From: Haemophilus haemolyticus | GTDB lineage: Bacteria > Pseudomonadota > Gammaproteobacteria > Enterobacterales > Pasteurellaceae | Length of the DNA: 64,000 nt | NCBI RefSeq assembly: GCF_003352385.1 | Contig: NZ_CP031243.1 | Coordinates: forward strand, 1-64,000 | Reading direction: 5' to 3' | Shown here: in pieces, positions 1-64,000 of the stretch | Numbering within the stretch: position 1 is the first letter of the stretch | Layout of the letters: each line of letters starts with the position of its first letter | Position numbers and translations under genes: made by a program | Notes under the pieces: model-generated | Seen by the model: only the letters and a program-made list of their open reading frames with translations | The model's database searches: none | What the model was told of the DNA's origin: nothing

Positions 1-698
1 AACCAATCTTGCTCACGGCCCTGATCAAGCATTAATTGCAAACATCCCACGCCTAAGACAAGTAAAACTAAACCGACTTTATCAATAGGTTGATGAACAA
101 TTTCACTTTCTCTGCTACCCAAAATCTTCCAACTGATTAGCACAACTAGTAAACCAATCGGAACATTGATAAAGAAAATCCATCCCCAGTGGATATTATC
201 ACTAATCCATCCGCCTAAAATTGGGCCAAAAATAGGCGCAACCACAATAGTCATTGACCAAAATGCCAATGCCATTCCGCGTTTTTCTGGCGGATAATTA
301 TTTAATAATAAACTTTGCGAAAGAGGGATCACGGGGCCTGCGACAGCACCTTGAATGACACGAAAAATAATTAATGCCTCAAGACTATCTGCAATCCCAC
401 AGAGCCAAGAAGAGACAACGAATAAAAAAGTTGAGACTAAAAATAACCGCACTTCGCCAAAACGTTTTGCTAACCAACCTGTTATTGGAATAGAAATCGC
501 ATTTGCCACACCAAAAGAAGTAATTACCCATGTACCTTGACTAAAAGATGCGCCAAGATCACCCGCTATAGTAGGAATCGCCACATTTGCTATCGTAGAA
601 TCTAATACCTGCATAAAGGTAGCGAGAGATAAAGCCAGCGTTAATAAAATCAGCGCACCACCTTGAATAGGTGGAAATTTTTTTGCGGAATTGTCCAT
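1..698 (-). CDS. emrB: EmrB-type multidrug efflux transporter, MFS DHA2 family (3' end outside window)
   Basis: Inner-membrane proton-driven drug exporter that works with the EmrA adaptor to move hydrophobic compounds across both membranes. The frame opens at an ATG on the minus strand at 698 and stays open to the window edge, giving about 232 residues of the usual roughly 510. Alternating hydrophobic helices are visible. A motif-A-like GWLAKRFGEVR and a motif-C-like APIFGPILGGW are typical of DHA2 drug:H+ antiporters. It begins 9 bases after emrA ends, so the two form one emrAB operon. Only the N-terminal part can be judged. Confidence 0.9.
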   Translation of the reverse strand, partial: MDNSAKKFPPIQGGALILLTLALSLATFMQVLDSTIANVAIPTIAGDLGASFSQGTWVITSFGVANAISIPITGWLAKRFGEVRLFLVSTFLFVVSSWLCGIADSLEALIIFRVIQGAVAGPVIPLSQSLLLNNYPPEKRGMALAFWSMTIVVAPIFGPILGGWISDNIHWGWIFFINVPIGLLVVLISWKILGSRESEIVHQPIDKVGLVLLVLGVGCLQLMLDQGREQDW

Positions 699-707
699 AA
701 CGCCGCC

Positions 708-1880
708 TTAATGGCTGTTTTGCTGAATGATAGATTCAATCAAATCTTCTACCGCACTTTCATCATATTTGAGTGTATCAGTAGCAAATAAAGTTTTCGG
801 TTCTGATTTTTCTCGCAACATTGGACCAGATGAATCTGCAATTCTTACTTTTGCCGTTGCAGAAAGACCAATTCGTAATGGCGTTTCAGAAAATTGTTGT
901 GGATCTAATTTAATTCGCACAGGCACTCGTTGCACTACTTTAATCCAGTTACCCGTAGCATTTTGTGAAGGTAAAAGAGAAAATGCATTACCAGTCCCCA
1001 TTTCAATGCCATTTATCACGCCATCAAATTCTTTATTTTTACCGTATAAATCAAAATGAATTTTCACTGGCTGAGCAATCCGCATATTCGTTAATTGGGT
1101 TTCTTTGAAGTTAGCTTCTAGCCACATTTGTTCATTAGATACCACCGCCATTAACGCGCCACCCACTGAAACGGCTTGCCCAACTTGAGCATTACGACGC
1201 GCCACATAGCCATCAATTGGACTTCTAATTTTTGTACGTTGTAAATTTAACCAAGCCTGCTTGAGTGAACTCATTGCGTTCTGTATTTGCGGTTGTTGAC
1301 GTAATGGAACGTTACTCAATAAAGCCTGATTAGCAGCTAATTGGTTTCTAGAGGAATTTAAATTTGCTTTGGAAAGCTCAACGGCTTCTTTTGCATGTTG
1401 GAAAGATTCTTTATCAATTGCACCCATTTTTTCAAGTTGAACTCGGCGTGCCAAATTTCCTTGTGCTTGAGCTAAAGAAATTTCATTGGCGTGCACTGCT
1501 GATTGTAATTGCTGCACAGTAAAACCTAGCTGTTCTACCTGACGCACAGCATTGGCGAGATTGCTTTTTGCCTGTTCGAAACTAAGTTTCGCATTCGTAT
1601 CATCCAATTCAACTAGAATATCACCTGCATGGACTTTATCCATATTGTCCGCATTAATCTTCGCTACATTACCCGCAACTTGTGATGACACCATTACTTG
1701 ATTTCCACCCACATAAGCATCTTCTGTTTCTTCAAAATCCTTCAAGAAGAAAAACCAATACAAAGCACAAGCAATACCAATAATAAGCAGGACAAGAATA
1801 AAAATGCTTAAGCCTTTTTTACGGTTAGTTTTATTTGATACAGATTTATTTGATGGGTTTTCAATTGCAGTTTGCGTCAT
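708..1880 (-). CDS. emrA: EmrA-type membrane fusion protein (HlyD family)
   Basis: Periplasmic adaptor linking the EmrB pump to an outer-membrane channel. The 390-residue product has one N-terminal membrane anchor at about residues 25-46. A beta-barrel/lipoyl region follows (EDAYVGGNQVMVSSQVAGNV), then a long Gln/Ala/Asn-rich coiled coil (about 90-200), then a second lipoyl half and barrel (KIRSPIDGYVARRNAQVGQ). Length and order match EmrA/HlyD proteins. It is the first gene of the emrAB unit. The 180 bases upstream hold no recognisable regulator gene. Confidence 0.92.
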   Translation of the reverse strand: MTQTAIENPSNKSVSNKTNRKKGLSIFILVLLIIGIACALYWFFFLKDFEETEDAYVGGNQVMVSSQVAGNVAKINADNMDKVHAGDILVELDDTNAKLSFEQAKSNLANAVRQVEQLGFTVQQLQSAVHANEISLAQAQGNLARRVQLEKMGAIDKESFQHAKEAVELSKANLNSSRNQLAANQALLSNVPLRQQPQIQNAMSSLKQAWLNLQRTKIRSPIDGYVARRNAQVGQAVSVGGALMAVVSNEQMWLEANFKETQLTNMRIAQPVKIHFDLYGKNKEFDGVINGIEMGTGNAFSLLPSQNATGNWIKVVQRVPVRIKLDPQQFSETPLRIGLSATAKVRIADSSGPMLREKSEPKTLFATDTLKYDESAVEDLIESIIQQNSH

Positions 1881-2060
1881 AATGCCTTCCCTAAGCTGGG
1901 ATAATGTTTAAAAATGAGATATTTGAGATAACCTTTAAAACTATCAAAAATAAAAAATGAAGGGTCATTATGAAACTTTAAAAAGGGGAACTCAAGGGAA
2001 ATCATCTCTTTATTTTCTAGATTAATGAATGCTCCAAAGATATGGTCTCATTAATTTGAT

Positions 2061-2543
2061 TTATTTTCGTGTAAGAATCAAAGATCGACAATCATAGCGA
2101 TTTTGTTCATCCGCCTCACGATATTCATCAAATTCAATTTTCCACTCATCCCAATTCAATTGAGGGAAAAAAGTATCACCATCTAGTTCTGCCTGAATTT
2201 GAGTAAAATATAACTTATCTGCTTGTGGCAAATATTGTTTGAATAACTCTCCCCCACCAATCAACATAATTTCATCAAAATCTCTGACAAAATCGACCGC
2301 TCTTTCAAGGCTATCTTTCCATACCACACCTTCGTGTTCAAAAGGCTGACGAGAAAGTACGATATTCGTCCGTTTAGGTAGCGGACGACCAATACTTTCA
2401 AACGTTTTACGCCCCATGATGACCGGTTTGCCAGTAGTGTTCTGACGAAACCATGCTAAATCTGCGGGCAAGTGCCAAGGCATTTGGTTATCTTTACCAA
2501 TCACGCTATTTAATGTCGTCGCCACAATTAAACTAAATGTCAT
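2061..2543 (-). CDS. folA: Dihydrofolate reductase
   Basis: Reduces dihydrofolate to tetrahydrofolate with NADPH and is the target of trimethoprim. The 160-residue protein has the standard DHFR layout: an N-terminal strand, MPWHLPADLAWF with the substrate-binding acid at Asp28, the NADPH-binding stretch VIMGRKTFESIGRPLP, and IGGGELF near residue 95. The start at 2543 follows a G-rich ribosome-binding sequence. The promoter and start region are duplicated in tandem just upstream, giving a short upstream ORF whose stop overlaps this start codon. It is divergent from proB. Confidence 0.96.
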   Translation of the reverse strand: MTFSLIVATTLNSVIGKDNQMPWHLPADLAWFRQNTTGKPVIMGRKTFESIGRPLPKRTNIVLSRQPFEHEGVVWKDSLERAVDFVRDFDEIMLIGGGELFKQYLPQADKLYFTQIQAELDGDTFFPQLNWDEWKIEFDEYREADEQNRYDCRSLILTRK

Positions 2544-2653
2544 AAATCCCCCCTAAAATTTGACGTTACTATACCTGATATTAGGTGATTTTTCAATGTC
2601 ATAAATCCCCCCTAAAATTTGACGTTACTATACCTGATATTAGGTGATTTTTC
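2536..2653. repeat. Perfect 59-bp tandem duplication covering the folA promoter and start
   Basis: Bases 2536-2594 and 2595-2653 are identical. Each copy holds, on the minus strand, a TATAGT -10-like hexamer (2568-2573 and 2627-2632), a G-rich Shine-Dalgarno sequence and an ATG. The proximal ATG (2543) starts folA. The distal ATG (2602) starts a short ORF. Confidence 0.97.
2540..2602 (-). CDS. 20-residue upstream ORF created by the folA leader duplication
   Basis: The duplicated start codon opens a 20-codon frame ([20 protein letters not shown]). Its TGA stop overlaps the folA ATG in the arrangement TTATGA. It has the same ribosome-binding sequence as folA itself. It is probably not a functional protein, but the overlap would allow translational coupling and could change folA expression. 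Confidence 0.5.
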   Translation of the reverse strand: MTLKNHLISGIVTSNFRGDL

Positions 2654-2704
2654 ATTGATTTAGTGATAACGTTAATGCCGATTTTAAGAACTTTGGAAAC
2701 GACT

Positions 2705-3808
2705 ATGAACAAAAAAACAATCGTAGTGAAATTTGGTACAAGTACCCTAACACAGGGTTCACCAAAACTGAATTCACCGCACATGATGGAAATCGTTCGT
2801 CAAATTGCAAAACTGCATAATGATGGATTTCGTATAGTGATCGTTACTTCTGGCGCTATTGCAGCGGGTCGCCATTATCTGAATCATCCTCAATTACCCC
2901 CCACAATTGCCTCAAAGCAACTACTTGCAGCGGTTGGTCAAAGCCAATTAATTCAGGCTTGGGAAAAATTATTTGCTATTTATGATATTCATATCGGACA
3001 ACTTTTATTAACTCGTGCCGATATTGAAGATCGCGAACGTTTTTTAAATGCGCGAGATACTTTACACGCACTTTTAGATAACCACATTATTCCTGTGATT
3101 AATGAAAATGATGCGGTGGCGACCGCAGAAATTAAAGTTGGCGATAATGACAATTTATCTGCATTAGTCGCAATTCTTGTTCAAGCAGAACAACTTTATT
3201 TATTGACTGATCAACAAGGTTTATTTGATAGTGATCCGCGTAAAAATCCTGAAGCAAAATTAATTCCAGTTGTAGAACAAATCACTGATCATATTCGCTC
3301 AATCGCTGGTGGCAGTGGTACTAATCTTGGCACAGGTGGAATGATGACCAAAATCATTGCTGCCGATGTTGCCACTCGCTCTGGAATTGAAACCATTATT
3401 GCACCGGGTAATCGCCCAAATGTGATCGCTGATCTTGCTTATGAACAAAATATTGGTACAAAATTTATTGCTCACCAATCTGATCGATTAGAAAGTCGCA
3501 AACAATGGCTTTTCGCTGCGCCATCTGCAGGCATCATCACTGTTGATGAAGGAGCGCAAAACGCTATTCTTGAACAAAATAAATCCTTATTACCAGCTGG
3601 CATTGTTAACGTGGAAGGACGTTTTTCGCGTGGTGAAGTAATCAAAATACGCACTCAATCGGGTAAAGACATTGCGCTAGGTATGCCACGCTATAATAGC
3701 GATGCTCTACAATTAATTAAGGGCAGAAAATCAGCAGACATTGAGAATGTTTTAGGCTATGAATATGGCGCGGTGGCAATGCATCGTGATGACATGATTA
3801 TTTTGTAA
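2705..3808 (+). CDS. proB: Glutamate 5-kinase
   Basis: Catalyses the first step of proline synthesis, phosphorylating glutamate with ATP. The ATG at 2705 ([16 protein letters not shown]) is preferred over an in-frame ATG at 2663, because family proteins start just before the kinase strand. The product is 367 residues. The amino-acid kinase domain (about 1-255) shows [28 protein letters not shown] and [11 protein letters not shown]-terminal PUA domain (about 275-355, with FSRGEVI) is present, as in full-length ProB. proA is not adjacent. A strong terminator follows. Confidence 0.95.
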
Positions 3809-3820
3809 TAATCCTTAATG

Positions 3821-3868
3821 AAAAAATCCCAACTAATTGCACCGCACTTTTAGTTGGGATTTTTTTAT
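3821..3868. terminator. Rho-independent terminator between proB and the ftsN-like gene
   Basis: The stem arms ATCCCAACT and AGTTGGGAT flank a loop holding an uptake signal (ACCGCACTT) and are followed by a T run. It terminates proB and, because A residues precede the other arm, may also work on the opposite strand. Confidence 0.88.
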
Positions 3869-3921
3869 TTCAATGATAGAGATTTAAAGTATCGAGATAA
3901 TTCAACAACCTTAGATTAACA

Positions 3922-4710
3922 TTACATACCAATCACAACACAATCTGCCACACTTTTGGCTTTACTTTGAGCCTGCACTGCTGCATCTCGACTAGCAAAA
4001 CTACCTACACGAACACGGTTCCACTCGCCATTCACTTGTACTTGTGCATTTAACCCAGTCATTGATAAGCGTCCTTGCAAATTTTCAGCTTGCGCTCTAT
4101 TTTTGAAAGCACCACACTGTAAACCGAATTTTTTACCACCGTTCAAATTATCTGTAGTTTTAGGTTGCTCAACTTTTTTAGCAGTATCAATTTTAGGCTG
4201 TTCTTGTTTTTGTGTAGATTCAGGTTTTACGGTTTCTGCTTTTACTGGTTCAGACTTTTTCGCTTGCTCTACTTTTTGTGCTGCTTGTACTTGTTGATCT
4301 TTCGCCGTTTCTACCGCACGTTGTTGCTCCGCTAATTTACGAGCTTCCTCCGCAGCTTGTTGTTCTTTTTCCATTTGAACTAGAACTTGGCGTTGTTCTT
4401 CGGTTAAGCGCATATTTTGCTCCACGCTTGTAGGTTTATTATCAACAGGAACAGTTCGAGTTTCTAACGCCTTGATATAACTCCAAACTTCCTCTGGGCG
4501 ATTAGGTAAGACACTTTTAGGTTGCGTTTTTTCTTGTTGTGTAGCAACCTGTTGCACTACAGCTTCGCTATTTTTATTTTTCAACAAATAAAGCCCTACG
4601 CCAAAAGCCAACACAATGACTAAAGCGAGGATGATCAGAATATTCTTATTCTTTTTTGTTTTTTTCTTATTATTTGAACCGCGACGTGCGGCAAAATCTC
4701 GGTGAGCCAC
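3922..4710 (-). CDS. ftsN: FtsN-like cell division protein with a SPOR domain
   Basis: Bitopic inner-membrane protein predicted to bind septal peptidoglycan and activate division. The 262-residue product starts MAHRDFAARRG, like other FtsN proteins. It has a Lys-rich cytoplasmic segment and one membrane helix at about 23-44. A long Gln/Glu/Lys/Ala-rich periplasmic linker follows (about 60-185). The C-terminal SPOR domain (about 190-262) contains LQCGAFKNRAQAE and NRVRVGSFASRDAA. Low sequence complexity in the linker is normal. A generic SPOR protein is the alternative. Confidence 0.82.
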   Translation of the reverse strand: MAHRDFAARRGSNNKKKTKKNKNILIILALVIVLAFGVGLYLLKNKNSEAVVQQVATQQEKTQPKSVLPNRPEEVWSYIKALETRTVPVDNKPTSVEQNMRLTEEQRQVLVQMEKEQQAAEEARKLAEQQRAVETAKDQQVQAAQKVEQAKKSEPVKAETVKPESTQKQEQPKIDTAKKVEQPKTTDNLNGGKKFGLQCGAFKNRAQAENLQGRLSMTGLNAQVQVNGEWNRVRVGSFASRDAAVQAQSKAKSVADCVVIGM

Positions 4711-4829
4711 AATAAATTCCTAAATTTTAAGTAATATTTTAGTAATTCAACAAAACTTGCTAAGTTTACTGAAAAATAGGCTTTAAATAAAGACTAACAT
4801 CAATAGATTATCGTGTATAAACACAAAAT

Positions 4830-4870
4830 AAAAATACCGCACTTATTAGCTAAGCGCGGTATTTTTTCAC
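4830..4870. terminator. Bidirectional terminator after napC, with uptake-signal content
   Basis: The arms AATACCGC and GCGGTATT are separated by a short loop, with A-rich and T-rich flanks. It lies just beyond the 3' end of napC and closes the nap operon. Confidence 0.75.
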
Positions 4871-4885
4871 AATATTTTGAAAAAA

Positions 4886-5488
4886 TTATTTCTCGTCTTT
4901 GAATCCTGACTCAACGCCACTCATATCTGGTAGTTGGTGTGCAATACCTTTGTGACAGTCGATACAAGTTTTACCTTCAGTCTTCATTTTTTCATGCATA
5001 CGTGCAGCCACAGAACGTTGATCGTTGAAGTTCATACGATCTACTTTATGACAGTTACGGCATTCTTTAGAATCGTTAGCTTTCATACGAGCCCATTCGT
5101 TTTCAGCCATTTCTAAACGATGTGCGTTGAATTTTTCTAAGGTATCCACTTTTCCAGTATAGTGAGCAAATACTTCCTTCGCCGCAACAATTTTACGTTT
5201 CATTTTTGCACCAAATTCGTGTGGTACGTGACAATCTGGACAACTTGCCCCCACACCAGTACGAGTTTGATAATGCACGCTATGCAAATATTCTGGATAA
5301 GCATCTTGGGTATGGCAGCTCGCACAGAACTGCTCAGTGTTAGTTTTCTCTAGACCATAGTTAAAACCCACCCAAGAAAGGATACCGCCAATAGCCGATA
5401 AGATAATAATCGTACCTATCGCCATACGGCTTGGTTTTCTAAACCATTGCCAGAAACGCTTTAAGATATTTGGTTTTTTCTCAGACAT
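4886..5488 (-). CDS. napC: NapC tetraheme cytochrome c quinol dehydrogenase
   Basis: Membrane-anchored cytochrome that takes electrons from quinol and passes them to NapAB. The 200-residue protein has an N-terminal membrane helix (about 22-45). Four CxxCH haem sites are seen, at residues 55-59, 83-87, 143-147 and 175-179, as expected for the NapC/NirT family. It is the last gene of napFDAGHBC, 14 bases after napB, and is followed by a terminator. Confidence 0.95.
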   Translation of the reverse strand: MSEKKPNILKRFWQWFRKPSRMAIGTIIILSAIGGILSWVGFNYGLEKTNTEQFCASCHTQDAYPEYLHSVHYQTRTGVGASCPDCHVPHEFGAKMKRKIVAAKEVFAHYTGKVDTLEKFNAHRLEMAENEWARMKANDSKECRNCHKVDRMNFNDQRSVAARMHEKMKTEGKTCIDCHKGIAHQLPDMSGVESGFKDEK

Positions 5489-5502
5489 ATAGACCTCTTA
5501 AA

Positions 5503-5946
5503 TTAGTTTCCGTAACCTTTCATCGGTTTGAAATCATTTGGAACAATCGGATCTACGTTTGATTGAGAAACGTGACATTGTAAACAGAAATAACGACGTG
5601 GTGATGAGCTTGAACCCACTTTACCATCACGATCCATAAAGTGAGTTGGGCTGATTCGAGTTGCACCACTCAAACGAGAATTTTCTGGGCTGTGACAATT
5701 TAAACATTGGTTCGCATTTTTTGTCACTTGATAATTTGCAACACTATGTGGAACCATTGGAGGCTGGTTTACATAGTTTAATGCTGGTAATTCACTTTGA
5801 CGCGGTGCATTATGAAATGCTGGAGCAATATTTTCTGCCGCTTGAGTTAAATCTTTTCCCACTGCTGGTGCATCAGATGCCATCAGTGAGCCAGCAAAAA
5901 GTGCGGTAAATAATCCCGCTAAAATTTTAGATACCTGTTTAGTCAT
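5503..5946 (-). CDS. napB: NapB diheme cytochrome c subunit of periplasmic nitrate reductase
   Basis: Small electron-transfer subunit of NapAB in the periplasm. The ATG at 5946 is chosen because a GGGGAG ribosome-binding sequence lies 8 bases upstream; an in-frame GTG at 5955 would overlap napH. The product has a signal peptide ending near LMASDA and two haem-binding motifs, CLNCH and CLQCH. A conserved HSVANYQV segment precedes the first motif. The gene follows napH by 5 bases. Confidence 0.94.
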   Translation of the reverse strand: MTKQVSKILAGLFTALFAGSLMASDAPAVGKDLTQAAENIAPAFHNAPRQSELPALNYVNQPPMVPHSVANYQVTKNANQCLNCHSPENSRLSGATRISPTHFMDRDGKVGSSSSPRRYFCLQCHVSQSNVDPIVPNDFKPMKGYGN

Positions 5947-5951
5947 ATTAA

Positions 5952-6815
5952 TCACTCCCCTGAATGATCGAATCTGGTCGAAAATTTAAAAACTTTTTCA
6001 GCGCAAACGTCAATACAACGTCCGCAGCTGATGCAATCTTTGGAAAGCACAAGTAGGCTTTCATCTTTTTTTCCATGTAAAGGTGAACGTAACACTTGGG
6101 CTTCGGGACAAACATTGTAACAATCCATACAATTATCGCATTTTGCACGATCAATCACTTTGATACGGATTAAACTTTTTGCACCAATCACACCATAAGC
6201 AGCACCAATTGGGCAAAGGTGTCCACACCAACCATGTTCTACAATCAATAAATCAAAAAGAAAAATAACAAGTAATAGCCAGCCTGTTGCACCAAAACCA
6301 AATATAAAGGCACGACCAAGAGCAGCCACTGGATTAACCCACTCCCAAAGCAACATTCCGCTTACGCAACTGCCTAGTAAAATAAGCGCAAGGATACCAT
6401 AACGTAAACCGCGCGAAATTTTTGCTGTTTGGCGAATCCCTAGTTTACGGCGTAGCCATGCTGCACAGTCAGTCACAACATTTAGCGGACATACCCAACC
6501 ACAAAATACTTTACTACCAAGCACTGCGTAAAATAACACAATAATTGCTGCACCAATCAAGGTGAGAGCATCAGGTAAATGTCTTGCAGCCAAGCTTTCT
6601 GCTGTAATTAAAGGGTCGCTTAATGGAATAGTATCGAGCAATAAGCTTCCACTATAATTGCCTTTTAAAATCCACACGCCAAAATAAGGACCACTTAAAA
6701 ACATCGCAAGAATGCTAAGCTGGCTTAGTCGGCGCCAAAACAAAAAGCGGTTTGCATACCACCAGCCCCATTTTTCTCGCGACTCTTTACCTGCAAATTT
6801 TGGTGTATTTGCCAT
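5952..6815 (-). CDS. napH: NapH membrane ferredoxin-type quinol dehydrogenase subunit
   Basis: Integral membrane iron-sulfur protein that, with NapG, feeds electrons from quinol toward NapA. The 287-residue protein has about four to five membrane helices. The conserved CGWVCPLN and CGHLCPIG loops are present. Two C-terminal [4Fe-4S] motifs are seen: CDNCMDCYNVCPE and CISCGRCIDVC. Its start overlaps the end of napG, so the two are probably translationally coupled. Confidence 0.94.
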   Translation of the reverse strand: MANTPKFAGKESREKWGWWYANRFLFWRRLSQLSILAMFLSGPYFGVWILKGNYSGSLLLDTIPLSDPLITAESLAARHLPDALTLIGAAIIVLFYAVLGSKVFCGWVCPLNVVTDCAAWLRRKLGIRQTAKISRGLRYGILALILLGSCVSGMLLWEWVNPVAALGRAFIFGFGATGWLLLVIFLFDLLIVEHGWCGHLCPIGAAYGVIGAKSLIRIKVIDRAKCDNCMDCYNVCPEAQVLRSPLHGKKDESLLVLSKDCISCGRCIDVCAEKVFKFSTRFDHSGE

Positions 6816-7654
6816 TATTTGCCACTCCCTAAAATAGGTGCAAGCACGGGTTCTGCCGGTTCAGGAATTACAGTTGTTCCTTCTGGCGTTCGAGTTGGCA
6901 ACGAAATCATATCTTTAGGCGCAAGAGAATGGCCAGCTTTCGCTTTTTCTTCCCAGCCCAAACGATAATGTTTACCTAACATACCTTTTGCAAGATCCAT
7001 TGGTAAAACCTTAATCGCAGCTTCTTCTAACACACAAGCTTGCTCACATTTCCCACATCCGGTACAGGCATCAGAATGTACTGTTGGAATAAATAACGCA
7101 TGCTTATCAGAACGTTGATTATGTTGTTTTTCCAATGTAATCGCTTTATCGATTAATGGACAAACCCGATAACAAACATCACAACGTAACCCTTGCCAGT
7201 TCAAGCACGTTTCATGGTCTAACAGTACTGACAGCCCCATACGCGACTCATTAATATCTGTCGCATTGCGATCAAGCGCCCCTGTTGGGCAAGCATGAGC
7301 ACAAGGAATGTCAGGGCACATTTCGCAAGGTTTATCACGCGCAATAAAATACGGTGTTCCCGCTTCTACTGGCGATAATAAAGATGCTAAATGTAGCATG
7401 TCATAAGGACAGGCTTGAACACATTGTCCACAACGAATACAAGCGGCAGAAAACGCTTTCGCATCTTGCAAAGCAAACGGTGGGCGTAATGGCACACCTT
7501 CGCGAGCAAGACTTTGATTTTGCTGCAATCCCAACAAAATCCCAACTCCAGCTAAACCACCCGCAGTACGGGTTGCTTCTTTGAGAAATTTTCTACGTTC
7601 AGGATTGAGAGCTGGTTTCTTCATTTTCTTTTTAGATTTTAACCGCACTTTCAT
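6815..7654 (-). CDS. napG: NapG ferredoxin-type protein, Tat-exported
   Basis: Periplasmic iron-sulfur partner of NapH. The 279-residue product has a twin-arginine signal (ERRKFLK around residues 19-25) followed by a hydrophobic stretch. Four cysteine clusters for [4Fe-4S] centres are visible, including [26 protein letters not shown] and [11 protein letters not shown]. The start at 7654 has a good AGAGGA sequence just upstream; an internal ATG at 7624 would still keep the Tat motif. An uptake signal lies inside the first codons. Confidence 0.93.
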
Positions 7655-7708
7655 CTTCCTCTTTTATTGATAGGGGAAAATAAAGTGCGGTTGATTTTTA
7701 CATGGTTT

Positions 7709-10192
7709 TTACGCAGCCTTTTCCACTTTTACCGCACATTTTTTGAAGTCGGTTTCTTTTGAAATTGGGTCTGTCGCATCTAGCGTTAAGCTATTTGCAA
7801 GCTGACCAGCATCAAAGAAAGTAGTAAATACTAAGCCACGAGGTGGTTTATTACGTCCGCGAGTATCTAAATAAGAAATCATTTCTCCTCGACGGGATGA
7901 AATCTTAATTTTATCGCCATGGCGTAAACCACGAGCTTCAGCATCTAATGGGTGCATCCAAACAAGGTTGTTCGGCATAGCACGGTGTAATTCAGGCACA
8001 CGACGAGTCATAGTACCAGTATGCCAATGCTCTAGAACACGACCAGTAGATAACCACAAGTCATATTCTTTATCTGGAGACTCAGCAGGTGGCTCATAAG
8101 GTACCGCAAGAATAATCGCTTTCTTGTCTGGATAACCGTAGAATGCCACACCTTCACCTTCTTTAACGTACGGATCGTAGCCTTCACGGTAACGCCATAA
8201 GGTTTCTTTACCTTCGACAACCGGCCAGCGTAAACCACGCGCTTTGTGATACATATCAAATGGAGCCAAGTCATGACCATGACCGCGACCAAATTCAGCA
8301 TATTCTTCAAATAAACCTTTGTGTACATAGTAACCAAAGTGTTCTGATTCGTCGTTTAATTGGCCTTCAGCAAGTTCGCTTAACGGGAATTTATCTACTT
8401 GACCATTTCTGAAGAGAACATCATATAAAGTTTTACCTCTATATTCAGGCATTTGTGCAAGTAATTCTTCTGTCCACATTTCATCAGTCGTGAAGTATTT
8501 TGCAAACTCCATTAATTGCCATAAGTCTGATTTTGCTTCACCTGGTGCTTTTACTTGTTGACGCCAGAATTGAGTACGACGTTCCGCATTACCGTAAGCA
8601 CCTTCTTTTTCTACCCACATTGCAGTTGGAAGAATTAAGTCAGCAGAAAGTGCGGATACAGTTGGGTAAGGATCGGATACAACAACAAAGTTACCTTCTT
8701 TACGCCAGCCTGGTAAACGATCTTGATTAATGTTTGGACCAGCTTGCATATTGTTGTTACACATTTGCCATAGCACATTCATTTTGCCATCGTTCATTGC
8801 ACGGTCTTGTGCAATTGTGTGCAAACCAACTTTTTCAGAAACCGTACCTTTTGGTAATTTCCAAATACGTTCCGCTGTTTCACGGTGTTTAGGATTCGTT
8901 ACTACTAAGTCTGCTGGTAAACGATGAGGGAATGAACCTACTTCACGCGCAGTACCACAAGCAGACGGCTGACCAGTTAATGAGAATGGTCCACAACCTG
9001 GAATTGAGATTTTTCCAGTTAATAAGTGGATGTTATAAATTAAGTGATTTACCCACACACCACGAGTGTGTTGGTTGAAGCCCATTGTCCAGAAAGATAC
9101 CACTTTTTTATTTGGATCAGCATAAAGTTTCGCTAAAGTTTCAAGTTGTACTTTATCTAGACCTGACATTTGAGATACTTTTTCAACCGTATATTCGGAT
9201 ACAAGTTGCTTTAATTCTTCAAAAGAAGAATCGTGCATTTTCCCAGCTGTTTTACGATTCGTGTCTTTTTCTAACGGATGCTCTGGACGCAAACCATAAC
9301 CAATATTCGTTTCACCACGTTTAAATTTAGTGTGCTTATTCACAAAATCCCAATTAATCGCATTATTTTGAATGAGATAATTGATGATATAGTTCATAAT
9401 CGCCAAATCGGTTTGTGGTGTAAATACCAAACCGTGATCGGCAAGTTCAAAGCTACGATGCTCGTAAGTAGAAAGTACAGTTACACGAACATCAGGATTA
9501 GAAATACGGCGATCAGTAATACGCGACCACAAAATTGGGTGCATTTCCGCCATATTTGAGCCCCAAAGAACAAAAGCATCTGCATGTTCAATGTCGTTAT
9601 AACACCCCATAGGTTCATCCATACCGAAGGTACGCATAAACGCAACTGCCGCCGACGCCATACAGTGACGCGCATTCGGGTCTACGTTGTTAGAACGGAA
9701 ACCAGCTTTCCAAAGTTTGTTCTTCGCATATCCTTCCCAAATGGTAGACTGACCGGAACTGAACATACCTACTGCATTTTGACCGTTCTTTTTGAAAGCT
9801 TCTTTGAATTTTTCAGCCATTGTTTTGAACGCGAAATCCCAAGAAACAGGCGCAAAATCTCCGTTCTTATCGAATTTACCGTTTGTCATACGAAGCATTG
9901 GCTGTGTTAAACGGTCTTTACCGTACATAATTTTCGGTAAGAAGTAACCTTTAATACAGTTTAAACCACGGTTTACTTCTGCATCTGGATCACCTTGAGA
10001 TGCAACAACACGTCCATCTTTAGTACCAACTAATACTGCACAACCGGTACCACAGAAACGACATACTGCTTTATCCCATTTAATTTCGGATTCAGCCGCA
10101 ACCACATTTTTGACTGGGATGGTTAGCCCCGCAGCCGTTGCCGCAGCTACAGCTGCGTTGGCTTTCATAAAGTCTCGACGACTTAAACTCAT
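7709..10192 (-). CDS. napA: NapA catalytic subunit of periplasmic nitrate reductase
   Basis: Reduces nitrate to nitrite in the periplasm using a molybdopterin-guanine dinucleotide cofactor and one [4Fe-4S] cluster. The 827-residue protein starts with a Tat signal (SRRDFMK). The cluster ligands are Cys44, Cys47, Cys51 and Cys79. Cys177 in [11 protein letters not shown] is the expected molybdenum ligand. Length and the C-terminal [16 protein letters not shown] cofactor-binding segment are normal. It sits between napD and napG. Folding and export should depend on NapD and on molybdenum cofactor synthesis, to which the mog gene in this window contributes. Confidence 0.97.
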
Positions 10193-10227
10193 CGCGTTTC
10201 CCCCACGTTAAACGTTTGATTTTAAAT

Positions 10228-10509
10228 TTATTTCTTCTGCTCGTCTTGCTCGTGATACACCAATGACACATTAATAACACCATCAATGTCTTTCACGCTT
10301 TCCATCTTTTCAAGCAAGATATGTTGATCATGCGATTGCATCACTACGACCATCTTTCCAAATTTTTCATCAAAAGTTGGAATTTCAGTGTGCTCAATCG
10401 CTAAAAGTGCGGTTCGAATTGCCGCAAATTTTTCCGGATTACCTTGAACAATTAGCCCAACAACATGCCAATCTTTTGCACTTTCCGGAGATAAATTTGT
10501 ATTACTCAT
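10228..10509 (-). CDS. napD: NapD Tat-proofreading chaperone for NapA
   Basis: Small cytoplasmic protein that binds the NapA twin-arginine signal before export. The product is 93 residues with the typical WHVVGLIVQ start strand, a central IPTFDEKFGKMVV, and a final VINVSLVYH strand followed by acidic/Gln-rich residues. Its start overlaps the end of napF by 8 bases. Family length is 80-95 residues, so the gene looks complete. Confidence 0.92.
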   Translation of the reverse strand: MSNTNLSPESAKDWHVVGLIVQGNPEKFAAIRTALLAIEHTEIPTFDEKFGKMVVVMQSHDQHILLEKMESVKDIDGVINVSLVYHEQDEQKK

Positions 10510-11032
10510 TTTGTTTTAGATAACTAATTTTAATCGCATTCACCGGACACCCCTGTAAACAAGCCCCACAGCCGTTACAAACATCCGTATTCACTAAAGG
10601 CTGTGCCACTCCACCCATTTGCAGATGAAAACTAATTGCTCTCATCGAGCAACTGTCTTGGCAAGAACGACACTCAATGCGATGTTGGCTTAAACAAGCC
10701 ATGCCAATTTCGATTTTGTGTAACCACGGCTTTTCATCGCGAGAATGAAAAATAGGTTGTTTACACACATCTACACATTTTCCACAAAAAGTACATTCGC
10801 CATTATCAAAACGAACTTCAGGAAAGCCTCCATCGCCTTTCACCAAAATATTGGTTTCACAAACAGAAAGACAATCGCCACAGCGCGTACATTGCTCCAC
10901 AAAAATAGAATTTTCTACAGCCCAAGGTGGGCGAACTCCATCAAAGCCTTGTTTTTGCTCATTTTCTGAATGTAAAGACGTTAAGAATTTACCTCGTAAA
11001 AACTGTCTGCGGGGTAAGTTTTCAACGGTCAT
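10502..11032 (-). CDS. napF: NapF ferredoxin-type protein
   Basis: Cytoplasmic iron-sulfur protein proposed to help maturation of NapA. The start at 11032 (MTVENLPRRQFLRG) is preferred over an upstream in-frame start at 11062, because NapF proteins begin with this short RRxFLRG segment. The product is about 176 residues with cysteine motifs CTRCGDCLSVC, CTFCGKCVDVC, CRSCQDSC and CNGCGACLQGC. It is the first gene of the nap operon. The upstream region has an FNR-like sequence. Confidence 0.92.
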   Translation of the reverse strand: MTVENLPRRQFLRGKFLTSLHSENEQKQGFDGVRPPWAVENSIFVEQCTRCGDCLSVCETNILVKGDGGFPEVRFDNGECTFCGKCVDVCKQPIFHSRDEKPWLHKIEIGMACLSQHRIECRSCQDSCSMRAISFHLQMGGVAQPLVNTDVCNGCGACLQGCPVNAIKISYLKQNE

Positions 11033-11112
11033 CGAGCGTGCCTTTTGTGAATAAATAAACAAATGCTTTTTTAAGGCGTAGAATTATGCGACGCAACAGT
11101 TACAATATGAAC

Positions 11113-11165
11113 CACCCAAAATGGGTAGATCGTTAAATTATTGAGCTTTATTTGTGATAGATCAA
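11113..11165 (-). promoter_or_regulatory. Likely FNR and NarP-type regulatory region upstream of napF
   Basis: TTGTG-ATAG-ATCAA at 11152-11165 matches one FNR half-site exactly and the other poorly. About 30 bases nearer the gene, ACCCAAAATGGGT forms an inverted repeat that includes TACCCAT on the minus strand, fitting a NarL/NarP heptamer. The narQ sensor gene is in the same window. Confidence 0.5.
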
Positions 11166-11246
11166 AAAATCTAAAGTGCGGTGAATTTCGCTAATATTTT
11201 TAATAAAACAGCACAGCAATTTATGCCATGCTGTTTTTAAATCAAA

Positions 11247-11591
11247 TTACTCTGCTTTTGCTGGATATTCCCACCAAATATCAAATAATTCACTTACTTC
11301 AATTTGTTGCAAACCATTGGTTTCTAACCATTTTTTCACAGTTTCACGATGGCTTTCATCACATTTACCAATTTTTTCTAGGCAAACTAAACCTTCCCAA
11401 TGTAAATACCCGCTACCTTCATAAGCTAAACCATTTGGTTGAATCACTTCGTTAATAAAACGATCAACAATTTCATCTACTGTTTCAATCGCAGTACCTT
11501 CTGCAAATTGGAAATTTACAAGAAAACCAAGTTCTTGGAATTCAGCAAGGTGAAGTTTTTTGCGTTGGCGTTGATTGTAAGATTTAGACAT
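11247..11591 (-). CDS. yggL: YggL family protein (DUF469)
   Basis: Small conserved gamma-proteobacterial protein, reported in E. coli to be associated with the 50S ribosome. The start at 11591 (MSKSYNQRQRKKLHL) is chosen over an upstream in-frame ATG at 11681, since the family begins with this basic stretch. The product is 114 residues. It contains EFQELGFLVNF and a C-terminal LLDIWW-like LFDIWW. It lies 117 bases downstream of trmB on the same strand. The function is inferred from the family only. Confidence 0.82.
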   Translation of the reverse strand: MSKSYNQRQRKKLHLAEFQELGFLVNFQFAEGTAIETVDEIVDRFINEVIQPNGLAYEGSGYLHWEGLVCLEKIGKCDESHRETVKKWLETNGLQQIEVSELFDIWWEYPAKAE

Positions 11592-11708
11592 GGTATTTCT
11601 CCTATTAAGGTTATATTTAAACGCGTATTCTATATTAAATTCGTGAATTTGGCATCGGATTTCCCCAACATCAATCTTCACCCAAAAGTTAATTTGCCCA
11701 AAATAGGC

Positions 11709-12449
11709 TTATTTCTTCACAAAATATAAATCCCAAACACCGTGTCCAAGTCTGTGACCTCTGGCTTCAAATTTAGTTAAAGGTCTAAAATCTGGTCTTG
11801 GAATATAATCGCCATTTTTCGAGGTATTCACTAAATCGGTGTTTGCGCTTAATACTTCTAGCATTTGCTCAGCATAATTTTCCCAGTCTGTTGCCATATG
11901 GATAAAACCATTTTCACCTAATTTTTGTACAACTTGTGTCACAAAGTGCGGTTGAACAATACGGCGTTTATGATGTTTTGCTTTATGCCAAGGATCGGGG
12001 AAAAATAATTGCAAACCGCCAAGCGCATCATCAGCAATACTGTCACGTAAAATTTCCGTGGCATCATGACAAATCACGCGTAAATTCGTTACGCCTTTTT
12101 CCACTGCATAAGCAATACAAGCACCAACGCCAGGAGTATGAACTTCAATGCCCAGGTAATTTTTGTCGGGATTAGCAAAAGCCATATCCACGAGCGACTT
12201 CCCCATTCCAAAGCCAATTTCTAATACAACTGGATTATCGTTACCATAAATCTTCGCAAAATCAAAAGTTTCCGTTTGATAATCTAAACCCAGTGTTCCC
12301 CAGTTATCATTCATCATGTTTTTCTGAAATTCGCTCAAACGACCAGTGCGGAGCACAAAACTACGGACTTTGCGTTTATAGCGGCCATCTTCGGTAAATT
12401 CTGCGGTTTCAACGGTTTTACGTTTTTGATCAGCAAAAGTTTGTGTCAT
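11709..12449 (-). CDS. trmB: tRNA (guanine-N7-)-methyltransferase
   Basis: Makes m7G46 in tRNA using S-adenosylmethionine. The ATG at 12449 ([11 protein letters not shown]) is preferred over one at 12524. The product is 246 residues with the SAM-binding motif [13 protein letters not shown], an [13 protein letters not shown] segment, and the family signature [17 protein letters not shown]. It ends [17 protein letters not shown], as in other TrmB proteins. It is divergent from priA. Confidence 0.96.
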
Positions 12450-12532
12450 AAAAATCTTGTTCGTAAAAAAATTGGCGGCGATTATACCAATTTTTCTCGT
12501 ATAATAGGGCAAATTTTTTCCCAAGGTTGATT

Positions 12533-14725
12533 ATGAAAATTGTCCGAGTGGCACTGGCTGTGCCGCTTCCTCGTTTATTTGATTATCTCTTCCCCGATGA
12601 TGTTTCATTACAAATCGGCACACGTGTTCTTGTGCCTTTTGGTACGCAAAAACGCGTCGCCATTGTGGCTGATTTCCCGACAAAATCAGACGTGCCAGAA
12701 GATAAGCTCAAAACCATTCTTCAACCATTGGATTTAGCACCGCTCTTCACCCCAATTTATTGGGATTGGCTTCATTGGGCAGCAAATTATTATCAAGCGG
12801 GATTAGGCGATGTGTTATTTCAAGCCTTGCCTGTGAAATTACGTAACGGCGAAAGTGCGGTAAAAAATGACCGCACTTTTTGGCGAATTACAGATGCAGG
12901 AAAAAATGCCCTTGAACAAGGCGAATTAAAACGCTCGAAAAAGCAAGCTGAAGCCCTACAATGCTTATCTGAAACTGATCTTGAAAAAGGCAATAATGAT
13001 TTTTCTTCTGCGATTTGGTCAGCTTTAAAAGCCAAAGGGTTTATTGAGGAAATTACTCTCCAAACAAAACCCCTAAGCTGGCAACAAAGCTTAGGCGATA
13101 ACCCAATTATCAATACTGAAAATCGTTTAACCTTAAATAAGCAGCAAGCCTTAGCTTTCAGTCAATTGCGTTTTCATTCTGGTTTCAATGTATGGCTGCT
13201 CGATGGGGTGACGGGTTCAGGCAAAACAGAAATTTATCTGCAATATATTGAAGAAATTTTAAAATCGGGTAAGCAAGTATTAGTGCTTGTACCCGAAATC
13301 GGGCTAACACCTCAAACGGTGCACCGTTTTAAAGCACGTTTTAATGTAGAAATTGATGTGCTGCATTCTAATTTAACCGATATACAACGGCTTTATGTAT
13401 GGGATCGTGCTCGTTCTGGACAAAGTGCCATTGTGATTGGCACGAGATCGGCATTGTTCACACAATTTTCTAATCTTGGTGCAATTATTTTAGACGAAGA
13501 ACACGACGCGTCTTACAAACAGCAAGACAGTTGGCGTTATCACGCGCGAGACTTGGCGATTGTACTTGCTCAAAAACTAAATATTGCCGTATTAATGGGC
13601 TCCGCCACGCCAAGTTTAGAAAGTATTAATAATGTACAAAACGGCAAATACCAACATTTAGTTTTATCAAAAAGAGCGGGAAATTCTACCGCACTTCGTC
13701 ATTTCGTTATTGATTTGAAAAATCAACACATACAAAATGGGCTTTCAAAACCCTTATTGGAACGGATGAAAGCTCACCTCGAAAAAGGCAATCAAGTGTT
13801 GCTTTTCTTAAATCGTCGTGGCTTTGCGCCCATATTGCTTTGTCACGAATGTGGTTGGATTGCACAATGCCCTCATTGTGAAAAACCTTATACCTATCAT
13901 CAGCATCAAAATGTATTGCGTTGTCATCATTGCGGTGCACAGAAAACTATTCCTCGTCAATGTGGCGATTGTGGTTCTACCCATTTAGTTACCACAGGTC
14001 TCGGCACAGAACAATTAGAAGAAACCTTGAAAATGCTATTTCCTAATTATTCTGTGGCTCGAATCGACCGCGATAGCACTGCGCGTAAAGGAAAATTGGA
14101 AGGTTATTTAGAAGATATTCAACAAGGCAAAAGTCAAATTTTGATTGGCACACAAATGCTGGCGAAAGGACATCATTTTCCGAATGTTACCCTCGTTGCC
14201 TTAGTGAATGTAGATAGCGCATTATTTTCACTGGATTTTCGTGCAGAAGAACGTTTAGCTCAACTTTATATTCAAGTTGCTGGACGAGCTGGACGTGCCG
14301 ATAAACAAGGCGAAGTCGTGCTACAAACACATTATCCTGATCACCCTTTGCTTACCACGTTATTAGCGAATGGCTACCAAGCTTTTGCAAAAGAAACCTT
14401 ACAATTACGCCATTCAATGGGATTGCCACCTTTCACTTTTCAGGCATTATTTAAAGCACAGGCTCGCCATTCTGAGCTTGCAGAAAATTGCTTAAGCCAG
14501 GTTGCAGATTTTTTTCAATCGAAGCAAATCACGGGATTACAAATGCTTGGCCCAATGCCTGCACCGTTCAGCAAAAAAGCAGGGCAATATCGCTGGCAGT
14601 TATTATTGCAGCATCCTTCAAGAATGACGTTGCAAAAAGCATTAAGAGAATATCAACAAGCCGAAATTGAAAAAAACAGCCAAGTGCGGTTAATTTTGGA
14701 CGTCGATCCGCAAGACTTATCATAA
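12533..14725 (+). CDS. priA: Primosomal replication restart helicase PriA
   Basis: 3'-5' DNA helicase that reloads the replisome at stalled forks. The ATG at 12533 follows AAGG and is favoured over the TTG at 12527. The 730-residue protein has an N-terminal 3'BD (about 1-105) and a winged-helix segment. The Walker A is DGVTGSGKTEIY and the Walker B is LDEEHDAS. A helicase C-terminal domain follows. The zinc-binding insertion is CHECGWIAQCPHC and CHHCGAQKTIPRQCGDCG. Two oppositely oriented uptake signals (12853-12861 and 12870-12878) lie inside the coding sequence. Confidence 0.97.
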   Translation: MKIVRVALAVPLPRLFDYLFPDDVSLQIGTRVLVPFGTQKRVAIVADFPTKSDVPEDKLKTILQPLDLAPLFTPIYWDWLHWAANYYQAGLGDVLFQALPVKLRNGESAVKNDRTFWRITDAGKNALEQGELKRSKKQAEALQCLSETDLEKGNNDFSSAIWSALKAKGFIEEITLQTKPLSWQQSLGDNPIINTENRLTLNKQQALAFSQLRFHSGFNVWLLDGVTGSGKTEIYLQYIEEILKSGKQVLVLVPEIGLTPQTVHRFKARFNVEIDVLHSNLTDIQRLYVWDRARSGQSAIVIGTRSALFTQFSNLGAIILDEEHDASYKQQDSWRYHARDLAIVLAQKLNIAVLMGSATPSLESINNVQNGKYQHLVLSKRAGNSTALRHFVIDLKNQHIQNGLSKPLLERMKAHLEKGNQVLLFLNRRGFAPILLCHECGWIAQCPHCEKPYTYHQHQNVLRCHHCGAQKTIPRQCGDCGSTHLVTTGLGTEQLEETLKMLFPNYSVARIDRDSTARKGKLEGYLEDIQQGKSQILIGTQMLAKGHHFPNVTLVALVNVDSALFSLDFRAEERLAQLYIQVAGRAGRADKQGEVVLQTHYPDHPLLTTLLANGYQAFAKETLQLRHSMGLPPFTFQALFKAQARHSELAENCLSQVADFFQSKQITGLQMLGPMPAPFSKKAGQYRWQLLLQHPSRMTLQKALREYQQAEIEKNSQVRLILDVDPQDLS

Positions 14726-14726
14726 A

Positions 14727-14755
14727 AAATGCGGTGAAAATTCACCGCACTTTCT
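14727..14755. terminator. Inverted uptake-signal terminator between priA and the PerM-family gene
   Basis: GCGGTGAA and TTCACCGC form a stem flanked by A-rich and T-rich bases. The two genes converge here, so it can serve both. Confidence 0.7.
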
Positions 14756-14764
14756 CTATAAAAT

Positions 14765-15810
14765 CTATTTGAAATCCTCGACATCCCCCAATAGACAAGC
14801 ATATTTTGCCGTATTGGGACTGGACTCCAAGGCAATTTTTAATGCCATCGTCAGAGGAACAGACAGTAGCATTCCCACTGTTCCAAGTAACCATCCCCAA
14901 AACAATAATGAAAGGAACACCACTAACGTTGAAAGCCCTAATCGTTGGCCCATCATTTTAGGCTCAATAATGTTACCGACAACCATATTGATCGCAATAA
15001 CACCGATTGCCACACCAAAGCCAATTCCAAAACCGTTCAGTAATAAGGCTTGAACAATAATCGGAATAGCCGCGATGATTGAACCAATATTCGGAATATA
15101 ATTCAGCAAGAAACTCAAGGTTGCCCACAAAATGGCATATTGAACCCCACAAGCCTCTAACAAAATAAAAATACCAACGCCAGTAAGCAAACTCGTGATA
15201 CTTTTAATGCCAAGATAACCAATTACGCCTTGTAAAACGCGGTCAATATGGCGTTCTTCTTTGGCGGCATCATGAGGGGTGGAACTAATCACCATAGCAA
15301 ATTTATGTTTCATCGTTGGTGCTTCAGCAAGCATAAAAATCACGACCAACACCAAAACAAACACATTACTCACCACACCAGAGAAATTCAACAATACTCG
15401 GCTCACAAAATTCATAATGATGCTTGGGTCAAAATTTTCTTGGATGGTTTCACGCGAAAGCGTGAAAGGCAGATTGAAACCTTGCAACAATCCAGTTAAA
15501 TCACTCACGCGTTGTGAAAGCAAAACTTTATATTGTGGAATTGATTGGGTAAATTCTCTTGCCGTGCTGTTAATCAGCCCGACTAAGAAGAAAAACACCA
15601 AAGAAATCAAGACGAAAAGCAAAGTAATGGCTAACCAATGAGGAATTCGGCGTTGCGTCATCGCCTTAATCATCGGTGAACAAATTATCGCGATAAATAG
15701 CGATAGCAAGAATGGCACCACAATTTCTGCCGCCAATGCTACGCCAGCTAAGATAATAATCACCGAAGCAATGCTAAGCAAAGTGCGGTGTAAATTTAAA
15801 TTATTTTTCA

Positions 15811-15811
<1 letters not shown>
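14765..15811 (-). CDS. PerM/AI-2E exporter family membrane protein
   Basis: Polytopic membrane protein of the AI-2E transporter (TqsA/PerM/YdiK-like) family; the substrate cannot be told from sequence. The 348-residue product has paired N-terminal helices (about 12-50) and a helix near 65-85. A soluble segment with QSIPQYK follows. The conserved C-terminal block includes LLNYIPNIGSIIAAIP and NMVVGNIIEPKMMGQRLGL. Its ATG adjoins the stop of glnB, suggesting co-transcription with glnB and mog. Confidence 0.82.
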
Positions 15812-16744
<933 letters not shown>

Positions 16745-16789
16745 ATTTTTCCTTATTTTTATAAATAATCTTGACGTGATTGGATAAAT

Positions 16790-16822
16790 CAAAAATGCGG
16801 TAAAAATTTACCGCACTTTTGA
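16790..16822. terminator. Inverted uptake-signal terminator after dgkA
   Basis: AAATGCGGTAAA and TTTACCGCACTTTT form a perfect stem downstream of dgkA on the minus strand. Confidence 0.75.
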
Positions 16823-16826
16823 AGGA

Positions 16827-17183
16827 CTAGAAGAATAAGATTCCGCCCCAAACGATACCGACAATACAAAGGGCAATAAATACCGATGCAGAACCTTGAT
16901 CTTTCGCACGCCCTGAAAGTTCGTGGCGTTCTGTACCAATGCGATCAACTACAGCTTCCACCGCACTGTTTAAAAGTTCTAACGCCATCACAAGCAAAAC
17001 AGAAGAAATCATCAAGATAATTTCAATTTTTGTTTCGCCCAAAAAGAACGCAAGAGGAATTAAAATGCAGGCTAAAAAACATTCGTGGCGAAAAGCCGTT
17101 TCATTTTTAAACGCACTTTTTAAGCCTTGTAATGAATATTTAGTGGAATTGATTAAATGGGTTAGCCCCGTTGTTTTATACAT
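16827..17183 (-). CDS. dgkA: Diacylglycerol kinase
   Basis: Small trimeric inner-membrane enzyme that phosphorylates diacylglycerol to phosphatidate for recycling. The 118-residue protein has three membrane helices. The signature ELLNSAVEAVVDRIG contains the catalytic Glu and metal-binding acids, and FRHECFL lies near the N-terminus. Length matches E. coli DgkA. It is 14 bases downstream of relA on the same strand. Confidence 0.95.
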   Translation of the reverse strand: MYKTTGLTHLINSTKYSLQGLKSAFKNETAFRHECFLACILIPLAFFLGETKIEIILMISSVLLVMALELLNSAVEAVVDRIGTERHELSGRAKDQGSASVFIALCIVGIVWGGILFF

Positions 17184-17197
17184 AAATTTTCCTATTT

Positions 17198-19429
17198 TTA
17201 TAAACGCTTCGCCTCGATAACATCATCTAATTTTGCTAATCGAGCCAATATTTTACTTAAACTTTCAACATTATGGAGTTCAATTTCCATATCAATGGTA
17301 GCAAGCTGTTTTTTGGTATCAGCACGGCTTGACACCCCTAACACGCTAATTTTTTCATTTGCCAGAACCGTCGTAATATCACGTAATAAGCCATTGCGAT
17401 CCCCTGCCACAATACGGATATTAATATGGAAACCACTTGCGTAATTTTCGCCCCAAATAGATTCCACAACTCGCTCTGGATGAGCTGTTTGTAAATCCAA
17501 GAACTGTTCACAATCCGCTCTGTGAATAGAAATACCACGCCCCATTGTGATATAACCAACAATCGCATCGCCCGGTATCGGCTGGCAGCAACGTGCAATA
17601 TGGTGCATAAGATTGCCTACACCCTCCACAATTACATAGCCATTGTTCTTTTCAGATTTCTGCTGGGAATTTACCGCACTTTTGTTAGCAACATGACGTA
17701 AAATTTCTTGATCAGCCTCTTCAGCGGTCACTTTAATCAATTTACTTTGTAAGAAATTGATTAAGTTATTTAAACGAATATCGCCACTGCCAATGCCCGC
17801 ATAAAGATCGTCCAAATTTTTCAAGTTATAGCGTGGTAACGCATAAGGCTCTATTTGCTTAATGCTTAAATTTAAACGCGCTAATTCATTATCGAGTAAT
17901 TCTTTACCTGCTGGAATATTTTTATCGCGATCTTGTTTTTTAAACCACGCTTGGATTTTGGCGCGAGATTTTGCGGTGTGAGTAAATCCTAAATTTGGAT
18001 TTAGCCAGTCACGGCTCGGATTCGGATTTTTCTGGGTAATAATATCGATTTGATCACCCATTTGTAGCTGATAGGTAAATGGCACAATACGTCCTGCCAC
18101 TTTTGCCCCGATGCAACGATGACCAATTTCACTATGGATTGCATAAGCAAAATCTAATGGTGTAGATCCCGTTGGCAAATCCACCACTTCGCCTTTTGGC
18201 GTAAACACATATACACGGTCATCAAACACTTGACTGCGCAACTCTGCCATCACTTCGCCTGAATCCGTAATATCATCTTGCCAAGCTAGTAATTTGCGCA
18301 ACCATGCAATTTTTTCTTCGTAGGCAGACATACTGCCTGTATTGCCTTCTTTATATTTCCAGTGGGCCGCCACACCTAACTCTGCATCATCATGCATTTG
18401 TTGGGTTCGAATTTGCACTTCAATTGGCTTTCCACCTTTACCTAAAACAACAGTATGAATAGATTGATAACCGTTCGGTTTCGGATTCGCGACATAATCG
18501 TCAAATTCTTTGGGTAAATGTTTAAATTGAGTATGAACAATCCCAAGTGCGGTATAACAATCTTGCAATTTTTGCACGATAATTCTGACCGCTCTTACAT
18601 CATATAAACCGCTAAACTCAAGATGCTTTTTCTGCATTTTGCGCCAAATGCTATAAATATGTTTCGGACGACCATAGACTTCCACCTGCTCAATATTTTC
18701 GCGTAAATAACCGCTCAACTCACTGACGAAATCAGCAATGTAATGTTCACGATCAAGACGACGTTCCTGCAATAATTTAGCAATAGCGCGATATTGTTCA
18801 GGATGGAGATAACGGAAGCAGTAATCTTCTAACTCCCATTTCAACTGACCAATCCCAAGACGATTGGCAAGAGGGGCATAAATATAAGAACATTCTTTGG
18901 CGGCAAGGACTTTGTCCTCCTCTGCGCAACGATGCTCTGCATCACGCAAGAAAGTAATGCGTTCGGCAAGTTTAATGATTACGCAGCGGAAATCGTCCAC
19001 CATCGCCAACAACATACGGCGAACATTATCCACTTGCAGTGCGTTAGCGGAATGACTGGCATTGAGTTGACGGATGTTATCCATCTCCAACACGCCTTTA
19101 AGCAATTTAGTGATTTTCGCACCAAATTTTTCTTTTAGGCTTTCCCAGTCTGTTAATTTATTTGCAACAACAGGAAACAACATTGCAGTAAGCAATGTTT
19201 CCGCATCCATATTAAGTTCATGCAAAATTTCTACCATTTCCACGCCGGACTGGAGCATTAAGGTAGCATTCTTCATTTCATCGGGATGGGTGCTCATTAA
19301 GTCACGTGCGTAATACCACGCATCGATCAAACTTTTTTCTGTTTGTCCTGCCAGTTTTAAGCCAGCGCACCATTGTTCAATCACAAAATCCTGCGGATTT
19401 AACAAATGAGAACCACGAACAGCAACCAT
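17198..19429 (-). CDS. relA: GTP pyrophosphokinase RelA
   Basis: Ribosome-associated (p)ppGpp synthetase that answers amino-acid starvation. The 743-residue protein is full length compared with E. coli RelA. It has a degenerate N-terminal hydrolase domain and a synthetase domain (GLYDVRAVRIIV, KPNGYQSIHT). The TGS domain includes VFTPKGEVVDLP and the zinc-finger region includes RCCQPIPGD. A C-terminal ACT domain is present. It starts a minus-strand set with dgkA. Confidence 0.97.
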   Translation of the reverse strand: MVAVRGSHLLNPQDFVIEQWCAGLKLAGQTEKSLIDAWYYARDLMSTHPDEMKNATLMLQSGVEMVEILHELNMDAETLLTAMLFPVVANKLTDWESLKEKFGAKITKLLKGVLEMDNIRQLNASHSANALQVDNVRRMLLAMVDDFRCVIIKLAERITFLRDAEHRCAEEDKVLAAKECSYIYAPLANRLGIGQLKWELEDYCFRYLHPEQYRAIAKLLQERRLDREHYIADFVSELSGYLRENIEQVEVYGRPKHIYSIWRKMQKKHLEFSGLYDVRAVRIIVQKLQDCYTALGIVHTQFKHLPKEFDDYVANPKPNGYQSIHTVVLGKGGKPIEVQIRTQQMHDDAELGVAAHWKYKEGNTGSMSAYEEKIAWLRKLLAWQDDITDSGEVMAELRSQVFDDRVYVFTPKGEVVDLPTGSTPLDFAYAIHSEIGHRCIGAKVAGRIVPFTYQLQMGDQIDIITQKNPNPSRDWLNPNLGFTHTAKSRAKIQAWFKKQDRDKNIPAGKELLDNELARLNLSIKQIEPYALPRYNLKNLDDLYAGIGSGDIRLNNLINFLQSKLIKVTAEEADQEILRHVANKSAVNSQQKSEKNNGYVIVEGVGNLMHHIARCCQPIPGDAIVGYITMGRGISIHRADCEQFLDLQTAHPERVVESIWGENYASGFHINIRIVAGDRNGLLRDITTVLANEKISVLGVSSRADTKKQLATIDMEIELHNVESLSKILARLAKLDDVIEAKRL

Positions 19430-19573
19430 AACACCCCCTTGTTGGTGAAGTGAAAAGCGACATCCTATCGCTCCGTTTTGAGTAGCTATTCTATCAGAAT
19501 ATCCTCGTTATTTTGTATTAAATTGCTGAATTAATAGAAGAGTAAACCTATCCCATTAAAAATTACAGTTTTT

Positions 19574-19891
19574 CTATGTTGATAATCTAAACAAATGGGT
19601 GGGCGGAGATGATAACAATGCGATTGATTCTATACCTTGTGCCAATAGTCCGCACCATATACGAGCCTTATCCCTAGCGAAAGCAAGTGGAATTGATGGA
19701 TAGTTTCCAAAAGATTTTTTAATGCGTTTTTTGGTTGTTGGGTGAGTGTAAATGAATCGCCATATTTTGGCCCCAGTTGGTTTAACCAATAAATACAGAT
19801 TATCCCTATCAGAAAATAGTTGCTCTTTATCGGTTGGTTTAATTCCATGAATATAAGAATCAGTGAATTTTTTTGAAAAGTCTCTAGCCAT
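19574..19891 (-). pseudogene. Truncated P4-type integrase fragment outside the island
   Basis: About the first 94 codons match the arm-binding domain of P4-type tyrosine recombinases (SDRDNLYLLVKPTGAKIWRF, then FGNYPSIPLAFARDKA). The reading then runs into about ten unrelated residues and a stop. The catalytic domain, with its R-H-R-Y residues, is absent. It lies between relA and the left att-like sequence, so it is probably the scar of an earlier integration at the same tRNA target. It resembles but is clearly different from the intact integrase at 27340. Confidence 0.8.
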
Positions 19892-20096
19892 TGTTCAAAC
19901 CCTAATAAATAAAAATTTACCGTTCTTCTGTTCCCTCGTTTTTGTTCCTTCATAAAGAGGGAACATTTAAGGGAACAATAAAAACGAACAATGACAAACA
20001 ATGACAAACAATAAAAGACGAAAACAACAATGAAGTTAATGATAAGATGCTGTTTTTATGATGTTTTTTGACAGAAAAGACGTTATTTGACAGGCC
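19892..20096. other. Non-coding stretch with short tandem repeats
   Basis: An AT-rich segment between the integrase remnant and the att-like sequence. It contains two to three tandem copies of an AACAATGACA unit near 19986-20010. No convincing gene or structure is seen. Confidence 0.5.
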
Positions 20097-20121
20097 AAAT
20101 GGTCCCCTTGCCGGACCTGAA
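20097..20121. repeat. Left attachment-site-like copy of the tRNA-Ile 3' end
   Basis: AAATGGTCCCC then TTGCCGGACCTGAAC resembles 28871-28897, which covers the 3' end of the tRNA-Ile gene, with a two-base difference in the C run and one substitution later. It is the expected direct-repeat scar of integration into the tRNA and sets the left end of the island at about 20.1 kb. Confidence 0.75.
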
Positions 20122-20403
20122 CTAATAATATAACCAATTGATTTTATTAAATGACTTATTTTTTATTTTACTTTTATATAACTAAACGTATAACTAAAAA
20201 ACAAAATCATCAAGCCATCAAGGAGAAAACAAGATTAAATATACCAGTATTGTATAGACACATTAATCAATAAAAAGGATTATTTCTATACTATAAAGAA
20301 CATTCTTTTGCAGCAGATAGAAAAAAATACTTGAAACGTAACTTTCAGATTAGCTTTTTATAGTTAAGTTTTGTACTAATTGATACTTTGTCATTTAGTT
20401 ATA
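20122..20403. repeat. Left-end non-coding region with TATAACTAA repeats
   Basis: Direct TATAACTAA copies lie at 20177-20185 and 20189-20197, and an inverted copy at 20395-20403. The same motif is found near the right end of the island (28550-28558 inverted, 28689-28697 inverted, 28722-28730 and 28734-28742 direct). They may be integrase arm-type sites. Confidence 0.6.
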
Positions 20404-20862
20404 TTATTTTTTTTCCGATTTATAAAATTTATGCTCTTTATCCAAATAAACAATATAAAAAACTTCACCACGTAAAAAACCAACTATCCTAGGTTTCTGT
20501 CCTCCAACATTTCTTAAAACTCCCCATTTATCGCTATCTTCCATACAACCTTTCAATGACGGAGGTATGCTAAATTCATTAACAGATTTTGGGGGAAAAT
20601 CATGATAGAGTTTTATTTTCTCATCACTAGACTGTAACTGTGTTATATCGTTAGATGTCACATGTTGTAATGTTTTTAACATATCCAATAATCTACCTTC
20701 ATCATCCCAATTTTCTAAACTCTGCGCAGGATAATCATCAATATTTTGGAAATATAAAAAACTAACACTAATATATTTAGGAGACTTATTAATTAATGAT
20801 TTAGGTATTCTATTTTCTATCCCTCGACCAGAGGATTTTAACTGACCCTTTCTCTTGGACAT
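20404..20862 (-). CDS. Unknown 152-residue protein paired with an AAA ATPase; candidate effector
   Basis: I do not recognise this family. The protein begins with a basic stretch (SKRKGQLKSSGRG). The middle is mixed alpha/beta (about 30-100). The C-terminal block holds VLRNVGGQKPRIVGFL then GEVFYIVYLDKEHKFY, a strand-turn-strand ending in D-x-x-H. That ending recalls the closing part of small single-domain toxins, but this is only a resemblance. It starts 3 bases after the AAA ATPase gene ends, so the two are almost certainly co-translated. It is AT-rich and lacks uptake signals. It is not an obvious RloB/TOPRIM partner. Confidence 0.6.
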   Translation of the reverse strand: MSKRKGQLKSSGRGIENRIPKSLINKSPKYISVSFLYFQNIDDYPAQSLENWDDEGRLLDMLKTLQHVTSNDITQLQSSDEKIKLYHDFPPKSVNEFSIPPSLKGCMEDSDKWGVLRNVGGQKPRIVGFLRGEVFYIVYLDKEHKFYKSEKK

Positions 20863-20865
20863 AAA

Positions 20866-22152
20866 TTACTCTACCATTAATTTGTCAACGTCATTAATTG
20901 AATCAAATAAAGGAATTGCATCAAATTCTCCTTGTAAATAATCCTGGCTATAAGACTCTTTAATGATATTTTTGTATTCAGCTAATGAATACAACTGACT
21001 ATCTTGCCCTATCAGGTCTTTATGAACAAACCAAATTTGATCTCGTCGAAATATACCTGTATCCATTAAATTAGTATCTTGTACATTTACTACTAGTTGT
21101 GCATTCTTACAATTTTTATGAAATATTTTAAAAATATGTTTTGAAAGCAATGTATGAAACTTAGAATCAAACTCATCAATAAACAATACATTCCCATGTT
21201 TTATAGAATCATACAACGGCCCAAGTAAGTGAAGTATTTTACGAGTACCTGATGATTCCAAAGATATAGGCATTTCTATAGATTTTTTGGAGTTACTAAG
21301 GTATTTTTTTATACCAACTCCCATACGACTTAATTGTATTGTTTTTTTAAATTCAATACCATCAGAATCAGTAAGGCTAATTTCTGGAGAAATTTCTTCT
21401 CTCTCCTTAATAACAATCCCTGAAATATTGAAGTCTTTTAATATTTTTAAAGCCCAAGTGTAAAACTCTTTATTCTCTTTAAGCAAATTAAATGTATATC
21501 CTTTAAAACTTTCATCATCAAGACCTGAAAGTATACGAATTTTGGAGAAAAACTTAATAACATTTGAACTGTGCTTCCCTTCAAAAACAGCCAAAACTGA
21601 AATAAAAGGTACTTTGGGTGCTGTTTTTTCCAATCTCCCTTTTCTATCATAATCTTTGTATAGTTTGACAAAGAGACTCGCCTCTTTAAAGCCACTCATG
21701 TTATATTCCACAGACTGCCCCTCACGAAAGAAAAGCATAGTTTCGCGATGTCTTGAGTAATACAGCCACTCCTCAAGTATTTCCCCATTATAGATAGATA
21801 TTCCGTAACGATATTTTATATTGTTTTCAATAAATATAACTTCAAACTCAGATGGCTCTTTTTTATTATTCTCATCTAGCAAAAAAGGCGTGACATCATT
21901 TAAGAGATTCTTATCCAAAGAGCTATATGACGACATAACTATTTTCTTAAATAGTCCGACAGCCTTCATTAAGTTAGTTTTACCGCTAGCATTAGCACCA
22001 TAGATAAGTACTGATTTGAGTAGTTTGTCATCCTGAGAAGTAATTACATTTCCAGATAAAATGTCATCTTTTTTGAGAGGAGATATTTCTAAAGATAAAT
22101 TTTGTGCGTCTTTAAAAGAAAACACATTCTTAAATGAGAAACTAACTAACAT
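20866..22152 (-). CDS. AAA15-type ATPase (COG1106-like), candidate phage-defence gene
   Basis: The start at 22152 (MLVSFSFKNVFSFKDAQ) is chosen over an in-frame start at 22236 because the family begins with this strand. The product is 428 residues. The Walker A is GANASGKT at about 52-59. The Walker B is NVLFIDEFDSKFH. A signature-like LESSGTRKI precedes it, as in SMC/Rad50-like AAA15 and AAA21 proteins such as RloA and AbiLi-type ATPases. It is coupled to the unknown gene at 20404-20862. Such ATPase-effector pairs are common in defence islands. The function here is inferred from family and context. Confidence 0.8.
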   Translation of the reverse strand: MLVSFSFKNVFSFKDAQNLSLEISPLKKDDILSGNVITSQDDKLLKSVLIYGANASGKTNLMKAVGLFKKIVMSSYSSLDKNLLNDVTPFLLDENNKKEPSEFEVIFIENNIKYRYGISIYNGEILEEWLYYSRHRETMLFFREGQSVEYNMSGFKEASLFVKLYKDYDRKGRLEKTAPKVPFISVLAVFEGKHSSNVIKFFSKIRILSGLDDESFKGYTFNLLKENKEFYTWALKILKDFNISGIVIKEREEISPEISLTDSDGIEFKKTIQLSRMGVGIKKYLSNSKKSIEMPISLESSGTRKILHLLGPLYDSIKHGNVLFIDEFDSKFHTLLSKHIFKIFHKNCKNAQLVVNVQDTNLMDTGIFRRDQIWFVHKDLIGQDSQLYSLAEYKNIIKESYSQDYLQGEFDAIPLFDSINDVDKLMVE

Positions 22153-22382
22153 AAAAAACACCTTAAACTTAAAAAACCCAAGAATTATACCATTTTTCTC
22201 TATAAGAAGAAGCTTTTTTAGAGGATTAAGTCTCATTTATTTAGAACAATGGTCAATTTTATAAATGTGACAAACTATAATTATCTCAAGAACCGTAATA
22301 AAGTCAGTATCGATGACTTTATGAGGGATAACCATTCACATCCGTACCTCAACTTGGTTTTAATAAGATACTTAATTTTTAG

Positions 22383-22634
22383 CTATTTTAAGTTAATCAA
22401 GCATTTCTCCCTTTCCATTTCTCTGTCTATACGAAATAACTTTCTCCACTCGCTTAAATAACGCTTTTCAAGGCGATTGCCCTTAATAATTCCTAATCTA
22501 CAATCAAATCTTTTTAGTATGTATGGGATAGTTGCCATTACAATCATCTCATCACTTTTCTATTCTTCTTCAAGCCATAACTTGAATTGCTCTTTAAGTG
22601 ATAAAGCATTATTTGCTTTGTTTACTCTTTTCAT
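22383..22634 (-). pseudogene. Small gene with an in-frame amber stop, or a short leader followed by a second frame
   Basis: A strong AGGAGG ribosome-binding sequence precedes an ATG at 22634. The frame reads MKRVNKANNALSLKEQFKL to a TAG at 22560-22562. It then continues open in the same frame (KSDEMIVMATIPYILKRF onward) to a stop at 22383-22385. Together this would be about 82 residues rich in Lys/Arg/Leu/Glu. I do not recognise the protein; a small island regulator is possible. One nonsense change in a real gene is the simplest reading, but a 24-codon peptide cannot be excluded. Confidence 0.4.
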
Positions 22635-23057
22635 AGTAAGCCTCCTGTTGGTGGATAACATAGAGAACTTTAACAATCGATATTTTTCTGTCCAGAAAAG
22701 GCTATTAATTCCTCGATCTAGATCGCAAAAATAAAATATTTTTGGACAAAAATGTTAATTTTGCGGTTATGAAAATTGAGTTAAGTGGGCGGTCTTGATA
22801 AATAATTACTCTAGCGATTTATACCCCCTATCCTTGCTCTATAAAACGCCTAGAAAACTGTAATAGTGATAAGAAAGAGTTTGATGGCTGGTATTCAAAG
22901 CTTTTTCTCCTAACTTTTACCCTCCCCTTTACTCAATTTTTAATAACGTAATTAAAAACGGAGAAAACCTTATATTCTTAATATTGACAATTTAATAAAA
23001 AAACTATACTAAGATAGTCATAAGAATACTTTACATCAAAAAATATGGAGTAAAAAA
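22635..23057. other. Non-coding region with likely promoter of the DUF3883-like gene
   Basis: No gene is seen in 420 bases. TTGACA at 22984-22989 and TATACT at 23005-23010 form a promoter-like pair with a short 15-base spacing ahead of the + strand gene. GGAG at 23047-23050 is its ribosome-binding sequence. Confidence 0.45.
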
Positions 23058-24071
23058 ATGGATAATATATTTGATCTTTTAACTAAATCTAAAGATACCG
23101 AAAAGGCATTTATCTTAGATTATGGGAAAAAGCAAGATGGAGAATATAAATATGAAAAAAATTTCACACATTATAAATGGAATAAAAAACGGTTTAATCA
23201 GCTATATGTAGGAGCATTTGTTCTTGGAAGAGTACCTAGTGGACAGAGCGAAGACAATAAATTTAGAATTGATACCGGAGGGATTATTACTCATATTTCG
23301 GAACCAGATAAGGAAGGATTCCTAGTTGCCACTATAGGAAATACTTTTAAAATTGACCCTCCAATCAAACAAGGTGATGATTTTATCGAAAATTTTGAAT
23401 GGCAAAATAAAAGTAAAAAACAAAATAATTGGATGCATTTTTGGAGTCAGTATGGAATGAACATCATTTCATTCTTAGATTTCAGTAGACTGATAAAGCA
23501 TTCAAACTGTATTCCTTTTAAGGATGATATGGTGTGGGAAGAATATATTAATCCTAGTGTTCTAAAAAAAATAGAAGATGAGTCTGGAGCTAATTTTCAT
23601 GTGATATCAGAAGAAACAGAAATATCACAAAAAAAGAAAGAAACAAAATACTCAGGACGCGCACAAAAGTGTGATTTTGAAAAGATACAAAAAATAAAAA
23701 AAGAGATTGGTGATCTTGGGGAAAGGATTGTTTTTAATCTTCTAACTCAAGAAGCCAATAAAAAAGGTTGGAAAAAACCAGAACATTCTTCTAAGGATGA
23801 AGGTGATGGATTAGGTTTTGACATTCGTTACTGGAAGGATGATAAGGAAGTACATGTTGAAGTTAAAACAACACTAAGTAACTCCCCAGATCACTTCGAA
23901 ATGACGCTTAATGAAATACGTGCCTCACACTATTATAATGAATATGAAGTCTATAGAGTGTATGACTTGGACGTAGACAAACAAGAATATAAGCTGAAGA
24001 TATATAAGGGACCTATAGATGAGAACAAATTTGAACTAGAACCTAAAACATACATTGTATATCAAAAATAG
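23058..24071 (+). CDS. Putative restriction-type nuclease with C-terminal DUF3883-like domain
   Basis: The 337-residue protein has two parts. The N-terminal region (about 1-150) has GAFVLGRVPSG and a GGIITHISE strand pattern. It could be a modified-base or small-molecule sensing domain, but I cannot name it. After a Lys-rich linker (about 190-215), the C-terminal half shows EIGDLGERIVFNLL, GDGLGFDIRYW and VHVEVKTT. This is the PD-(D/E)xK-like pattern of DUF3883 proteins found with restriction systems. It is the only + strand gene of the island, alone between the AAA unit and phage-like genes, and is AT-rich. No methyltransferase is adjacent, which would fit a modification-dependent nuclease. 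The role is inferred. Confidence 0.65.
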   Translation: MDNIFDLLTKSKDTEKAFILDYGKKQDGEYKYEKNFTHYKWNKKRFNQLYVGAFVLGRVPSGQSEDNKFRIDTGGIITHISEPDKEGFLVATIGNTFKIDPPIKQGDDFIENFEWQNKSKKQNNWMHFWSQYGMNIISFLDFSRLIKHSNCIPFKDDMVWEEYINPSVLKKIEDESGANFHVISEETEISQKKKETKYSGRAQKCDFEKIQKIKKEIGDLGERIVFNLLTQEANKKGWKKPEHSSKDEGDGLGFDIRYWKDDKEVHVEVKTTLSNSPDHFEMTLNEIRASHYYNEYEVYRVYDLDVDKQEYKLKIYKGPIDENKFELEPKTYIVYQK

Positions 24072-24482
24072 ATATAATCTGTTTTCGTTACTTTCGCAAT
24101 TGGTTTCGAAATTTCGCAATTTGTTTCGCAAATTTATCCCTATCAATTTATTTATTATACATTTATTTAAATTTGGTTTGCTCAGAATTATTCCAAGCTG
24201 AACGCAACATAAATTTAAATTTCCTCAAGTATGATTTGGGAACTAAGTTGGTATGATTTTGTAACGTCATCGTTTAAATATTGAGCTAAAAATACCATTT
24301 TTTCTTTTTGGTGTTATGAAATCATACTTATTTTAGGGGTGTACTTGGTATGATTTCGTAACGTGTTTATATATCTGCCATATACTATGAAAAAACATTG
24401 TTGTTTGTTGGTGGAAAAATCATTTTTAAAGTATCAAATATAGGGTAAAAAAGACTAATAAAAAATTTTGGTCGAAAACAAG
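24072..24482. repeat. Iteron-like repeat region between convergent genes
   Basis: A 410-base AT-rich region without a gene. It contains TTTCGCAATT-type repeats at about 24092-24135. It also has a GTATGATTT core at 24229-24237, 24250-24258 and 24348-24356, with an inverted copy (AAATCATAC) at about 24319-24327. Two of these extend into a 21-base near-identical repeat, TTGGTATGATTTYGTAACGTS (24248-24268 and 24345-24365). Repeated sites in a non-coding region suggest a replication origin or an operator array of the satellite element. Confidence 0.6.
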
Positions 24483-24893
24483 CTACTTCGCTAAACAATT
24501 ACGCCATTTATGAGAGGCTGTTTTTGTTGGTCGTAAGTCATGAATATTTACGCCATTTCTAATAACCTCATCTACTGGCTCAATCGTTACCGCATAATAA
24601 GACAATCTACCCTTTCCACCTTGTCGGCTTTTCTCTATCCAGCCTTTTTCTTCAAGCTGTTTTAATGTTTTGCTTAATAGCTGTCGGCTAATATACAGCT
24701 CTTTATCCGCCCTGTTATACGGTAATGCTAAATAGCCATTATTTGAGCCGTTATACTCTCCGTAAAGATGTAGAAAAACTTTTGTTTCATTTCCACTTAA
24801 ACTACGAAAATGAGGACTTCTTAAAACATCCTTGCCAAGCCCTACAAAAGGGCTTGTATCTCTTCTCGCTTTATTTCTTGCGTGGTTTACCAT
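24483..24893 (-). CDS. Winged-helix-like island protein (136 residues)
   Basis: I do not recognise a named family. The protein has a basic N-terminus (NHARNKARRDTSPF). A winged-helix pattern follows at about 25-105: SLSGNETKVFLHLY, then LYISRQLLSKTLKQLEEKGW as recognition helix and wing. A short variable tail ends it. Such proteins occur in phages and satellites as replication or transcription factors. Its stop is next to the iteron-like region. It has no uptake signal and is AT-rich. Confidence 0.6.
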   Translation of the reverse strand: MVNHARNKARRDTSPFVGLGKDVLRSPHFRSLSGNETKVFLHLYGEYNGSNNGYLALPYNRADKELYISRQLLSKTLKQLEEKGWIEKSRQGGKGRLSYYAVTIEPVDEVIRNGVNIHDLRPTKTASHKWRNCLAK

Positions 24894-24960
24894 ATAATTA
24901 ACCCGTCAATTTTAATTTAATCTTGCCTATGCCCCGTGATGAAAGCATAGGCATTTTTTT

Positions 24961-25284
24961 CTAGTTAAATCGTTGTAAAATGTTTTGCGTTGCCAATTCA
25001 TTGAAAGCTACTTCTCCCCTTAATTGAGCTTTCATATTGGCGAACTTAATCAAACGCTCTGCGGTTAATCGGTCAGGAATGCTATAACGGTAGTATTTGT
25101 TGTTACCGTCTGCTGTTTTCTCCCATTCCCGATGAAGTTTAATGTCGAGCTTATTCTCAAGTGAAGAGATATAGTTTCTTCCGCTAGTGAAGTTAAGTTG
25201 AAATACGCCCTCTCGTTCTGAAAAGCTACCACCATTTCTAAACGTGAAATTAATTAGTCTTTCTTCGTTCGTTAATTTAATCAT
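24961..25284 (-). CDS. Hypothetical island protein, probable helix-turn-helix fold (107 residues)
   Basis: A small basic protein with NEERLINFTFRNGGSFSERE at the N-terminus. The central ISSLENKLDIKLHREW reads like a DNA-binding helix followed by a wing (DGNNKYYRYSIPDRLT). No family name can be given. It lies 14 bases after the terminase-like gene, in the same direction, and is followed by a 67-base gap before the next gene. It probably belongs to the satellite packaging or regulation cluster. Confidence 0.55.
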   Translation of the reverse strand: MIKLTNEERLINFTFRNGGSFSEREGVFQLNFTSGRNYISSLENKLDIKLHREWEKTADGNNKYYRYSIPDRLTAERLIKFANMKAQLRGEVAFNELATQNILQRFN

Positions 25285-25298
25285 TGTTTTATCCTCTA

Positions 25299-25718
25299 TT
25301 AATTGAACTTGATTTCATCTGGCTCATCTGAAAAATGAACGTTAATCACTCTTGGGAGCTTGCTTAAATCTTCTTGAGAAGTAACTGCCTGTCTATCAAA
25401 GCCTAAGATTTTGGCTTGCCCCATTACTGATGATACTGCTACGCTAAAATTGCCTTTCTTCATTGACTCTTGGTAAATATCCTCCAGTTTGTCTAAAATA
25501 TCGCTAATTCTTATGTCATGAGCCTTGCGGTGCTTGGCTTGTAACATATCTATTCTTGCCCTAATCTTGCTGTCCTCCATTAAATCAAACGCTCTACGGT
25601 TTATTGTTTCGGGTTTCATTCCGTCTGTGTCATAGGCTCTGCGATAAGCCTCTGAGGCCTTACCAGTTTCAACATGGTATAAACAGAAATTTTCTTATTT
25701 TATTGTTAATTCACTCAT
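25299..25718 (-). pseudogene. Terminase small subunit-like gene with nonsense codon 8
   Basis: An ATG at 25718 with GGAGAG upstream opens MSELTIK, then a TAA at 25695-25697. The frame then stays open as FCLYHVETGKASEAYRRAYD and MKPETINRRAFDL through a coiled C-terminal region to 25299. The block xxETGxASEAYRRAY is the start of phage terminase small subunits. The residue at the stop is Gln in similar proteins as I recall them, so CAA to TAA is likely. Translation could restart at the ATG at 25619, losing the DNA-binding N-terminus. In satellites TerS redirects packaging, so loss would disable mobilisation. Confidence 0.7.
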
Positions 25719-25722
25719 TTCT

Positions 25723-25890
25723 TTACTCTCCTAAGTTCACCAGCCCTATAATTTGCTGTTTTAATTCTTCAATATCCATTAATACTAAAGTTGCTTTCTC
25801 ACTAATAAATCCTAATGCCTCCTCTAATTGGTAATGTGTTGCCTGTTTATCTAATATTTCATCAGCTATCTGATAAATACTTTCAATCAT
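25723..25890 (-). CDS. Small island ORF, 55 residues, upstream part possibly frameshifted
   Basis: The frame starting at an ATG at 25890 encodes MIESIYQIADEILDKQATHY and continues to LVNLGE, ending 4 bases before the terS-like start. The frame stays open without a start codon further upstream (QVNTENRNTATLGGIL). A good start with an AGGAGGG sequence at about 25960 opens MMSNTNSS in another frame and stops. A one-base frameshift near 25935 could therefore have broken a protein of about 78 residues. The composition (acidic, helical) fits a small phage protein. Confidence 0.5.
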   Translation of the reverse strand: MIESIYQIADEILDKQATHYQLEEALGFISEKATLVLMDIEELKQQIIGLVNLGE

Positions 25891-25992
25891 CGTCAAAATA
25901 CCGCCTAGCGTTGCTGTATTTCGATTTTCTGTATTAACTTGAATTTGTATTGCTCATCATTAAAACCCTCCTGTGATCGTTATATTGAATAT

Positions 25993-26187
25993 TTAGCCAT
26001 TGATGTACTCTTGAATGTCAGCTAAACGCCAACGTGTAGAACGACCGCATTTTTTAGGTCGTGGGAAAATTCTGTCTTTAACGTGTTTATAGATAGTGGT
26101 GGTGGAAAAACCTGTGATATTTTTCACATCATCAAGGTTAAGAAGTTGTCTTGTTGAGATTTGTTGAGTAGTGTTTAATGTTTCCAT
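25993..26187 (-). CDS. alpA: AlpA-family transcriptional regulator
   Basis: A small DNA-binding protein of the MerR-like excisionase/AlpA group, which in satellites and P4-like elements controls excision or late genes. The 64-residue protein shows NLDDVKNITGFSTTTIYKHV (helix-turn-helix) and RIFPRPKKCGRSTRWRLADI, the AlpA signature. It is transcribed toward the terminase-like cluster. The AGGAGA-like sequence upstream supports the start. Confidence 0.88.
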   Translation of the reverse strand: METLNTTQQISTRQLLNLDDVKNITGFSTTTIYKHVKDRIFPRPKKCGRSTRWRLADIQEYING

Positions 26188-26309
26188 TTTTGCGTTCTCC
26201 TGTGTTGAGTTTTGTTTTTGAACGCTATCTATTGTGTTGAAACATTAAAAATATGTCATCGCAACGAAAAAATACATCTGATTTTAAAGGTTTTTTTATG
26301 AAAATTAAA

Positions 26310-26329
26310 AACGCCCTAAAATGGGCGTT
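26310..26329 (-). terminator. Terminator after the 306-residue island gene
   Basis: AACGCCC and GGGCGTT flank a six-base loop. On the minus strand the stem is followed by TTTAATTTT. It sits just past the stop of the gene at 26336-27256. Confidence 0.75.
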
Positions 26330-26335
26330 AGTAGA

Positions 26336-27256
26336 TTATTGTTTTAGTCTTTTATTGGCATTGGAAAAATATTCTTCGATCGTTCGTTGTTTTAAGCCTT
26401 TTGTTGAAATATTTTCATTTTGGCGGTGCTCTAAAATCTTATCTATGATTTCACCTTGTGTCCATTTCTTGGCTCTACTACCTACTGTCTGTAAAACTTC
26501 GCCTAATAGATACATAGCATTATCAAGATCTAATTTGCTACTGGATTCTACATCACTATCTAAGCTAGCTAAAAATTCGTTTAAATGGTCTGTTTGAATC
26601 ACAAAAAATGAACCATCAATTTCCCCTATTCCTGCGCAAGGATAATGAAATGTTTTTGTGGAAATTGGGCGATTCTTTATTTTCTCAAAAATATCTGCTT
26701 TTTCTTTGTCTGAGAGCTCTTCAGGTATAGACTCTATAAAATCTCTTTTTATTTCTTTTTGTAATTCTTTATACCCGTCTGGATATAGAGTACTTTGACG
26801 TTCTATTACAACACCATCTTTATTTTTTACATAAAAGCCTGATAAATTGAATACATCTACCTGAGGCAAATTGCTTTCTTTTCTTAGCTCCCATTCTAAA
26901 TCTATTTTTTCATTTCCAATTAGTTTTAATTCCCATACTCCAGCCTTAAACTCTATAATATCAGGAGTAACTTTTATAAACTCGTTATCGTTACACTTTT
27001 CGTATTCGTATAATTTAAAAGGGTTTCCATCTAAGCCATTAATTATTTTAAATTTGTTTCCTTTATCAAGATCTGTAGTTATATCACATATTTTCCCATA
27101 CCAATTATGAGGAAAGTTTACAGACATCCTGAGTTGTTTATCTACTGCTAGTTGTAATATATCGGCATTAGTAACTTCTTCGCCTACTTCAATACTTAAT
27201 CGACGAGCAGCCTCATCAATAGTTAACCATTTTTTTAATTTATAAAATTTTTTCAT
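26336..27256 (-). CDS. Conserved island protein of unknown function (306 residues)
   Basis: I recognise the style rather than a named family. The N-terminus has WLTIDEAARRLSIEVGEEVT, a short helix-turn-helix-like segment. The middle is all-beta-like. The C-terminal 60 residues (WTQGEIIDKILEH through GLKQRTIEEYFSNANKRLKQ) look like a second DNA-binding helix bundle. Proteins of this layout lie next to integrase genes in Pasteurellaceae islands. It may be a regulator or a replication accessory protein. It is downstream of int on the same strand, with an 83-base gap, and ends at a terminator. Confidence 0.6.
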   Translation of the reverse strand: MKKFYKLKKWLTIDEAARRLSIEVGEEVTNADILQLAVDKQLRMSVNFPHNWYGKICDITTDLDKGNKFKIINGLDGNPFKLYEYEKCNDNEFIKVTPDIIEFKAGVWELKLIGNEKIDLEWELRKESNLPQVDVFNLSGFYVKNKDGVVIERQSTLYPDGYKELQKEIKRDFIESIPEELSDKEKADIFEKIKNRPISTKTFHYPCAGIGEIDGSFFVIQTDHLNEFLASLDSDVESSSKLDLDNAMYLLGEVLQTVGSRAKKWTQGEIIDKILEHRQNENISTKGLKQRTIEEYFSNANKRLKQ

Positions 27257-27339
27257 CTGTTTAATCTCAGTTTAATCTAAAGTTTTCTGAAGTAGTAAAA
27301 ACCTACCACACTTTACTTAATATAAAGTTTTGCTGAATT

Positions 27340-28566
27340 TTAAATGTCCGCCACCATTGAGCAACTTTCTACATAATCGCCCCATTGTTGCATCACTGGC
27401 ACTCGTTGTTCTAAATAATCAGAACGGTTATAAGCTTTGCGTGTTTGGTCTGCGATAATATGTGATAAGCAAGCCTCTACCACATCATAATTTACTAACT
27501 GCTCATTAAGATAAGTACTCGCTATTGCTCTTAATCCATGAGCGGTAAGTTTCCCAGTATATTTCCCACCAGCAAGTAACTTTATAGCTCTATTTGCTGT
27601 TTGTGGATTAATTGCTTGATTAGCTTTTATTTCGCTTTGAAATACATATCGCTCACCTCCTGTGATGCTTTTCATTTTATCTAATAAGCGCATTGCTTGC
27701 GTTGATAAAGGAACAATATGACCACGTCTCCCACCTTTCATCTTATCTGCTGGAATGGACCACTGTTTTTTATCAAAATCAATTTCAGACCATTCAGCAC
27801 TGACTGATTCTTTAGGGCGCACCATTGTTAAAAGTTGCCATTTAATTAATAACTTCACTACTAAAGCACTATTACTTTCTCGTAGGTCTGTAAGAAATTC
27901 GGTTAGCTCTTCAGGTCTAATAGTCGGGTTATTCTCTATGGTAGGTGTACTAAAACTAGCTGATACGTTTACGCACTTATTAAACTCGATTAATCCACTA
28001 TTTACAGCGAAATTTAAAATCTCATTAGTTAATCTGATTGTACGTTGTAATGTATCTCCTACTCCACGCTCTTTTAACGGCTGAAGAGTTTCAATCAATA
28101 GCTTAGGTGTGATAGCTGATATAGGCATTTCGCCCAATTTAGGGAATAAATGATTTTCAAGGCGAGCCCAATTCTTCTCCATTGTCTTAGGTAAAACTTC
28201 AGGGGCTTTCTTTTCTCGCCATTTACTCGCTACATTACGAAAAGTATTTGTTAAACGCTCTTGCTCATCTTCGCTCTGTTGCTTGCGATGTTGTTGAGGA
28301 TCGATATCTTGAGCAAGTAAGGTTAAATATTCATCTCTCGTCTTACGTGCTTGTGATAAAGAAATATTTGGATATTTACCAACACTTAGTAACACTCTCT
28401 TTCTAGGATTACTAAAAGGCTGATAATAATTAAATCGCCATAAACGTGAACCACTAGGCTTAATCAATAAATAAAGCCCTTGACCATCTGACAGGGTGTA
28501 TTCTTTTTCTTTGGGCTTTGCTCGTTCTATTTCTGTATTAGTGAGCGGTTTAGTTATACGTGCCAT
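27340..28566 (-). CDS. int: P4-type tyrosine recombinase (integrase)
   Basis: Site-specific recombinase that integrates and excises the island. The 408-residue protein has a DUF4102-like arm-binding domain (YTLSDGQGLYLLIKPSGSRL), a core-binding domain, and a catalytic domain. Arg is in LTMVRPKESV, His-x-x-Arg in LTAHGLRAIAST, and the Tyr in AYNRSDYLEQR or close by. It is complete. The tRNA-Ile gene lies about 300 bases upstream, the normal arrangement for this family. An inverted TATAACTAA copy overlaps its first codons, so IntDNA binding might repress its own gene. Confidence 0.92.
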   Translation of the reverse strand: MARITKPLTNTEIERAKPKEKEYTLSDGQGLYLLIKPSGSRLWRFNYYQPFSNPRKRVLLSVGKYPNISLSQARKTRDEYLTLLAQDIDPQQHRKQQSEDEQERLTNTFRNVASKWREKKAPEVLPKTMEKNWARLENHLFPKLGEMPISAITPKLLIETLQPLKERGVGDTLQRTIRLTNEILNFAVNSGLIEFNKCVNVSASFSTPTIENNPTIRPEELTEFLTDLRESNSALVVKLLIKWQLLTMVRPKESVSAEWSEIDFDKKQWSIPADKMKGGRRGHIVPLSTQAMRLLDKMKSITGGERYVFQSEIKANQAINPQTANRAIKLLAGGKYTGKLTAHGLRAIASTYLNEQLVNYDVVEACLSHIIADQTRKAYNRSDYLEQRVPVMQQWGDYVESCSMVADI

Positions 28567-28873
28567 GTTTTCTTGCTCAATTTAGCCTATTTATTGCTCG
28601 TCACTCGTTCAAAGTCCGCTAATTTAAGACATCTAGTTATACATAAAGAATTTTATTCGAGCCTTTTGTAGATTGATTTTAGCGTATTTTAGTTATACTG
28701 ATTTTGAGCTATATCGTTACGTATAACTAAGCATATAACTAAAAAATGTGGTTGTAAACGTAAAAATTGATAAGAAAACGTAAGAAGAAAAAATATAAAA
28801 ACTCAATAAATCTAGCATTTATCGGAATTTATGAAAGAAAACGAAAGAAGAAAAAAGATGAGAAAATTTGAAA
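28567..28873. other. Integrase upstream region at the right end of the island
   Basis: Non-coding and AT-rich. It carries TATAACTAA copies (28722-28730, 28734-28742, inverted 28689-28697). It also has two related purine-rich repeats of the form GAAAACGWAAGAAGAAAAAA at about 28775 and 28837. It probably contains the int promoter and arm sites. Confidence 0.55.
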
Positions 28874-28950
28874 TGGTCCCCCCTGCCGGACTTGAACCAG
28901 CGACCAAGCGATTATGAGTCGCCTGCTCTAACCGACTGAGCTAAGGGGGG
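28874..28950 (-). tRNA. tRNA-Ile (anticodon CAU, ile2 type)
   Basis: On the minus strand the 77 bases fold as a tRNA: acceptor CCCCCCT with AGGGGGG, D-arm GCTCAG, and a T-arm around GGTTCAAGTCC. The encoded CCA lies at 28874-28876. The anticodon loop CTCATAA gives CAU (28914-28916). The body resembles E. coli tRNA-Ile2 (GCGACTCATAATCGCTTGG) rather than elongator Met, so the C34 is expected to be lysidine-modified and read AUA. It is the integration target of the adjacent island. Confidence 0.92.
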
Positions 28951-29099
28951 GAAAAAGTGCGGTGATTATAGAGAAATAATCACTTGAAGTCTATAAAAGA
29001 AGAGATGATTGATGAAAAATCAACCATCCATTTTTATCACTATTAAAAGAAGTGCTCTAAATGTCACTCAATATTTAATTATGGAAAGTATTCAAATTA

Positions 29100-29891
29100 T
29101 TACGTATTACACCTTGCTCTTTGACGATCAGACTCTAGATCAGAAGGTGCATCAAAGCCTCCAACGATATAACCTAAATGAGGCTTAACGCCTCTTACTC
29201 TTTCTTTATCGCAAAAATCAGTAAACCAATCAGCTAACCAATACGGCTTTTCTTTTTTTAATTTTTCCGTTAATTCAATGGCAAGTGATTTTCGAATTAA
29301 ATATAAACTCGAACCAGAGTTATCGTATTCATAATACATAGGACAGAAATTTTCATCTAAATTAAACCAATCAAAGGCTAAACTTTGTAAAATAATTAAA
29401 TCTACATTTTCTTGGTTCAAGAAATATCCGTTTTCAAAAGTATCAATCACGTCTTGAAGTGACGATTGTAAGTCATTTTTTAAGAGCACATCATCTTCGG
29501 CAATAATAGCAAAATCTCGATCTAGTAAGGTATCGTCATTTGCAATTGCTTTCCAGCACGCAATATGGGAAAGGGTACAAGCAATTTCACCTGAAGTTAC
29601 CTTCCGTTCCATTAAACTTTCACACAGTGAAGTATTAAAAAAAGTTTCTAAATCAAATAGCTCAATCAACTTCTTATCAACAGCAGGCATACGCGTAAAT
29701 AAATTTGCTGAAGTTTGAGAAAAAAACTTTTTTAATCGATCAGGAGATCGATTTAAATTAATAACATATCCTTTTATTTGTTTGTTTGTTTGTTTGTTTG
29801 TTTGTTTGTTTGTTTGTTTGTTTGTTTGTTTGTGCAAGCATAATTTCCTTTTTTGATTAGAATCGAAATTTAAAAGCCCATTTCTGGGCAT
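29100..29891 (-). CDS. Phase-variable GT25 family glycosyltransferase (lipooligosaccharide type)
   Basis: Probably adds a sugar to lipooligosaccharide. After the repeat-coded KQTN segment, GYVINLNRSPDRLKKF starts a GT25 domain. It continues with GEIACTLSHIACWKAI and AEDDVLLKND (acidic metal/sugar-nucleotide motif) and ends QRARCNT. The repeat tract is 14 copies of CAAA. Two starts are possible. The ATG at 29891 is in frame with the domain now, but sits inside the glyS terminator and lacks a good ribosome-binding sequence. The ATG at 29841 has AAGGA upstream but is out of frame at 14 repeats, reaching a stop soon after the tract. It would be in frame at 13 or 16 repeats. Lic2A/Lex2B/LosB-type enzymes are the relatives; which one is not decidable here. 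Confidence 0.85.
   Translation of the reverse strand: MPRNGLLNFDSNQKRKLCLHKQTNKQTNKQTNKQTNKQIKGYVINLNRSPDRLKKFFSQTSANLFTRMPAVDKKLIELFDLETFFNTSLCESLMERKVTSGEIACTLSHIACWKAIANDDTLLDRDFAIIAEDDVLLKNDLQSSLQDVIDTFENGYFLNQENVDLIILQSLAFDWFNLDENFCPMYYEYDNSGSSLYLIRKSLAIELTEKLKKEKPYWLADWFTDFCDKERVRGVKPHLGYIVGGFDAPSDLESDRQRARCNT
29777..29832. repeat. Tetranucleotide tract, 14 copies of TTTG (CAAA on the coding strand)
   Basis: A perfect 56-base array at the 5' end of the glycosyltransferase gene. Slipped-strand changes in copy number would shift the reading frame, as in other Haemophilus lipooligosaccharide genes. Confidence 0.98.
29863..29890 (-). terminator. Terminator after glyS, overlapping the start of the glycosyltransferase frame
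   Basis: GCCCA-GAAA-TGGGC followed by TTTT forms a short stem-loop on the minus strand just after the glyS stop. The distal ATG of the next gene lies at its 5' edge. Confidence 0.6.
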
Positions 29892-29898
29892 TAAATCA

Positions 29899-31965
29899 TT
29901 ATTGAAGTGCTGAAATATCCGCCACTTGTAAGAACAAGCCTTGCAGCGTGTTTAAAATCGCTAAGCGGTTTTGGCGTAGTGCTGGATCTTCAGCATTTAC
30001 CATTACGTTATCAAAGAAACTGTCTACCGGTGCACGTAAGTTCGCTAATTTATCTAATACTGCTGTGTAATCGCCTTGTGCGATAAGCGGCTGTACTTCA
30101 GTGCGTAATGCAAGTACTGCTTCAGCAAGGGCTTTTTCTGCTGGCTCTACGCAAGCGGTCAAATTGATCTCGCCAATTGCAGCATCCGCTTTGGCTAAGA
30201 TGTTACTTACACGTTTATTTGCTGCTGCTAACGCTTCCGCTGAATCTAAAGTACGGAAGTGTGAAACCGCACGCACGCGCGCATCAAAATCAGCAGGACG
30301 GGTTGGACGACGCGCCAATACCGCTTGAATCACATCCACCGCAATGCCTTCATCTTGATACCACGCACGGAAACGACCAAGCATGAAGTCCACCACATCG
30401 GCAACCACGTTTTGATTCGTGAGTTTATCACCGAAAAGTGCGGCTGATTTTTTCACTAAATCTTCTAAATCTAGTGGTAAATTTTTCTCTACGATAATAC
30501 GCAGTGCACCTAATGCCGCACGACGTAATGCGAACGGGTCTGCACTGCCTTTGGGTGCTTGGCCGATACCGAAGATACCCGTTAAGGTGTCAAATTTATC
30601 CGCTAAAGCGACCGCACTTGCCACCAAAGATTTAGGTAATTCATCACCCGCAAAGCGTGGCATATATTGTTCGTTTAACGCCACTGCCACTTCTTCATCT
30701 TCACCATCATGACGAGCATAGTGCATACCCATTACACCTTGCGTATCGGTGAATTCAAATACCATATTCGTCATCAAGTCACATTTTGACAGTAAACCCG
30801 CACGTTTTGCTTTCGCTTCATCTGCACCGATTTGTTTTGCAATTTCGCCTGCAAGTTGTTCGATACGGTCAGTTTTGTCTTTCAATGTGCCCAGTTGTTG
30901 TTGGAACAACACGGTTTCTAAGCGTGGTAAACGATCAACCAGTTTTTGTTTTAAGTCGGTTTTGAAGAAGAATTCCGCATCGGTTAAACGTGGGCGAACC
31001 ACTTTTTCATTCCCTTCTATAATCGTTGTTGGATCTTCTGGGTTGATGTTCGAGACAAAAATAAAGTGCGGTAATAAATTGCCGTCTTTATCATAAATCG
31101 GGAAATATTTTTGGTCGCCTTTCATGGTGTAAACCAAAGCTTCCGCAGGCACAGCTAAGAAACGCTCTTCAAATTTTGCCGCTAATACGTTTGGATATTC
31201 CACCAAGGAAGTCACTTCTTCAAGTAAGCTTTCTTCAATATCAGCCACACCGCCAAGTGCGGTCGCTTTTGCTTGAGATTTGGCAAGAATTTCTGCTTTA
31301 CGCTCGTTGAAATCAGCTACGACAGAACCTTTTTCACGCAATAATTGCGGATATTGGTCTGCGTGTTGAATTTCAAATTCTTTCTCGCCTAAGAAACGGT
31401 GACCGCGAATAGTACGCGCACTTGCTACACCTAAAATTTCGCCTTCGATTAACTCATCACCTAACAACATAGTCACAGTATGAACCGGACGGATGAACTG
31501 CACGGTTTTGTCTGCCCAACGCATTGGTTTTGGAATTGGCAATTTCGCCAATGCATTTGCCACAATATCGTTCAGCAAGTTTTTGGTCGGCTGACCTTCA
31601 ATTTTCGCACGATGAACGAGCCATTCACCTTTATCAGTCGCAATGCGTTCAGCTTGCTCAACGGTAATACCACAACCACGCGCCCAGCCTTCAGCCGCTT
31701 TTGTTGGTTTACCTTCTGCATCAAAGGCTGCAGATACTGCTGGCCCGCGTTTTTCGATCTCTTTGCTCGGTTGCTGTGTTGCTAAGTTTAATACTTTTAC
31801 CGCCAAACGACGCGGCGCCGCAAACCATTCGATTTTGTCGAAGGCTAAGCCCGCTTGGTTCAATTCCGCCTCAACGTTATCCGCAAAAGAGGTTGCTAAT
31901 GTTTTAAGAGCTTTTGGTGGCAGCTCTTCTGTGCCGATTTCTACTAGGAAGTTTTGGGTTGTCAT
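29899..31965 (-). CDS. glyS: Glycyl-tRNA synthetase beta subunit
   Basis: The beta chain of the alpha2beta2 glycyl-tRNA synthetase; with GlyQ it charges tRNA-Gly. The 688-residue protein matches family length. It starts [20 protein letters not shown] and contains [29 protein letters not shown] and [16 protein letters not shown] (HD-like region). An Arg-rich tRNA-binding C-terminus is present, with [19 protein letters not shown]. glyQ lies about 3.2 kb upstream, separated by five other genes. Confidence 0.97.
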
Positions 31966-32011
31966 TTTGTTTTCTCTGGTAAGGTGCGCCTTGGCACCAT
32001 TTTATTTTAAT

Positions 32012-32482
32012 TTAATCTTTTTCAATAATAGCTTCACATTTCACCGGAAAATTAAGTGAATTTGCAATAAAACACGCGTGATGCGCATTTTCATGTAATG
32101 CCAATGCCTTAACGGCATCCGACTCGCTTGAAATTCTCACACGAGGTTTTAATGTTGCCGAAATAAATCGGCCAGCATGCTCAGAACTACCTTCATCCAT
32201 AATCGCTATTGCTTCATCACGGTATTCTTGCACAATAATGTTATTAACTGCACAAAAATGTAAATACCATAATTTATGACAGGCAGAAATAGATGCCAGT
32301 AGCATATCTTCAGGATTCCAACGAGTTTTATCGCCACGAAAAGCAGGATCAGCAGAACCTAAAATATTAGGTTTATTCAATGCCGAAGCAATAAAATCCC
32401 GTTCGTATGCGATATAAGATGAAGTACCAGCTCCTAAATTTCCAACCCACTCTACCGTAGTTTGATAAGTATGTTGCTTCAT
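32012..32482 (-). CDS. OsmC family protein
   Basis: A member of the OsmC/Ohr superfamily of small thiol-dependent peroxidases or related proteins. The 156-residue product has WVGNLGAGTSSY at the N-terminus, WNPEDMLLASISACHKLWYL with one conserved Cys, and AHHACFIANSLNFPV with the second Cys. The spacing of the two cysteines fits the family active site. It lies 46 bases upstream of glyS on the same strand. Peroxide reduction is inferred; the exact substrate is unknown. Confidence 0.87.
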   Translation of the reverse strand: MKQHTYQTTVEWVGNLGAGTSSYIAYERDFIASALNKPNILGSADPAFRGDKTRWNPEDMLLASISACHKLWYLHFCAVNNIIVQEYRDEAIAIMDEGSSEHAGRFISATLKPRVRISSESDAVKALALHENAHHACFIANSLNFPVKCEAIIEKD

Positions 32483-32779
32483 TATATTTTCCGTTATCTC
32501 TTATAGCGCATGTAAATTAAGAAATTCATGTCCTATTTGATTATTTTCTTCGTTATCATTTCTGCCAAATCTCCCCTACCCCTCTTTACTAAAGAGGGGA
32601 TTGGATCTTTGGAGAGTTAAATATTTATGTTCTACTTTAACGTTTTTGAAAGCAGATAATTTAATCTCTATTAAAATTAAAATGCAAATGAGTCAGTTAC
32701 TATCAATTAACTCAAGAATTCCCCCCTCTTTAGCAAAGAGGGGGAGGGGAGATTTGGCAGAGCTACTTAACGCTCATAC
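32483..32779. repeat. Intergenic region with a pair of inverted repeats next to a DUF559 gene
   Basis: No gene seen. TCTGCCAAATCTCCCCTACC and a following CCTCTTT-hairpin (32561-32600) are repeated in inverted orientation at 32721-32761. Each copy also folds alone as a CCCCTCTTT/AAAGAGGGG hairpin. The unit flanks about 120 bases of unique sequence. Confidence 0.8.
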
Positions 32780-33145
32780 TCAATCAGCCCTTACATTCTC
32801 TAAAAACAAATAAATCTGCTCTACTACCGCTTCAATTTCACGCATGACTTCATCATTACTAAACCGCATCACCGTAAAACCAAGTGAATTTAATTCTGCA
32901 TCTCGCAATGCGTCTTTTTCCTGATAATCAGGCTCATTGTGCTGACTACCATCTAATTCAATAATCAGCTTTGCTTTTGCACAATAAAAATCAACAATAT
33001 AACTTAAAAGTGGCTTTTGTCGATTAAATCGGAGCCCTAATAATTGATCTCGATTGATGCGTTGCCATAGTTTTCTTTCCGCATCTGTTTGATCCACTCG
33101 CAATTTCTGCGAATTCTCTTTTAGGTATTTTTCATAAAGTTGCAT
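32780..33145 (-). CDS. DUF559 endonuclease-like protein (Vsr-like fold)
   Basis: A short PD-(D/E)xK/Vsr-like nuclease domain protein of unknown biological role. The 121-residue product has the family signature: RRRQT-like VDQTDAERKLWQRI, then GLRFNRQKPLLSYIVDFYCAKAKLIIELDGSQH, and DALRDAELNSLGFTVMRFSNDEVM. The acidic residues in VDFYC and IELDGSQH are the expected catalytic ones. Paired palindromic repeats lie immediately 3' of the gene. It begins 5 bases after the phosphatase gene ends. Confidence 0.87.
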   Translation of the reverse strand: MQLYEKYLKENSQKLRVDQTDAERKLWQRINRDQLLGLRFNRQKPLLSYIVDFYCAKAKLIIELDGSQHNEPDYQEKDALRDAELNSLGFTVMRFSNDEVMREIEAVVEQIYLFLENVRAD

Positions 33146-33150
33146 GAACG

Positions 33151-34416
33151 CTACTTCTTGCCGTTTTCAATACCCTCACTCAATACCTGTTGAAAACGCT
33201 CGTAATCACAAAAGCCATTTTCATCTTTTTCACAACCTTTGAGGGTTAATGCGGTTTGGTTTGGTGGTGTTGCTAAACTTAATGGCGTGATGTTAATCAG
33301 TTGTTCAGTGGTTTGATACACATAATCCAACTTAAATTTGAGCTTACCACTCGGTTTGTGCTTCCACACTTCAAATAGTAACTTGCCTCCGATTGGGATA
33401 TTTTCCAATGAATCATTCAATTCGTAAGGCTCAACACCTAGTGCTGCAAGCAGAGCGACGATATTAGAATCGTGTCCAACCAATAAGTTAATTTTGTTTT
33501 CACTATTTAGCTGTTGCTGAATAAATGCCAATAACGGGTATGATGCATTTTGTGCCAATGCTTCGTTATTTTTAAATAACGTGCGGTAATATTCGTTTTT
33601 AATTTCGTTAATTGCACGCCATTTTTCTTGGCTATCCACGCGGCCGTTTGCGATTTCTGAATCAGGCTTACCCACATAATGCGCGAGCAATAATGCACTG
33701 ACAATTTTCTTTCCAGTGCTGATCGAACCCGTAATTTTGACCGACTTGCCGTCTTTAATACTGTATTCACCGACTTTTCCACCTAAATCACATTCGCCTT
33801 TTTGCAAGCAGTTTGGTGAGTTTTTATAATCGATGATTTCACTTAATAACTCATAATTTGGTGCAAGTTTCTGCTGTAAAGCGGTTAAATCAACGTTATT
33901 TTTTGCAGATTCAATCAAGGCTTGACTTGGATTATGCGCCTGCGTGTTAAAAATTGGATCTTTTTCTGAACCAATTTTACCATAATGTTGTAGTTGAACA
34001 TTACAGCCTGCAAATGCACCTGAAACAATCGCCTGACCTGTAGCAATAGTCCGTTGCACTCCATTCGCATAAGCGAAAATACCTTCGCCCGATGCACAAC
34101 GTTCGGTCGTTAATAATCCTTTATCTGCAAGCCATTGACCTAAATACTGTCCGAAATAGGTTTCTAGCACCGTCCCTTTTGCCGTGAGATAGCCTGATGG
34201 CACATTCCATTTTGCCCATTCATAAGGGGAATATTTCGCCATTTCTTGCGGATCTTTTTCCACTGGTGAACGCAATCCATGTCGGCTAAAAATCAATACT
34301 TTCTCTAATTCATAATCAGAACTTGAGGAATTTGAGCCATTTTCTGTTGCCAACACGCTACTTGCTAAAGCTGAGCCAAGCAAAAGTGCGGTGAATTTTA
34401 GGGTTATTTTTTTCAT
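33151..34416 (-). CDS. Histidine acid phosphatase (Agp/AppA-like), periplasmic
   Basis: A phosphomonoesterase of the histidine acid phosphatase branch, probably glucose-1-phosphatase or phytase-like. The 421-residue protein has a signal peptide (MKKITLKFTALLLGSALASS). The catalytic RHGLRSP has Arg45 and His46, and the proton donor is the HD in LVGHDSNIVALL. Several Cys pairs (CNVQL, CLQKGEC, CEKDENGFC) suggest periplasmic disulfides. It starts 17 bases after a small membrane protein gene ends. Whether it prefers glucose-1-phosphate or another substrate is not decided by sequence. Confidence 0.9.
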   Translation of the reverse strand: MKKITLKFTALLLGSALASSVLATENGSNSSSSDYELEKVLIFSRHGLRSPVEKDPQEMAKYSPYEWAKWNVPSGYLTAKGTVLETYFGQYLGQWLADKGLLTTERCASGEGIFAYANGVQRTIATGQAIVSGAFAGCNVQLQHYGKIGSEKDPIFNTQAHNPSQALIESAKNNVDLTALQQKLAPNYELLSEIIDYKNSPNCLQKGECDLGGKVGEYSIKDGKSVKITGSISTGKKIVSALLLAHYVGKPDSEIANGRVDSQEKWRAINEIKNEYYRTLFKNNEALAQNASYPLLAFIQQQLNSENKINLLVGHDSNIVALLAALGVEPYELNDSLENIPIGGKLLFEVWKHKPSGKLKFKLDYVYQTTEQLINITPLSLATPPNQTALTLKGCEKDENGFCDYERFQQVLSEGIENGKK

Positions 34417-34433
34417 ATTCGAGACTTAATCAT

Positions 34434-34871
34434 TTAATGTTGAATTGAGCTATAAAAATTCAATGCATATTTGGTGCCGTAAACTAACACCATAAATACC
34501 GCAACAATATTGACTACCGCAAAAAAGATTAACTGTTTACTGTTGCTTTCCAGCCAGAGCATTTTAAATAATGCGAGCGTACCAATATTTTCATCAAGTT
34601 CGCTCTCTCCACTCAGTGTTCTTAAGGTTTTCAGCATCTTACGTACAAAAAAGACGGTATTAATTGCCATTACACTAAGTGCAATAAATCCGGAAGCGAG
34701 GCATAAAAATAGCACAAGCAGATTACCCCACTCCCAATGCCGCCAATCCAGCTCAGAAAACATAAATAATGCCAGTGATAAAAATAACACTGCTGGCGTT
34801 AAGTTACGTAAAAACATTAAATAATCATCGCTAATTTTAAATAAAAATTGCCAAAACCCGACTTTCTTCAT
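34434..34871 (-). CDS. Hypothetical small membrane protein (145 residues)
   Basis: I do not recognise a family. Three to four membrane helices are apparent: about 22-40 (LTPAVLFLSLALFMF), 48-75 (NLLVLFLCLASGFIALSVMAI) and 115-135 (LIFFAVVNIVAVFMVLVYG). A charged loop (SGESELDENIG) lies between them. It is 4 bases downstream of the glutaredoxin-like gene and 17 bases upstream of the acid phosphatase gene, so the three may form an operon. Confidence 0.75.
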   Translation of the reverse strand: MKKVGFWQFLFKISDDYLMFLRNLTPAVLFLSLALFMFSELDWRHWEWGNLLVLFLCLASGFIALSVMAINTVFFVRKMLKTLRTLSGESELDENIGTLALFKMLWLESNSKQLIFFAVVNIVAVFMVLVYGTKYALNFYSSIQH

Positions 34872-34875
34872 TACT

Positions 34876-35136
34876 TTAAAAAATCTCTTTTAATTTGGAT
34901 TCATCCAAAATAACACGGTCGTCATCTAACAATAACGCCGGAAAGCCCGCATAGCCTTGTGCTTTTGCATCATCAAATGCGGCGTGACGATCACGCAAGC
35001 GTAACCATTGTTTCAAATTCGGGATGGAAGATAGTACTTCCACTGACTCATAATCCACGCCCAAGCGTTTTAACTCAGCCACAAATGGCGCAGTATCAGG
35101 GCAATCTGCCGCATAATAAAGAATGGGTTTGCTCAT
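34876..35136 (-). CDS. Glutaredoxin-related protein (86 residues)
   Basis: A small thioredoxin-fold protein. ILYYAADCPDTAPFVAELKRL has one Cys followed by P-D-T, so it has a CxxT rather than a CxxC active site. A later FPALLLDDDRVI contains the cis-Pro-like turn. One redox-active cysteine suggests a monothiol or non-catalytic role. It lies between glyQ and the membrane protein gene on the same strand. Family assignment is reasonable; function is unknown. Confidence 0.75.
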   Translation of the reverse strand: MSKPILYYAADCPDTAPFVAELKRLGVDYESVEVLSSIPNLKQWLRLRDRHAAFDDAKAQGYAGFPALLLDDDRVILDESKLKEIF

Positions 35137-35145
35137 TTTGCTCTC

Positions 35146-35178
35146 CTAAAGTGCGGCCAAATTTCACCGCACTTTTTT
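35146..35178. terminator. Paired uptake signals forming a terminator after glyQ
   Basis: AAAGTGCGGCCAAATTTCACCGCACTTTTTTT gives a stem with T-rich end, one arm differing by a base from the consensus. Confidence 0.55.
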
Positions 35179-35195
35179 TGAATTACCTTTAAATG

Positions 35196-36104
35196 TTATT
35201 TTTTACAACCTGGGAAACCTAAGGCTTCACGGCTTGCATAATAGGCTTCCGCCACGCCTTTAGTTAAGGCACGAATGCGTAAAATATAGCGTTGGCGTTC
35301 GGTCACTGAAATTGCTTTACGTGCATCTAACAAGTTGAAGCTGTGTGCTGCTTTTAAAATGCGCTCGTAAGCCGGTAATGGTAACGGTTTTTCTAAAGCT
35401 AATAACTCTTGTGCTTCTTTTTCGTATTGATCGAAGCAGTAGAATAAGAAATCTGTGTTTGCGTGTTCAAAGTTATAGGTTGATTGCTCAACTTCATTTT
35501 GATGGAAAACATCGCCATAAGTGGTTTTGCCTAATGGGCCGTCAGACCAAACTAAGTCATACACAGAATCTACGCCTTGAATGTACATCGCTAAACGCTC
35601 TAAACCGTAAGTCACTTCGCCCGTTACAGGTTTACATTCTAAGCCGCCCACTTGTTGGAAATAGGTAAATTGGGTCACTTCCATTCCGTTTAGCCATACT
35701 TCCCAGCCCAAGCCCCATGCACCTAAGGTTGGGTTTTCCCAGTTATCTTCTACGAAACGAATGTCGTTTTTAGTCGGATCGAAACCGAGCATTTCAAGCG
35801 AGCCTAAATAAAGTTCTTGAATGTTATCTGGAGAAGGTTTGATTACCACTTGGAATTGATAGTAATGTTGTAAACGGTTCGGGTTTTCGCCATAGCGGCC
35901 ATCGGTCGGACGACGTGAAGGTTGCACATAAGCAAATGCCATTGGCTCAGGGCCTAAGGCACGTAATGCGGTCATTGGGTGAGAGGTACCTGCGCCCACT
36001 TCCATATCAAAAGGTTGCACAATGGTGCAGCCTTGGTTTGCCCAATATTCCTGCAGGGCTAAAATCATACCTTGGAATGTCTTTACGTTAAATTTTGTGC
36101 TCAT
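35196..36104 (-). CDS. glyQ: Glycyl-tRNA synthetase alpha subunit
   Basis: The catalytic alpha chain of the tetrameric glycyl-tRNA synthetase. The start at 36104 ([12 protein letters not shown]) is used; a longer in-frame start at 36278 lacks family support. The 302-residue product contains [17 protein letters not shown], the motif [19 protein letters not shown], and [21 protein letters not shown]. It is transcribed away from the btuB-like gene; the shared upstream region is about 200 bases. Confidence 0.97.
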
Positions 36105-36302
36105 AATCGTTGATCTAATGTGATTAAAAATGTCCGCATTATACTTGAAAGCGTAAGGCGGATAAAGGCGAAAAAGTGCGGTTAAAAAACGAATTTTTTT
36201 ACAAAATGAACAGAATTTGTAAAGGAAATGAAAATTCTCAACTAGGAAATGAATTTCTATTGTGCCAAAATAACGCACTTTTTAAAAAGAGGAACCAACT
36301 TA

Positions 36303-38237
36303 ATGAAAACTAACTTAATTACTACCGCACTTTTATTAAGTGCATCGGCTTTTGTGCAAGCTGAAACTAAAACCGAGCTTGAACCGATCAATGTGTATTC
36401 AGCTTACGCAACACCTGTAAACCAAGATCAAACTGCATCATCAGTCACCGTATTAACAGAAAAAGATTTTGCTGAGCGTAATGCGACTTATGTAAGTGAT
36501 GTATTGAAGACTGTGCCAGGTGTGGCAATGGGAGCAACTGGAGGTCGTGGTGCTGTAACTAGTTTATTTTTACGTGGTGCAAATTCAAAACATACTGCGG
36601 TCATTATTGACGGCATTCGCGTTAATCCGGCTGATACTAACTTTGATTTTGGTGGATTAGCATTAAGTAATATTGAACATATCGAAATATTACGTGGTGA
36701 GCAATCTGCACTCTGGGGCAGTGATGCTATGGGTGGTGTAGTTTATATCACCACAAAAAGTGGATTATATAAAGACAAGCCATTTAATGCAGATTTTGAC
36801 TTTGGCACAGGGTCGCACCGTACACGAGATGGTTCTGTTACACTTTCCGGTCAGCATCATGGCCTTTATTATGCGCTTCATGGCGATAGCCATCGTACAC
36901 AAGGGATTTCTGCGCGTAGCGAACACGTATTTAATTATACGAGCGTATCCGGCATGAAAAGCACAAACGTGCCGGCAACTGAAAAAGACGGCTTCCACCG
37001 TGATAACGTGTCTATGCGTTTAGGTTTTGATGATAGTAAAAAAGGAGTGGATTTCCTTGCTTCTCACTCTTCTCAAACCTTGCATTTTGATAATAGTGCA
37101 GCAGATGAATTAAAATTTGATGATAATACCCGTACACGCGAAACTCGCTATAAATTAAGCGGTTATTTTGGTAATGCAGAAGATTTATTTGTGCATAAAG
37201 CGGCGGTAAGTCACGTTAAAATGGATGCTGATACTGCACAATATAAAAGTTGGGCTTCCGCTGTTGGTAAAACAGAATACGACAGCAAAAAGTTGAATAC
37301 GAACTATCAACTTGATATTAACTTCGACCGTGAAGGAGAAGTCAAACAAGCCGTCAGCGTATTAGCGGATTATCAAAATACGAAATATATTGCTTCCGCT
37401 TACAACTTTGCTGAGAAAAAATTAACCGAGAAAAGTATCGCTGCTGAATACCGTTTATTTACTGAATCTGACCATAGTCTCTCTGTAAGCGGTCGTTATA
37501 CAGATAACAGCTTATTTGAAAATGCATTCACGGCTCGCCTTGCTGGAGCTTATCGTTTATCACAAAATTTAAAAGCACACGCAAGTATTGGTAAAGCAAT
37601 CCACAATCCAACATTTATTGATGTTTATGGATGGGGCAATTATACCAGTTGGGCTGCAAACCCAAATTTAAAACCAGAAAAAAGCTTAGGTGGTGAATTA
37701 GGTTTATTAGTTGAAAGCAATGACAAACGTCATAGCTTAGATACCACACTCTTTGCCCGTAATGTAGATAATTTCCTTTCTGCAGTCCCAGTTAGAGGTT
37801 CTACAGCTTATCGCACAATCAATCGTGACGGTAAAACCAAAATCAAAGGCGTAGAAGTGGCGTATAACGGTAAATTTACCGAGCAGCTGTCAGGTTACGC
37901 GAACTATACTTACACCTATATTAAATCTGAAAATGATCAATATGGTTCAAACTACGTTCGCCGTCCAAAACACACAGGAAACCTTGGTTTAGCTTATCAA
38001 ATCACGGAAAAACTAGGTTCTGATGTGAATGTTTCTTATGTAGGTAAACGCCTTGATTCCGGCGATTTCAAAATGCCATCCTACACCTTGGCAAACTTAG
38101 GCTTGAACTACAAAGTGGTAGATAACTTGACAATTTATGCGAACCTCAACAACCTATTCAACAAAAAATACGAAAACGTAGTTGGCTATGGCCAAGACGG
38201 TCGCAACGTTTACGTTGGATTGAAAGGATCGTTCTAA
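36303..38237 (+). CDS. btuB: TonB-dependent outer-membrane receptor, BtuB-like (likely cobalamin)
   Basis: Outer-membrane barrel that imports a large substrate using TonB. The start at 36303 is preferred over 36249 because it gives a clean signal peptide (MKTNLITTALLLSASAFVQA). The 644-residue product has a TonB-box-like ELEPINVYSA. The plug domain has VSDVLKTVPGVAM, SLFLRGANSKHTAVIIDGIR and LRGEQSALWGSDAMGGVV, and a 22-strand barrel ends in VYVGLKGSF. The plug resembles BtuB. It heads a cluster with btuF/C/D-like genes, and B12-dependent metH is near, so cobalamin or a related corrinoid is the favoured substrate. No riboswitch was recognised. Confidence 0.82.
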   Translation: MKTNLITTALLLSASAFVQAETKTELEPINVYSAYATPVNQDQTASSVTVLTEKDFAERNATYVSDVLKTVPGVAMGATGGRGAVTSLFLRGANSKHTAVIIDGIRVNPADTNFDFGGLALSNIEHIEILRGEQSALWGSDAMGGVVYITTKSGLYKDKPFNADFDFGTGSHRTRDGSVTLSGQHHGLYYALHGDSHRTQGISARSEHVFNYTSVSGMKSTNVPATEKDGFHRDNVSMRLGFDDSKKGVDFLASHSSQTLHFDNSAADELKFDDNTRTRETRYKLSGYFGNAEDLFVHKAAVSHVKMDADTAQYKSWASAVGKTEYDSKKLNTNYQLDINFDREGEVKQAVSVLADYQNTKYIASAYNFAEKKLTEKSIAAEYRLFTESDHSLSVSGRYTDNSLFENAFTARLAGAYRLSQNLKAHASIGKAIHNPTFIDVYGWGNYTSWAANPNLKPEKSLGGELGLLVESNDKRHSLDTTLFARNVDNFLSAVPVRGSTAYRTINRDGKTKIKGVEVAYNGKFTEQLSGYANYTYTYIKSENDQYGSNYVRRPKHTGNLGLAYQITEKLGSDVNVSYVGKRLDSGDFKMPSYTLANLGLNYKVVDNLTIYANLNNLFNKKYENVVGYGQDGRNVYVGLKGSF

Positions 38238-38310
38238 TTATAATTCATATATAAGGGCGTGCTTAGCACGCCTTTTTACATTCTTGATGGCGTATCGTAT
38301 CATTATATAT

Positions 38311-39096
38311 ATGCAAAAAACTCGTTTAATTTTAACCGCACTTTTCTTGCCCTTGACTTCGCATGCATCGGAGCAATTCGTTTCGCTTACGCTTTGCAGC
38401 GATCGTCTTTTGTCGGAAATTGCGCGTCCTGAGCAAATTGCTGCACAGTCTCCTTATTCTAAAAATCCCTTGATGATGTTGGATAAACTCAATGTGGATA
38501 AACCAACCCTTGAGCCACAACTCACTGCATTATTGCCCTATCTCGATAAAACGTTTCTGATCAATGAAACCTTTTATCCACAACTTGTAGCAGATTTAAA
38601 AAAACTCGGGGCAAAAATTGAGCCGATTAATGACACGCCACAAACGGCAGAACAATTATTTGGGCTAATATTGCACTTGGGCAAACTTACGGGTAACGAA
38701 ACACAGGCGGAATCTTTAATCGATAAACTTAAATTACAAAATTCTCGCCTCAATCTATCACTCACCGACACATTGATACTTTCAGATACTGGCATTGTAG
38801 AAACTTATACGCCACAGTACCCTACTTTACTTAACTTGCTAGGCTTAACCCCGCTAAAAACACCGCTTACGGCACAAAATTTTTCTCTTGAAAAAGTGTT
38901 ACGAGCTGAGCCAAACGTGTTAATTGAAATCAGTGACCAACAAAGTTACAACGAGCAAGCGGAATTGCTTAAACATCCGCTTTTGCAAAATATTTTTAAA
39001 AGTCGACCACACTTTCGTATTCCAATGAAATATACTTATTGCTTTGATCACGGCGTGTGGCAAGGGGCAGAGAAGATTTATCAACAATTAAAATGA
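38311..39096 (+). CDS. btuF: Periplasmic binding protein of a BtuF-like ABC transporter
   Basis: A cobalamin/iron-complex binding protein of the helical-backbone metal receptor type. The start at 38311 (MQKTRLILTALFLPLTSHA) gives a signal peptide; the TTG at 38284 does not. The 261-residue mature part shows VSLTLCSDRLLSEIARPEQI and LLNLLGLTPL, plus a final PHFRIPMKYTYCFDHGVWQG. The family's two-lobe pattern is seen. It is 27 bases upstream of the permease gene. Substrate is inferred from the neighbours. Confidence 0.8.
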   Translation: MQKTRLILTALFLPLTSHASEQFVSLTLCSDRLLSEIARPEQIAAQSPYSKNPLMMLDKLNVDKPTLEPQLTALLPYLDKTFLINETFYPQLVADLKKLGAKIEPINDTPQTAEQLFGLILHLGKLTGNETQAESLIDKLKLQNSRLNLSLTDTLILSDTGIVETYTPQYPTLLNLLGLTPLKTPLTAQNFSLEKVLRAEPNVLIEISDQQSYNEQAELLKHPLLQNIFKSRPHFRIPMKYTYCFDHGVWQGAEKIYQQLK

Positions 39097-39123
39097 TATT
39101 TGGATTACATAGGAAATTGATCA

Positions 39124-40101
39124 TTGACCAAAACACTAAAATTAAATACAGCACTTTTCTTCGCTTTGCTATTGATTAGCGGCTTTGCTGTTTATCATCA
39201 GCTCGGCGATTTTGCCCATCTCAAAAATGCAGATGGTGTGCTCACGGATATGCGCTCGCTCGTATTGCTTGATATTCGCCTACCACGCCTCGGATTAGCT
39301 ATTTTAACTGGCGCAAGTCTTGCTTTAGCGGGCAATGCAATGCAAGGGATATTTCAAAATCCACTGGCAAGCCCTGGATTATTAGGCAGTAGTGCTGGTG
39401 CAACCACCACCAGTGTCTTTTTACTTTACTATTTTTCCGTACCCTTAAGTCTGTTGCTTATTGGCGGTGTAGCTGGTGCATTATCTAGTTTTTTATTGGT
39501 TTATTTAATCGCTAAAAATCATGGTACAACGGCGATGATTTTAAGTGGTTTAGCCATCAATATGTTGCTCTCCGCTGCCGTTGCATTGCTACTTTCGAAC
39601 GCTGAAAGCCCGTGGGCGTTAGCTGAACTCTACCGCTGGCTACAAGGTTCTCTTGTGTGGGCAAAACTTGATACGCTACTCATTTCATTTCCAATCATAT
39701 TATTGGGATTATTCTGTTTATATCGTGAACGCCGCTATATTGACTTGCTCACCTTCGGTGAAGAAACTGCAAGTACAATGGGCGTAAATCCTAAACGTAG
39801 CTTTTTCGTCACGACCTTTGGCGTGGCATTATTAGTTGGAGCAACGATTCCACAAACAGGCACTATCGGTTTTGTTGGCTTAATCGCACCTCACTTTGCT
39901 CGCCTATTGCTAAAAAAACGCCCTTCGCAACTTTACATCACCAGTGCATTACTTGGCGCATTATTGCTACTTATTGCGGATCTTTGCGTGCAATATATTC
40001 CTGTCTTTTCACATATTTATATTGGCACGCTCATCGCAATCATTGGCGCACCTTGCTTAATTTGGATTTTAATTACGGAGCAACGCAAGTTGGCAAGATA
40101 A
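39124..40101 (+). CDS. btuC: BtuC-like ABC transporter permease (FecCD family)
   Basis: Inner-membrane permease for a cobalamin- or iron-siderophore-type ABC importer. Translation probably starts at a TTG at 39124. The 325-residue protein has about ten helices with RLPRLGLAILTGASLALAG, MQGIFQNPLASPGLLGSS and GFVGLIAPHFAR, all FecCD/BtuC signatures. Its stop overlaps the ATG of the ATPase gene (TAATG). Confidence 0.88.
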   Translation: MTKTLKLNTALFFALLLISGFAVYHQLGDFAHLKNADGVLTDMRSLVLLDIRLPRLGLAILTGASLALAGNAMQGIFQNPLASPGLLGSSAGATTTSVFLLYYFSVPLSLLLIGGVAGALSSFLLVYLIAKNHGTTAMILSGLAINMLLSAAVALLLSNAESPWALAELYRWLQGSLVWAKLDTLLISFPIILLGLFCLYRERRYIDLLTFGEETASTMGVNPKRSFFVTTFGVALLVGATIPQTGTIGFVGLIAPHFARLLLKKRPSQLYITSALLGALLLLIADLCVQYIPVFSHIYIGTLIAIIGAPCLIWILITEQRKLAR

Positions 40102-40838
40102 TGATTAGAATCGAAAATCTTTCTCAGCCTTATGGCTTAAACAACATCTGCTGCACGCTTCCTAAAGGAAAACTTATTGGCATTATGGGCGCAAACGGTG
40201 CCGGTAAATCAACTTTGCTCAAAACGATTGCAGGAATTTTACCTATTGCAAAAGGTGAAATTTATTTTGGGAATAGCCCGTTAGGCAAAATGAGTACAAC
40301 TGAAAAAAGCCAGCAACTCGCTTATCTGGCGCAAGATACCAATATTCATTGGGATTTATCGGTTTATGATGTTATTGCTCTCGGCTTAAATTCGCCATTA
40401 TCATCGGCAAAAGAGCGGTCAAAAATCACGGAGATTTCACAAAAATTTTCGATAGAACATTTGCTTAATAAATCCTTTCAGAAACTATCTGGTGGGGAAA
40501 AAGCCCGTGTGCAACTCGCTCGTTGTTGTATCAAAAATGCACCGCTATTGCTTGCTGATGAACCTATCGCACCACTCGATCCCTATTACCAAATAGACAT
40601 GATGGAACAATTAAGATCGCTGACACCACAGCATACTTGCGTTGTAGCGATCCATCATTTATCCCTTGCATATAAATACTGTGATGAAGTGCTTTTGCTC
40701 GACAAGAGCAAAATCATTGCGACAGGCAAAACACAAGCGGTGCTAAATTCAGCAAATCTTGCAAAAGCCTTTGATATAAGCGTGAAATTTGATGAAGAAA
40801 GAAGAGAAATTTATGGAATAGAGAAATTGGAAACTTAA
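40101..40838 (+). CDS. btuD: BtuD-like ABC transporter ATPase
   Basis: Cytoplasmic ATPase that powers the importer. The ATG at 40101 is preferred, since it overlaps the btuC stop and starts just before the first strand. The 245-residue protein has Walker A GANGAGKS, signature LSGGEKARV, Walker B LLLADEP and the switch His in AIHHLS. It completes the btuBFCD-like cluster. The order receptor, binding protein, permease, ATPase is typical. Confidence 0.9.
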   Translation: MIRIENLSQPYGLNNICCTLPKGKLIGIMGANGAGKSTLLKTIAGILPIAKGEIYFGNSPLGKMSTTEKSQQLAYLAQDTNIHWDLSVYDVIALGLNSPLSSAKERSKITEISQKFSIEHLLNKSFQKLSGGEKARVQLARCCIKNAPLLLADEPIAPLDPYYQIDMMEQLRSLTPQHTCVVAIHHLSLAYKYCDEVLLLDKSKIIATGKTQAVLNSANLAKAFDISVKFDEERREIYGIEKLET

Positions 40839-40885
40839 TTCCAATTTCTCATTTTGCTGAAAGTAAAAGTTATTTTCGAGAAAAA

Positions 40886-41353
40886 TCAACCACCCTTACA
40901 AATCAACCAAGGAACTTGCTTGCCTTGTTGATTCTTGTAGTAAATTGAACTTTGAGAGCGCGCGATTAAATCCACATAACTTCCTTGAATCGGATCATAC
41001 GAACGATAAACCACTTCAAATTTTGTACCACGTGCATTCAGTGTCAGCGTATATGAATGATCAAAAGGCACCGCCTTGCCATTATCTAACTGGAAATAAA
41101 ACCCGAAGTTATCTTTCATACGGCTTTCACGCGACAGAGGGAAATAAGTCGTCAAATTAGAAATCCCGCCAGTTTCTTTATTATTACAACGATAATGATA
41201 TGGCTTGTAATTAACCGAATTATTTAACTCAGCTTGGCTAATATTATTCTTTAAAAATCGAGATTTAACCGTCTTCTTCGGCTGATGTGTTGTGGTACAA
41301 GCAAATAAACTCACAAGGGCTCCCACAAACAATACCATCTTTAATTTATTCAT
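40886..41353 (-). CDS. Hypothetical lipoprotein (155 residues)
   Basis: The ATG at 41353 is chosen because it gives a signal peptide and lipobox LFAC with the acylated Cys19. The mature part is about 135 residues, with HYRCNNKETGG and a final VPWLICKGG holding two cysteines likely to pair. The repeating beta pattern (FGFYFQLDN, YTLTLNARG, KFEVVYRSYD) resembles small beta-barrel inhibitors such as MliC-type lysozyme inhibitors, but this is a weak resemblance. The longer in-frame start at 41611 is not credible. Confidence 0.72.
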   Translation of the reverse strand: MNKLKMVLFVGALVSLFACTTTHQPKKTVKSRFLKNNISQAELNNSVNYKPYHYRCNNKETGGISNLTTYFPLSRESRMKDNFGFYFQLDNGKAVPFDHSYTLTLNARGTKFEVVYRSYDPIQGSYVDLIARSQSSIYYKNQQGKQVPWLICKGG

Positions 41354-41482
41354 AAATACAAAATTCCGAGAAATAAGAAAGCGCGTATGATAGCGAAAAT
41401 TGGGGATTGTGCAAGGGATTGGAATGAGACTAAAAAAACCGCAATAAAAACTGGAAATGTAATTCCAAATACAGGCTAAAAA

Positions 41483-42303
41483 AACAAATATGGAAATTGA
41501 CTTCCAATTGACACTCAAGACTTCCAACGGCTTATTCAAGAAAAAATGCCGTCTTCTCAAGAGAAAATCTACTTTCTGATTGATGAAATTCAGTTTGTGG
41601 AAGGTTGGCAAAAAAACGTCAATGCGCTTCGCGTGAGTTTTAACACCGATATTGTGATCACGGGTTCCAATGCCAACTTGCTTTCCGGCGATCTGGCGAC
41701 GCTGTTAAGTAGTCGCTATGTAGAAATCAAAATTTATCCGCTTTCTTTTAAAGAATTTTTACGTTCCAAAAATGTGGATACCCAGTCAAGATTGGTGGAT
41801 AAACTCTATTCGGAATACGAAAAATATGGCGGTTTCCCCAGCGTTGGGCTGATGAGCCTTTAAAAGAAACGATTTTATCAGGTATTTTTGATTCCATCGC
41901 GCTGAATGACATAGCGCATAGAGCTGGCGTGAAAGATACCCATATTCTTAAACGTGATTCTTTTTTGTAGGATAACGGTTTAAGACGACACGCTATTGGT
42001 AAAAAAGGCGAGAATTATGCCAATCGCTTAGAAAATATCGTGTTTATTGAATTGCTAAGACGAGGTTATACCGTAGATGTCGGCAAACTTGACAGCAAAG
42101 AAATTGATTTTATCGCCCGAAAAGCTGATGAAATTCTATATGTGCAAGTCGCCTTTGAAATCCCTGAAAATACCCAAGAAACAGATAATCTTTTGCATAT
42201 TAAAGATAACTATAAAAAGATCTTAATTACGGGGAAATATTACGAAAAAACGGAGATTGATGGGATTGAAGTGGTTTATGTGGTGGATTGGTTGCTGCAG
42301 TAA
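41483..42303 (+). pseudogene. Decayed AAA/DUF4143 ATPase gene
   Basis: The pieces align to one ATPase with the AAA_14/DUF4143 layout. DTQDFQRLIQ and IYFLIDEIQFVEGWQK (Walker B) come first, then TGSNANLLSGDLATLLSSRYVEI. A frame change near 41850 leads into EPLKETILSGIFDSIALNDI. A stop at about 41968 and a deletion follow. The frame then resumes with IGKKGENYANRLEN and DVGKLDSKEIDFIARK to the usual C-terminal end. No start or Walker A is left. It is a clear remnant with several lesions. Confidence 0.85.
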
Positions 42304-42662
42304 ATCTAAAAATATTGAAAATTTTCACCGCACTTTTTTGTATTTAACACTTATGCTGGCGCGCGTTTCCTAACGCGAGCCCTAGAAAGTAAATAAAGTG
42401 CGGTGAGTTTTTGAGGTGTTTTTTCGTGAAATTAGGTACACGCTAGGAAGCGTGCGCCAACAGATAGGTACAAACAAAGCAAGATAGCGCCAGCGTCCAC
42501 GCTGGTGCTACTTAATGTAATCATTGCGAATTTTACTCATAGTCTGTTGACAGAACTAATATTCAAAATTCTTTGGATTTTCTGACCGCACTTTTAGATG
42601 GGAGGCACAAGCGAGGATGCTTGCGCCATCATCCTGGCTTGTTTAATATGGTAACTATTATC
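42304..42662. repeat. Intergenic region with four REP-like palindromes
   Basis: No gene seen. Four imperfect palindromes share a core of the form GGCGCaaGCNNNNNNGCtTGCGCC: 42355-42382, 42435-42461, 42486-42510 and 42603-42628. Two uptake signals lie between them. The arrangement resembles REP/BIME elements. Confidence 0.7.
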
Positions 42663-43370
42663 CTATTTATTATTTATTCGGTTTCCTAAATTTCCACCAT
42701 TGTTCTCTGCATAATCTAGTAGTCCTTCCTTATTATTTATTTTTTTACTATGTATATTTTGATGAGTGCCAGGATTAACAATAGCTATATTTTTAGGGTC
42801 TAATACTTTTCTTGGAGCGTCTACTTTTCTTTCTATATGATGAGCATGTGGATATCTTGATAAAGGTTCACCTGTACATTCATCATTTGTTATATTATTC
42901 TCTTTTATAACGTTTTCCTTAAATTTTTTAAAATTTTTTCTATTTTTTGACTCTACTAATTCTCTTTCTTTTTCTATTTCTGGGTTATCTCTTAGTACGA
43001 CAAGACATTTTTCTGTATCTCTAAGTCTCTCTTTTTCTAAAGTATCTCTAGGTTCTTCAATCCTTTTTGCAACCTCTTTTTGTATTGCTGGAACAGATAC
43101 TAATTTGTTATTACCATTTTCTCTTTTTTCATCATTATTTAACTCATTATAGAATTTATTTACTCCAGCCTTATCGGTTACTAATAAATGTGGCAAGGCT
43201 GTTTTATCAATAAATGTTTCTCCTGTATTAGGATCTGCATATCCATTTTTCTTAATTATTTTCCTTGTTTTATCTCCCTCTTTAGTTATATGAGGAGATG
43301 CCTCAGGGAAATTTAATGTCATATCATTAGAATTAATTAAAGCTACTTCTTTATCCTTACTATTACACAT
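42663..43370 (-). CDS. HNH-motif nuclease, second gene of an AT-rich pair
   Basis: The 235-residue protein has a Lys/Glu-rich helical N-terminus (about 90-160). A C-terminal HNH-type motif follows: ECTGEPLSRYPHAHHIERK with His177 and His178, then NIAIVNPGTHQNIHS with Asn199 and His203/His207. The first Cys of the zinc site is at about 165. I cannot name a family. Its start overlaps the stop of the J-domain-like gene by 8 bases, so translation is coupled. The gene is much more AT-rich than metH beside it, and no uptake signal lies within it. A defence or toxin nuclease is likely but not shown. Confidence 0.7.
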   Translation of the reverse strand: MCNSKDKEVALINSNDMTLNFPEASPHITKEGDKTRKIIKKNGYADPNTGETFIDKTALPHLLVTDKAGVNKFYNELNNDEKRENGNNKLVSVPAIQKEVAKRIEEPRDTLEKERLRDTEKCLVVLRDNPEIEKERELVESKNRKNFKKFKENVIKENNITNDECTGEPLSRYPHAHHIERKVDAPRKVLDPKNIAIVNPGTHQNIHSKKINNKEGLLDYAENNGGNLGNRINNK

Positions 43371-43779
43371 CAGTCATATTCTCATATAGTTTATTTAGTT
43401 CTATAAGTGCATTATCAGAGCCACCTTTATCAGAGTGTATAATTTGAGCTATTTTATTTCTCCACTTTTTAGCTAGCTCTTTATTTAAATATAATTCATC
43501 GTCAGCATTTAAGGCTTTCATTCTTGCCTCTCCTTCCATTTTAGTTAGTATAAAAATATATTCTTTTTGTTTAGATACAAATACATTATCTGACCATGGT
43601 AGTAGATTTTCTTTAAAGAACATAATTGTATCTAAAATATCTTTATAAGTTGTGGCACTTATTTCCATATTTGGAATTATACTGTTTATATAACTACGTA
43701 TGTTTTCTATGGTTCCGATTTTTTCCAAATCTTCAATTGAAGAAACTTTCTTAAGTTCATTTATATTTATGTTATTCAT
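43363..43779 (-). CDS. J-domain-like protein with altered HPD motif (HSD), partner of the HNH nuclease
   Basis: The 138-residue protein has a helical, weakly characterised N-terminal half. Residues about 101-137 match the core of a J-domain: LAKKWRNKIAQIIHSDKGG, then DNALIELNKLYENM. The usual His-Pro-Asp of DnaJ proteins is His115-Ser116-Asp117, so normal Hsp70 stimulation may be lost. It is the first gene of a two-gene unit with the HNH protein (8-base overlap). It has an AT-rich composition unlike neighbours. The link between J-like domain and nuclease is new to me. Confidence 0.7.
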   Translation of the reverse strand: MNNININELKKVSSIEDLEKIGTIENIRSYINSIIPNMEISATTYKDILDTIMFFKENLLPWSDNVFVSKQKEYIFILTKMEGEARMKALNADDELYLNKELAKKWRNKIAQIIHSDKGGSDNALIELNKLYENMTDV

Positions 43780-43826
43780 ATTAACTACTTATCCTATGAG
43801 TTATTAAAAATTAATTACAATAAACC

Positions 43827-46800
43827 CTACTTCATCGCCACACCCAACCATTTCATCATCTCTCTCTCATCCCAACTTTTACGTTTAGCATAATCTTGAG
43901 CTTGGTCTTCATCAATGCGACCTAAGGTGAAATAGTTACTTGCCGGGTGGGTGAAGTACCAGCCGCAGACGGAAGCTGCCGGCCACATGGCGTAGCTTTC
44001 GGTGAGTTTCATACCGATGCGTTGTTCTACTTCTAATAAATCCCAAATCAAGGCTTTTTCCGTATGTTCTGGGCAGCTTGGATAACCCGGCGCAGGGCGA
44101 ATGCCGACATAGTTTTCGTTGATTAAACCTTGATTGTCGAATTCCTCTTGCGTGTAGCCCCAAATGCGGGTGCGAAGCTCAAAGTGCAGGTATTCTGCCA
44201 TGGCTTCGGCGAGGCGGTCGCCCACGGCTTGTAGCAAGATGGCGTTGTAGTCATCGCCTGCGGCTTTGTAGCCTTCCACCAAATCCATTTCTTCAATACC
44301 GGCGCACACGGCGAACATGCCGAACCAGTCTTTTTTACCGCTTTCGCGATCGGCAATAAAGTCACTTAAGCAGAAGTTAAATGGGCTTTTGCTGTTTTTG
44401 CCGCGTTCCGTTTGTTGGCGTAAGCCGTAAGCCGTGCCAATGGTTTGTGTGCGTTCTTCATCGGAGAATAGCACCACATCATCGCCCACGCGTTCTGCAG
44501 GGAAAATGCCTAAAATACCGCTTGGGTTGAGTTTGTGATTTTGCTCTAATTCATCTAAAACCACTTGTGCATCATTCCACACTTTGCGTGCTTCTTCGCC
44601 ACCTTCTGGATAATCAAAGGCATCAGGATAGCCGCCCATCAAGCCCCAAATACGGAAGAATGGCGACCAGTCGATGAATTTGCGCAGCTCGGCAATTGGC
44701 ACATTTTTAAATTCCACAATGCCCGTTTGTTTTGGTGTTGGCGGCACATAATCCGCCCATTCGCCACTAAAGCCGTCGAAACGGTTGGCGCGGGCTTCTT
44801 CAATGCTGAGTTGTTTACGCAACGGTTTGCGGTTGGCAAAGGATTGTTGGATTTTTTCGTAATCTTTCTTAAACTGTTCCCATAATGCTGCACGCCCTTC
44901 CGGGTTCATCAACGTGGCACACACCGTTACCGCACGGGAGGCGTTTGAGGTATAGAACACACCATGTTGCTTGTATTTTGGATAAAGTTTAATCGCAGTA
45001 TGTTCTTTGGAGGTCGTCGCGCCACCAATCAACACAGGCAAGTCCAAACCTAAACGTGTCATTTCACCGAGGAAGTATTCCATTTCGTCTAAAGATGGCG
45101 TAATCAAACCACTCAATCCGATAATATCCGCTTTTTCATCAATGGCGGTTTGAATGATTTTGTCTGCCGGCACCATCACGCCTAAATCGATCACTTCAAA
45201 GTTATTACATTGCAACACCACGCTCACGATATTTTTGCCGATGTCATGCACATCGCCTTTCACGGTGGCGATCACCACTTTACCGTTGCTTGAGCCTTTT
45301 TGTTTGGTCGCGTTAATAAACGGCTCTAAATATGCCACGGATTGTTTCATTACGCGTGCGGATTTCACCACTTGCGGCAGGAACATTTTACCGTCGCCGA
45401 ACAAATCGCCCACCACGTCCATGCCTGCCATGAGTGGACCTTCGATTACTTCTAACGGCGTTGGTAATTTTTGGCGGGCTTCTTCGGTGTCTTCGATGAT
45501 ATGCGTGGTAATCCCTTTCACCAGCGCGTGTTTTAAACGTTCTTCCACTGGCCAAGTACGCCATTCTGCGACAGAATCGACCGCACTTTCATCGTTGCCT
45601 TGGTTACGATATTTTTCTGCAATATCGAGTAATTTTTCGGTGGCATCAGGGCTGCGGTTTAATACCGCATCTTCCACAATGCCACGCAATTCAGGATCGA
45701 GATCGTCATAAATCGCAAGTTGCCCCGCATTCACAATCCCCATATCCATGCCTTGTTTGATGGCGTGATAGAGGAAGACGGCGTGAATGGCTTCACGCAT
45801 CACGTTGTTACCACGAAATGAGAAAGACACATTCGACACCCCGCCTGAGATTTTCGCATGCGGTAGTGCACGTTTAATACGACCGGTGGCGTTAATGAAA
45901 TCCACGCCGTAGTTGTTGTGTTCTTCAATCCCGGTGCCGATGGCAAAAATATTCGGGTCGAAAATAATGTCTTCTGGCGGGAAGCCTACTTGGTTGACTA
46001 AGATGTTATAGGCACGGGTACAGATTTCCACTTTACGCTCTTCTGTATCAGCCTGCCCCACTTCATCAAATGCCATCACCACAACGGCCGCACCGTATTT
46101 ACGTACCAATTTAGCCTGATGAATAAATTTTTCCTCGCCCTCTTTTAAGGAAATAGAGTTCACAATCGGTTTACCTTGCACCGATTGCAATCCTGCCTCA
46201 ATCACTTCCCATTTAGACGAGTCAATCATCACCGGCACTTTAGCTGCATCCGGTTCTGTTGCCATAATGTTGAGGAAACGGGTCATGCATTTTTTGCCAT
46301 CGAGCAAGGCTTCGTCCATATTGACGTCAATGACTTGCGCGCCGTTTTCTACTTGGTCGATAGCAATTTCAATGGCTTCGGCAAATTTGTCTTCTTTAAT
46401 TAAGCGTTTAAATTTTGCAGAACCCGTCACGTTATTACGCTCGCCCACGTTCACGAACAGGCTTTCATCATCAATATTGAGCGGTTCTAAACCCGATAAA
46501 CGCATGGCGGTTTTGATTTGTGGCAATTTGCGTGGTGGGATGTTTTCTACCGCATCGGCAAAGGCTTTAATGTGTTCTGGCGTGGTACCACAACAGCCGC
46601 CGATAATGTTCACAAAACCACTTTCTGCCCATTCTTTTAAGTGAGCAGCCATCTCTTCTGCCCCTAAATCATAACCACCAAAAGCATTTGGCAAGCCCGC
46701 GTTCGGATGCACAGAAACATAGGTTTCACTGATTTTTGAAAGCTGTTCCACATATTGGCGTAATTCTTTTGGACCTAACGCGCAGTTCAAACCGAAAGTG

Positions 46801-47516
46801 AGCGGTTTTGCGTGACGGAGGGAGTTATAGAAAGCCTCAGTGGTTTGCCCAGAAAGAGTTCGCCCTGAAGCATCAGTAATGGTGCCGGAAATCATGATTG
46901 GCAATTCTACGCCTAATTCTTCGAATACGCTTTCAATAGCAAAAACTGCCGCTTTAGCGTTAAGCGTGTCGAAAATGGTTTCGATCATAATTAAATCCGC
47001 CCCACCTTCGATTAAGCCTTTTGTTGCTTGGGCATAAGCCTCCACCAACTTCATAAAAGTCACATTGCGGAAACCGGGATCATTTACATCGGGTGATATG
47101 GAAGCCGTACGGTTTGTTGGCCCTAACACGCCCGCGACAAAGCGAGGTTTTTCTGGCGTGCTATATTTATCTGCTGCCAAACGAGCTAATTTTGCACCAA
47201 CAAAATTGAGTTCATAAGCGATAGATTGCAAATCGTAATCCGCTTGAGCAATCGTAGTTGAACTAAAAGTATTGGTTTCAATAATATCTGCACCCGCTGC
47301 CAAATATTTCTCATGAATAGCGGAAATTAGCAGCGGTTGAGTCAATGTCAGTAAATCATTATTACCGCGTAAATCGACCGCACTTTCCTTAAACTTCTCG
47401 CCTCTAAAATCAGCTTCTGTCAGTTTATATTTTTGGATCATCGTCCCCATCGCACCGTCTAAAATGAGAATGCGATTTTCTAGAGCTTGTTTAAGTTGAG
47501 CGGTTTTATTCACCAT
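43827..47516 (-). CDS. metH: Cobalamin-dependent methionine synthase
   Basis: Transfers a methyl group from methyltetrahydrofolate to homocysteine through B12. The 1229-residue protein has all four modules of E. coli MetH. The homocysteine domain (about 1-325) has LNCALGP and [11 protein letters not shown] zinc cysteines. The pterin domain (350-620) includes NVTGSAKF. The B12 domain (650-890) includes the base-off motif [11 protein letters not shown]. The reactivation domain (900-1229) ends with the usual tail. No frameshift or early stop is seen. Function depends on B12 import, which the btu-like cluster could supply. Confidence 0.96.
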
Positions 47517-47622
47517 AATTATTTTGTTCCGTAAATCTTAATAAATAACTACGGAATAATAGGTGTAAGGGTTAGAGGTGTCAAATGTTAGAAGGAAAGT
47601 GCGGTTGGAAAATTAAGGTTTT

Positions 47623-48123
47623 TTATTTAAGTGTAATGGCTGCGACAAAACAGGTAATTTTACATTCTCCGCACCCATTGCAACGTTCATTATCAATCTC
47701 TAAAGTGCTGGAGATTGCTTGTTGTGGGCAAGCGGTTTGGCAGTCTAGACAGGTTTGATTTTGTAGGATTAAACAGGCTGAGGAAAATTGTGGACGAAGT
47801 AATGTATCTGCTGGAAAATTAGGATGTAGTGCATTTGTCGGACAAACTTCTGCGCATTTACCACACAAATCACAAGGTGCGTAGTCAATTTCAAGGGTGG
47901 CTTGTTGCTGTTTTAGTTGAATTAAACCATTAGGGCAAGCTGAAGCGCATTCCCCACAACCATTGCAGACGGCGGAAAATAAATCTTCTCGTGCTGAAAA
48001 GGGAGGACGAGACTGCGTTTTTTCTATTGTTGATTTTGTAGCTGGAAATACATGACGCAATAGTCCTCTACGAGAAATGTGATGGTGGCTTAAATAAGCC
48101 TGATAATAGGCTTCGTTTTTCAT
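47623..48123 (-). CDS. NapF-like ferredoxin-type protein in the dms cluster
   Basis: An iron-sulfur protein with cysteine motifs CNGCGECASACPNG, CDLCGKCAEVCPTN, CLDCQTACPQ and CNGCGECKITC. The 166-residue product starts with a short SRRGLLRHVF segment like NapF. It directly overlaps the dmsD-like gene upstream. It may help mature or supply electrons for the molybdoenzyme of this operon. With dmsA broken its role here is uncertain. Confidence 0.84.
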   Translation of the reverse strand: MKNEAYYQAYLSHHHISRRGLLRHVFPATKSTIEKTQSRPPFSAREDLFSAVCNGCGECASACPNGLIQLKQQQATLEIDYAPCDLCGKCAEVCPTNALHPNFPADTLLRPQFSSACLILQNQTCLDCQTACPQQAISSTLEIDNERCNGCGECKITCFVAAITLK

Positions 48124-48734
48124 TATCGATAAAATCTTACTGTCGGTACATTAATATGTAAATCTACTTGCCATTGTTGTAAAGTTTTTATGGTAAGTAA
48201 TGCAAGAGCTTGATAAAAATCAGAATTTTCTATTTTGCTTAGTTGTTCAAGGAAATGATACGCCCAAGTTAAGAAGTGTTCACGTAGAAATTCGATTAAT
48301 AAGTGCGGTCGATTTTCTGCTAAATATGCAGCAAGCATTAGCATTAAGCCAATATGATCTTCTGGTTCATCTTGCTGTGCTTGAAAAGCAATTTGATGAT
48401 GTTTTAAAAAATCACGTAATGCCAATAATGAATTTCCAAAAATTACACATTCAGGATCAAGATAAACCGATCCCCAAGGTGGCGCTACCAATTCATTTGG
48501 ACCAATAAAGAGGTTTTGATATTGCTCTGTAAGGTCTTGTGTTAAACCTTGGTTGATAAGTGCGGTAATTTTTTCGCATGCTTTTTCTTCCAACGGAATT
48601 TCCCATTCTTCCGTCCAAGTTGGTTGGCGAAAGAAATCTAAAACACCGGCAATACGCGAATCACTAGGTTCATAATAAAAGGATGCTCCTAGCAAACGTC
48701 CGTAAAGGGAAATTTGTTGAAACGTGTTTTGCAT
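48123..48734 (-). CDS. dmsD: DmsD/TorD-family molybdoenzyme chaperone
   Basis: Cytoplasmic chaperone that binds the DmsA Tat signal and helps cofactor loading. The 203-residue, all-helical protein contains NLFIGPNELVAPPWGSVYL, the TorD/DmsD signature, and EPEDHIGLMLMLAAYLAE. It lies directly between the dmsC remnant and the NapF-like gene. It appears intact even though its client DmsA has a nonsense codon. Confidence 0.9.
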   Translation of the reverse strand: MQNTFQQISLYGRLLGASFYYEPSDSRIAGVLDFFRQPTWTEEWEIPLEEKACEKITALINQGLTQDLTEQYQNLFIGPNELVAPPWGSVYLDPECVIFGNSLLALRDFLKHHQIAFQAQQDEPEDHIGLMLMLAAYLAENRPHLLIEFLREHFLTWAYHFLEQLSKIENSDFYQALALLTIKTLQQWQVDLHINVPTVRFYR

Positions 48735-48770
48735 AAAATCTCCGAAAATCTAACCGCACTTATTTAGATA

Positions 48771-49603
48771 CTAGCTACCAATCGCCATACCATATGTCAT
48801 GTGTAATCCATAAAATAACGCACGACCAATGCCTTCAGCAACAAAAGTTAAAATAACTCCACCCCATAATAAACCCGCATTTTTAGCACGGAAGAATAGG
48901 AATGACGCAATAGCTAATAAACATAAACGTACAGCTGCCATCACCGCATAATCTGGCACGAGATCTGCTGCATTTTGGATCGCACTATGAATACCTTGTA
49001 AATGAAAGCCTTGATATATACAAACCACGGCAGCACATAACACTGCAAAGGCAAATAAACCTGGTACAAAGTTAAGTTGATAGCTTTGTTGTTTATTTGG
49101 CATTAAAAGCGCATAAGCTAAAGCCAAACCGCCTAATGCCACGGTGAAATAGAATAACCAAGAAGTCAGGACAGTATTCCACGCTGACAATATGATAAAC
49201 CTGATTCATCATATACATAAAACAAAGCCCAGTAAGTGCGGTCAAAATTCGCCACACATTTCCAATGGGAGACTGGCATTTTACCTAAAATAGCAATCAG
49301 CCAATATAATCCTGCCAAACCAAAGAATACTGCACCTGAGGCGATCTCGTTACTCAGCATCGATTCACCAACTCGATTAAGTGAGTTAAACGCCCGCACT
49401 GGTGTTCCCAAATGCATGACCGAAGCGATAAAACCTAAACCTAAAATAGACAAAATCACAAACATCGCTTTATGAATGTAAGCTCTACTTTTGTCATTTT
49501 TTTCACCCAATAGCACAAAAGTAAAAACAAGCCAAGCACCGACCGCACTTTGAGCTAATACTGTGAAAAAAACTAATGGAAGTTCATGTAATCCAGCGTT
49601 CAT
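48771..49603 (-). pseudogene. dmsC: DMSO reductase membrane anchor DmsC, frameshifted
   Basis: DmsC would bind quinol and anchor DmsAB. The first frame from 49603 reads correctly through LPLVFFTVLAQSAVGAWLVF, then MPVSHWK, and then leaves the family sequence at about 49255. The next stretch, VWRILTALTGLCFMYMMNQV, is in a second frame. The rest (SAWNTVLTSWLFYF onward to the end) is in a third. At least two indels are needed, at about 49250-49260 and about 49185-49195. The start and 3' end of the gene are both present. A sequencing error could explain one site but less easily both. Confidence 0.9.
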
Positions 49604-49604
49604 C

Positions 49605-50222
49605 TTACACCTCTCTTGGATTGCCTAAGAATCCGCTTGTGTCGCCACTTGGACGGGAATTTTTGTTTGGTTTTACCACTAAATTTGGATGAGTAATCTC
49701 TGCTGGCGGTAATGGCGCAATAGAAGCTTGCTCGCCATATTTAGCTCGCAACTCGTCAATTGGTGCAAAATCAAGTGCTCGCAATGGACAAGCATCCACA
49801 CAGATTGGTTTTTGTCCTGCTTTCACACGAGAATAACATCCATCACATTTTGTCATATGACCTTTTTGTGCATCATATTGCGGCGCATCATAAGGACACG
49901 CCATATGACAATAACGGCAACCAATACAAGTTTCTTCATTTACAATCACAAAACCATCTTCATTTTTGTGCATCGCCCCAGTTGGACAAACTGCTGTGCA
50001 AGCAGGATTTGCACAATGGTTACAAGAGATAGACATATAATAAGCAAACACATCTTGATGCCAACATCCATCTGATTGTTGATTCCATGTGCCCCCTGTG
50101 TACTCATAAATCCGACGAAAATTCACGTCTGTACCTAAATCTTTGTAATCTTTACAGGCTAATTCGCAAGTTTTACAGCCTGTACAGCGATCCGAATCAA
50201 AATAAAATCCATATTGTTTCAT
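49605..50222 (-). CDS. dmsB: DMSO reductase iron-sulfur subunit DmsB
   Basis: Electron-transfer subunit with four [4Fe-4S] clusters between DmsC and DmsA. The 205-residue protein carries CTGCKTCELAC, CNHCANPACTAVCPTGA, CIGCRYCHMACPYDA and the fourth set in CDGCYSR and CVDACP. Length and motif order match E. coli DmsB. It starts 10 bases after dmsA ends. It looks intact. Confidence 0.95.
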   Translation of the reverse strand: MKQYGFYFDSDRCTGCKTCELACKDYKDLGTDVNFRRIYEYTGGTWNQQSDGCWHQDVFAYYMSISCNHCANPACTAVCPTGAMHKNEDGFVIVNEETCIGCRYCHMACPYDAPQYDAQKGHMTKCDGCYSRVKAGQKPICVDACPLRALDFAPIDELRAKYGEQASIAPLPPAEITHPNLVVKPNKNSRPSGDTSGFLGNPREV

Positions 50223-50232
50223 AATTCACTCC

Positions 50233-52659
50233 CTACAAGCGTTCCACTTGAACTAAATTAGAATGTTGTGGATTACCTTTTGACAATGGTGAAGGTCGAT
50301 GTGTAGTCAGTGTATTAATACTACCACCATGGTCGATTTGATCCCCATTCATATTCGCTTTGTGCCATGCTCCTTGTGGCATTGCTAACACACCAGGCAT
50401 AATGCGAGGCGTAACTTTAGCGGCAATACGGACTTCGCCATTTTCATTAAATACACGAATCATTGCACCATCTTGGATATTTTTAGCTTGTGCATCAATT
50501 GGGTTAATCCAAATTTCTTGTCGATTTGCGGCTGCTAAAATATCCACATTACCATAAGAAGAATGAGTACGAGCTTTGTAATGGAAACCAATCATTTGGA
50601 ATGGATAATCTTTGCGTTTCGGATCATCTACACCGTTGAAGCCTGCATGGTAAATTGGTAATGGATGAATCACATCGTCCTCTTCCAATTCCCACGTTTG
50701 CGCAATTTTAGCTAAAGCTTCCGAATAGATTTCAATTTTGCCGGACGGAGTTTTTAATGGATTTTTTTCAGGATCCTCCCTAAAAGCTTTGTACGCAACA
50801 AAGTGCCCTTTGGGATCACGTTTTTTGAAGATACCAATTTTCTTCATATTTTCATAATCAGGTAAGTCTTTATCTTTTTTCATCATTTCTGAATATAAGA
50901 ACTTAATCCAATCTTCTTGTGTTTTGCCTTCTGTGAATTTGTCATACACATCTTGTCCGAGTCGTTTAGCAATCTCACTGGCGATTTCGTAAATAGGCTT
51001 ACGTTCAAACTTAGCGGTAGTAGCCGGTTGCCCAAAAATTAAATAGCCCATATTTCCAGCATATTCGTTTGGCGTGAGATCGGCTTGTTCAGTGATCATT
51101 AAATCGGGTAATAAAATGTCGGCATATTTGGCAGAATCTGTCATAAAATTTTCAATGACAACAATCATTTCACATTTGCTTTCATCTTGTAGAATGCGAT
51201 GCGTTTTATTGATATTAGAATGTTGATTGGTGATGGTATTGCCTGCATAGTTCCAAATAAATTTAATCGGTACATCTAATTTATCCTTACCTTTGACACC
51301 ATCACGAAGTGCGGTCATTTCAGGACCTCTTTCTATGGCATCCGTCCACATAAACACAGAAATTTTAGTTTTCACTGGATTTTTTAAGGTTGGAAATTTG
51401 ACATTCGTAATCTTGTAAGTATCTTCACGCGCACCTGAATTACCGCCATGAATCCCCACATTCCCCGTTAAAATAGCTAACATTGCGACCGCTCTTACAC
51501 CGAGTTCGCCATTGGATTGGCGCTGAATACCCCATCCTTGAACAATACAGCAAGGTTTTGTCATCGCAATTTCACGTGCAAGTCGAATAATTGTGTCTTC
51601 TGGAATGCCGGTAATTTTAGCTGCCCAGCTTGGTGTTTTTGCAACGCCATCTTCACCATAGCCGAGAATATAAGCTTTATAGTGAGCATTTTTTGGCGCA
51701 CTTGGTGGCAACGTTTTTTCATCATACCCCACGCAATATTTATCCAAAAATGCTTGATCAACTAAATTTTCACTAATCATCACATATGCCATTCCCGCCA
51801 CCAATGCAGCATCGGTACCTGGACGAATTGGCACCCACTCATCTTCACGCCCTGCGGCAGTATCGGTGTAACGAGGATCAATTACGATCATTTTCGCTTT
51901 TGAAATTTCACGAGCTTGCTCTAGATGATATGTAATACCACCACCGCTCATACGTGTTTCCATCGGATTGTTGCCGAAATATACAACTAGCTTACTGTTA
52001 ATAATATCCGATGTTGCATTGCCTTCATTTGAACCATAAGTGTAAGGCATTGCCATAGAAACTTGAGCACGGCTGTAAGTGCCGTAATAGCTTAAATAAC
52101 CGCCATAACAATTCATCAAACGAGCAAAGGGCGAAGTCGGCGCGGCAGAACGGAGCATATTTCCTGCACTTACACCTGAGCTGTAATTAATATACACAGC
52201 TTCATTACCGTATTCCTTTACAATACGTTTGAGGTTATCTGCAATCGTGTCATAAGCCTCTTCCCAACTGATACGTTTAAATTTCCCTTCTCCTCGTTTG
52301 CCAATTCGTTTCATTGGGTATTTTAAACGGTCAGGATGATTCATTACTCTGCGAATAGAACGTCCACGCAAACAAGCACGAACTTAGTGATTTCCATAAA
52401 TATCGTCACCAGTATTATCCGTTTCGACTCGATAGACTTCGTTATCTTTCACATGTAAACGAAGCGCACAACGGCTGTGGCAGTTACCAGGACAAGTATT
52501 CCACACCACTTTTTCTGTGGATTCTACAATCGGTTTAGTTTCAGCTTTGGAAGTGAAAGGAAGAGATAATTGGGAAACCGTAGCCAGAGCGGCACTAGTT
52601 TTAAGAAGTTGTCTGCGATTAAGCGCAAAAAAGTTTGGATTATTTTTATCCATAATCAT
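50233..52659 (-). pseudogene. dmsA: DMSO reductase catalytic subunit DmsA with one in-frame stop
   Basis: The reading frame from 52659 to 50233 covers a whole DmsA (about 808 codons) with a Tat signal (NRRQLLK) and the N-terminal VWNTCPGNCHSRCALRLHV cluster motif. A TAA at 52384-52386 falls between YGNH and VRACLRGRSIRR. The corresponding residue in E. coli DmsA is Gln, so CAA to TAA is the simplest explanation. The rest is open to the normal end with the molybdopterin-binding regions. Restart downstream would lose the export signal and the first cluster. No frameshift is needed. Confidence 0.92.
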
Positions 52660-52719
52660 ATTCTCCCGGAATAATGAAGTGATGCTTTTCAGTGTAAAGA
52701 AAAAAGGTTCAGATGATTG

Positions 52720-52733
52720 TTGATAAAAATCAA
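52720..52733. promoter_or_regulatory. Perfect FNR box upstream of dmsA
   Basis: TTGATAAAAATCAA matches the consensus TTGAT-N4-ATCAA at every fixed position. It lies about 60 bases upstream of the dmsA start, in the region shared with the divergent transglutaminase-like gene. Confidence 0.85.
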
Positions 52734-52895
52734 AAAATGATAAATCACCAATCTGGTCGGATCAGTATTACATTTTATTTATTTCATATTGCTCAATTGA
52801 CGAGCACCTGAAAAATCCGTTAGCATATCGCCATCCACAATTAGTTTATCTAATGTGTTAAGTTTTAACTGTTAACTAACTAGAAGGATCTTTTC

Positions 52896-54002
52896 ATGAA
52901 GAAACTTATCGCCACTGTGGTGCTCTCCGCATGTTCCATGGCTTACGCCAATACTGACATTCCAAACTACAATACCGATTCTCATCTGTATGAATTCACT
53001 CAAACCTATGACCTAGTTGCACCAAAAGGCTCACAAGGACAAACCAATTTATGGGTTCCGTTGCCATTTAATGGGGAATACCAACAAGTGAAATCGATTC
53101 ACTTTGAAGGTAATTACATGAATGCCTATGTAACAGAAAACAATAAATACGGTGCGAAAACCTTATTTGCCACTTGGGATAAAGATGCACAAAAACGCGA
53201 TTTAAAAATCACGATGGTGATTGAAACCAAAGATCGTGAACCAATGGTTAAAGGTGCGTTGACGAATTACACGCCACCAAAAGACGTTCACTATTCTGTT
53301 GATGTACAAGAATATTTAAAACCGACTCAACATATTAAAACAGATGGTATTGTGAAACAGTTCGCCGATAAGATTGTAGGCACTGAAACCAATCCATTGA
53401 AAAAAGCTGAGTTGATTCACCAATGGATCGTCAACAATATGGAACGTGATAATTCTGTATTAGGTTGTGGCGACGGCGATGTAGAAAAAATTCTTACCAC
53501 TGGCGTATTAAAAGGTAAATGTACCGATATTAACTCTGTATTTGTGGCACTTGCTCGTGCGGCAGGCATCCCAGCTCGTGAAATTTTTGGTATTCGCTTA
53601 GGTGCGGCAGAGAAAATGGGCAAATATTCCAAAGGTGCTTTCGGTAGTGCAAATGAACAAGGCATCGCAAACGTAAGTGGCGGTCAGCACTGCCGCGCTG
53701 AATTCTACCTTGCAGGGTTTGGTTGGGTACCAGTTGATTCCGCAGACGTTGCAAAAATGCGTTTAGCAGAGAAAAAATCTGTTGAAGATAAAGATACACA
53801 AGCCGTAGCAAAATATTTGTTTGGTAACTGGGAAGCAAACTGGGTGGGATTTAATCATGCCCGTGACTTCGATTTATATCCACAACCAGAACTGGCTCCA
53901 ATCAATAACTTCGGCTATCCGTATGCTGAAGTGGGTGGCGATCCATTAAATTCCTTTGATCCAAAAGAATTTAAATATGACTACGTCTCTAAAAAACTCT
54001 AA
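52896..54002 (+). CDS. Exported transglutaminase-like protein
   Basis: The 368-residue protein has a signal peptide ([18 protein letters not shown]). Its central transglutaminase-like core has the catalytic Cys in [27 protein letters not shown]. The His is in [23 protein letters not shown], where an Asp completes the triad. The N-terminal half is beta-rich ([19 protein letters not shown]). The substrate is unknown. It is divergent from dmsA, and its 3' end overlaps the merT-like start by 26 bases. Confidence 0.85.
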
Positions 54003-54339
54003 TAAATCCTTTTGGGTTGCGATTGCCACCGCACTTAGCGCCGCGGTGGCATCAACTTTGTGCTGCATCGCACCATTAATTTATTTAGTGTTCGGCGTAT
54101 CGTCTACTTGGTTGATTGGCTTGGGCGAATATGATTATTTGCGTATTCCCATGCTCATTATTTCATTATGCGCCTTTGCCTATGGATTTTGGCTGTTGAT
54201 GTTTTCCAAAAAAATCATTTGTAGCAAATATATTTCCCGTAAAAAACTCATCGTTTTATATTGGATTGTATTTATCGTGATGATTTTTTTCTTAACCTAT
54301 CCAACAATTTTGCCTTGGATTTTAGAATTAGCTAATTAG
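53977..54339 (+). CDS. MerT-like membrane metal transport protein
   Basis: A small membrane protein related to mercuric transport MerT. The start at 53977 ([12 protein letters not shown]) is preferred over 53956. The 120-residue product has three helices. A Cys pair sits in the first one ([13 protein letters not shown]), as in MerT, and a Cys in IICSKY follows later. It is co-oriented with the MerP-like gene 8 bases downstream. No merA or merR is seen, so the natural metal may not be mercury. Confidence 0.82.
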
Positions 54340-54347
54340 GAATAAAA

Positions 54348-54626
54348 ATGAAGAAATTATGTACCGCACTTTTACTTTCGCTGTTTGCAATCTCTTTCGC
54401 TCATGCGAATGAAACCAAACAAATTGTGCTAAAAGTAAAAGAAATGAATTGCCAGCTTTGCGCTTACTTAGTCAATAAAGAACTGCGTAATATTGATGGC
54501 GTGATTTCAACAAAACCATCCATTAAAGATGGTTTAGTGACGGTTGTGGAAGATCCTAAAGTCACAAACCAGCAATTATTCGATGCGATTCATAAGCTGA
54601 AATATACTGCTGAAGTCGTAAATTAA
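54348..54626 (+). CDS. MerP-like periplasmic metal-binding protein (HMA domain)
   Basis: A 92-residue exported protein with a signal peptide (MKKLCTALLLSLFAISFAHA). Its heavy-metal-associated domain has the metal site EMNCQLCAYLV, a CxxC. The rest follows the HMA fold (KSTKP-like VISTKPSIKDGLVTVVED). It likely passes metal to the MerT-like protein. The gene pair is followed by an uptake-signal stem. Confidence 0.85.
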   Translation: MKKLCTALLLSLFAISFAHANETKQIVLKVKEMNCQLCAYLVNKELRNIDGVISTKPSIKDGLVTVVEDPKVTNQQLFDAIHKLKYTAEVVN

Positions 54627-54787
54627 ATGCTAAATATCTAGCAAAAAAAGTGCGGTTAATATTGAGAAGTTTTAAAACTCTTTGGAAATTGACCGCGCTT
54701 TATATCTGAACATTTTAAATTACATTCTACTCAAATATCAATCTATCCAATATTTCTAAACATTACTTTTTTGAAACGTCTCGAATA

Positions 54788-55009
54788 TTACCATCGCTTA
54801 TTTCTAGCTTCAATTATCAAAACTAGAGTCGCCATTGCAGCAGATCCATTTAGCCAGAAATATGCCATTTTCTTAAAATCAGAAAAAGAATAACTATCAA
54901 CTTTTAGAAGTAGTTCAAACAAACTAAATGCTAATGTAGAAAATGTAAAACAAATAATAAATATAATTACCCAAAATATAAGATATTGAAGTAATAGCTT
55001 AGTTTTCAA
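54788..55009 (-). CDS. Hypothetical small membrane protein (73 residues)
   Basis: I do not recognise a family. Two hydrophobic helices are seen: YLIFWVIIFIICFTFSTLAF and a second around AYFWLNGSAAMATLVLII. The C-terminus ends in RNKRW. It stands alone between the merP-like gene and sodC and faces away from merP. An AGGAATATTG-like sequence upstream could be a ribosome-binding site. Confidence 0.6.
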   Translation of the reverse strand: MKTKLLLQYLIFWVIIFIICFTFSTLAFSLFELLLKVDSYSFSDFKKMAYFWLNGSAAMATLVLIIEARNKRW

Positions 55010-55117
55010 TATTCCTCCCGATATATCGGCTCGTTATTATCGATATATATTACTTACTTTAACTATGTTCATCAAACCACTACTAATGGCTAGATATGAT
55101 GTTGCATCGAGTTTAAA

Positions 55118-55150
55118 CACAAAGTGCGGTCAAACTTGACCGCACTTTTT
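55118..55150. terminator. Paired uptake-signal terminator after sodC
   Basis: AAAGTGCGGTCAA and TTGACCGCACTTTTTT form a perfect stem followed by T residues, just 3' of sodC on the minus strand. Confidence 0.8.
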
Positions 55151-55168
55151 TATCTTTAAAAAATCGAC

Positions 55169-55741
55169 TTATTTAATCACGCCACATGCCATACGTGGGC
55201 CGCCACCGCCAAGTGGAGCTGGATGATCGGAGTGATTATCACCACCAGCGTGGATCATAATAGAGTGACCGCGAACATCATCTAAATGTTTAAGACGTGG
55301 CGCTAAAACAGGATTAGTTGCAGTGCCATCATGTAATACAGTTAATGCCGGTAAATCACCTAAGTGTGCATCATCTTGCCATGGGTAACCGTGTTGTTTT
55401 GCACCTTTAGGATCCCAGTGACCGCCAGCGCCTAAACCTGCTGTCAATTTACCCTCTTTTTCTTTTGGCTCACAGCTTGGGTTTTCATGGATGTGGAAAC
55501 CATGTAAGCCTTCGCTTAATCCTTGTAAATTAGGGGTAAACACAAGGCCATAGTTAGATTCGGTAATAGTCACTGTACCCACATCTTTGTTACCGTTTAC
55601 TGGATCAAGTTGCTGCACTTTCACTTCAATAGAAGCACCTTTTGGTGCCATATTGTGATCATGATTATGCTCATGTGCTTGCGCCACACCAACTGAACAT
55701 ACCGCACTAACCGCTAGTGCTAATAAGGTTTTCATATTCAT
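55169..55741 (-). CDS. sodC: Periplasmic Cu,Zn superoxide dismutase
   Basis: Converts superoxide to hydrogen peroxide and oxygen in the periplasm. The 190-residue protein has a signal peptide ([22 protein letters not shown]). A His-rich N-terminus (HEHNHDHN) may help metal loading. Copper/zinc ligands are in [30 protein letters not shown] and [17 protein letters not shown]. The C-terminal [12 protein letters not shown] holds the disulfide Cys. Length is typical. sodC is known in H. haemolyticus and in some H. influenzae lineages but not in most non-typeable strains. Confidence 0.95.
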
Positions 55742-55828
55742 TGCAATCTCCTTTATTGCAGTAAAAACTCATGATTATTTTAGTCAATTTCGTTTAAAAA
55801 GCCGACAAGTTTTTACGAAAATTTCACA

Positions 55829-56185
55829 TTATTTTAAACATCCACGTACAATCAATACGCCAACATTTCGAGCTTGCGCTACGGCTTTCGGTTTACTCAG
55901 TTTAATTTTTAATCCTTGAAGTTGATAACGTGACTCAAGCAAATCCGCCACTTCATAAGCCACTCGCTCAATCAACAAGAAAGGTTTGCTTTCCACATAA
56001 TCAATTATCACTTGGCTCACTTCAGCATAATTCAAACAATATGCAACATCATCCGTTTCCGCCGCTTGTTTACAATCCCAAGCCATTTCCAAATCAAACA
56101 CAAGTTTTTGCTTAATTTGCTGTTCCCAATCATATACGCCAATTTGAGCAAAAACAGTCAATTCTTCAATAAAAACACGATCCAT
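55829..56185 (-). CDS. folB: Dihydroneopterin aldolase
   Basis: Acts in folate synthesis, cleaving dihydroneopterin. The start at 56185 (MDRVFIEELTVFAQIGVYDWE) is chosen because the family begins here; an in-frame start at 56266 lacks support. The 118-residue protein contains NYAEVSQVIIDYVESKPFLL and LIERVAYEVADLL with the catalytic Lys near KLSKP. It is divergent from plsY. Confidence 0.93.
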   Translation of the reverse strand: MDRVFIEELTVFAQIGVYDWEQQIKQKLVFDLEMAWDCKQAAETDDVAYCLNYAEVSQVIIDYVESKPFLLIERVAYEVADLLESRYQLQGLKIKLSKPKAVAQARNVGVLIVRGCLK

Positions 56186-56267
56186 AAGATTTCCTCTAAA
56201 ATTATTGTAGGCGTATGCTATCAACTTTGGGTAGAATAACGAATAATTTTTCTTGCTGGAGTACAAA

Positions 56268-56867
56268 ATGAGCCTTTTTGCCCTTTTTTATATGCTTTGT
56301 GCCTATCTTTTAGGCTCTATTTCCAGTGCTATTCTAATTTGTCGCGTTGCAGGCTTGCCTGATCCTCGTCAAAATGGATCAAACAATCCAGGTGCGACAA
56401 ATGTACTTCGTATCGGAGGCCGCTGGTCTGCTCTCGCCGTACTGATTATTGATATTTTAAAAGGCATGACGCCAGTATGGGTTGGTTACTATTTAGGACT
56501 CACACAATTTGAATTAGGCATGGTCGCACTAGGTGCTTGCTTGGGGCACATATTCCCAATATTCTTCCAATTCAAAGGCGGCAAAGGCGTCGCAACCGCT
56601 TTCGGTGCGATTGCTCCAATTTCTTGGGCTGTAGCGGGTTCTACATTAGGCACTTGGGTCTTCGTTTTTCTTATCAGCGGTTATTCTTCATTAAGTGCGG
56701 TTATTTCTGCTTTACTTGTGCCTTTTTATGTGTGGTGGTTTAAACCTGAATTTACTTTTCCCGTTGCCTTGGTCTGTTGTCTATTAATTTATCGTCATCA
56801 CGATAATGTTCAACGTTTATGGCGCGGTCAAGAAGATAAAGTTTGGGCTAAATTTAAAAAGAAATAA
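56268..56867 (+). CDS. plsY: Acyl-phosphate:glycerol-3-phosphate acyltransferase
   Basis: Membrane enzyme that makes lysophosphatidate from acyl-phosphate, the first step of phospholipid synthesis. The start at 56268 gives 199 residues. Several helices are seen with conserved loops [46 protein letters not shown] and [13 protein letters not shown]. It is divergent from folB. Confidence 0.95.
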
Positions 56868-56908
56868 AAAATTCACCGCACTTTTCTAAATTTCCACTGG
56901 AGTTTCCT

Positions 56909-58612
56909 GTGCATACTAAAGGTTCCGTTTCCACCCGTATTGCGAAATATTTATTTATCATTCTTATCGTTGCTGGTGTGATTAGCTCGCTAAGTTTGGC
57001 AATTATGAGCAGTAATAAATATGACGCAGAAGCCATTAATATTTCAGGTTCTTTGCGGATGCAAAGTTATCGCCTGCTCTATGAAATGCAAGAACAACCA
57101 GACAGTGTGGAAACGAACTTACGTCGTTATCATATAAGCCTTCATTCATCTGCTTTACTAGAAGTTCAAAATCAATTTTTCACACCGAATGTATTAAAAT
57201 ATTCCTATCAAAACATTTTGCAACGTTGGACGAACATGGAAAAATATGCCCGCCAACACGATGTAAAAAACTATAGTAATCAGCTCACTGACTATGTGGC
57301 AGATGTTGATTATTTTGTGTTTGAGCTACAACGTTTTAGTGAACAAAAATGGATTTTGGGCGTATCGGTACTTTTTTTCGCGATGTGGTTAATTTTACTC
57401 ATGGTGTCTTATGTAATTTGGTACACACAGCGGGAAGTCGTAAAACCACTGCACTTAATGACGAAAGCCAGTATGCAAGTGCAAATGCGCCAATTTAATC
57501 ACATCCCGCTTGATACAACGAAACAAAATGAACTCGGTACATTGGCGCGTATCTTCACACAAATGTCCACGGAGCTTGGTCAGCTTTATTCACGTTTGGA
57601 AGAAACAGTAAACGAAAAAACACAAAAGTTACGCCAAACCAACCGCTCTTTGACGACCCTTTATCAAAGTTCTCAAATTCTTAATGCCAACACGATCAAC
57701 GATAAAGTATTAAACCAAGTGCTTGACCACATTCTGGTCAGCGAGAATTTGAAATATATCAAAGTTGAAGTTATGGGTGCAGAGCATTGGGATATTGCTT
57801 TTGGTACTCAAGATTTAGACTGCTCTTTGCAAACTGAGACACTTTCTGTCGATAATGAAGAATTCGGTGCACTCTCTTGGCAAGCAGGATTGCCTTGTCC
57901 CGATCCGAGAATGATGCAAAACCTTGCTCAAATGCTTGGGCGAGCCCTTTATTTCCAAAAAAGTTTACGCCAACAAGAACAGCTCTTATTGATGGAAGAG
58001 CGGTCAATTATCGCGCGAGAACTACATGACTCGTTGGCTCAAGTGCTATCGTTTTTACAGATCCAACTTACATTACTTAAACATAACTTGAAGAAAGAAG
58101 GCGATTCATCCAAAGAACAAAGTTTGGTCATTATTCGTGATTTTGAACAGGCTCTTTCGAGTGGATATGCACAATTACGCGAGCTTTTAGCCACTTTCCG
58201 TTTAACTATACAAGAAGCTAATTTACAGCTTGCGCTAGAACAAGTGATTGAGTCATTACGTTCACAAACAACGATGCAAATGAACGTTAATTGTCAATTG
58301 CCATCACAAAGTTTGAATCCACAACAACTGGTTCACGTGCTACAAATTGTACGCGAAGCGACCACCAATGCGATCAAACATTCTCAAGGCACAGCAATTG
58401 AAATTAGCGCCAAAATTAATGCAGAAGGCGAATACGAAATTTTAGTTGAAGATAATGGTATCGGTATTCAAGACCTTGAAGAACCTGAAGGTCATTATGG
58501 GTTAAATATTATGACTGAACGTAGTCGCCAACTTAACGCAGAATTTAACATCATCCGTCGCGAACAAGGCGGTACACAGGTGAAAATCACGCTTCCACAC
58601 GCATTATGTTGA
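56909..58612 (+). CDS. narQ: Nitrate/nitrite sensor kinase NarQ
   Basis: Membrane histidine kinase that senses nitrate and nitrite and phosphorylates NarP. The gene starts at a GTG. The 567-residue protein has two membrane helices (about 10-32 and 140-165) around a four-helix sensor domain with the P-box-like SGSLRMQSYRLLYEM. A HAMP segment and a linker follow. HisKA_3 has the phospho-His in ERSIIARELHDSLAQ. The ATPase domain has REATTNAIKHSQGT, VEDNGIGI and GLNIMTERSRQL. Its partner NarP regulates nap operons in Haemophilus. Confidence 0.95.
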   Translation: MHTKGSVSTRIAKYLFIILIVAGVISSLSLAIMSSNKYDAEAINISGSLRMQSYRLLYEMQEQPDSVETNLRRYHISLHSSALLEVQNQFFTPNVLKYSYQNILQRWTNMEKYARQHDVKNYSNQLTDYVADVDYFVFELQRFSEQKWILGVSVLFFAMWLILLMVSYVIWYTQREVVKPLHLMTKASMQVQMRQFNHIPLDTTKQNELGTLARIFTQMSTELGQLYSRLEETVNEKTQKLRQTNRSLTTLYQSSQILNANTINDKVLNQVLDHILVSENLKYIKVEVMGAEHWDIAFGTQDLDCSLQTETLSVDNEEFGALSWQAGLPCPDPRMMQNLAQMLGRALYFQKSLRQQEQLLLMEERSIIARELHDSLAQVLSFLQIQLTLLKHNLKKEGDSSKEQSLVIIRDFEQALSSGYAQLRELLATFRLTIQEANLQLALEQVIESLRSQTTMQMNVNCQLPSQSLNPQQLVHVLQIVREATTNAIKHSQGTAIEISAKINAEGEYEILVEDNGIGIQDLEEPEGHYGLNIMTERSRQLNAEFNIIRREQGGTQVKITLPHALC

Positions 58613-58687
58613 TTACGGTGGATATAATTATTCATAGCAGCTGGCATAAAAGATAAATTTTTTATGCACCCGATAATGGTATTTTAA

Positions 58688-59713
58688 ATGCAAAATTTAC
58701 AACCTTTTCACACTTTCCATATTCATGCTAATGCTCGTGAAATTATCGAAGCGCATAGCATTGAACAACTACAACAAGCATGGGCTCATTCAAAAGCGGA
58801 AAATTTACCCGCACTTTTTCTAGGTCAAGGCAGTAATATGCTATTTTTGGATGATTTTAATGGTGTGGTGATTTTAAATCGTTTAATGGGCATTACTCAC
58901 CAACAAGATTCTGATTTTCACTACCTGCATGTGAATGGCGGTGAAAATTGGCATGAATTGGTAGAGTGGTCTATTAACAATGGTATTTATGGATTAGAAA
59001 ATCTGGCTCTGATTCCTGGCTGTGCAGGCTCTGCACCAATTCAAAATATCGGTGCATACGGTGTGGAATTTAAAGACGTATGCAATTATGTGGATGTACT
59101 TAATTTAAACACGAATGAAACCTTCCGACTCGACGTAGAACAATGTGAATTTGGTTATCGTGAAAGTATTTTCAAACATCGTTATCAACAAGGTTATGCG
59201 ATTACAGCGGTTGGATTAAAGCTCACAAAAAATTGGCAGCCTATTCTAAAATATGGCTCGCTTGTAGAGTTCGATCCCCAAACAGTCACCGCTAAACAAA
59301 TTTTTGATGAAGTCTGTCATATCCGTCAAAGTAAATTACCTAATCCAAATGAATTTGGTAATGCGGGCAGCTTCTTTAAAAATCCAGTTGTCAGTTCAGA
59401 ACATTTTGAGGAAATAAAAAAACATCACGAAAATCTACCGCACTTTCCACAGGCAGATGGCTCAGTGAAATTAGCGGCGGGCTGGCTGATTGATCAATGC
59501 AATCTTAAAGGTTTTCAAATTGGCGGTGCAGCCGTTCATGAAAAACAAGCATTAGTATTAATTAACAAAAGTGGAGCAACAGGACAAGACATAGTCAAAC
59601 TCGCCCATCACGTTCGCCAAACCGTTGCAGAAAAATTTGGTGTATATTTACAACCTGAAGTCCGCTTTATTGGTGCAACTGGCGAAGTAAATAGCGAGCA
59701 AACTATCGCATAA
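58688..59713 (+). CDS. murB: UDP-N-acetylenolpyruvoylglucosamine reductase
   Basis: Flavoenzyme of peptidoglycan precursor synthesis, making UDP-MurNAc. The 341-residue protein is a type I Mur[42 protein letters not shown] and [10 protein letters not shown] with the catalytic Ser, then QPEVRFIG near the end. An uptake signal occurs inside the coding region. It lies between narQ and the DUF2322 gene on the same strand. Confidence 0.96.
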
Positions 59714-59738
59714 TTTATATAGATTAAGGAAATAAACC

Positions 59739-60050
59739 ATGAGCTTTAAAGAAATTTTAGAAACCTTACCCACAATCGATCATTTAACTGGTTTAAATGT
59801 GATGGATGGTGAAACTATTATCCACAACATTCCAGCCATACCAGGTAAATTAGGTTCGCTTCGCCTTTATAATGCGTTGGCTGAAAAATTTAACGGGAAA
59901 TTAAACCGCACTTCCGCACAACAAGGCGTTGAATGGTTTGCAGAACACGTCGAAGATGCAAAAGTGAATCCAGGCAAGCATCCGAACATTGATTTACTAT
60001 TTAAAGTAATTGATGAAAATCTTAATTTAACCCTGATCCCACTTTGCTAA
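59739..60050 (+). CDS. DUF2322 family protein
   Basis: A 103-residue protein of a family named DUF2322, known mainly in Pasteurellaceae and other proteobacteria. The sequence shows TLPTIDHLTGLNVMDG, IPAIPGKLGSLRLYN and HPNIDLLFKVIDENL. No function can be given. It is 25 bases downstream of murB and probably co-transcribed. A good GGAAATAA sequence lies ahead of the ATG. Confidence 0.8.
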   Translation: MSFKEILETLPTIDHLTGLNVMDGETIIHNIPAIPGKLGSLRLYNALAEKFNGKLNRTSAQQGVEWFAEHVEDAKVNPGKHPNIDLLFKVIDENLNLTLIPLC

Positions 60051-60187
60051 TTAATCAAAATTATTTAGAATAATTGAACTTTTGATTGATAAAACCTGTC
60101 TTATTAACAAATTGGTTCAATAAGATAGCTTATTGTGCTATAACTAGGTACATTGATTGGCAAAAGCCAAAATAAAGAAGGGAAACG

Positions 60188-61033
60188 ATGGATAAAGAAA
60201 CACAAATGATGTTAGTTCCTCAAGGCAGTATCGAAGGTTATATTCGTGCGGCAAATGAATATCCGATGCTGACCGCAGAGGAAGAAAAGGAATTGGCAGA
60301 ACGTTTGTATTATCACGAGGATTTAGATGCAGCGAAAAAACTCATTTTGTCGCATCTTCGTTTCGTGATCCATGTTGCGCGTGGCTATTCTGGCTATGGT
60401 TTGCCACAAGCTGACTTAATCCAAGAAGGCAATATCGGCTTAATGAAAGCTGTTAAACGTTTTAACCCTGAAGTTGGTGTACGTTTGGTGTCATTCGCCG
60501 TGCATTGGATTAAAGCTGAGATCCACGAATATGTTCTTCGTAACTGGCGTATCGTAAAAGTCGCAACCACGAAAGCTCAACGTAAATTATTTTTCAACCT
60601 ACGTAAAACTAAACAACGTTTAGGCTGGTTTAATGAAAATGAAGTTGATATCGTAGCAAATGAATTGGGTGTTTCCAAAGAAGATGTGATCGAAATGGAA
60701 TCGCGTATGAGCGGTGCCGATGTAGGTTTTGATTTACCCACTGATGATGCTGAAACAGAGACCTATTCTCCAGCTCTTTATTTGGAAGATAAAAGTTCTA
60801 ATTTCGCAGCTGAGCTTGAAAATGAAAACTTTGAAAGCCAAGCAACCGAGCAATTAGGTGCAGCGCTACAAAGTCTAGATGCACGTAGTCAAGATATTAT
60901 AAAAGCTCGTTGGTTAGACGATAACAAAGCCACATTACACGACTTAGCGGCAAAATATAATGTCTCTGCGGAACGTATCCGTCAATTAGAAACTAATGCA
61001 CTGAAAAAATTAAAAAGTGCGGTGAGTTTTTAA
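60188..61033 (+). CDS. rpoH: Heat-shock sigma factor RpoH (sigma-32)
   Basis: Sigma factor that directs heat-shock genes. The 281-residue protein has region 1.2/2 ([48 protein letters not shown]), the RpoH box ([16 protein letters not shown]) and region 4 ([19 protein letters not shown]). The GAAGGGAAACG ribosome-binding sequence precedes the ATG. In E. coli translation is controlled by RNA structure near the start; this was not checked here. Confidence 0.96.
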
Positions 61034-61049
61034 ATAATTTAGAAAAAGA

Positions 61050-61077
61050 AAACCTGCTAATTAGCAGGTTTTTTTAT
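61050..61077 (+). terminator. Rho-independent terminator after rpoH
   Basis: AACCTGCTAATTAGCAGGTT folds as a perfect stem with TTTTTT after it; the arms are long and the loop small. It can also end dusC transcription from the other strand. Confidence 0.88.
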
Positions 61078-62006
61078 TTATCATTTAAACGTAATTTCAA
61101 ATCTTCAGCAGTTTGGCAAGTCTTAATCTTATCAAACACTTGGTTCGCCTCATCATATTCCTTATTCAAATAACGTAACCATTGTTTAATGCGTGCCACA
61201 TGGTAAAAACCGCTGTCATATTCATTTTCGACATTAGCATATTTTTGCAAGATTTTTTGAATCTCACACCAAGGCATTTTTTCTGCATTTGATTTCAGAA
61301 CATGGCTTAAGTTCGGAATATTCAACGCGCCTCGTCCTACCATTAAATCCTGACAACCTGTTTGAGATAAGCAATCTTGCCCATCTTGCCAATGCCAAAT
61401 TTCTCCGTTAGCAATAACTGGAATGGATAAACGCTCTCGTACTTCGCCAATTTTTTTCCAATTAATTCGATCAGCGCGATAACCATCAGATTTTGTGCGT
61501 CCATGAACTGTAATTTCGGTTGCGCCACCTTGCTCTACCGCGTCAGCGATTTCAAAAGCTTGAGAAATATCATCCCAACCTAACCGCACTTTTACACTAA
61601 CAGGAAACTCATTGGGCACAGCTTGGCGTAAGGCTTGAGTTGCACGATAAATCAATTCAGGCTGTTTCAATAATGCCGCACCACCATTGCTTCCATTCAC
61701 AGTTTTAGAGGGGCAACCACAATTTAAATCAATGCCATGAGAACCAAGTTCTATCGCACGAATCGCATTTTCAGCAAGGCATTCTGGATGCTGCCCTAGT
61801 AACTGCACTCGCACTGGCGTACCAGAAGAAGTAAAGCCCTGATTTTTTAATTCAGGGCATAAACGATAAAATACTTTTTCAGGAAGAAGTTGATCAACTA
61901 CTCGGACAAATTCTGTTATACATAAATCGTAGTCATTCACTTCAGTGAGAAGTTGACGCACAAAGGGATCTAGAACCCCTTGCATCGGCGCAAGAATAAC
62001 ACGCAC
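61074..62006 (-). CDS. dusC: tRNA-dihydrouridine synthase C
   Basis: Flavoenzyme that reduces uridine to dihydrouridine in tRNA, probably position 16. The 310-residue protein starts [20 protein letters not shown]. It contains [23 protein letters not shown] with the catalytic Cys, [11 protein letters not shown], and [13 protein letters not shown]. The sequence fits the DusC branch. Its ATG directly touches the stop of djlA. Confidence 0.93.
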
Positions 62007-62872
62007 TATTTCCAGCCTTTTGCTTTACAAATTAAATCGTAAGCAGCTTGAATCTGTTGAGTTTTTTCTTTTGCCATTTCCATCATTTCTGGAGGTAAAC
62101 CTTTCGCCACAAGTTTATCTGGATGGTGTTCATTCATTAAACGACGATAAGCGCGCTTAACCGTGTTTTGCTCATCGGACTCAGTCACACCCAATACTTT
62201 ATAGGCATCATTTAAAGTTGGGCCAGAAGCATGTTGGTAACCACCACTATTTTGTTGCTGATATTGGTAGCCCCCTTGATAGGCACCTTGTTGATATTGC
62301 TGATAGAAACCGCCTTGAGTAAAAGCTCGAGCAGCCATTTCCATTGCAATCATTTGTTCAAATTGCATACGAGAAAGACCAAGTTCTTCAGCAATCACAT
62401 AAAGTACTTCCTTCTCATTTTCGTGAAGTTCTGAATCGGCAAAAGCCGCTTGAACTTGCACTTGTAAGAACATTCGCAATAAATCAGCACGCTGCCCACA
62501 ACCAATGCGAAATTCACGGATAACTTGGCGAATTGGGAAATCAGATTCTTTACCACGACGAAATGCATCTTGCGCTAATTTACGCCCCGCATCATCCAGT
62601 TTAAGCTGAATCATTAATTGATTAGCTAATTGAATATCTTCTTCTGTTACACGCCCTTTAGATTTACTTAAATGCCCTAACACCGCAAAGGTGGTTTGCA
62701 TAAACAAGTCTTGACGCGTTGTTTTCTTTTTAAAGAAACTGGAACTTACTGAACCAAGTTCATACAATTTTTTATCTGCGATGGAACCTAAAACAAGCCC
62801 AGCAATCGCACCAAAAAATCCACCAACTTTCCAACCTAAAAATACGCCTATAATTTTTCCAATAAATCCCAT
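62006..62872 (-). CDS. djlA: Membrane-anchored DnaJ-like co-chaperone DjlA
   Basis: Type III J-protein that recruits DnaK at the inner membrane. The 288-residue product has a Gly-rich membrane helix at residues about 7-31 ([21 protein letters not shown]) and a TerB-like helical domain. A Tyr/Gln/Gly-rich linker follows. The C-terminal J-domain has [12 protein letters not shown] and an intact HHPDKL. It is translationally linked to dusC. Confidence 0.93.
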
Positions 62873-62950
62873 TCTTTCCCCTGTTAAGTCAAAGTGCGGT
62901 TATTTTTATAATGTTATTTATAATGATGACAAAAATTTATTTCTCAAGTT

Positions 62951-63592
62951 TTATACGCCAAATTCAGCACGATAAGCACGCATTTCTGACAAATGGCTAC
63001 TGTATCGAGGATCTTGTTCAATAAATTGCATCAAATCATCTAAATCAATGATTGATAGCACTTGGCATTGATAATCACGTTCTACTTCTTGAATTGCTGA
63101 AAGCTCGCCTTTTCCTCGCTCCTTACGGTTTAGAGCGATTAATACAGCCGCAAGCTCTGCCTGATTTGCACTGATTAATTCCATAGATTCACGAATTGCA
63201 GTACCCGCCGTAATCACGTCATCTACAAGCAAAATTTTTCCTTGCAATGGGCTACCAATTAAATTGCCGCCCTCTCCGTGATCTTTCACTTCTTTGCGAT
63301 TAAAACACACGGGTTTATCAATACCATAACGATTAAATAACGCCACCGAAACTGAAGTGCCAATTGGAATACCTTTGTAAGCAGGGCCAAAAACAACATC
63401 AAAATCTACCGCACTTGCCTGAATTGCCGCAGCATAAAACTCGCCTAAACGCGCTAAATCTGCCCCCGTATTAAACAGACCCGCATTGAAGAAATACGGA
63501 CTTTTACGCCCCGATTTCAAAGTAAACTCACCGAATTTCAATACATTTCGGCTTAAAGCAAATTCGATAAAATCGCGTTTATATTGTTCCAT
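62951..63592 (-). CDS. pyrE: Orotate phosphoribosyltransferase
   Basis: Makes orotidine monophosphate in pyrimidine synthesis. The 213-residue protein has [26 protein letters not shown], the flexible loop [10 protein letters not shown], and the PRPP motif [16 protein letters not shown]. It lies 24 bases downstream of rph on the same strand, the rph-pyrE arrangement seen in enterobacteria and Pasteurellaceae. Confidence 0.96.
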
Positions 63593-63615
63593 TTTTTAAC
63601 CCCTATAAACTATGT

Positions 63616-64000
63616 TTATAAGCCTAGCGCTTCGCGTTGAGCGACAAAAATTTGATTACAACCTTGTTTCGCTAAATCTAATAATGTTAATAATTCTTCA
63701 TGACTAAATGGCTCGCCTTCTGCAGTGCCTTGCACCTCAATCATGCGACCATCTTCCATCATCACAACATTCATATCGGTTTCCGCTGCAGAATCTTCCA
63801 CATATTCCAAATCACAAACAGCTTGACCATCAACAATCCCCACAGAAATCGCCGAAACCAAACCTTTAATTGGGTTAATTTTTAATGTGCCATTCTCAAT
63901 TAAACCATTGATCGCATCACATAATGCAACTGCAGCACCAGTAATGGATGCAGTTCGTGTGCCGCCATCTGCTTGAATAACATCGCAATCTAAAGTAATC
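63616..64000 (-). CDS. rph: Ribonuclease PH (5' end outside window)
   Basis: Phosphorolytic 3' exonuclease that trims tRNA ends. The frame is open from the stop at 63616 to the window edge, about 128 residues of the usual 238. The visible part contains [40 protein letters not shown] and [16 protein letters not shown], all RNase PH signatures. A shorter start at 63861 would be an internal ATG/GTG and is not credible. Confidence 0.95.

What the first reader, a model, noticed from the sequence alone, without database searches (positions are those of the whole stretch)
42663..43779. Two-gene unit coupling a degenerate J-domain protein to an HNH nuclease
An AT-rich, uptake-signal-free pair sits between a decayed ATPase and metH. 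The first gene has the J-domain core with HSD in place of HPD (residues 115-117). The second overlaps it by 8 bases and has a C-terminal HNH-type motif. Tight coupling of a J-like domain with a nuclease is not a system I know. It could be a defence or toxin unit in which the J-like protein controls or targets the nuclease, or a fragment of a contact-dependent toxin locus.
Basis: partly seen in the sequence, partly recalled or inferred. Interest (0 to 1): 0.8.

Follow-up and report, generated by a model that had tools for sequence, protein, structure and literature searches.

The report
Mobile J-domain plus nuclease defence pair
Two small overlapping genes, one for a chaperone-like (J-domain) protein and one for a likely DNA-cutting enzyme, travel together between unrelated bacteria and sit where related strains keep virus-defence systems, so they are probably a new bacterial defence against viruses.

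Summary
Window 43363-43779 (-) encodes a 138-aa J-domain-like protein with HSD in place of HPD; 42663-43370 (-), overlapping it by 8 bp, encodes a 235-aa protein with a colicin-DNase-like HNH motif. I found 11 HNH loci in several bacterial groups; a J-like gene lies just upstream in 10 (counting only the six found by HNH-first searches: 5 of 6). Motif histidines are kept in 10, 10, 10 and 9 of 10 paired copies; HPD survives in only 3 of 10. In Alcanivorax and Vibrio the pair lies between attC-like elements or cassette-type repeats; in a third genome it adjoins an integrase-like gene. In the window's genus the same metH-side slot holds other AT-rich modules: Kiwa, a II-A retron, AbiP2, and candidates PDC-M45 and PDC-S49 (5 of 8 read; 3 unassigned). 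Some other copies have AbiH, PDC-S15 or PDC-S49 neighbours. Best reading: an undescribed two-gene anti-phage module, an HNH DNase effector governed by a J-fold partner that mostly no longer couples to DnaK. Defence is inferred from location, not shown; a toxin-antitoxin role is the main rival.

The parts
43363..43779 (-). J-domain-like protein, 138 aa; N-terminal helical region (about 1-60), then a degenerate J domain (about 67-138) with HSD at 115-117
42663..43370 (-). HNH nuclease-like protein, 235 aa; conserved N-terminal/middle region with an EPRD motif and a C-terminal colicin-DNase-type HH...N...H...H motif
43363..43370 (-). 8-bp overlap of the two reading frames (translational coupling inferred); also 8 bp in the K. 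pneumoniae plasmid pair, 11 bp in five other pairs
42633..43827 (.). strain-specific stretch between the metH stop codon and sequence shared with sister genomes (shared sequence resumes at 42630-42632 in five of six and at 42459 in L045); the six sister genomes carry different modules here

Best explanation
The pair is a horizontally moving two-gene anti-phage module. Shown: the two genes are a conserved, coupled unit that moves alone (in Alcanivorax and Vibrio as what looks like a single integron cassette) and occupies a strain-variable slot next to metH in which sister genomes mostly keep known or candidate defence systems. Inferred from motif: the second protein is a metal-dependent HNH DNase with a colicin E7/E9-type active site and is the effector, acting on phage DNA or on the cell's own DNA (abortive infection). 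Inferred: the first protein uses a J-domain fold as a docking surface that binds the nuclease, keeps it silent or aims it, and reports infection. Stimulation of DnaK cannot be its general job, because HPD is kept in only 3 of 10 paired copies while the HNH residues are kept in nearly all.
For: Conserved pair: J-like gene just upstream in 10 of 11 HNH loci; by way of finding, HNH-first 5 of 6 (L002, L003, L004, L010, L011, L012; Cupriavidus L003 lacks it), J-first in genome surveys 3 of 3 (G554, G798, G1101). Order-level samples: J profile A9 3 of 394, HNH profile A14 3 of 388, the same three genomes, adjacent in each. Distances of the two proteins correlate, r = 0.87, 0 of 10000 permutations as high. 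dN 0.12-0.28 in six comparisons of three relatives, dS 1.9 in one and not computable in five. J fold: best PDB sequence matches of A9 are T-antigen J domains (E 0.033, 0.048); Pfam DnaJ in 2 of 10 members, best E 0.00027; hhalign to three J domains of the host puts LG and HPD in register, E 0.0032 against 0.44 for the HNH control; model pLDDT 81, with J-domain entries at ranks 1, 4, 10, 12 and, by recall, 2 (Rbj) and 20 (Tim16). HNH: all 8 PDB matches of A8 up to E 1 are colicin E7 (E 0.14-0.55). Slot: Kiwa, retron II-A, AbiP2, PDC-M45, PDC-S49 in 5 of 8 sister genomes. Neighbours elsewhere: AbiH, PDC-S15, PDC-S49, RTasHel/GajB-type helicase. Cassettes.
Confidence: 0.62

Rival explanations
1. 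A toxin-antitoxin (addiction) module: the J-like protein is the antitoxin, the HNH protein a DNase toxin, and the unit persists by stabilising cassettes, plasmids or islands rather than by stopping phages.
For: Regulator-first order with overlapping frames in most pairs; presence on plasmids, in cassette-like units and beside integrase- or transposase-type genes; no recognised sensor domain.
Against: The window slot holds phage-defence systems in 5 of 8 sister genomes, though many TA pairs also act in defence. No acidic-antitoxin/basic-toxin pattern: 9 of 10 HNH proteins are neutral to acidic.
Confidence: 0.22
2. The J-like protein is a genuine co-chaperone that recruits DnaK to fold or disassemble the nuclease or its target complex; the HPD-less copies use another J protein or are decaying.
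For: 3 of 10 pairs keep HPD, among them the window's closest relative (G1101: J 41%, HNH 40% identical).
Against: HPD is replaced in 7 of 10 while the frames stay open, and the three HSD copies that could be measured show low dN.
Confidence: 0.08
3. An orphan toxin/immunity cassette of a contact-dependent or colicin-type system: HNH toxin with the J-like protein as immunity protein.
For: HNH core resembles colicin E7 DNase and Col-Pyo_DNase (E 0.088).
Against: The 11 homologues are free-standing 227-277 aa proteins without delivery domains; order is J-like first; 9 of 10 HNH proteins are not basic; no large toxin gene was seen in the gene lists and ORFs read beside the pairs.
Confidence: 0.05
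4. A mobile-element housekeeping or homing function (HNH as homing or recombination nuclease) with no role in conflict.
For: HNH proteins are common in mobile elements (recalled); several pairs sit in mobile contexts.
Against: The pair appears as cargo in different kinds of element (cassettes, plasmids, integrase-linked islands); I saw no element gene shared by the loci read.
Confidence: 0.03

Closest known systems
Two-component nuclease defence systems such as Septu (PtuA ATPase + PtuB HNH; recalled)
   Same: Small mobile operon; HNH protein as likely effector, partner as likely regulator.
   Different: Partner is a J-fold protein, not an ATPase; no PADLOC model matches either protein at E 1.
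bNACHT25, which needs host DnaJ to sense phage (PMC12169576; abstract, outline and found passages seen)
   Same: Links the J-protein/DnaK chaperone system to phage sensing.
   Different: bNACHT25 uses the host's DnaJ, and the J-domain mutants H33Q and D35N do not rescue it; here a dedicated J-like protein is encoded in the module and mostly lacks HPD.
Colicin E7/E9 DNase domains (Pfam Col-Pyo_DNase)
   Same: HH ... N ... H x3 H arrangement (E9 details recalled); only PDB family matched by profile A8 up to E 1.
   Different: Weak match (E 0.14); no receptor or translocation domains; mostly non-basic; partner gene comes first.
J domains without HPD (Tim16/Pam16) and polyomavirus T-antigen J domains
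   Different: Bacterial, linked to a nuclease gene, carries an extra N-terminal helical region.

Membership tests
J-domain proteins (Pfam PF00226) | Pfam gathering score reached | tested here: not met
   Window protein has no DnaJ match listed at E up to 10 nor in the own-genome search; 2 of 10 members of A9 match, best E 0.00027; the Acetoanaerobium one has 18.5 bits against a cut-off of 27.8
J-domain proteins (Pfam PF00226) | HPD motif between helices II and III | tested here: not met
   Window has HSD; 3 of 10 paired copies have HPD
J-domain proteins (Pfam PF00226) | J fold (LG, helix II, loop, helix III) | tested here: inconclusive
Colicin/pyocin DNases | HNH active-site residues | tested here: met
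   H177, H178, N199, H203 in 10 of 10 and H207 in 9 of 10 paired copies
Colicin/pyocin DNases | Curated profile score | tested here: not met
   13.4 bits against a cut-off of 27
Colicin/pyocin DNases | Translocation and receptor-binding domains in the same protein | tested here: not met
   The 11 homologues are 227-277 aa, HNH in the C-terminal part
Known anti-phage defence systems (PADLOC-DB 2023) | Match to any PADLOC model | tested here: not met
   0 families for both proteins at E up to 1
Anti-phage defence in general | Protects cells from phage | not testable with these tools
   Only location and chosen neighbours tested
Toxin-antitoxin modules | One product toxic alone, the other neutralises it | not testable with these tools
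   Gene order and overlap are compatible

The most novel reading that the evidence does not exclude
The J-like protein is a built-in decoy or guard: it copies the face of host DnaJ that phage proteins seize during infection, has mostly shed DnaK coupling, and when phage proteins bind it, it releases or aims a colicin-type DNase. Lone J-like proteins in Fusobacterium phage-type records (L008, L013) could then be phage-borne blockers of such modules.
Probability: 0.2. Interest if true: 0.9.

Novelty: new variant of a known kind. Interest (0 to 1): 0.72.

Why it matters
It adds a compact, mobile, unannotated module to the candidate anti-phage systems, with a regulator type (J fold, mostly without HPD) that I did not find described for a nuclease effector in the searches made here. 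It links chaperone biology to phage sensing in a form small enough (about 1.1 kb) to test directly, and points to a metH-side defence slot in this genus whose other unassigned occupants are further candidates.

Tried and rejected
Rejected: orphan contact-dependent toxin (no long homologues among the 11); chance juxtaposition (10 of 11 loci paired). Decay of the J-like gene is unlikely (open frames in all 10 pairs; low dN against saturated dS, measured only among K. oxytoca, Alcanivorax and Vibrio). The lack of uptake signals is not informative.

Led nowhere or weak: single-protein scan of viral contigs and the A6 scan gave no relatives; the A10 and A11 scans returned only the contig already held; HNH against phages gave none; HNH profile A3 in 369 class genomes found only the window's own; in the family, 2 of 140 genomes matched, own plus a weak 54-residue match with a stop in G008 (E 8.2e-4), not counted. 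L014/L015 share about 41 residues with the J profile and are longer, different proteins; not counted. The J profile finds no J gene beside the Cupriavidus HNH gene nor on its plasmid. My first attC scan was too strict and found nothing. The relaxed scan found the Alcanivorax (15 and 20 outer pairs) and G1101 (17) elements, but also hairpins of 17 (L002), 19 (L003), 15 (L029) and, beside the window pair, 12 (reaching into metH) and 21 (in the flank shared with sister genomes); so the score alone does not show attC, and I rely on the core sites, position and cassette context read by eye. For Vibrio the hairpin test gives no support (41 and 90 of 300 shuffles as good); there the evidence is an 87% identical 103-bp repeat on both sides. 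PADLOC was run on chosen neighbours of L002, L003, L028 and L029 only; those of L004, L007, L010, L011 and L012 were not scanned; L029:14393-14944 and L002:8606-9187 gave none, and L003's NACHT-type gene only E 0.002-0.003. Promoter and terminator scans of the window region were at chance level. Paper searches for such a system: three returned no paper; of those listed I opened passages in PMC12169576, PMC3710099 and PMC7159879 only and saw the rest as listings; none of the titles or passages seen describes it. Two further searches on integron defence were seen as listings only. Subscription papers are mostly not held, so prior description cannot be excluded. The HNH protein's structure could not be predicted, and no survey of Bacillota genomes was made.

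Full report
What is there. Two intact, overlapping ORFs on the - strand fill the stretch between metH (43827-47516) and a broken ATPase gene: a 138-aa protein (43363-43779) and a 235-aa protein (42663-43370), sharing 8 bp. They are 26% and 29% GC, clearly below their surroundings. Pfam and NCBIfam give only matches below cut-off and PADLOC none; the first protein matches the uncharacterised phage family phrog_17986 at E 1.8e-16.

The pair is conserved. tblastn of the HNH protein against 72,556 plasmid records hit three. In the K. pneumoniae plasmid the J-like relative precedes it with the same 8-bp overlap; in the K. oxytoca plasmid an unannotated J-like ORF precedes it with 11 bp; in Cupriavidus there is no J-like gene. 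The J-like query hit four plasmid records: the two Klebsiella ones, Acetoanaerobium with the HNH gene overlapping by 11 bp, and a Fusobacterium record without it. A scan of species genomes gave Alcanivorax and Vibrio owensii, and IMG/VR one contig, all three paired with 11-bp overlaps. J profile A9 found 3 of 394 genomes of the order and 2 of 398 of the phylum, the own genome in both; the three new ones (G554, G798, G1101) each have the HNH gene next to it. HNH profile A14 then hit 3 of 388 order genomes, the same three that the J profile had hit in its sample. In total a J-like gene sits just upstream in 10 of 11 HNH loci; four of these were found through the J-like protein, so the less biased figures are 5 of 6 for HNH-first finds and, in genome surveys, 3 of 3 for J-first finds. 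In G798 a short paralogue with only the N-terminal part of the HNH protein lies between the two genes. Pairwise distances of the two proteins correlate at r = 0.87 over the 10 pairs, 0 of 10000 permutations as high; this is what co-inheritance predicts and is not proof of contact. Among K. oxytoca, Alcanivorax and Vibrio dN is 0.12-0.28, with dS 1.9 in one comparison and not computable in five.

J-like protein. Profile A9's best PDB sequence matches are T-antigen J domains, aligned through LLG, helix II, HPDKGG and the last helix (E 0.033 and 0.048; the next matches, from E 0.087, are unrelated except a further T antigen at 0.21). Pfam DnaJ matches 2 of 10 members (best E 0.00027), not the window's own. 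Aligned to three J domains of the window's own genome, LG and HPD fall in register (hhalign E 0.0032, probability only 10%; HNH control E 0.44). The AlphaFold model of the window protein (five-sequence alignment, pLDDT 81, pTM 0.66) gives J-domain entries at ranks 1, 4, 10 and 12 and, by recall of the molecules, at 2 (Rbj) and 20 (Tim16) of the VIA-align list, over residues about 67-138, with low Z (5.0 at best; 1 of 247 chains at 5 or more) among unrelated helical proteins. Each result is weak; together they agree. The HPD slot reads HPD in 3, HSD in 4 and RED, GSS and KAS in one each of 10 pairs. Loss of HPD is therefore recurrent, and DnaK stimulation is not the common function (that HPD is needed for it is established knowledge; the DnaJ mutants H33Q and D35N are discussed in PMC12169576, passages seen).

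HNH protein. All eight PDB matches of profile A8 up to E 1 are colicin E7 DNase (E 0.14-0.55). H177, H178, N199 and H203 are kept in 10 of 10 paired copies, H207 in 9 of 10. Of the 10 proteins only the window's is clearly basic, which argues against a plain colicin/immunity pair.

Mobility. In Alcanivorax the two genes lie between two attC-like hairpins (15 outer-arm pairs upstream, 5 of 300 shuffles as good; 20 downstream, 0 of 300), with another such element further upstream by eye. In Vibrio they lie between two copies of an 87% identical 103-bp repeat that resembles the Vibrio cassette repeat (recalled). In G1101 (97% complete, 9% contaminated) the pair directly follows a divergent integrase-like gene and ends in an attC-like hairpin (17 pairs, 1 of 300 shuffles). 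Hairpins with similar scores occur beside pairs without cassette context, so position and core sites carry the argument. If these are cassettes, each holds exactly these two genes, which makes the pair a self-sufficient unit. Other copies lie near a transposase (K. oxytoca), a tyrosine-integrase-like gene (G554), IS66-like genes (G798) and a recombinase-like gene (L012); the last three names are my reading of the translations.

The slot. In the genus, 9 of 10 genomes, own included, match the 3' end of metH. In six read in full (L042-L047) homology to the window stops at the metH stop codon and resumes beyond the pair, and each carries a different module, about 27-29% GC. PADLOC names four: Kiwa (KwaA 2.1e-49, KwaB 1.4e-85), retron II-A (3.1e-58, 1.2e-114), AbiP2 (8.6e-193), PDC-M45 (5.3e-37, 3.2e-64); L045 and L047 are unassigned. 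A seventh, cut by the contig end, carries PDC-S49 (2.3e-76); an eighth (L049), where only part of metH matched and the neighbours differ, has an unassigned gene. So 5 of 8 are known or candidate defence systems in the position of the J-like/HNH pair. Among neighbours that I chose at four other loci are AbiH (G798, Pfam 7.5e-46), PDC-S49 (G554, 4.9e-27), and PDC-S15 and an RTasHel/GajB-type helicase (K. pneumoniae plasmid); other chosen neighbours gave none or weak matches, and there is no control on random loci.

Mechanism. Most likely an anti-phage module: nuclease effector plus J-fold regulator. Shown: pairing, low dN where measurable, cassette-like mobility, location in a slot used by defence systems, conservation of the HNH residues. 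Inferred: DNase activity, binding of the two proteins, sensing by the J-like protein. A published precedent for J proteins in phage sensing is bNACHT25, which requires host DnaJ (PMC12169576; abstract and passages seen). The rival with most weight is a toxin-antitoxin module; the two overlap, since many such modules act against phages (general knowledge).

Novelty. Seven paper searches showed no J-domain/HNH system in the listings and passages seen; the library lacks most subscription papers. Domain types are known; the combination and the use of a mostly HPD-less J fold beside a mobile nuclease gene appear undescribed. I rate it a new variant of a known kind (compact nuclease-based defence).

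Noticed in passing
window 42633-43827 and L042-L049: The 3' side of metH is a strain-variable slot in this genus; L045 (two genes), L047 (two genes) and L049 (449-aa gene) hold occupants without a PADLOC match that are candidate new defence systems.
   Followed up: partly
L026 (G798) 1958-2353: A 131-aa paralogue of the N-terminal part of the HNH protein, without the HNH motif, sits between the J-like and HNH genes, with 8-bp overlaps on both sides; it may form a heteromer or act as a regulator.
   Followed up: partly
L008 5046-5282; L013 4259-4492: Fusobacterium phage Funu1 and an IMG/VR contig carry lone short J-like proteins without HPD and without an HNH relative on the record; possible anti-defence decoys.
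   Followed up: partly
window 18554-28954: A stretch of 10.4 kb without the uptake signal that otherwise occurs 54 times in the window; possibly acquired DNA.
   Followed up: no
window 41546-42303: The ATPase gene next to the pair is broken in this genome but an intact 400-aa ORF in four of six sister slots (a 180-aa piece in L047; not printed for L043).
   Followed up: partly
L003 5034-6681: The one HNH gene without a J-like partner (Cupriavidus plasmid) follows an RES-domain NAD+ phosphorylase gene and has a long PE-repeat tail.
   Followed up: no
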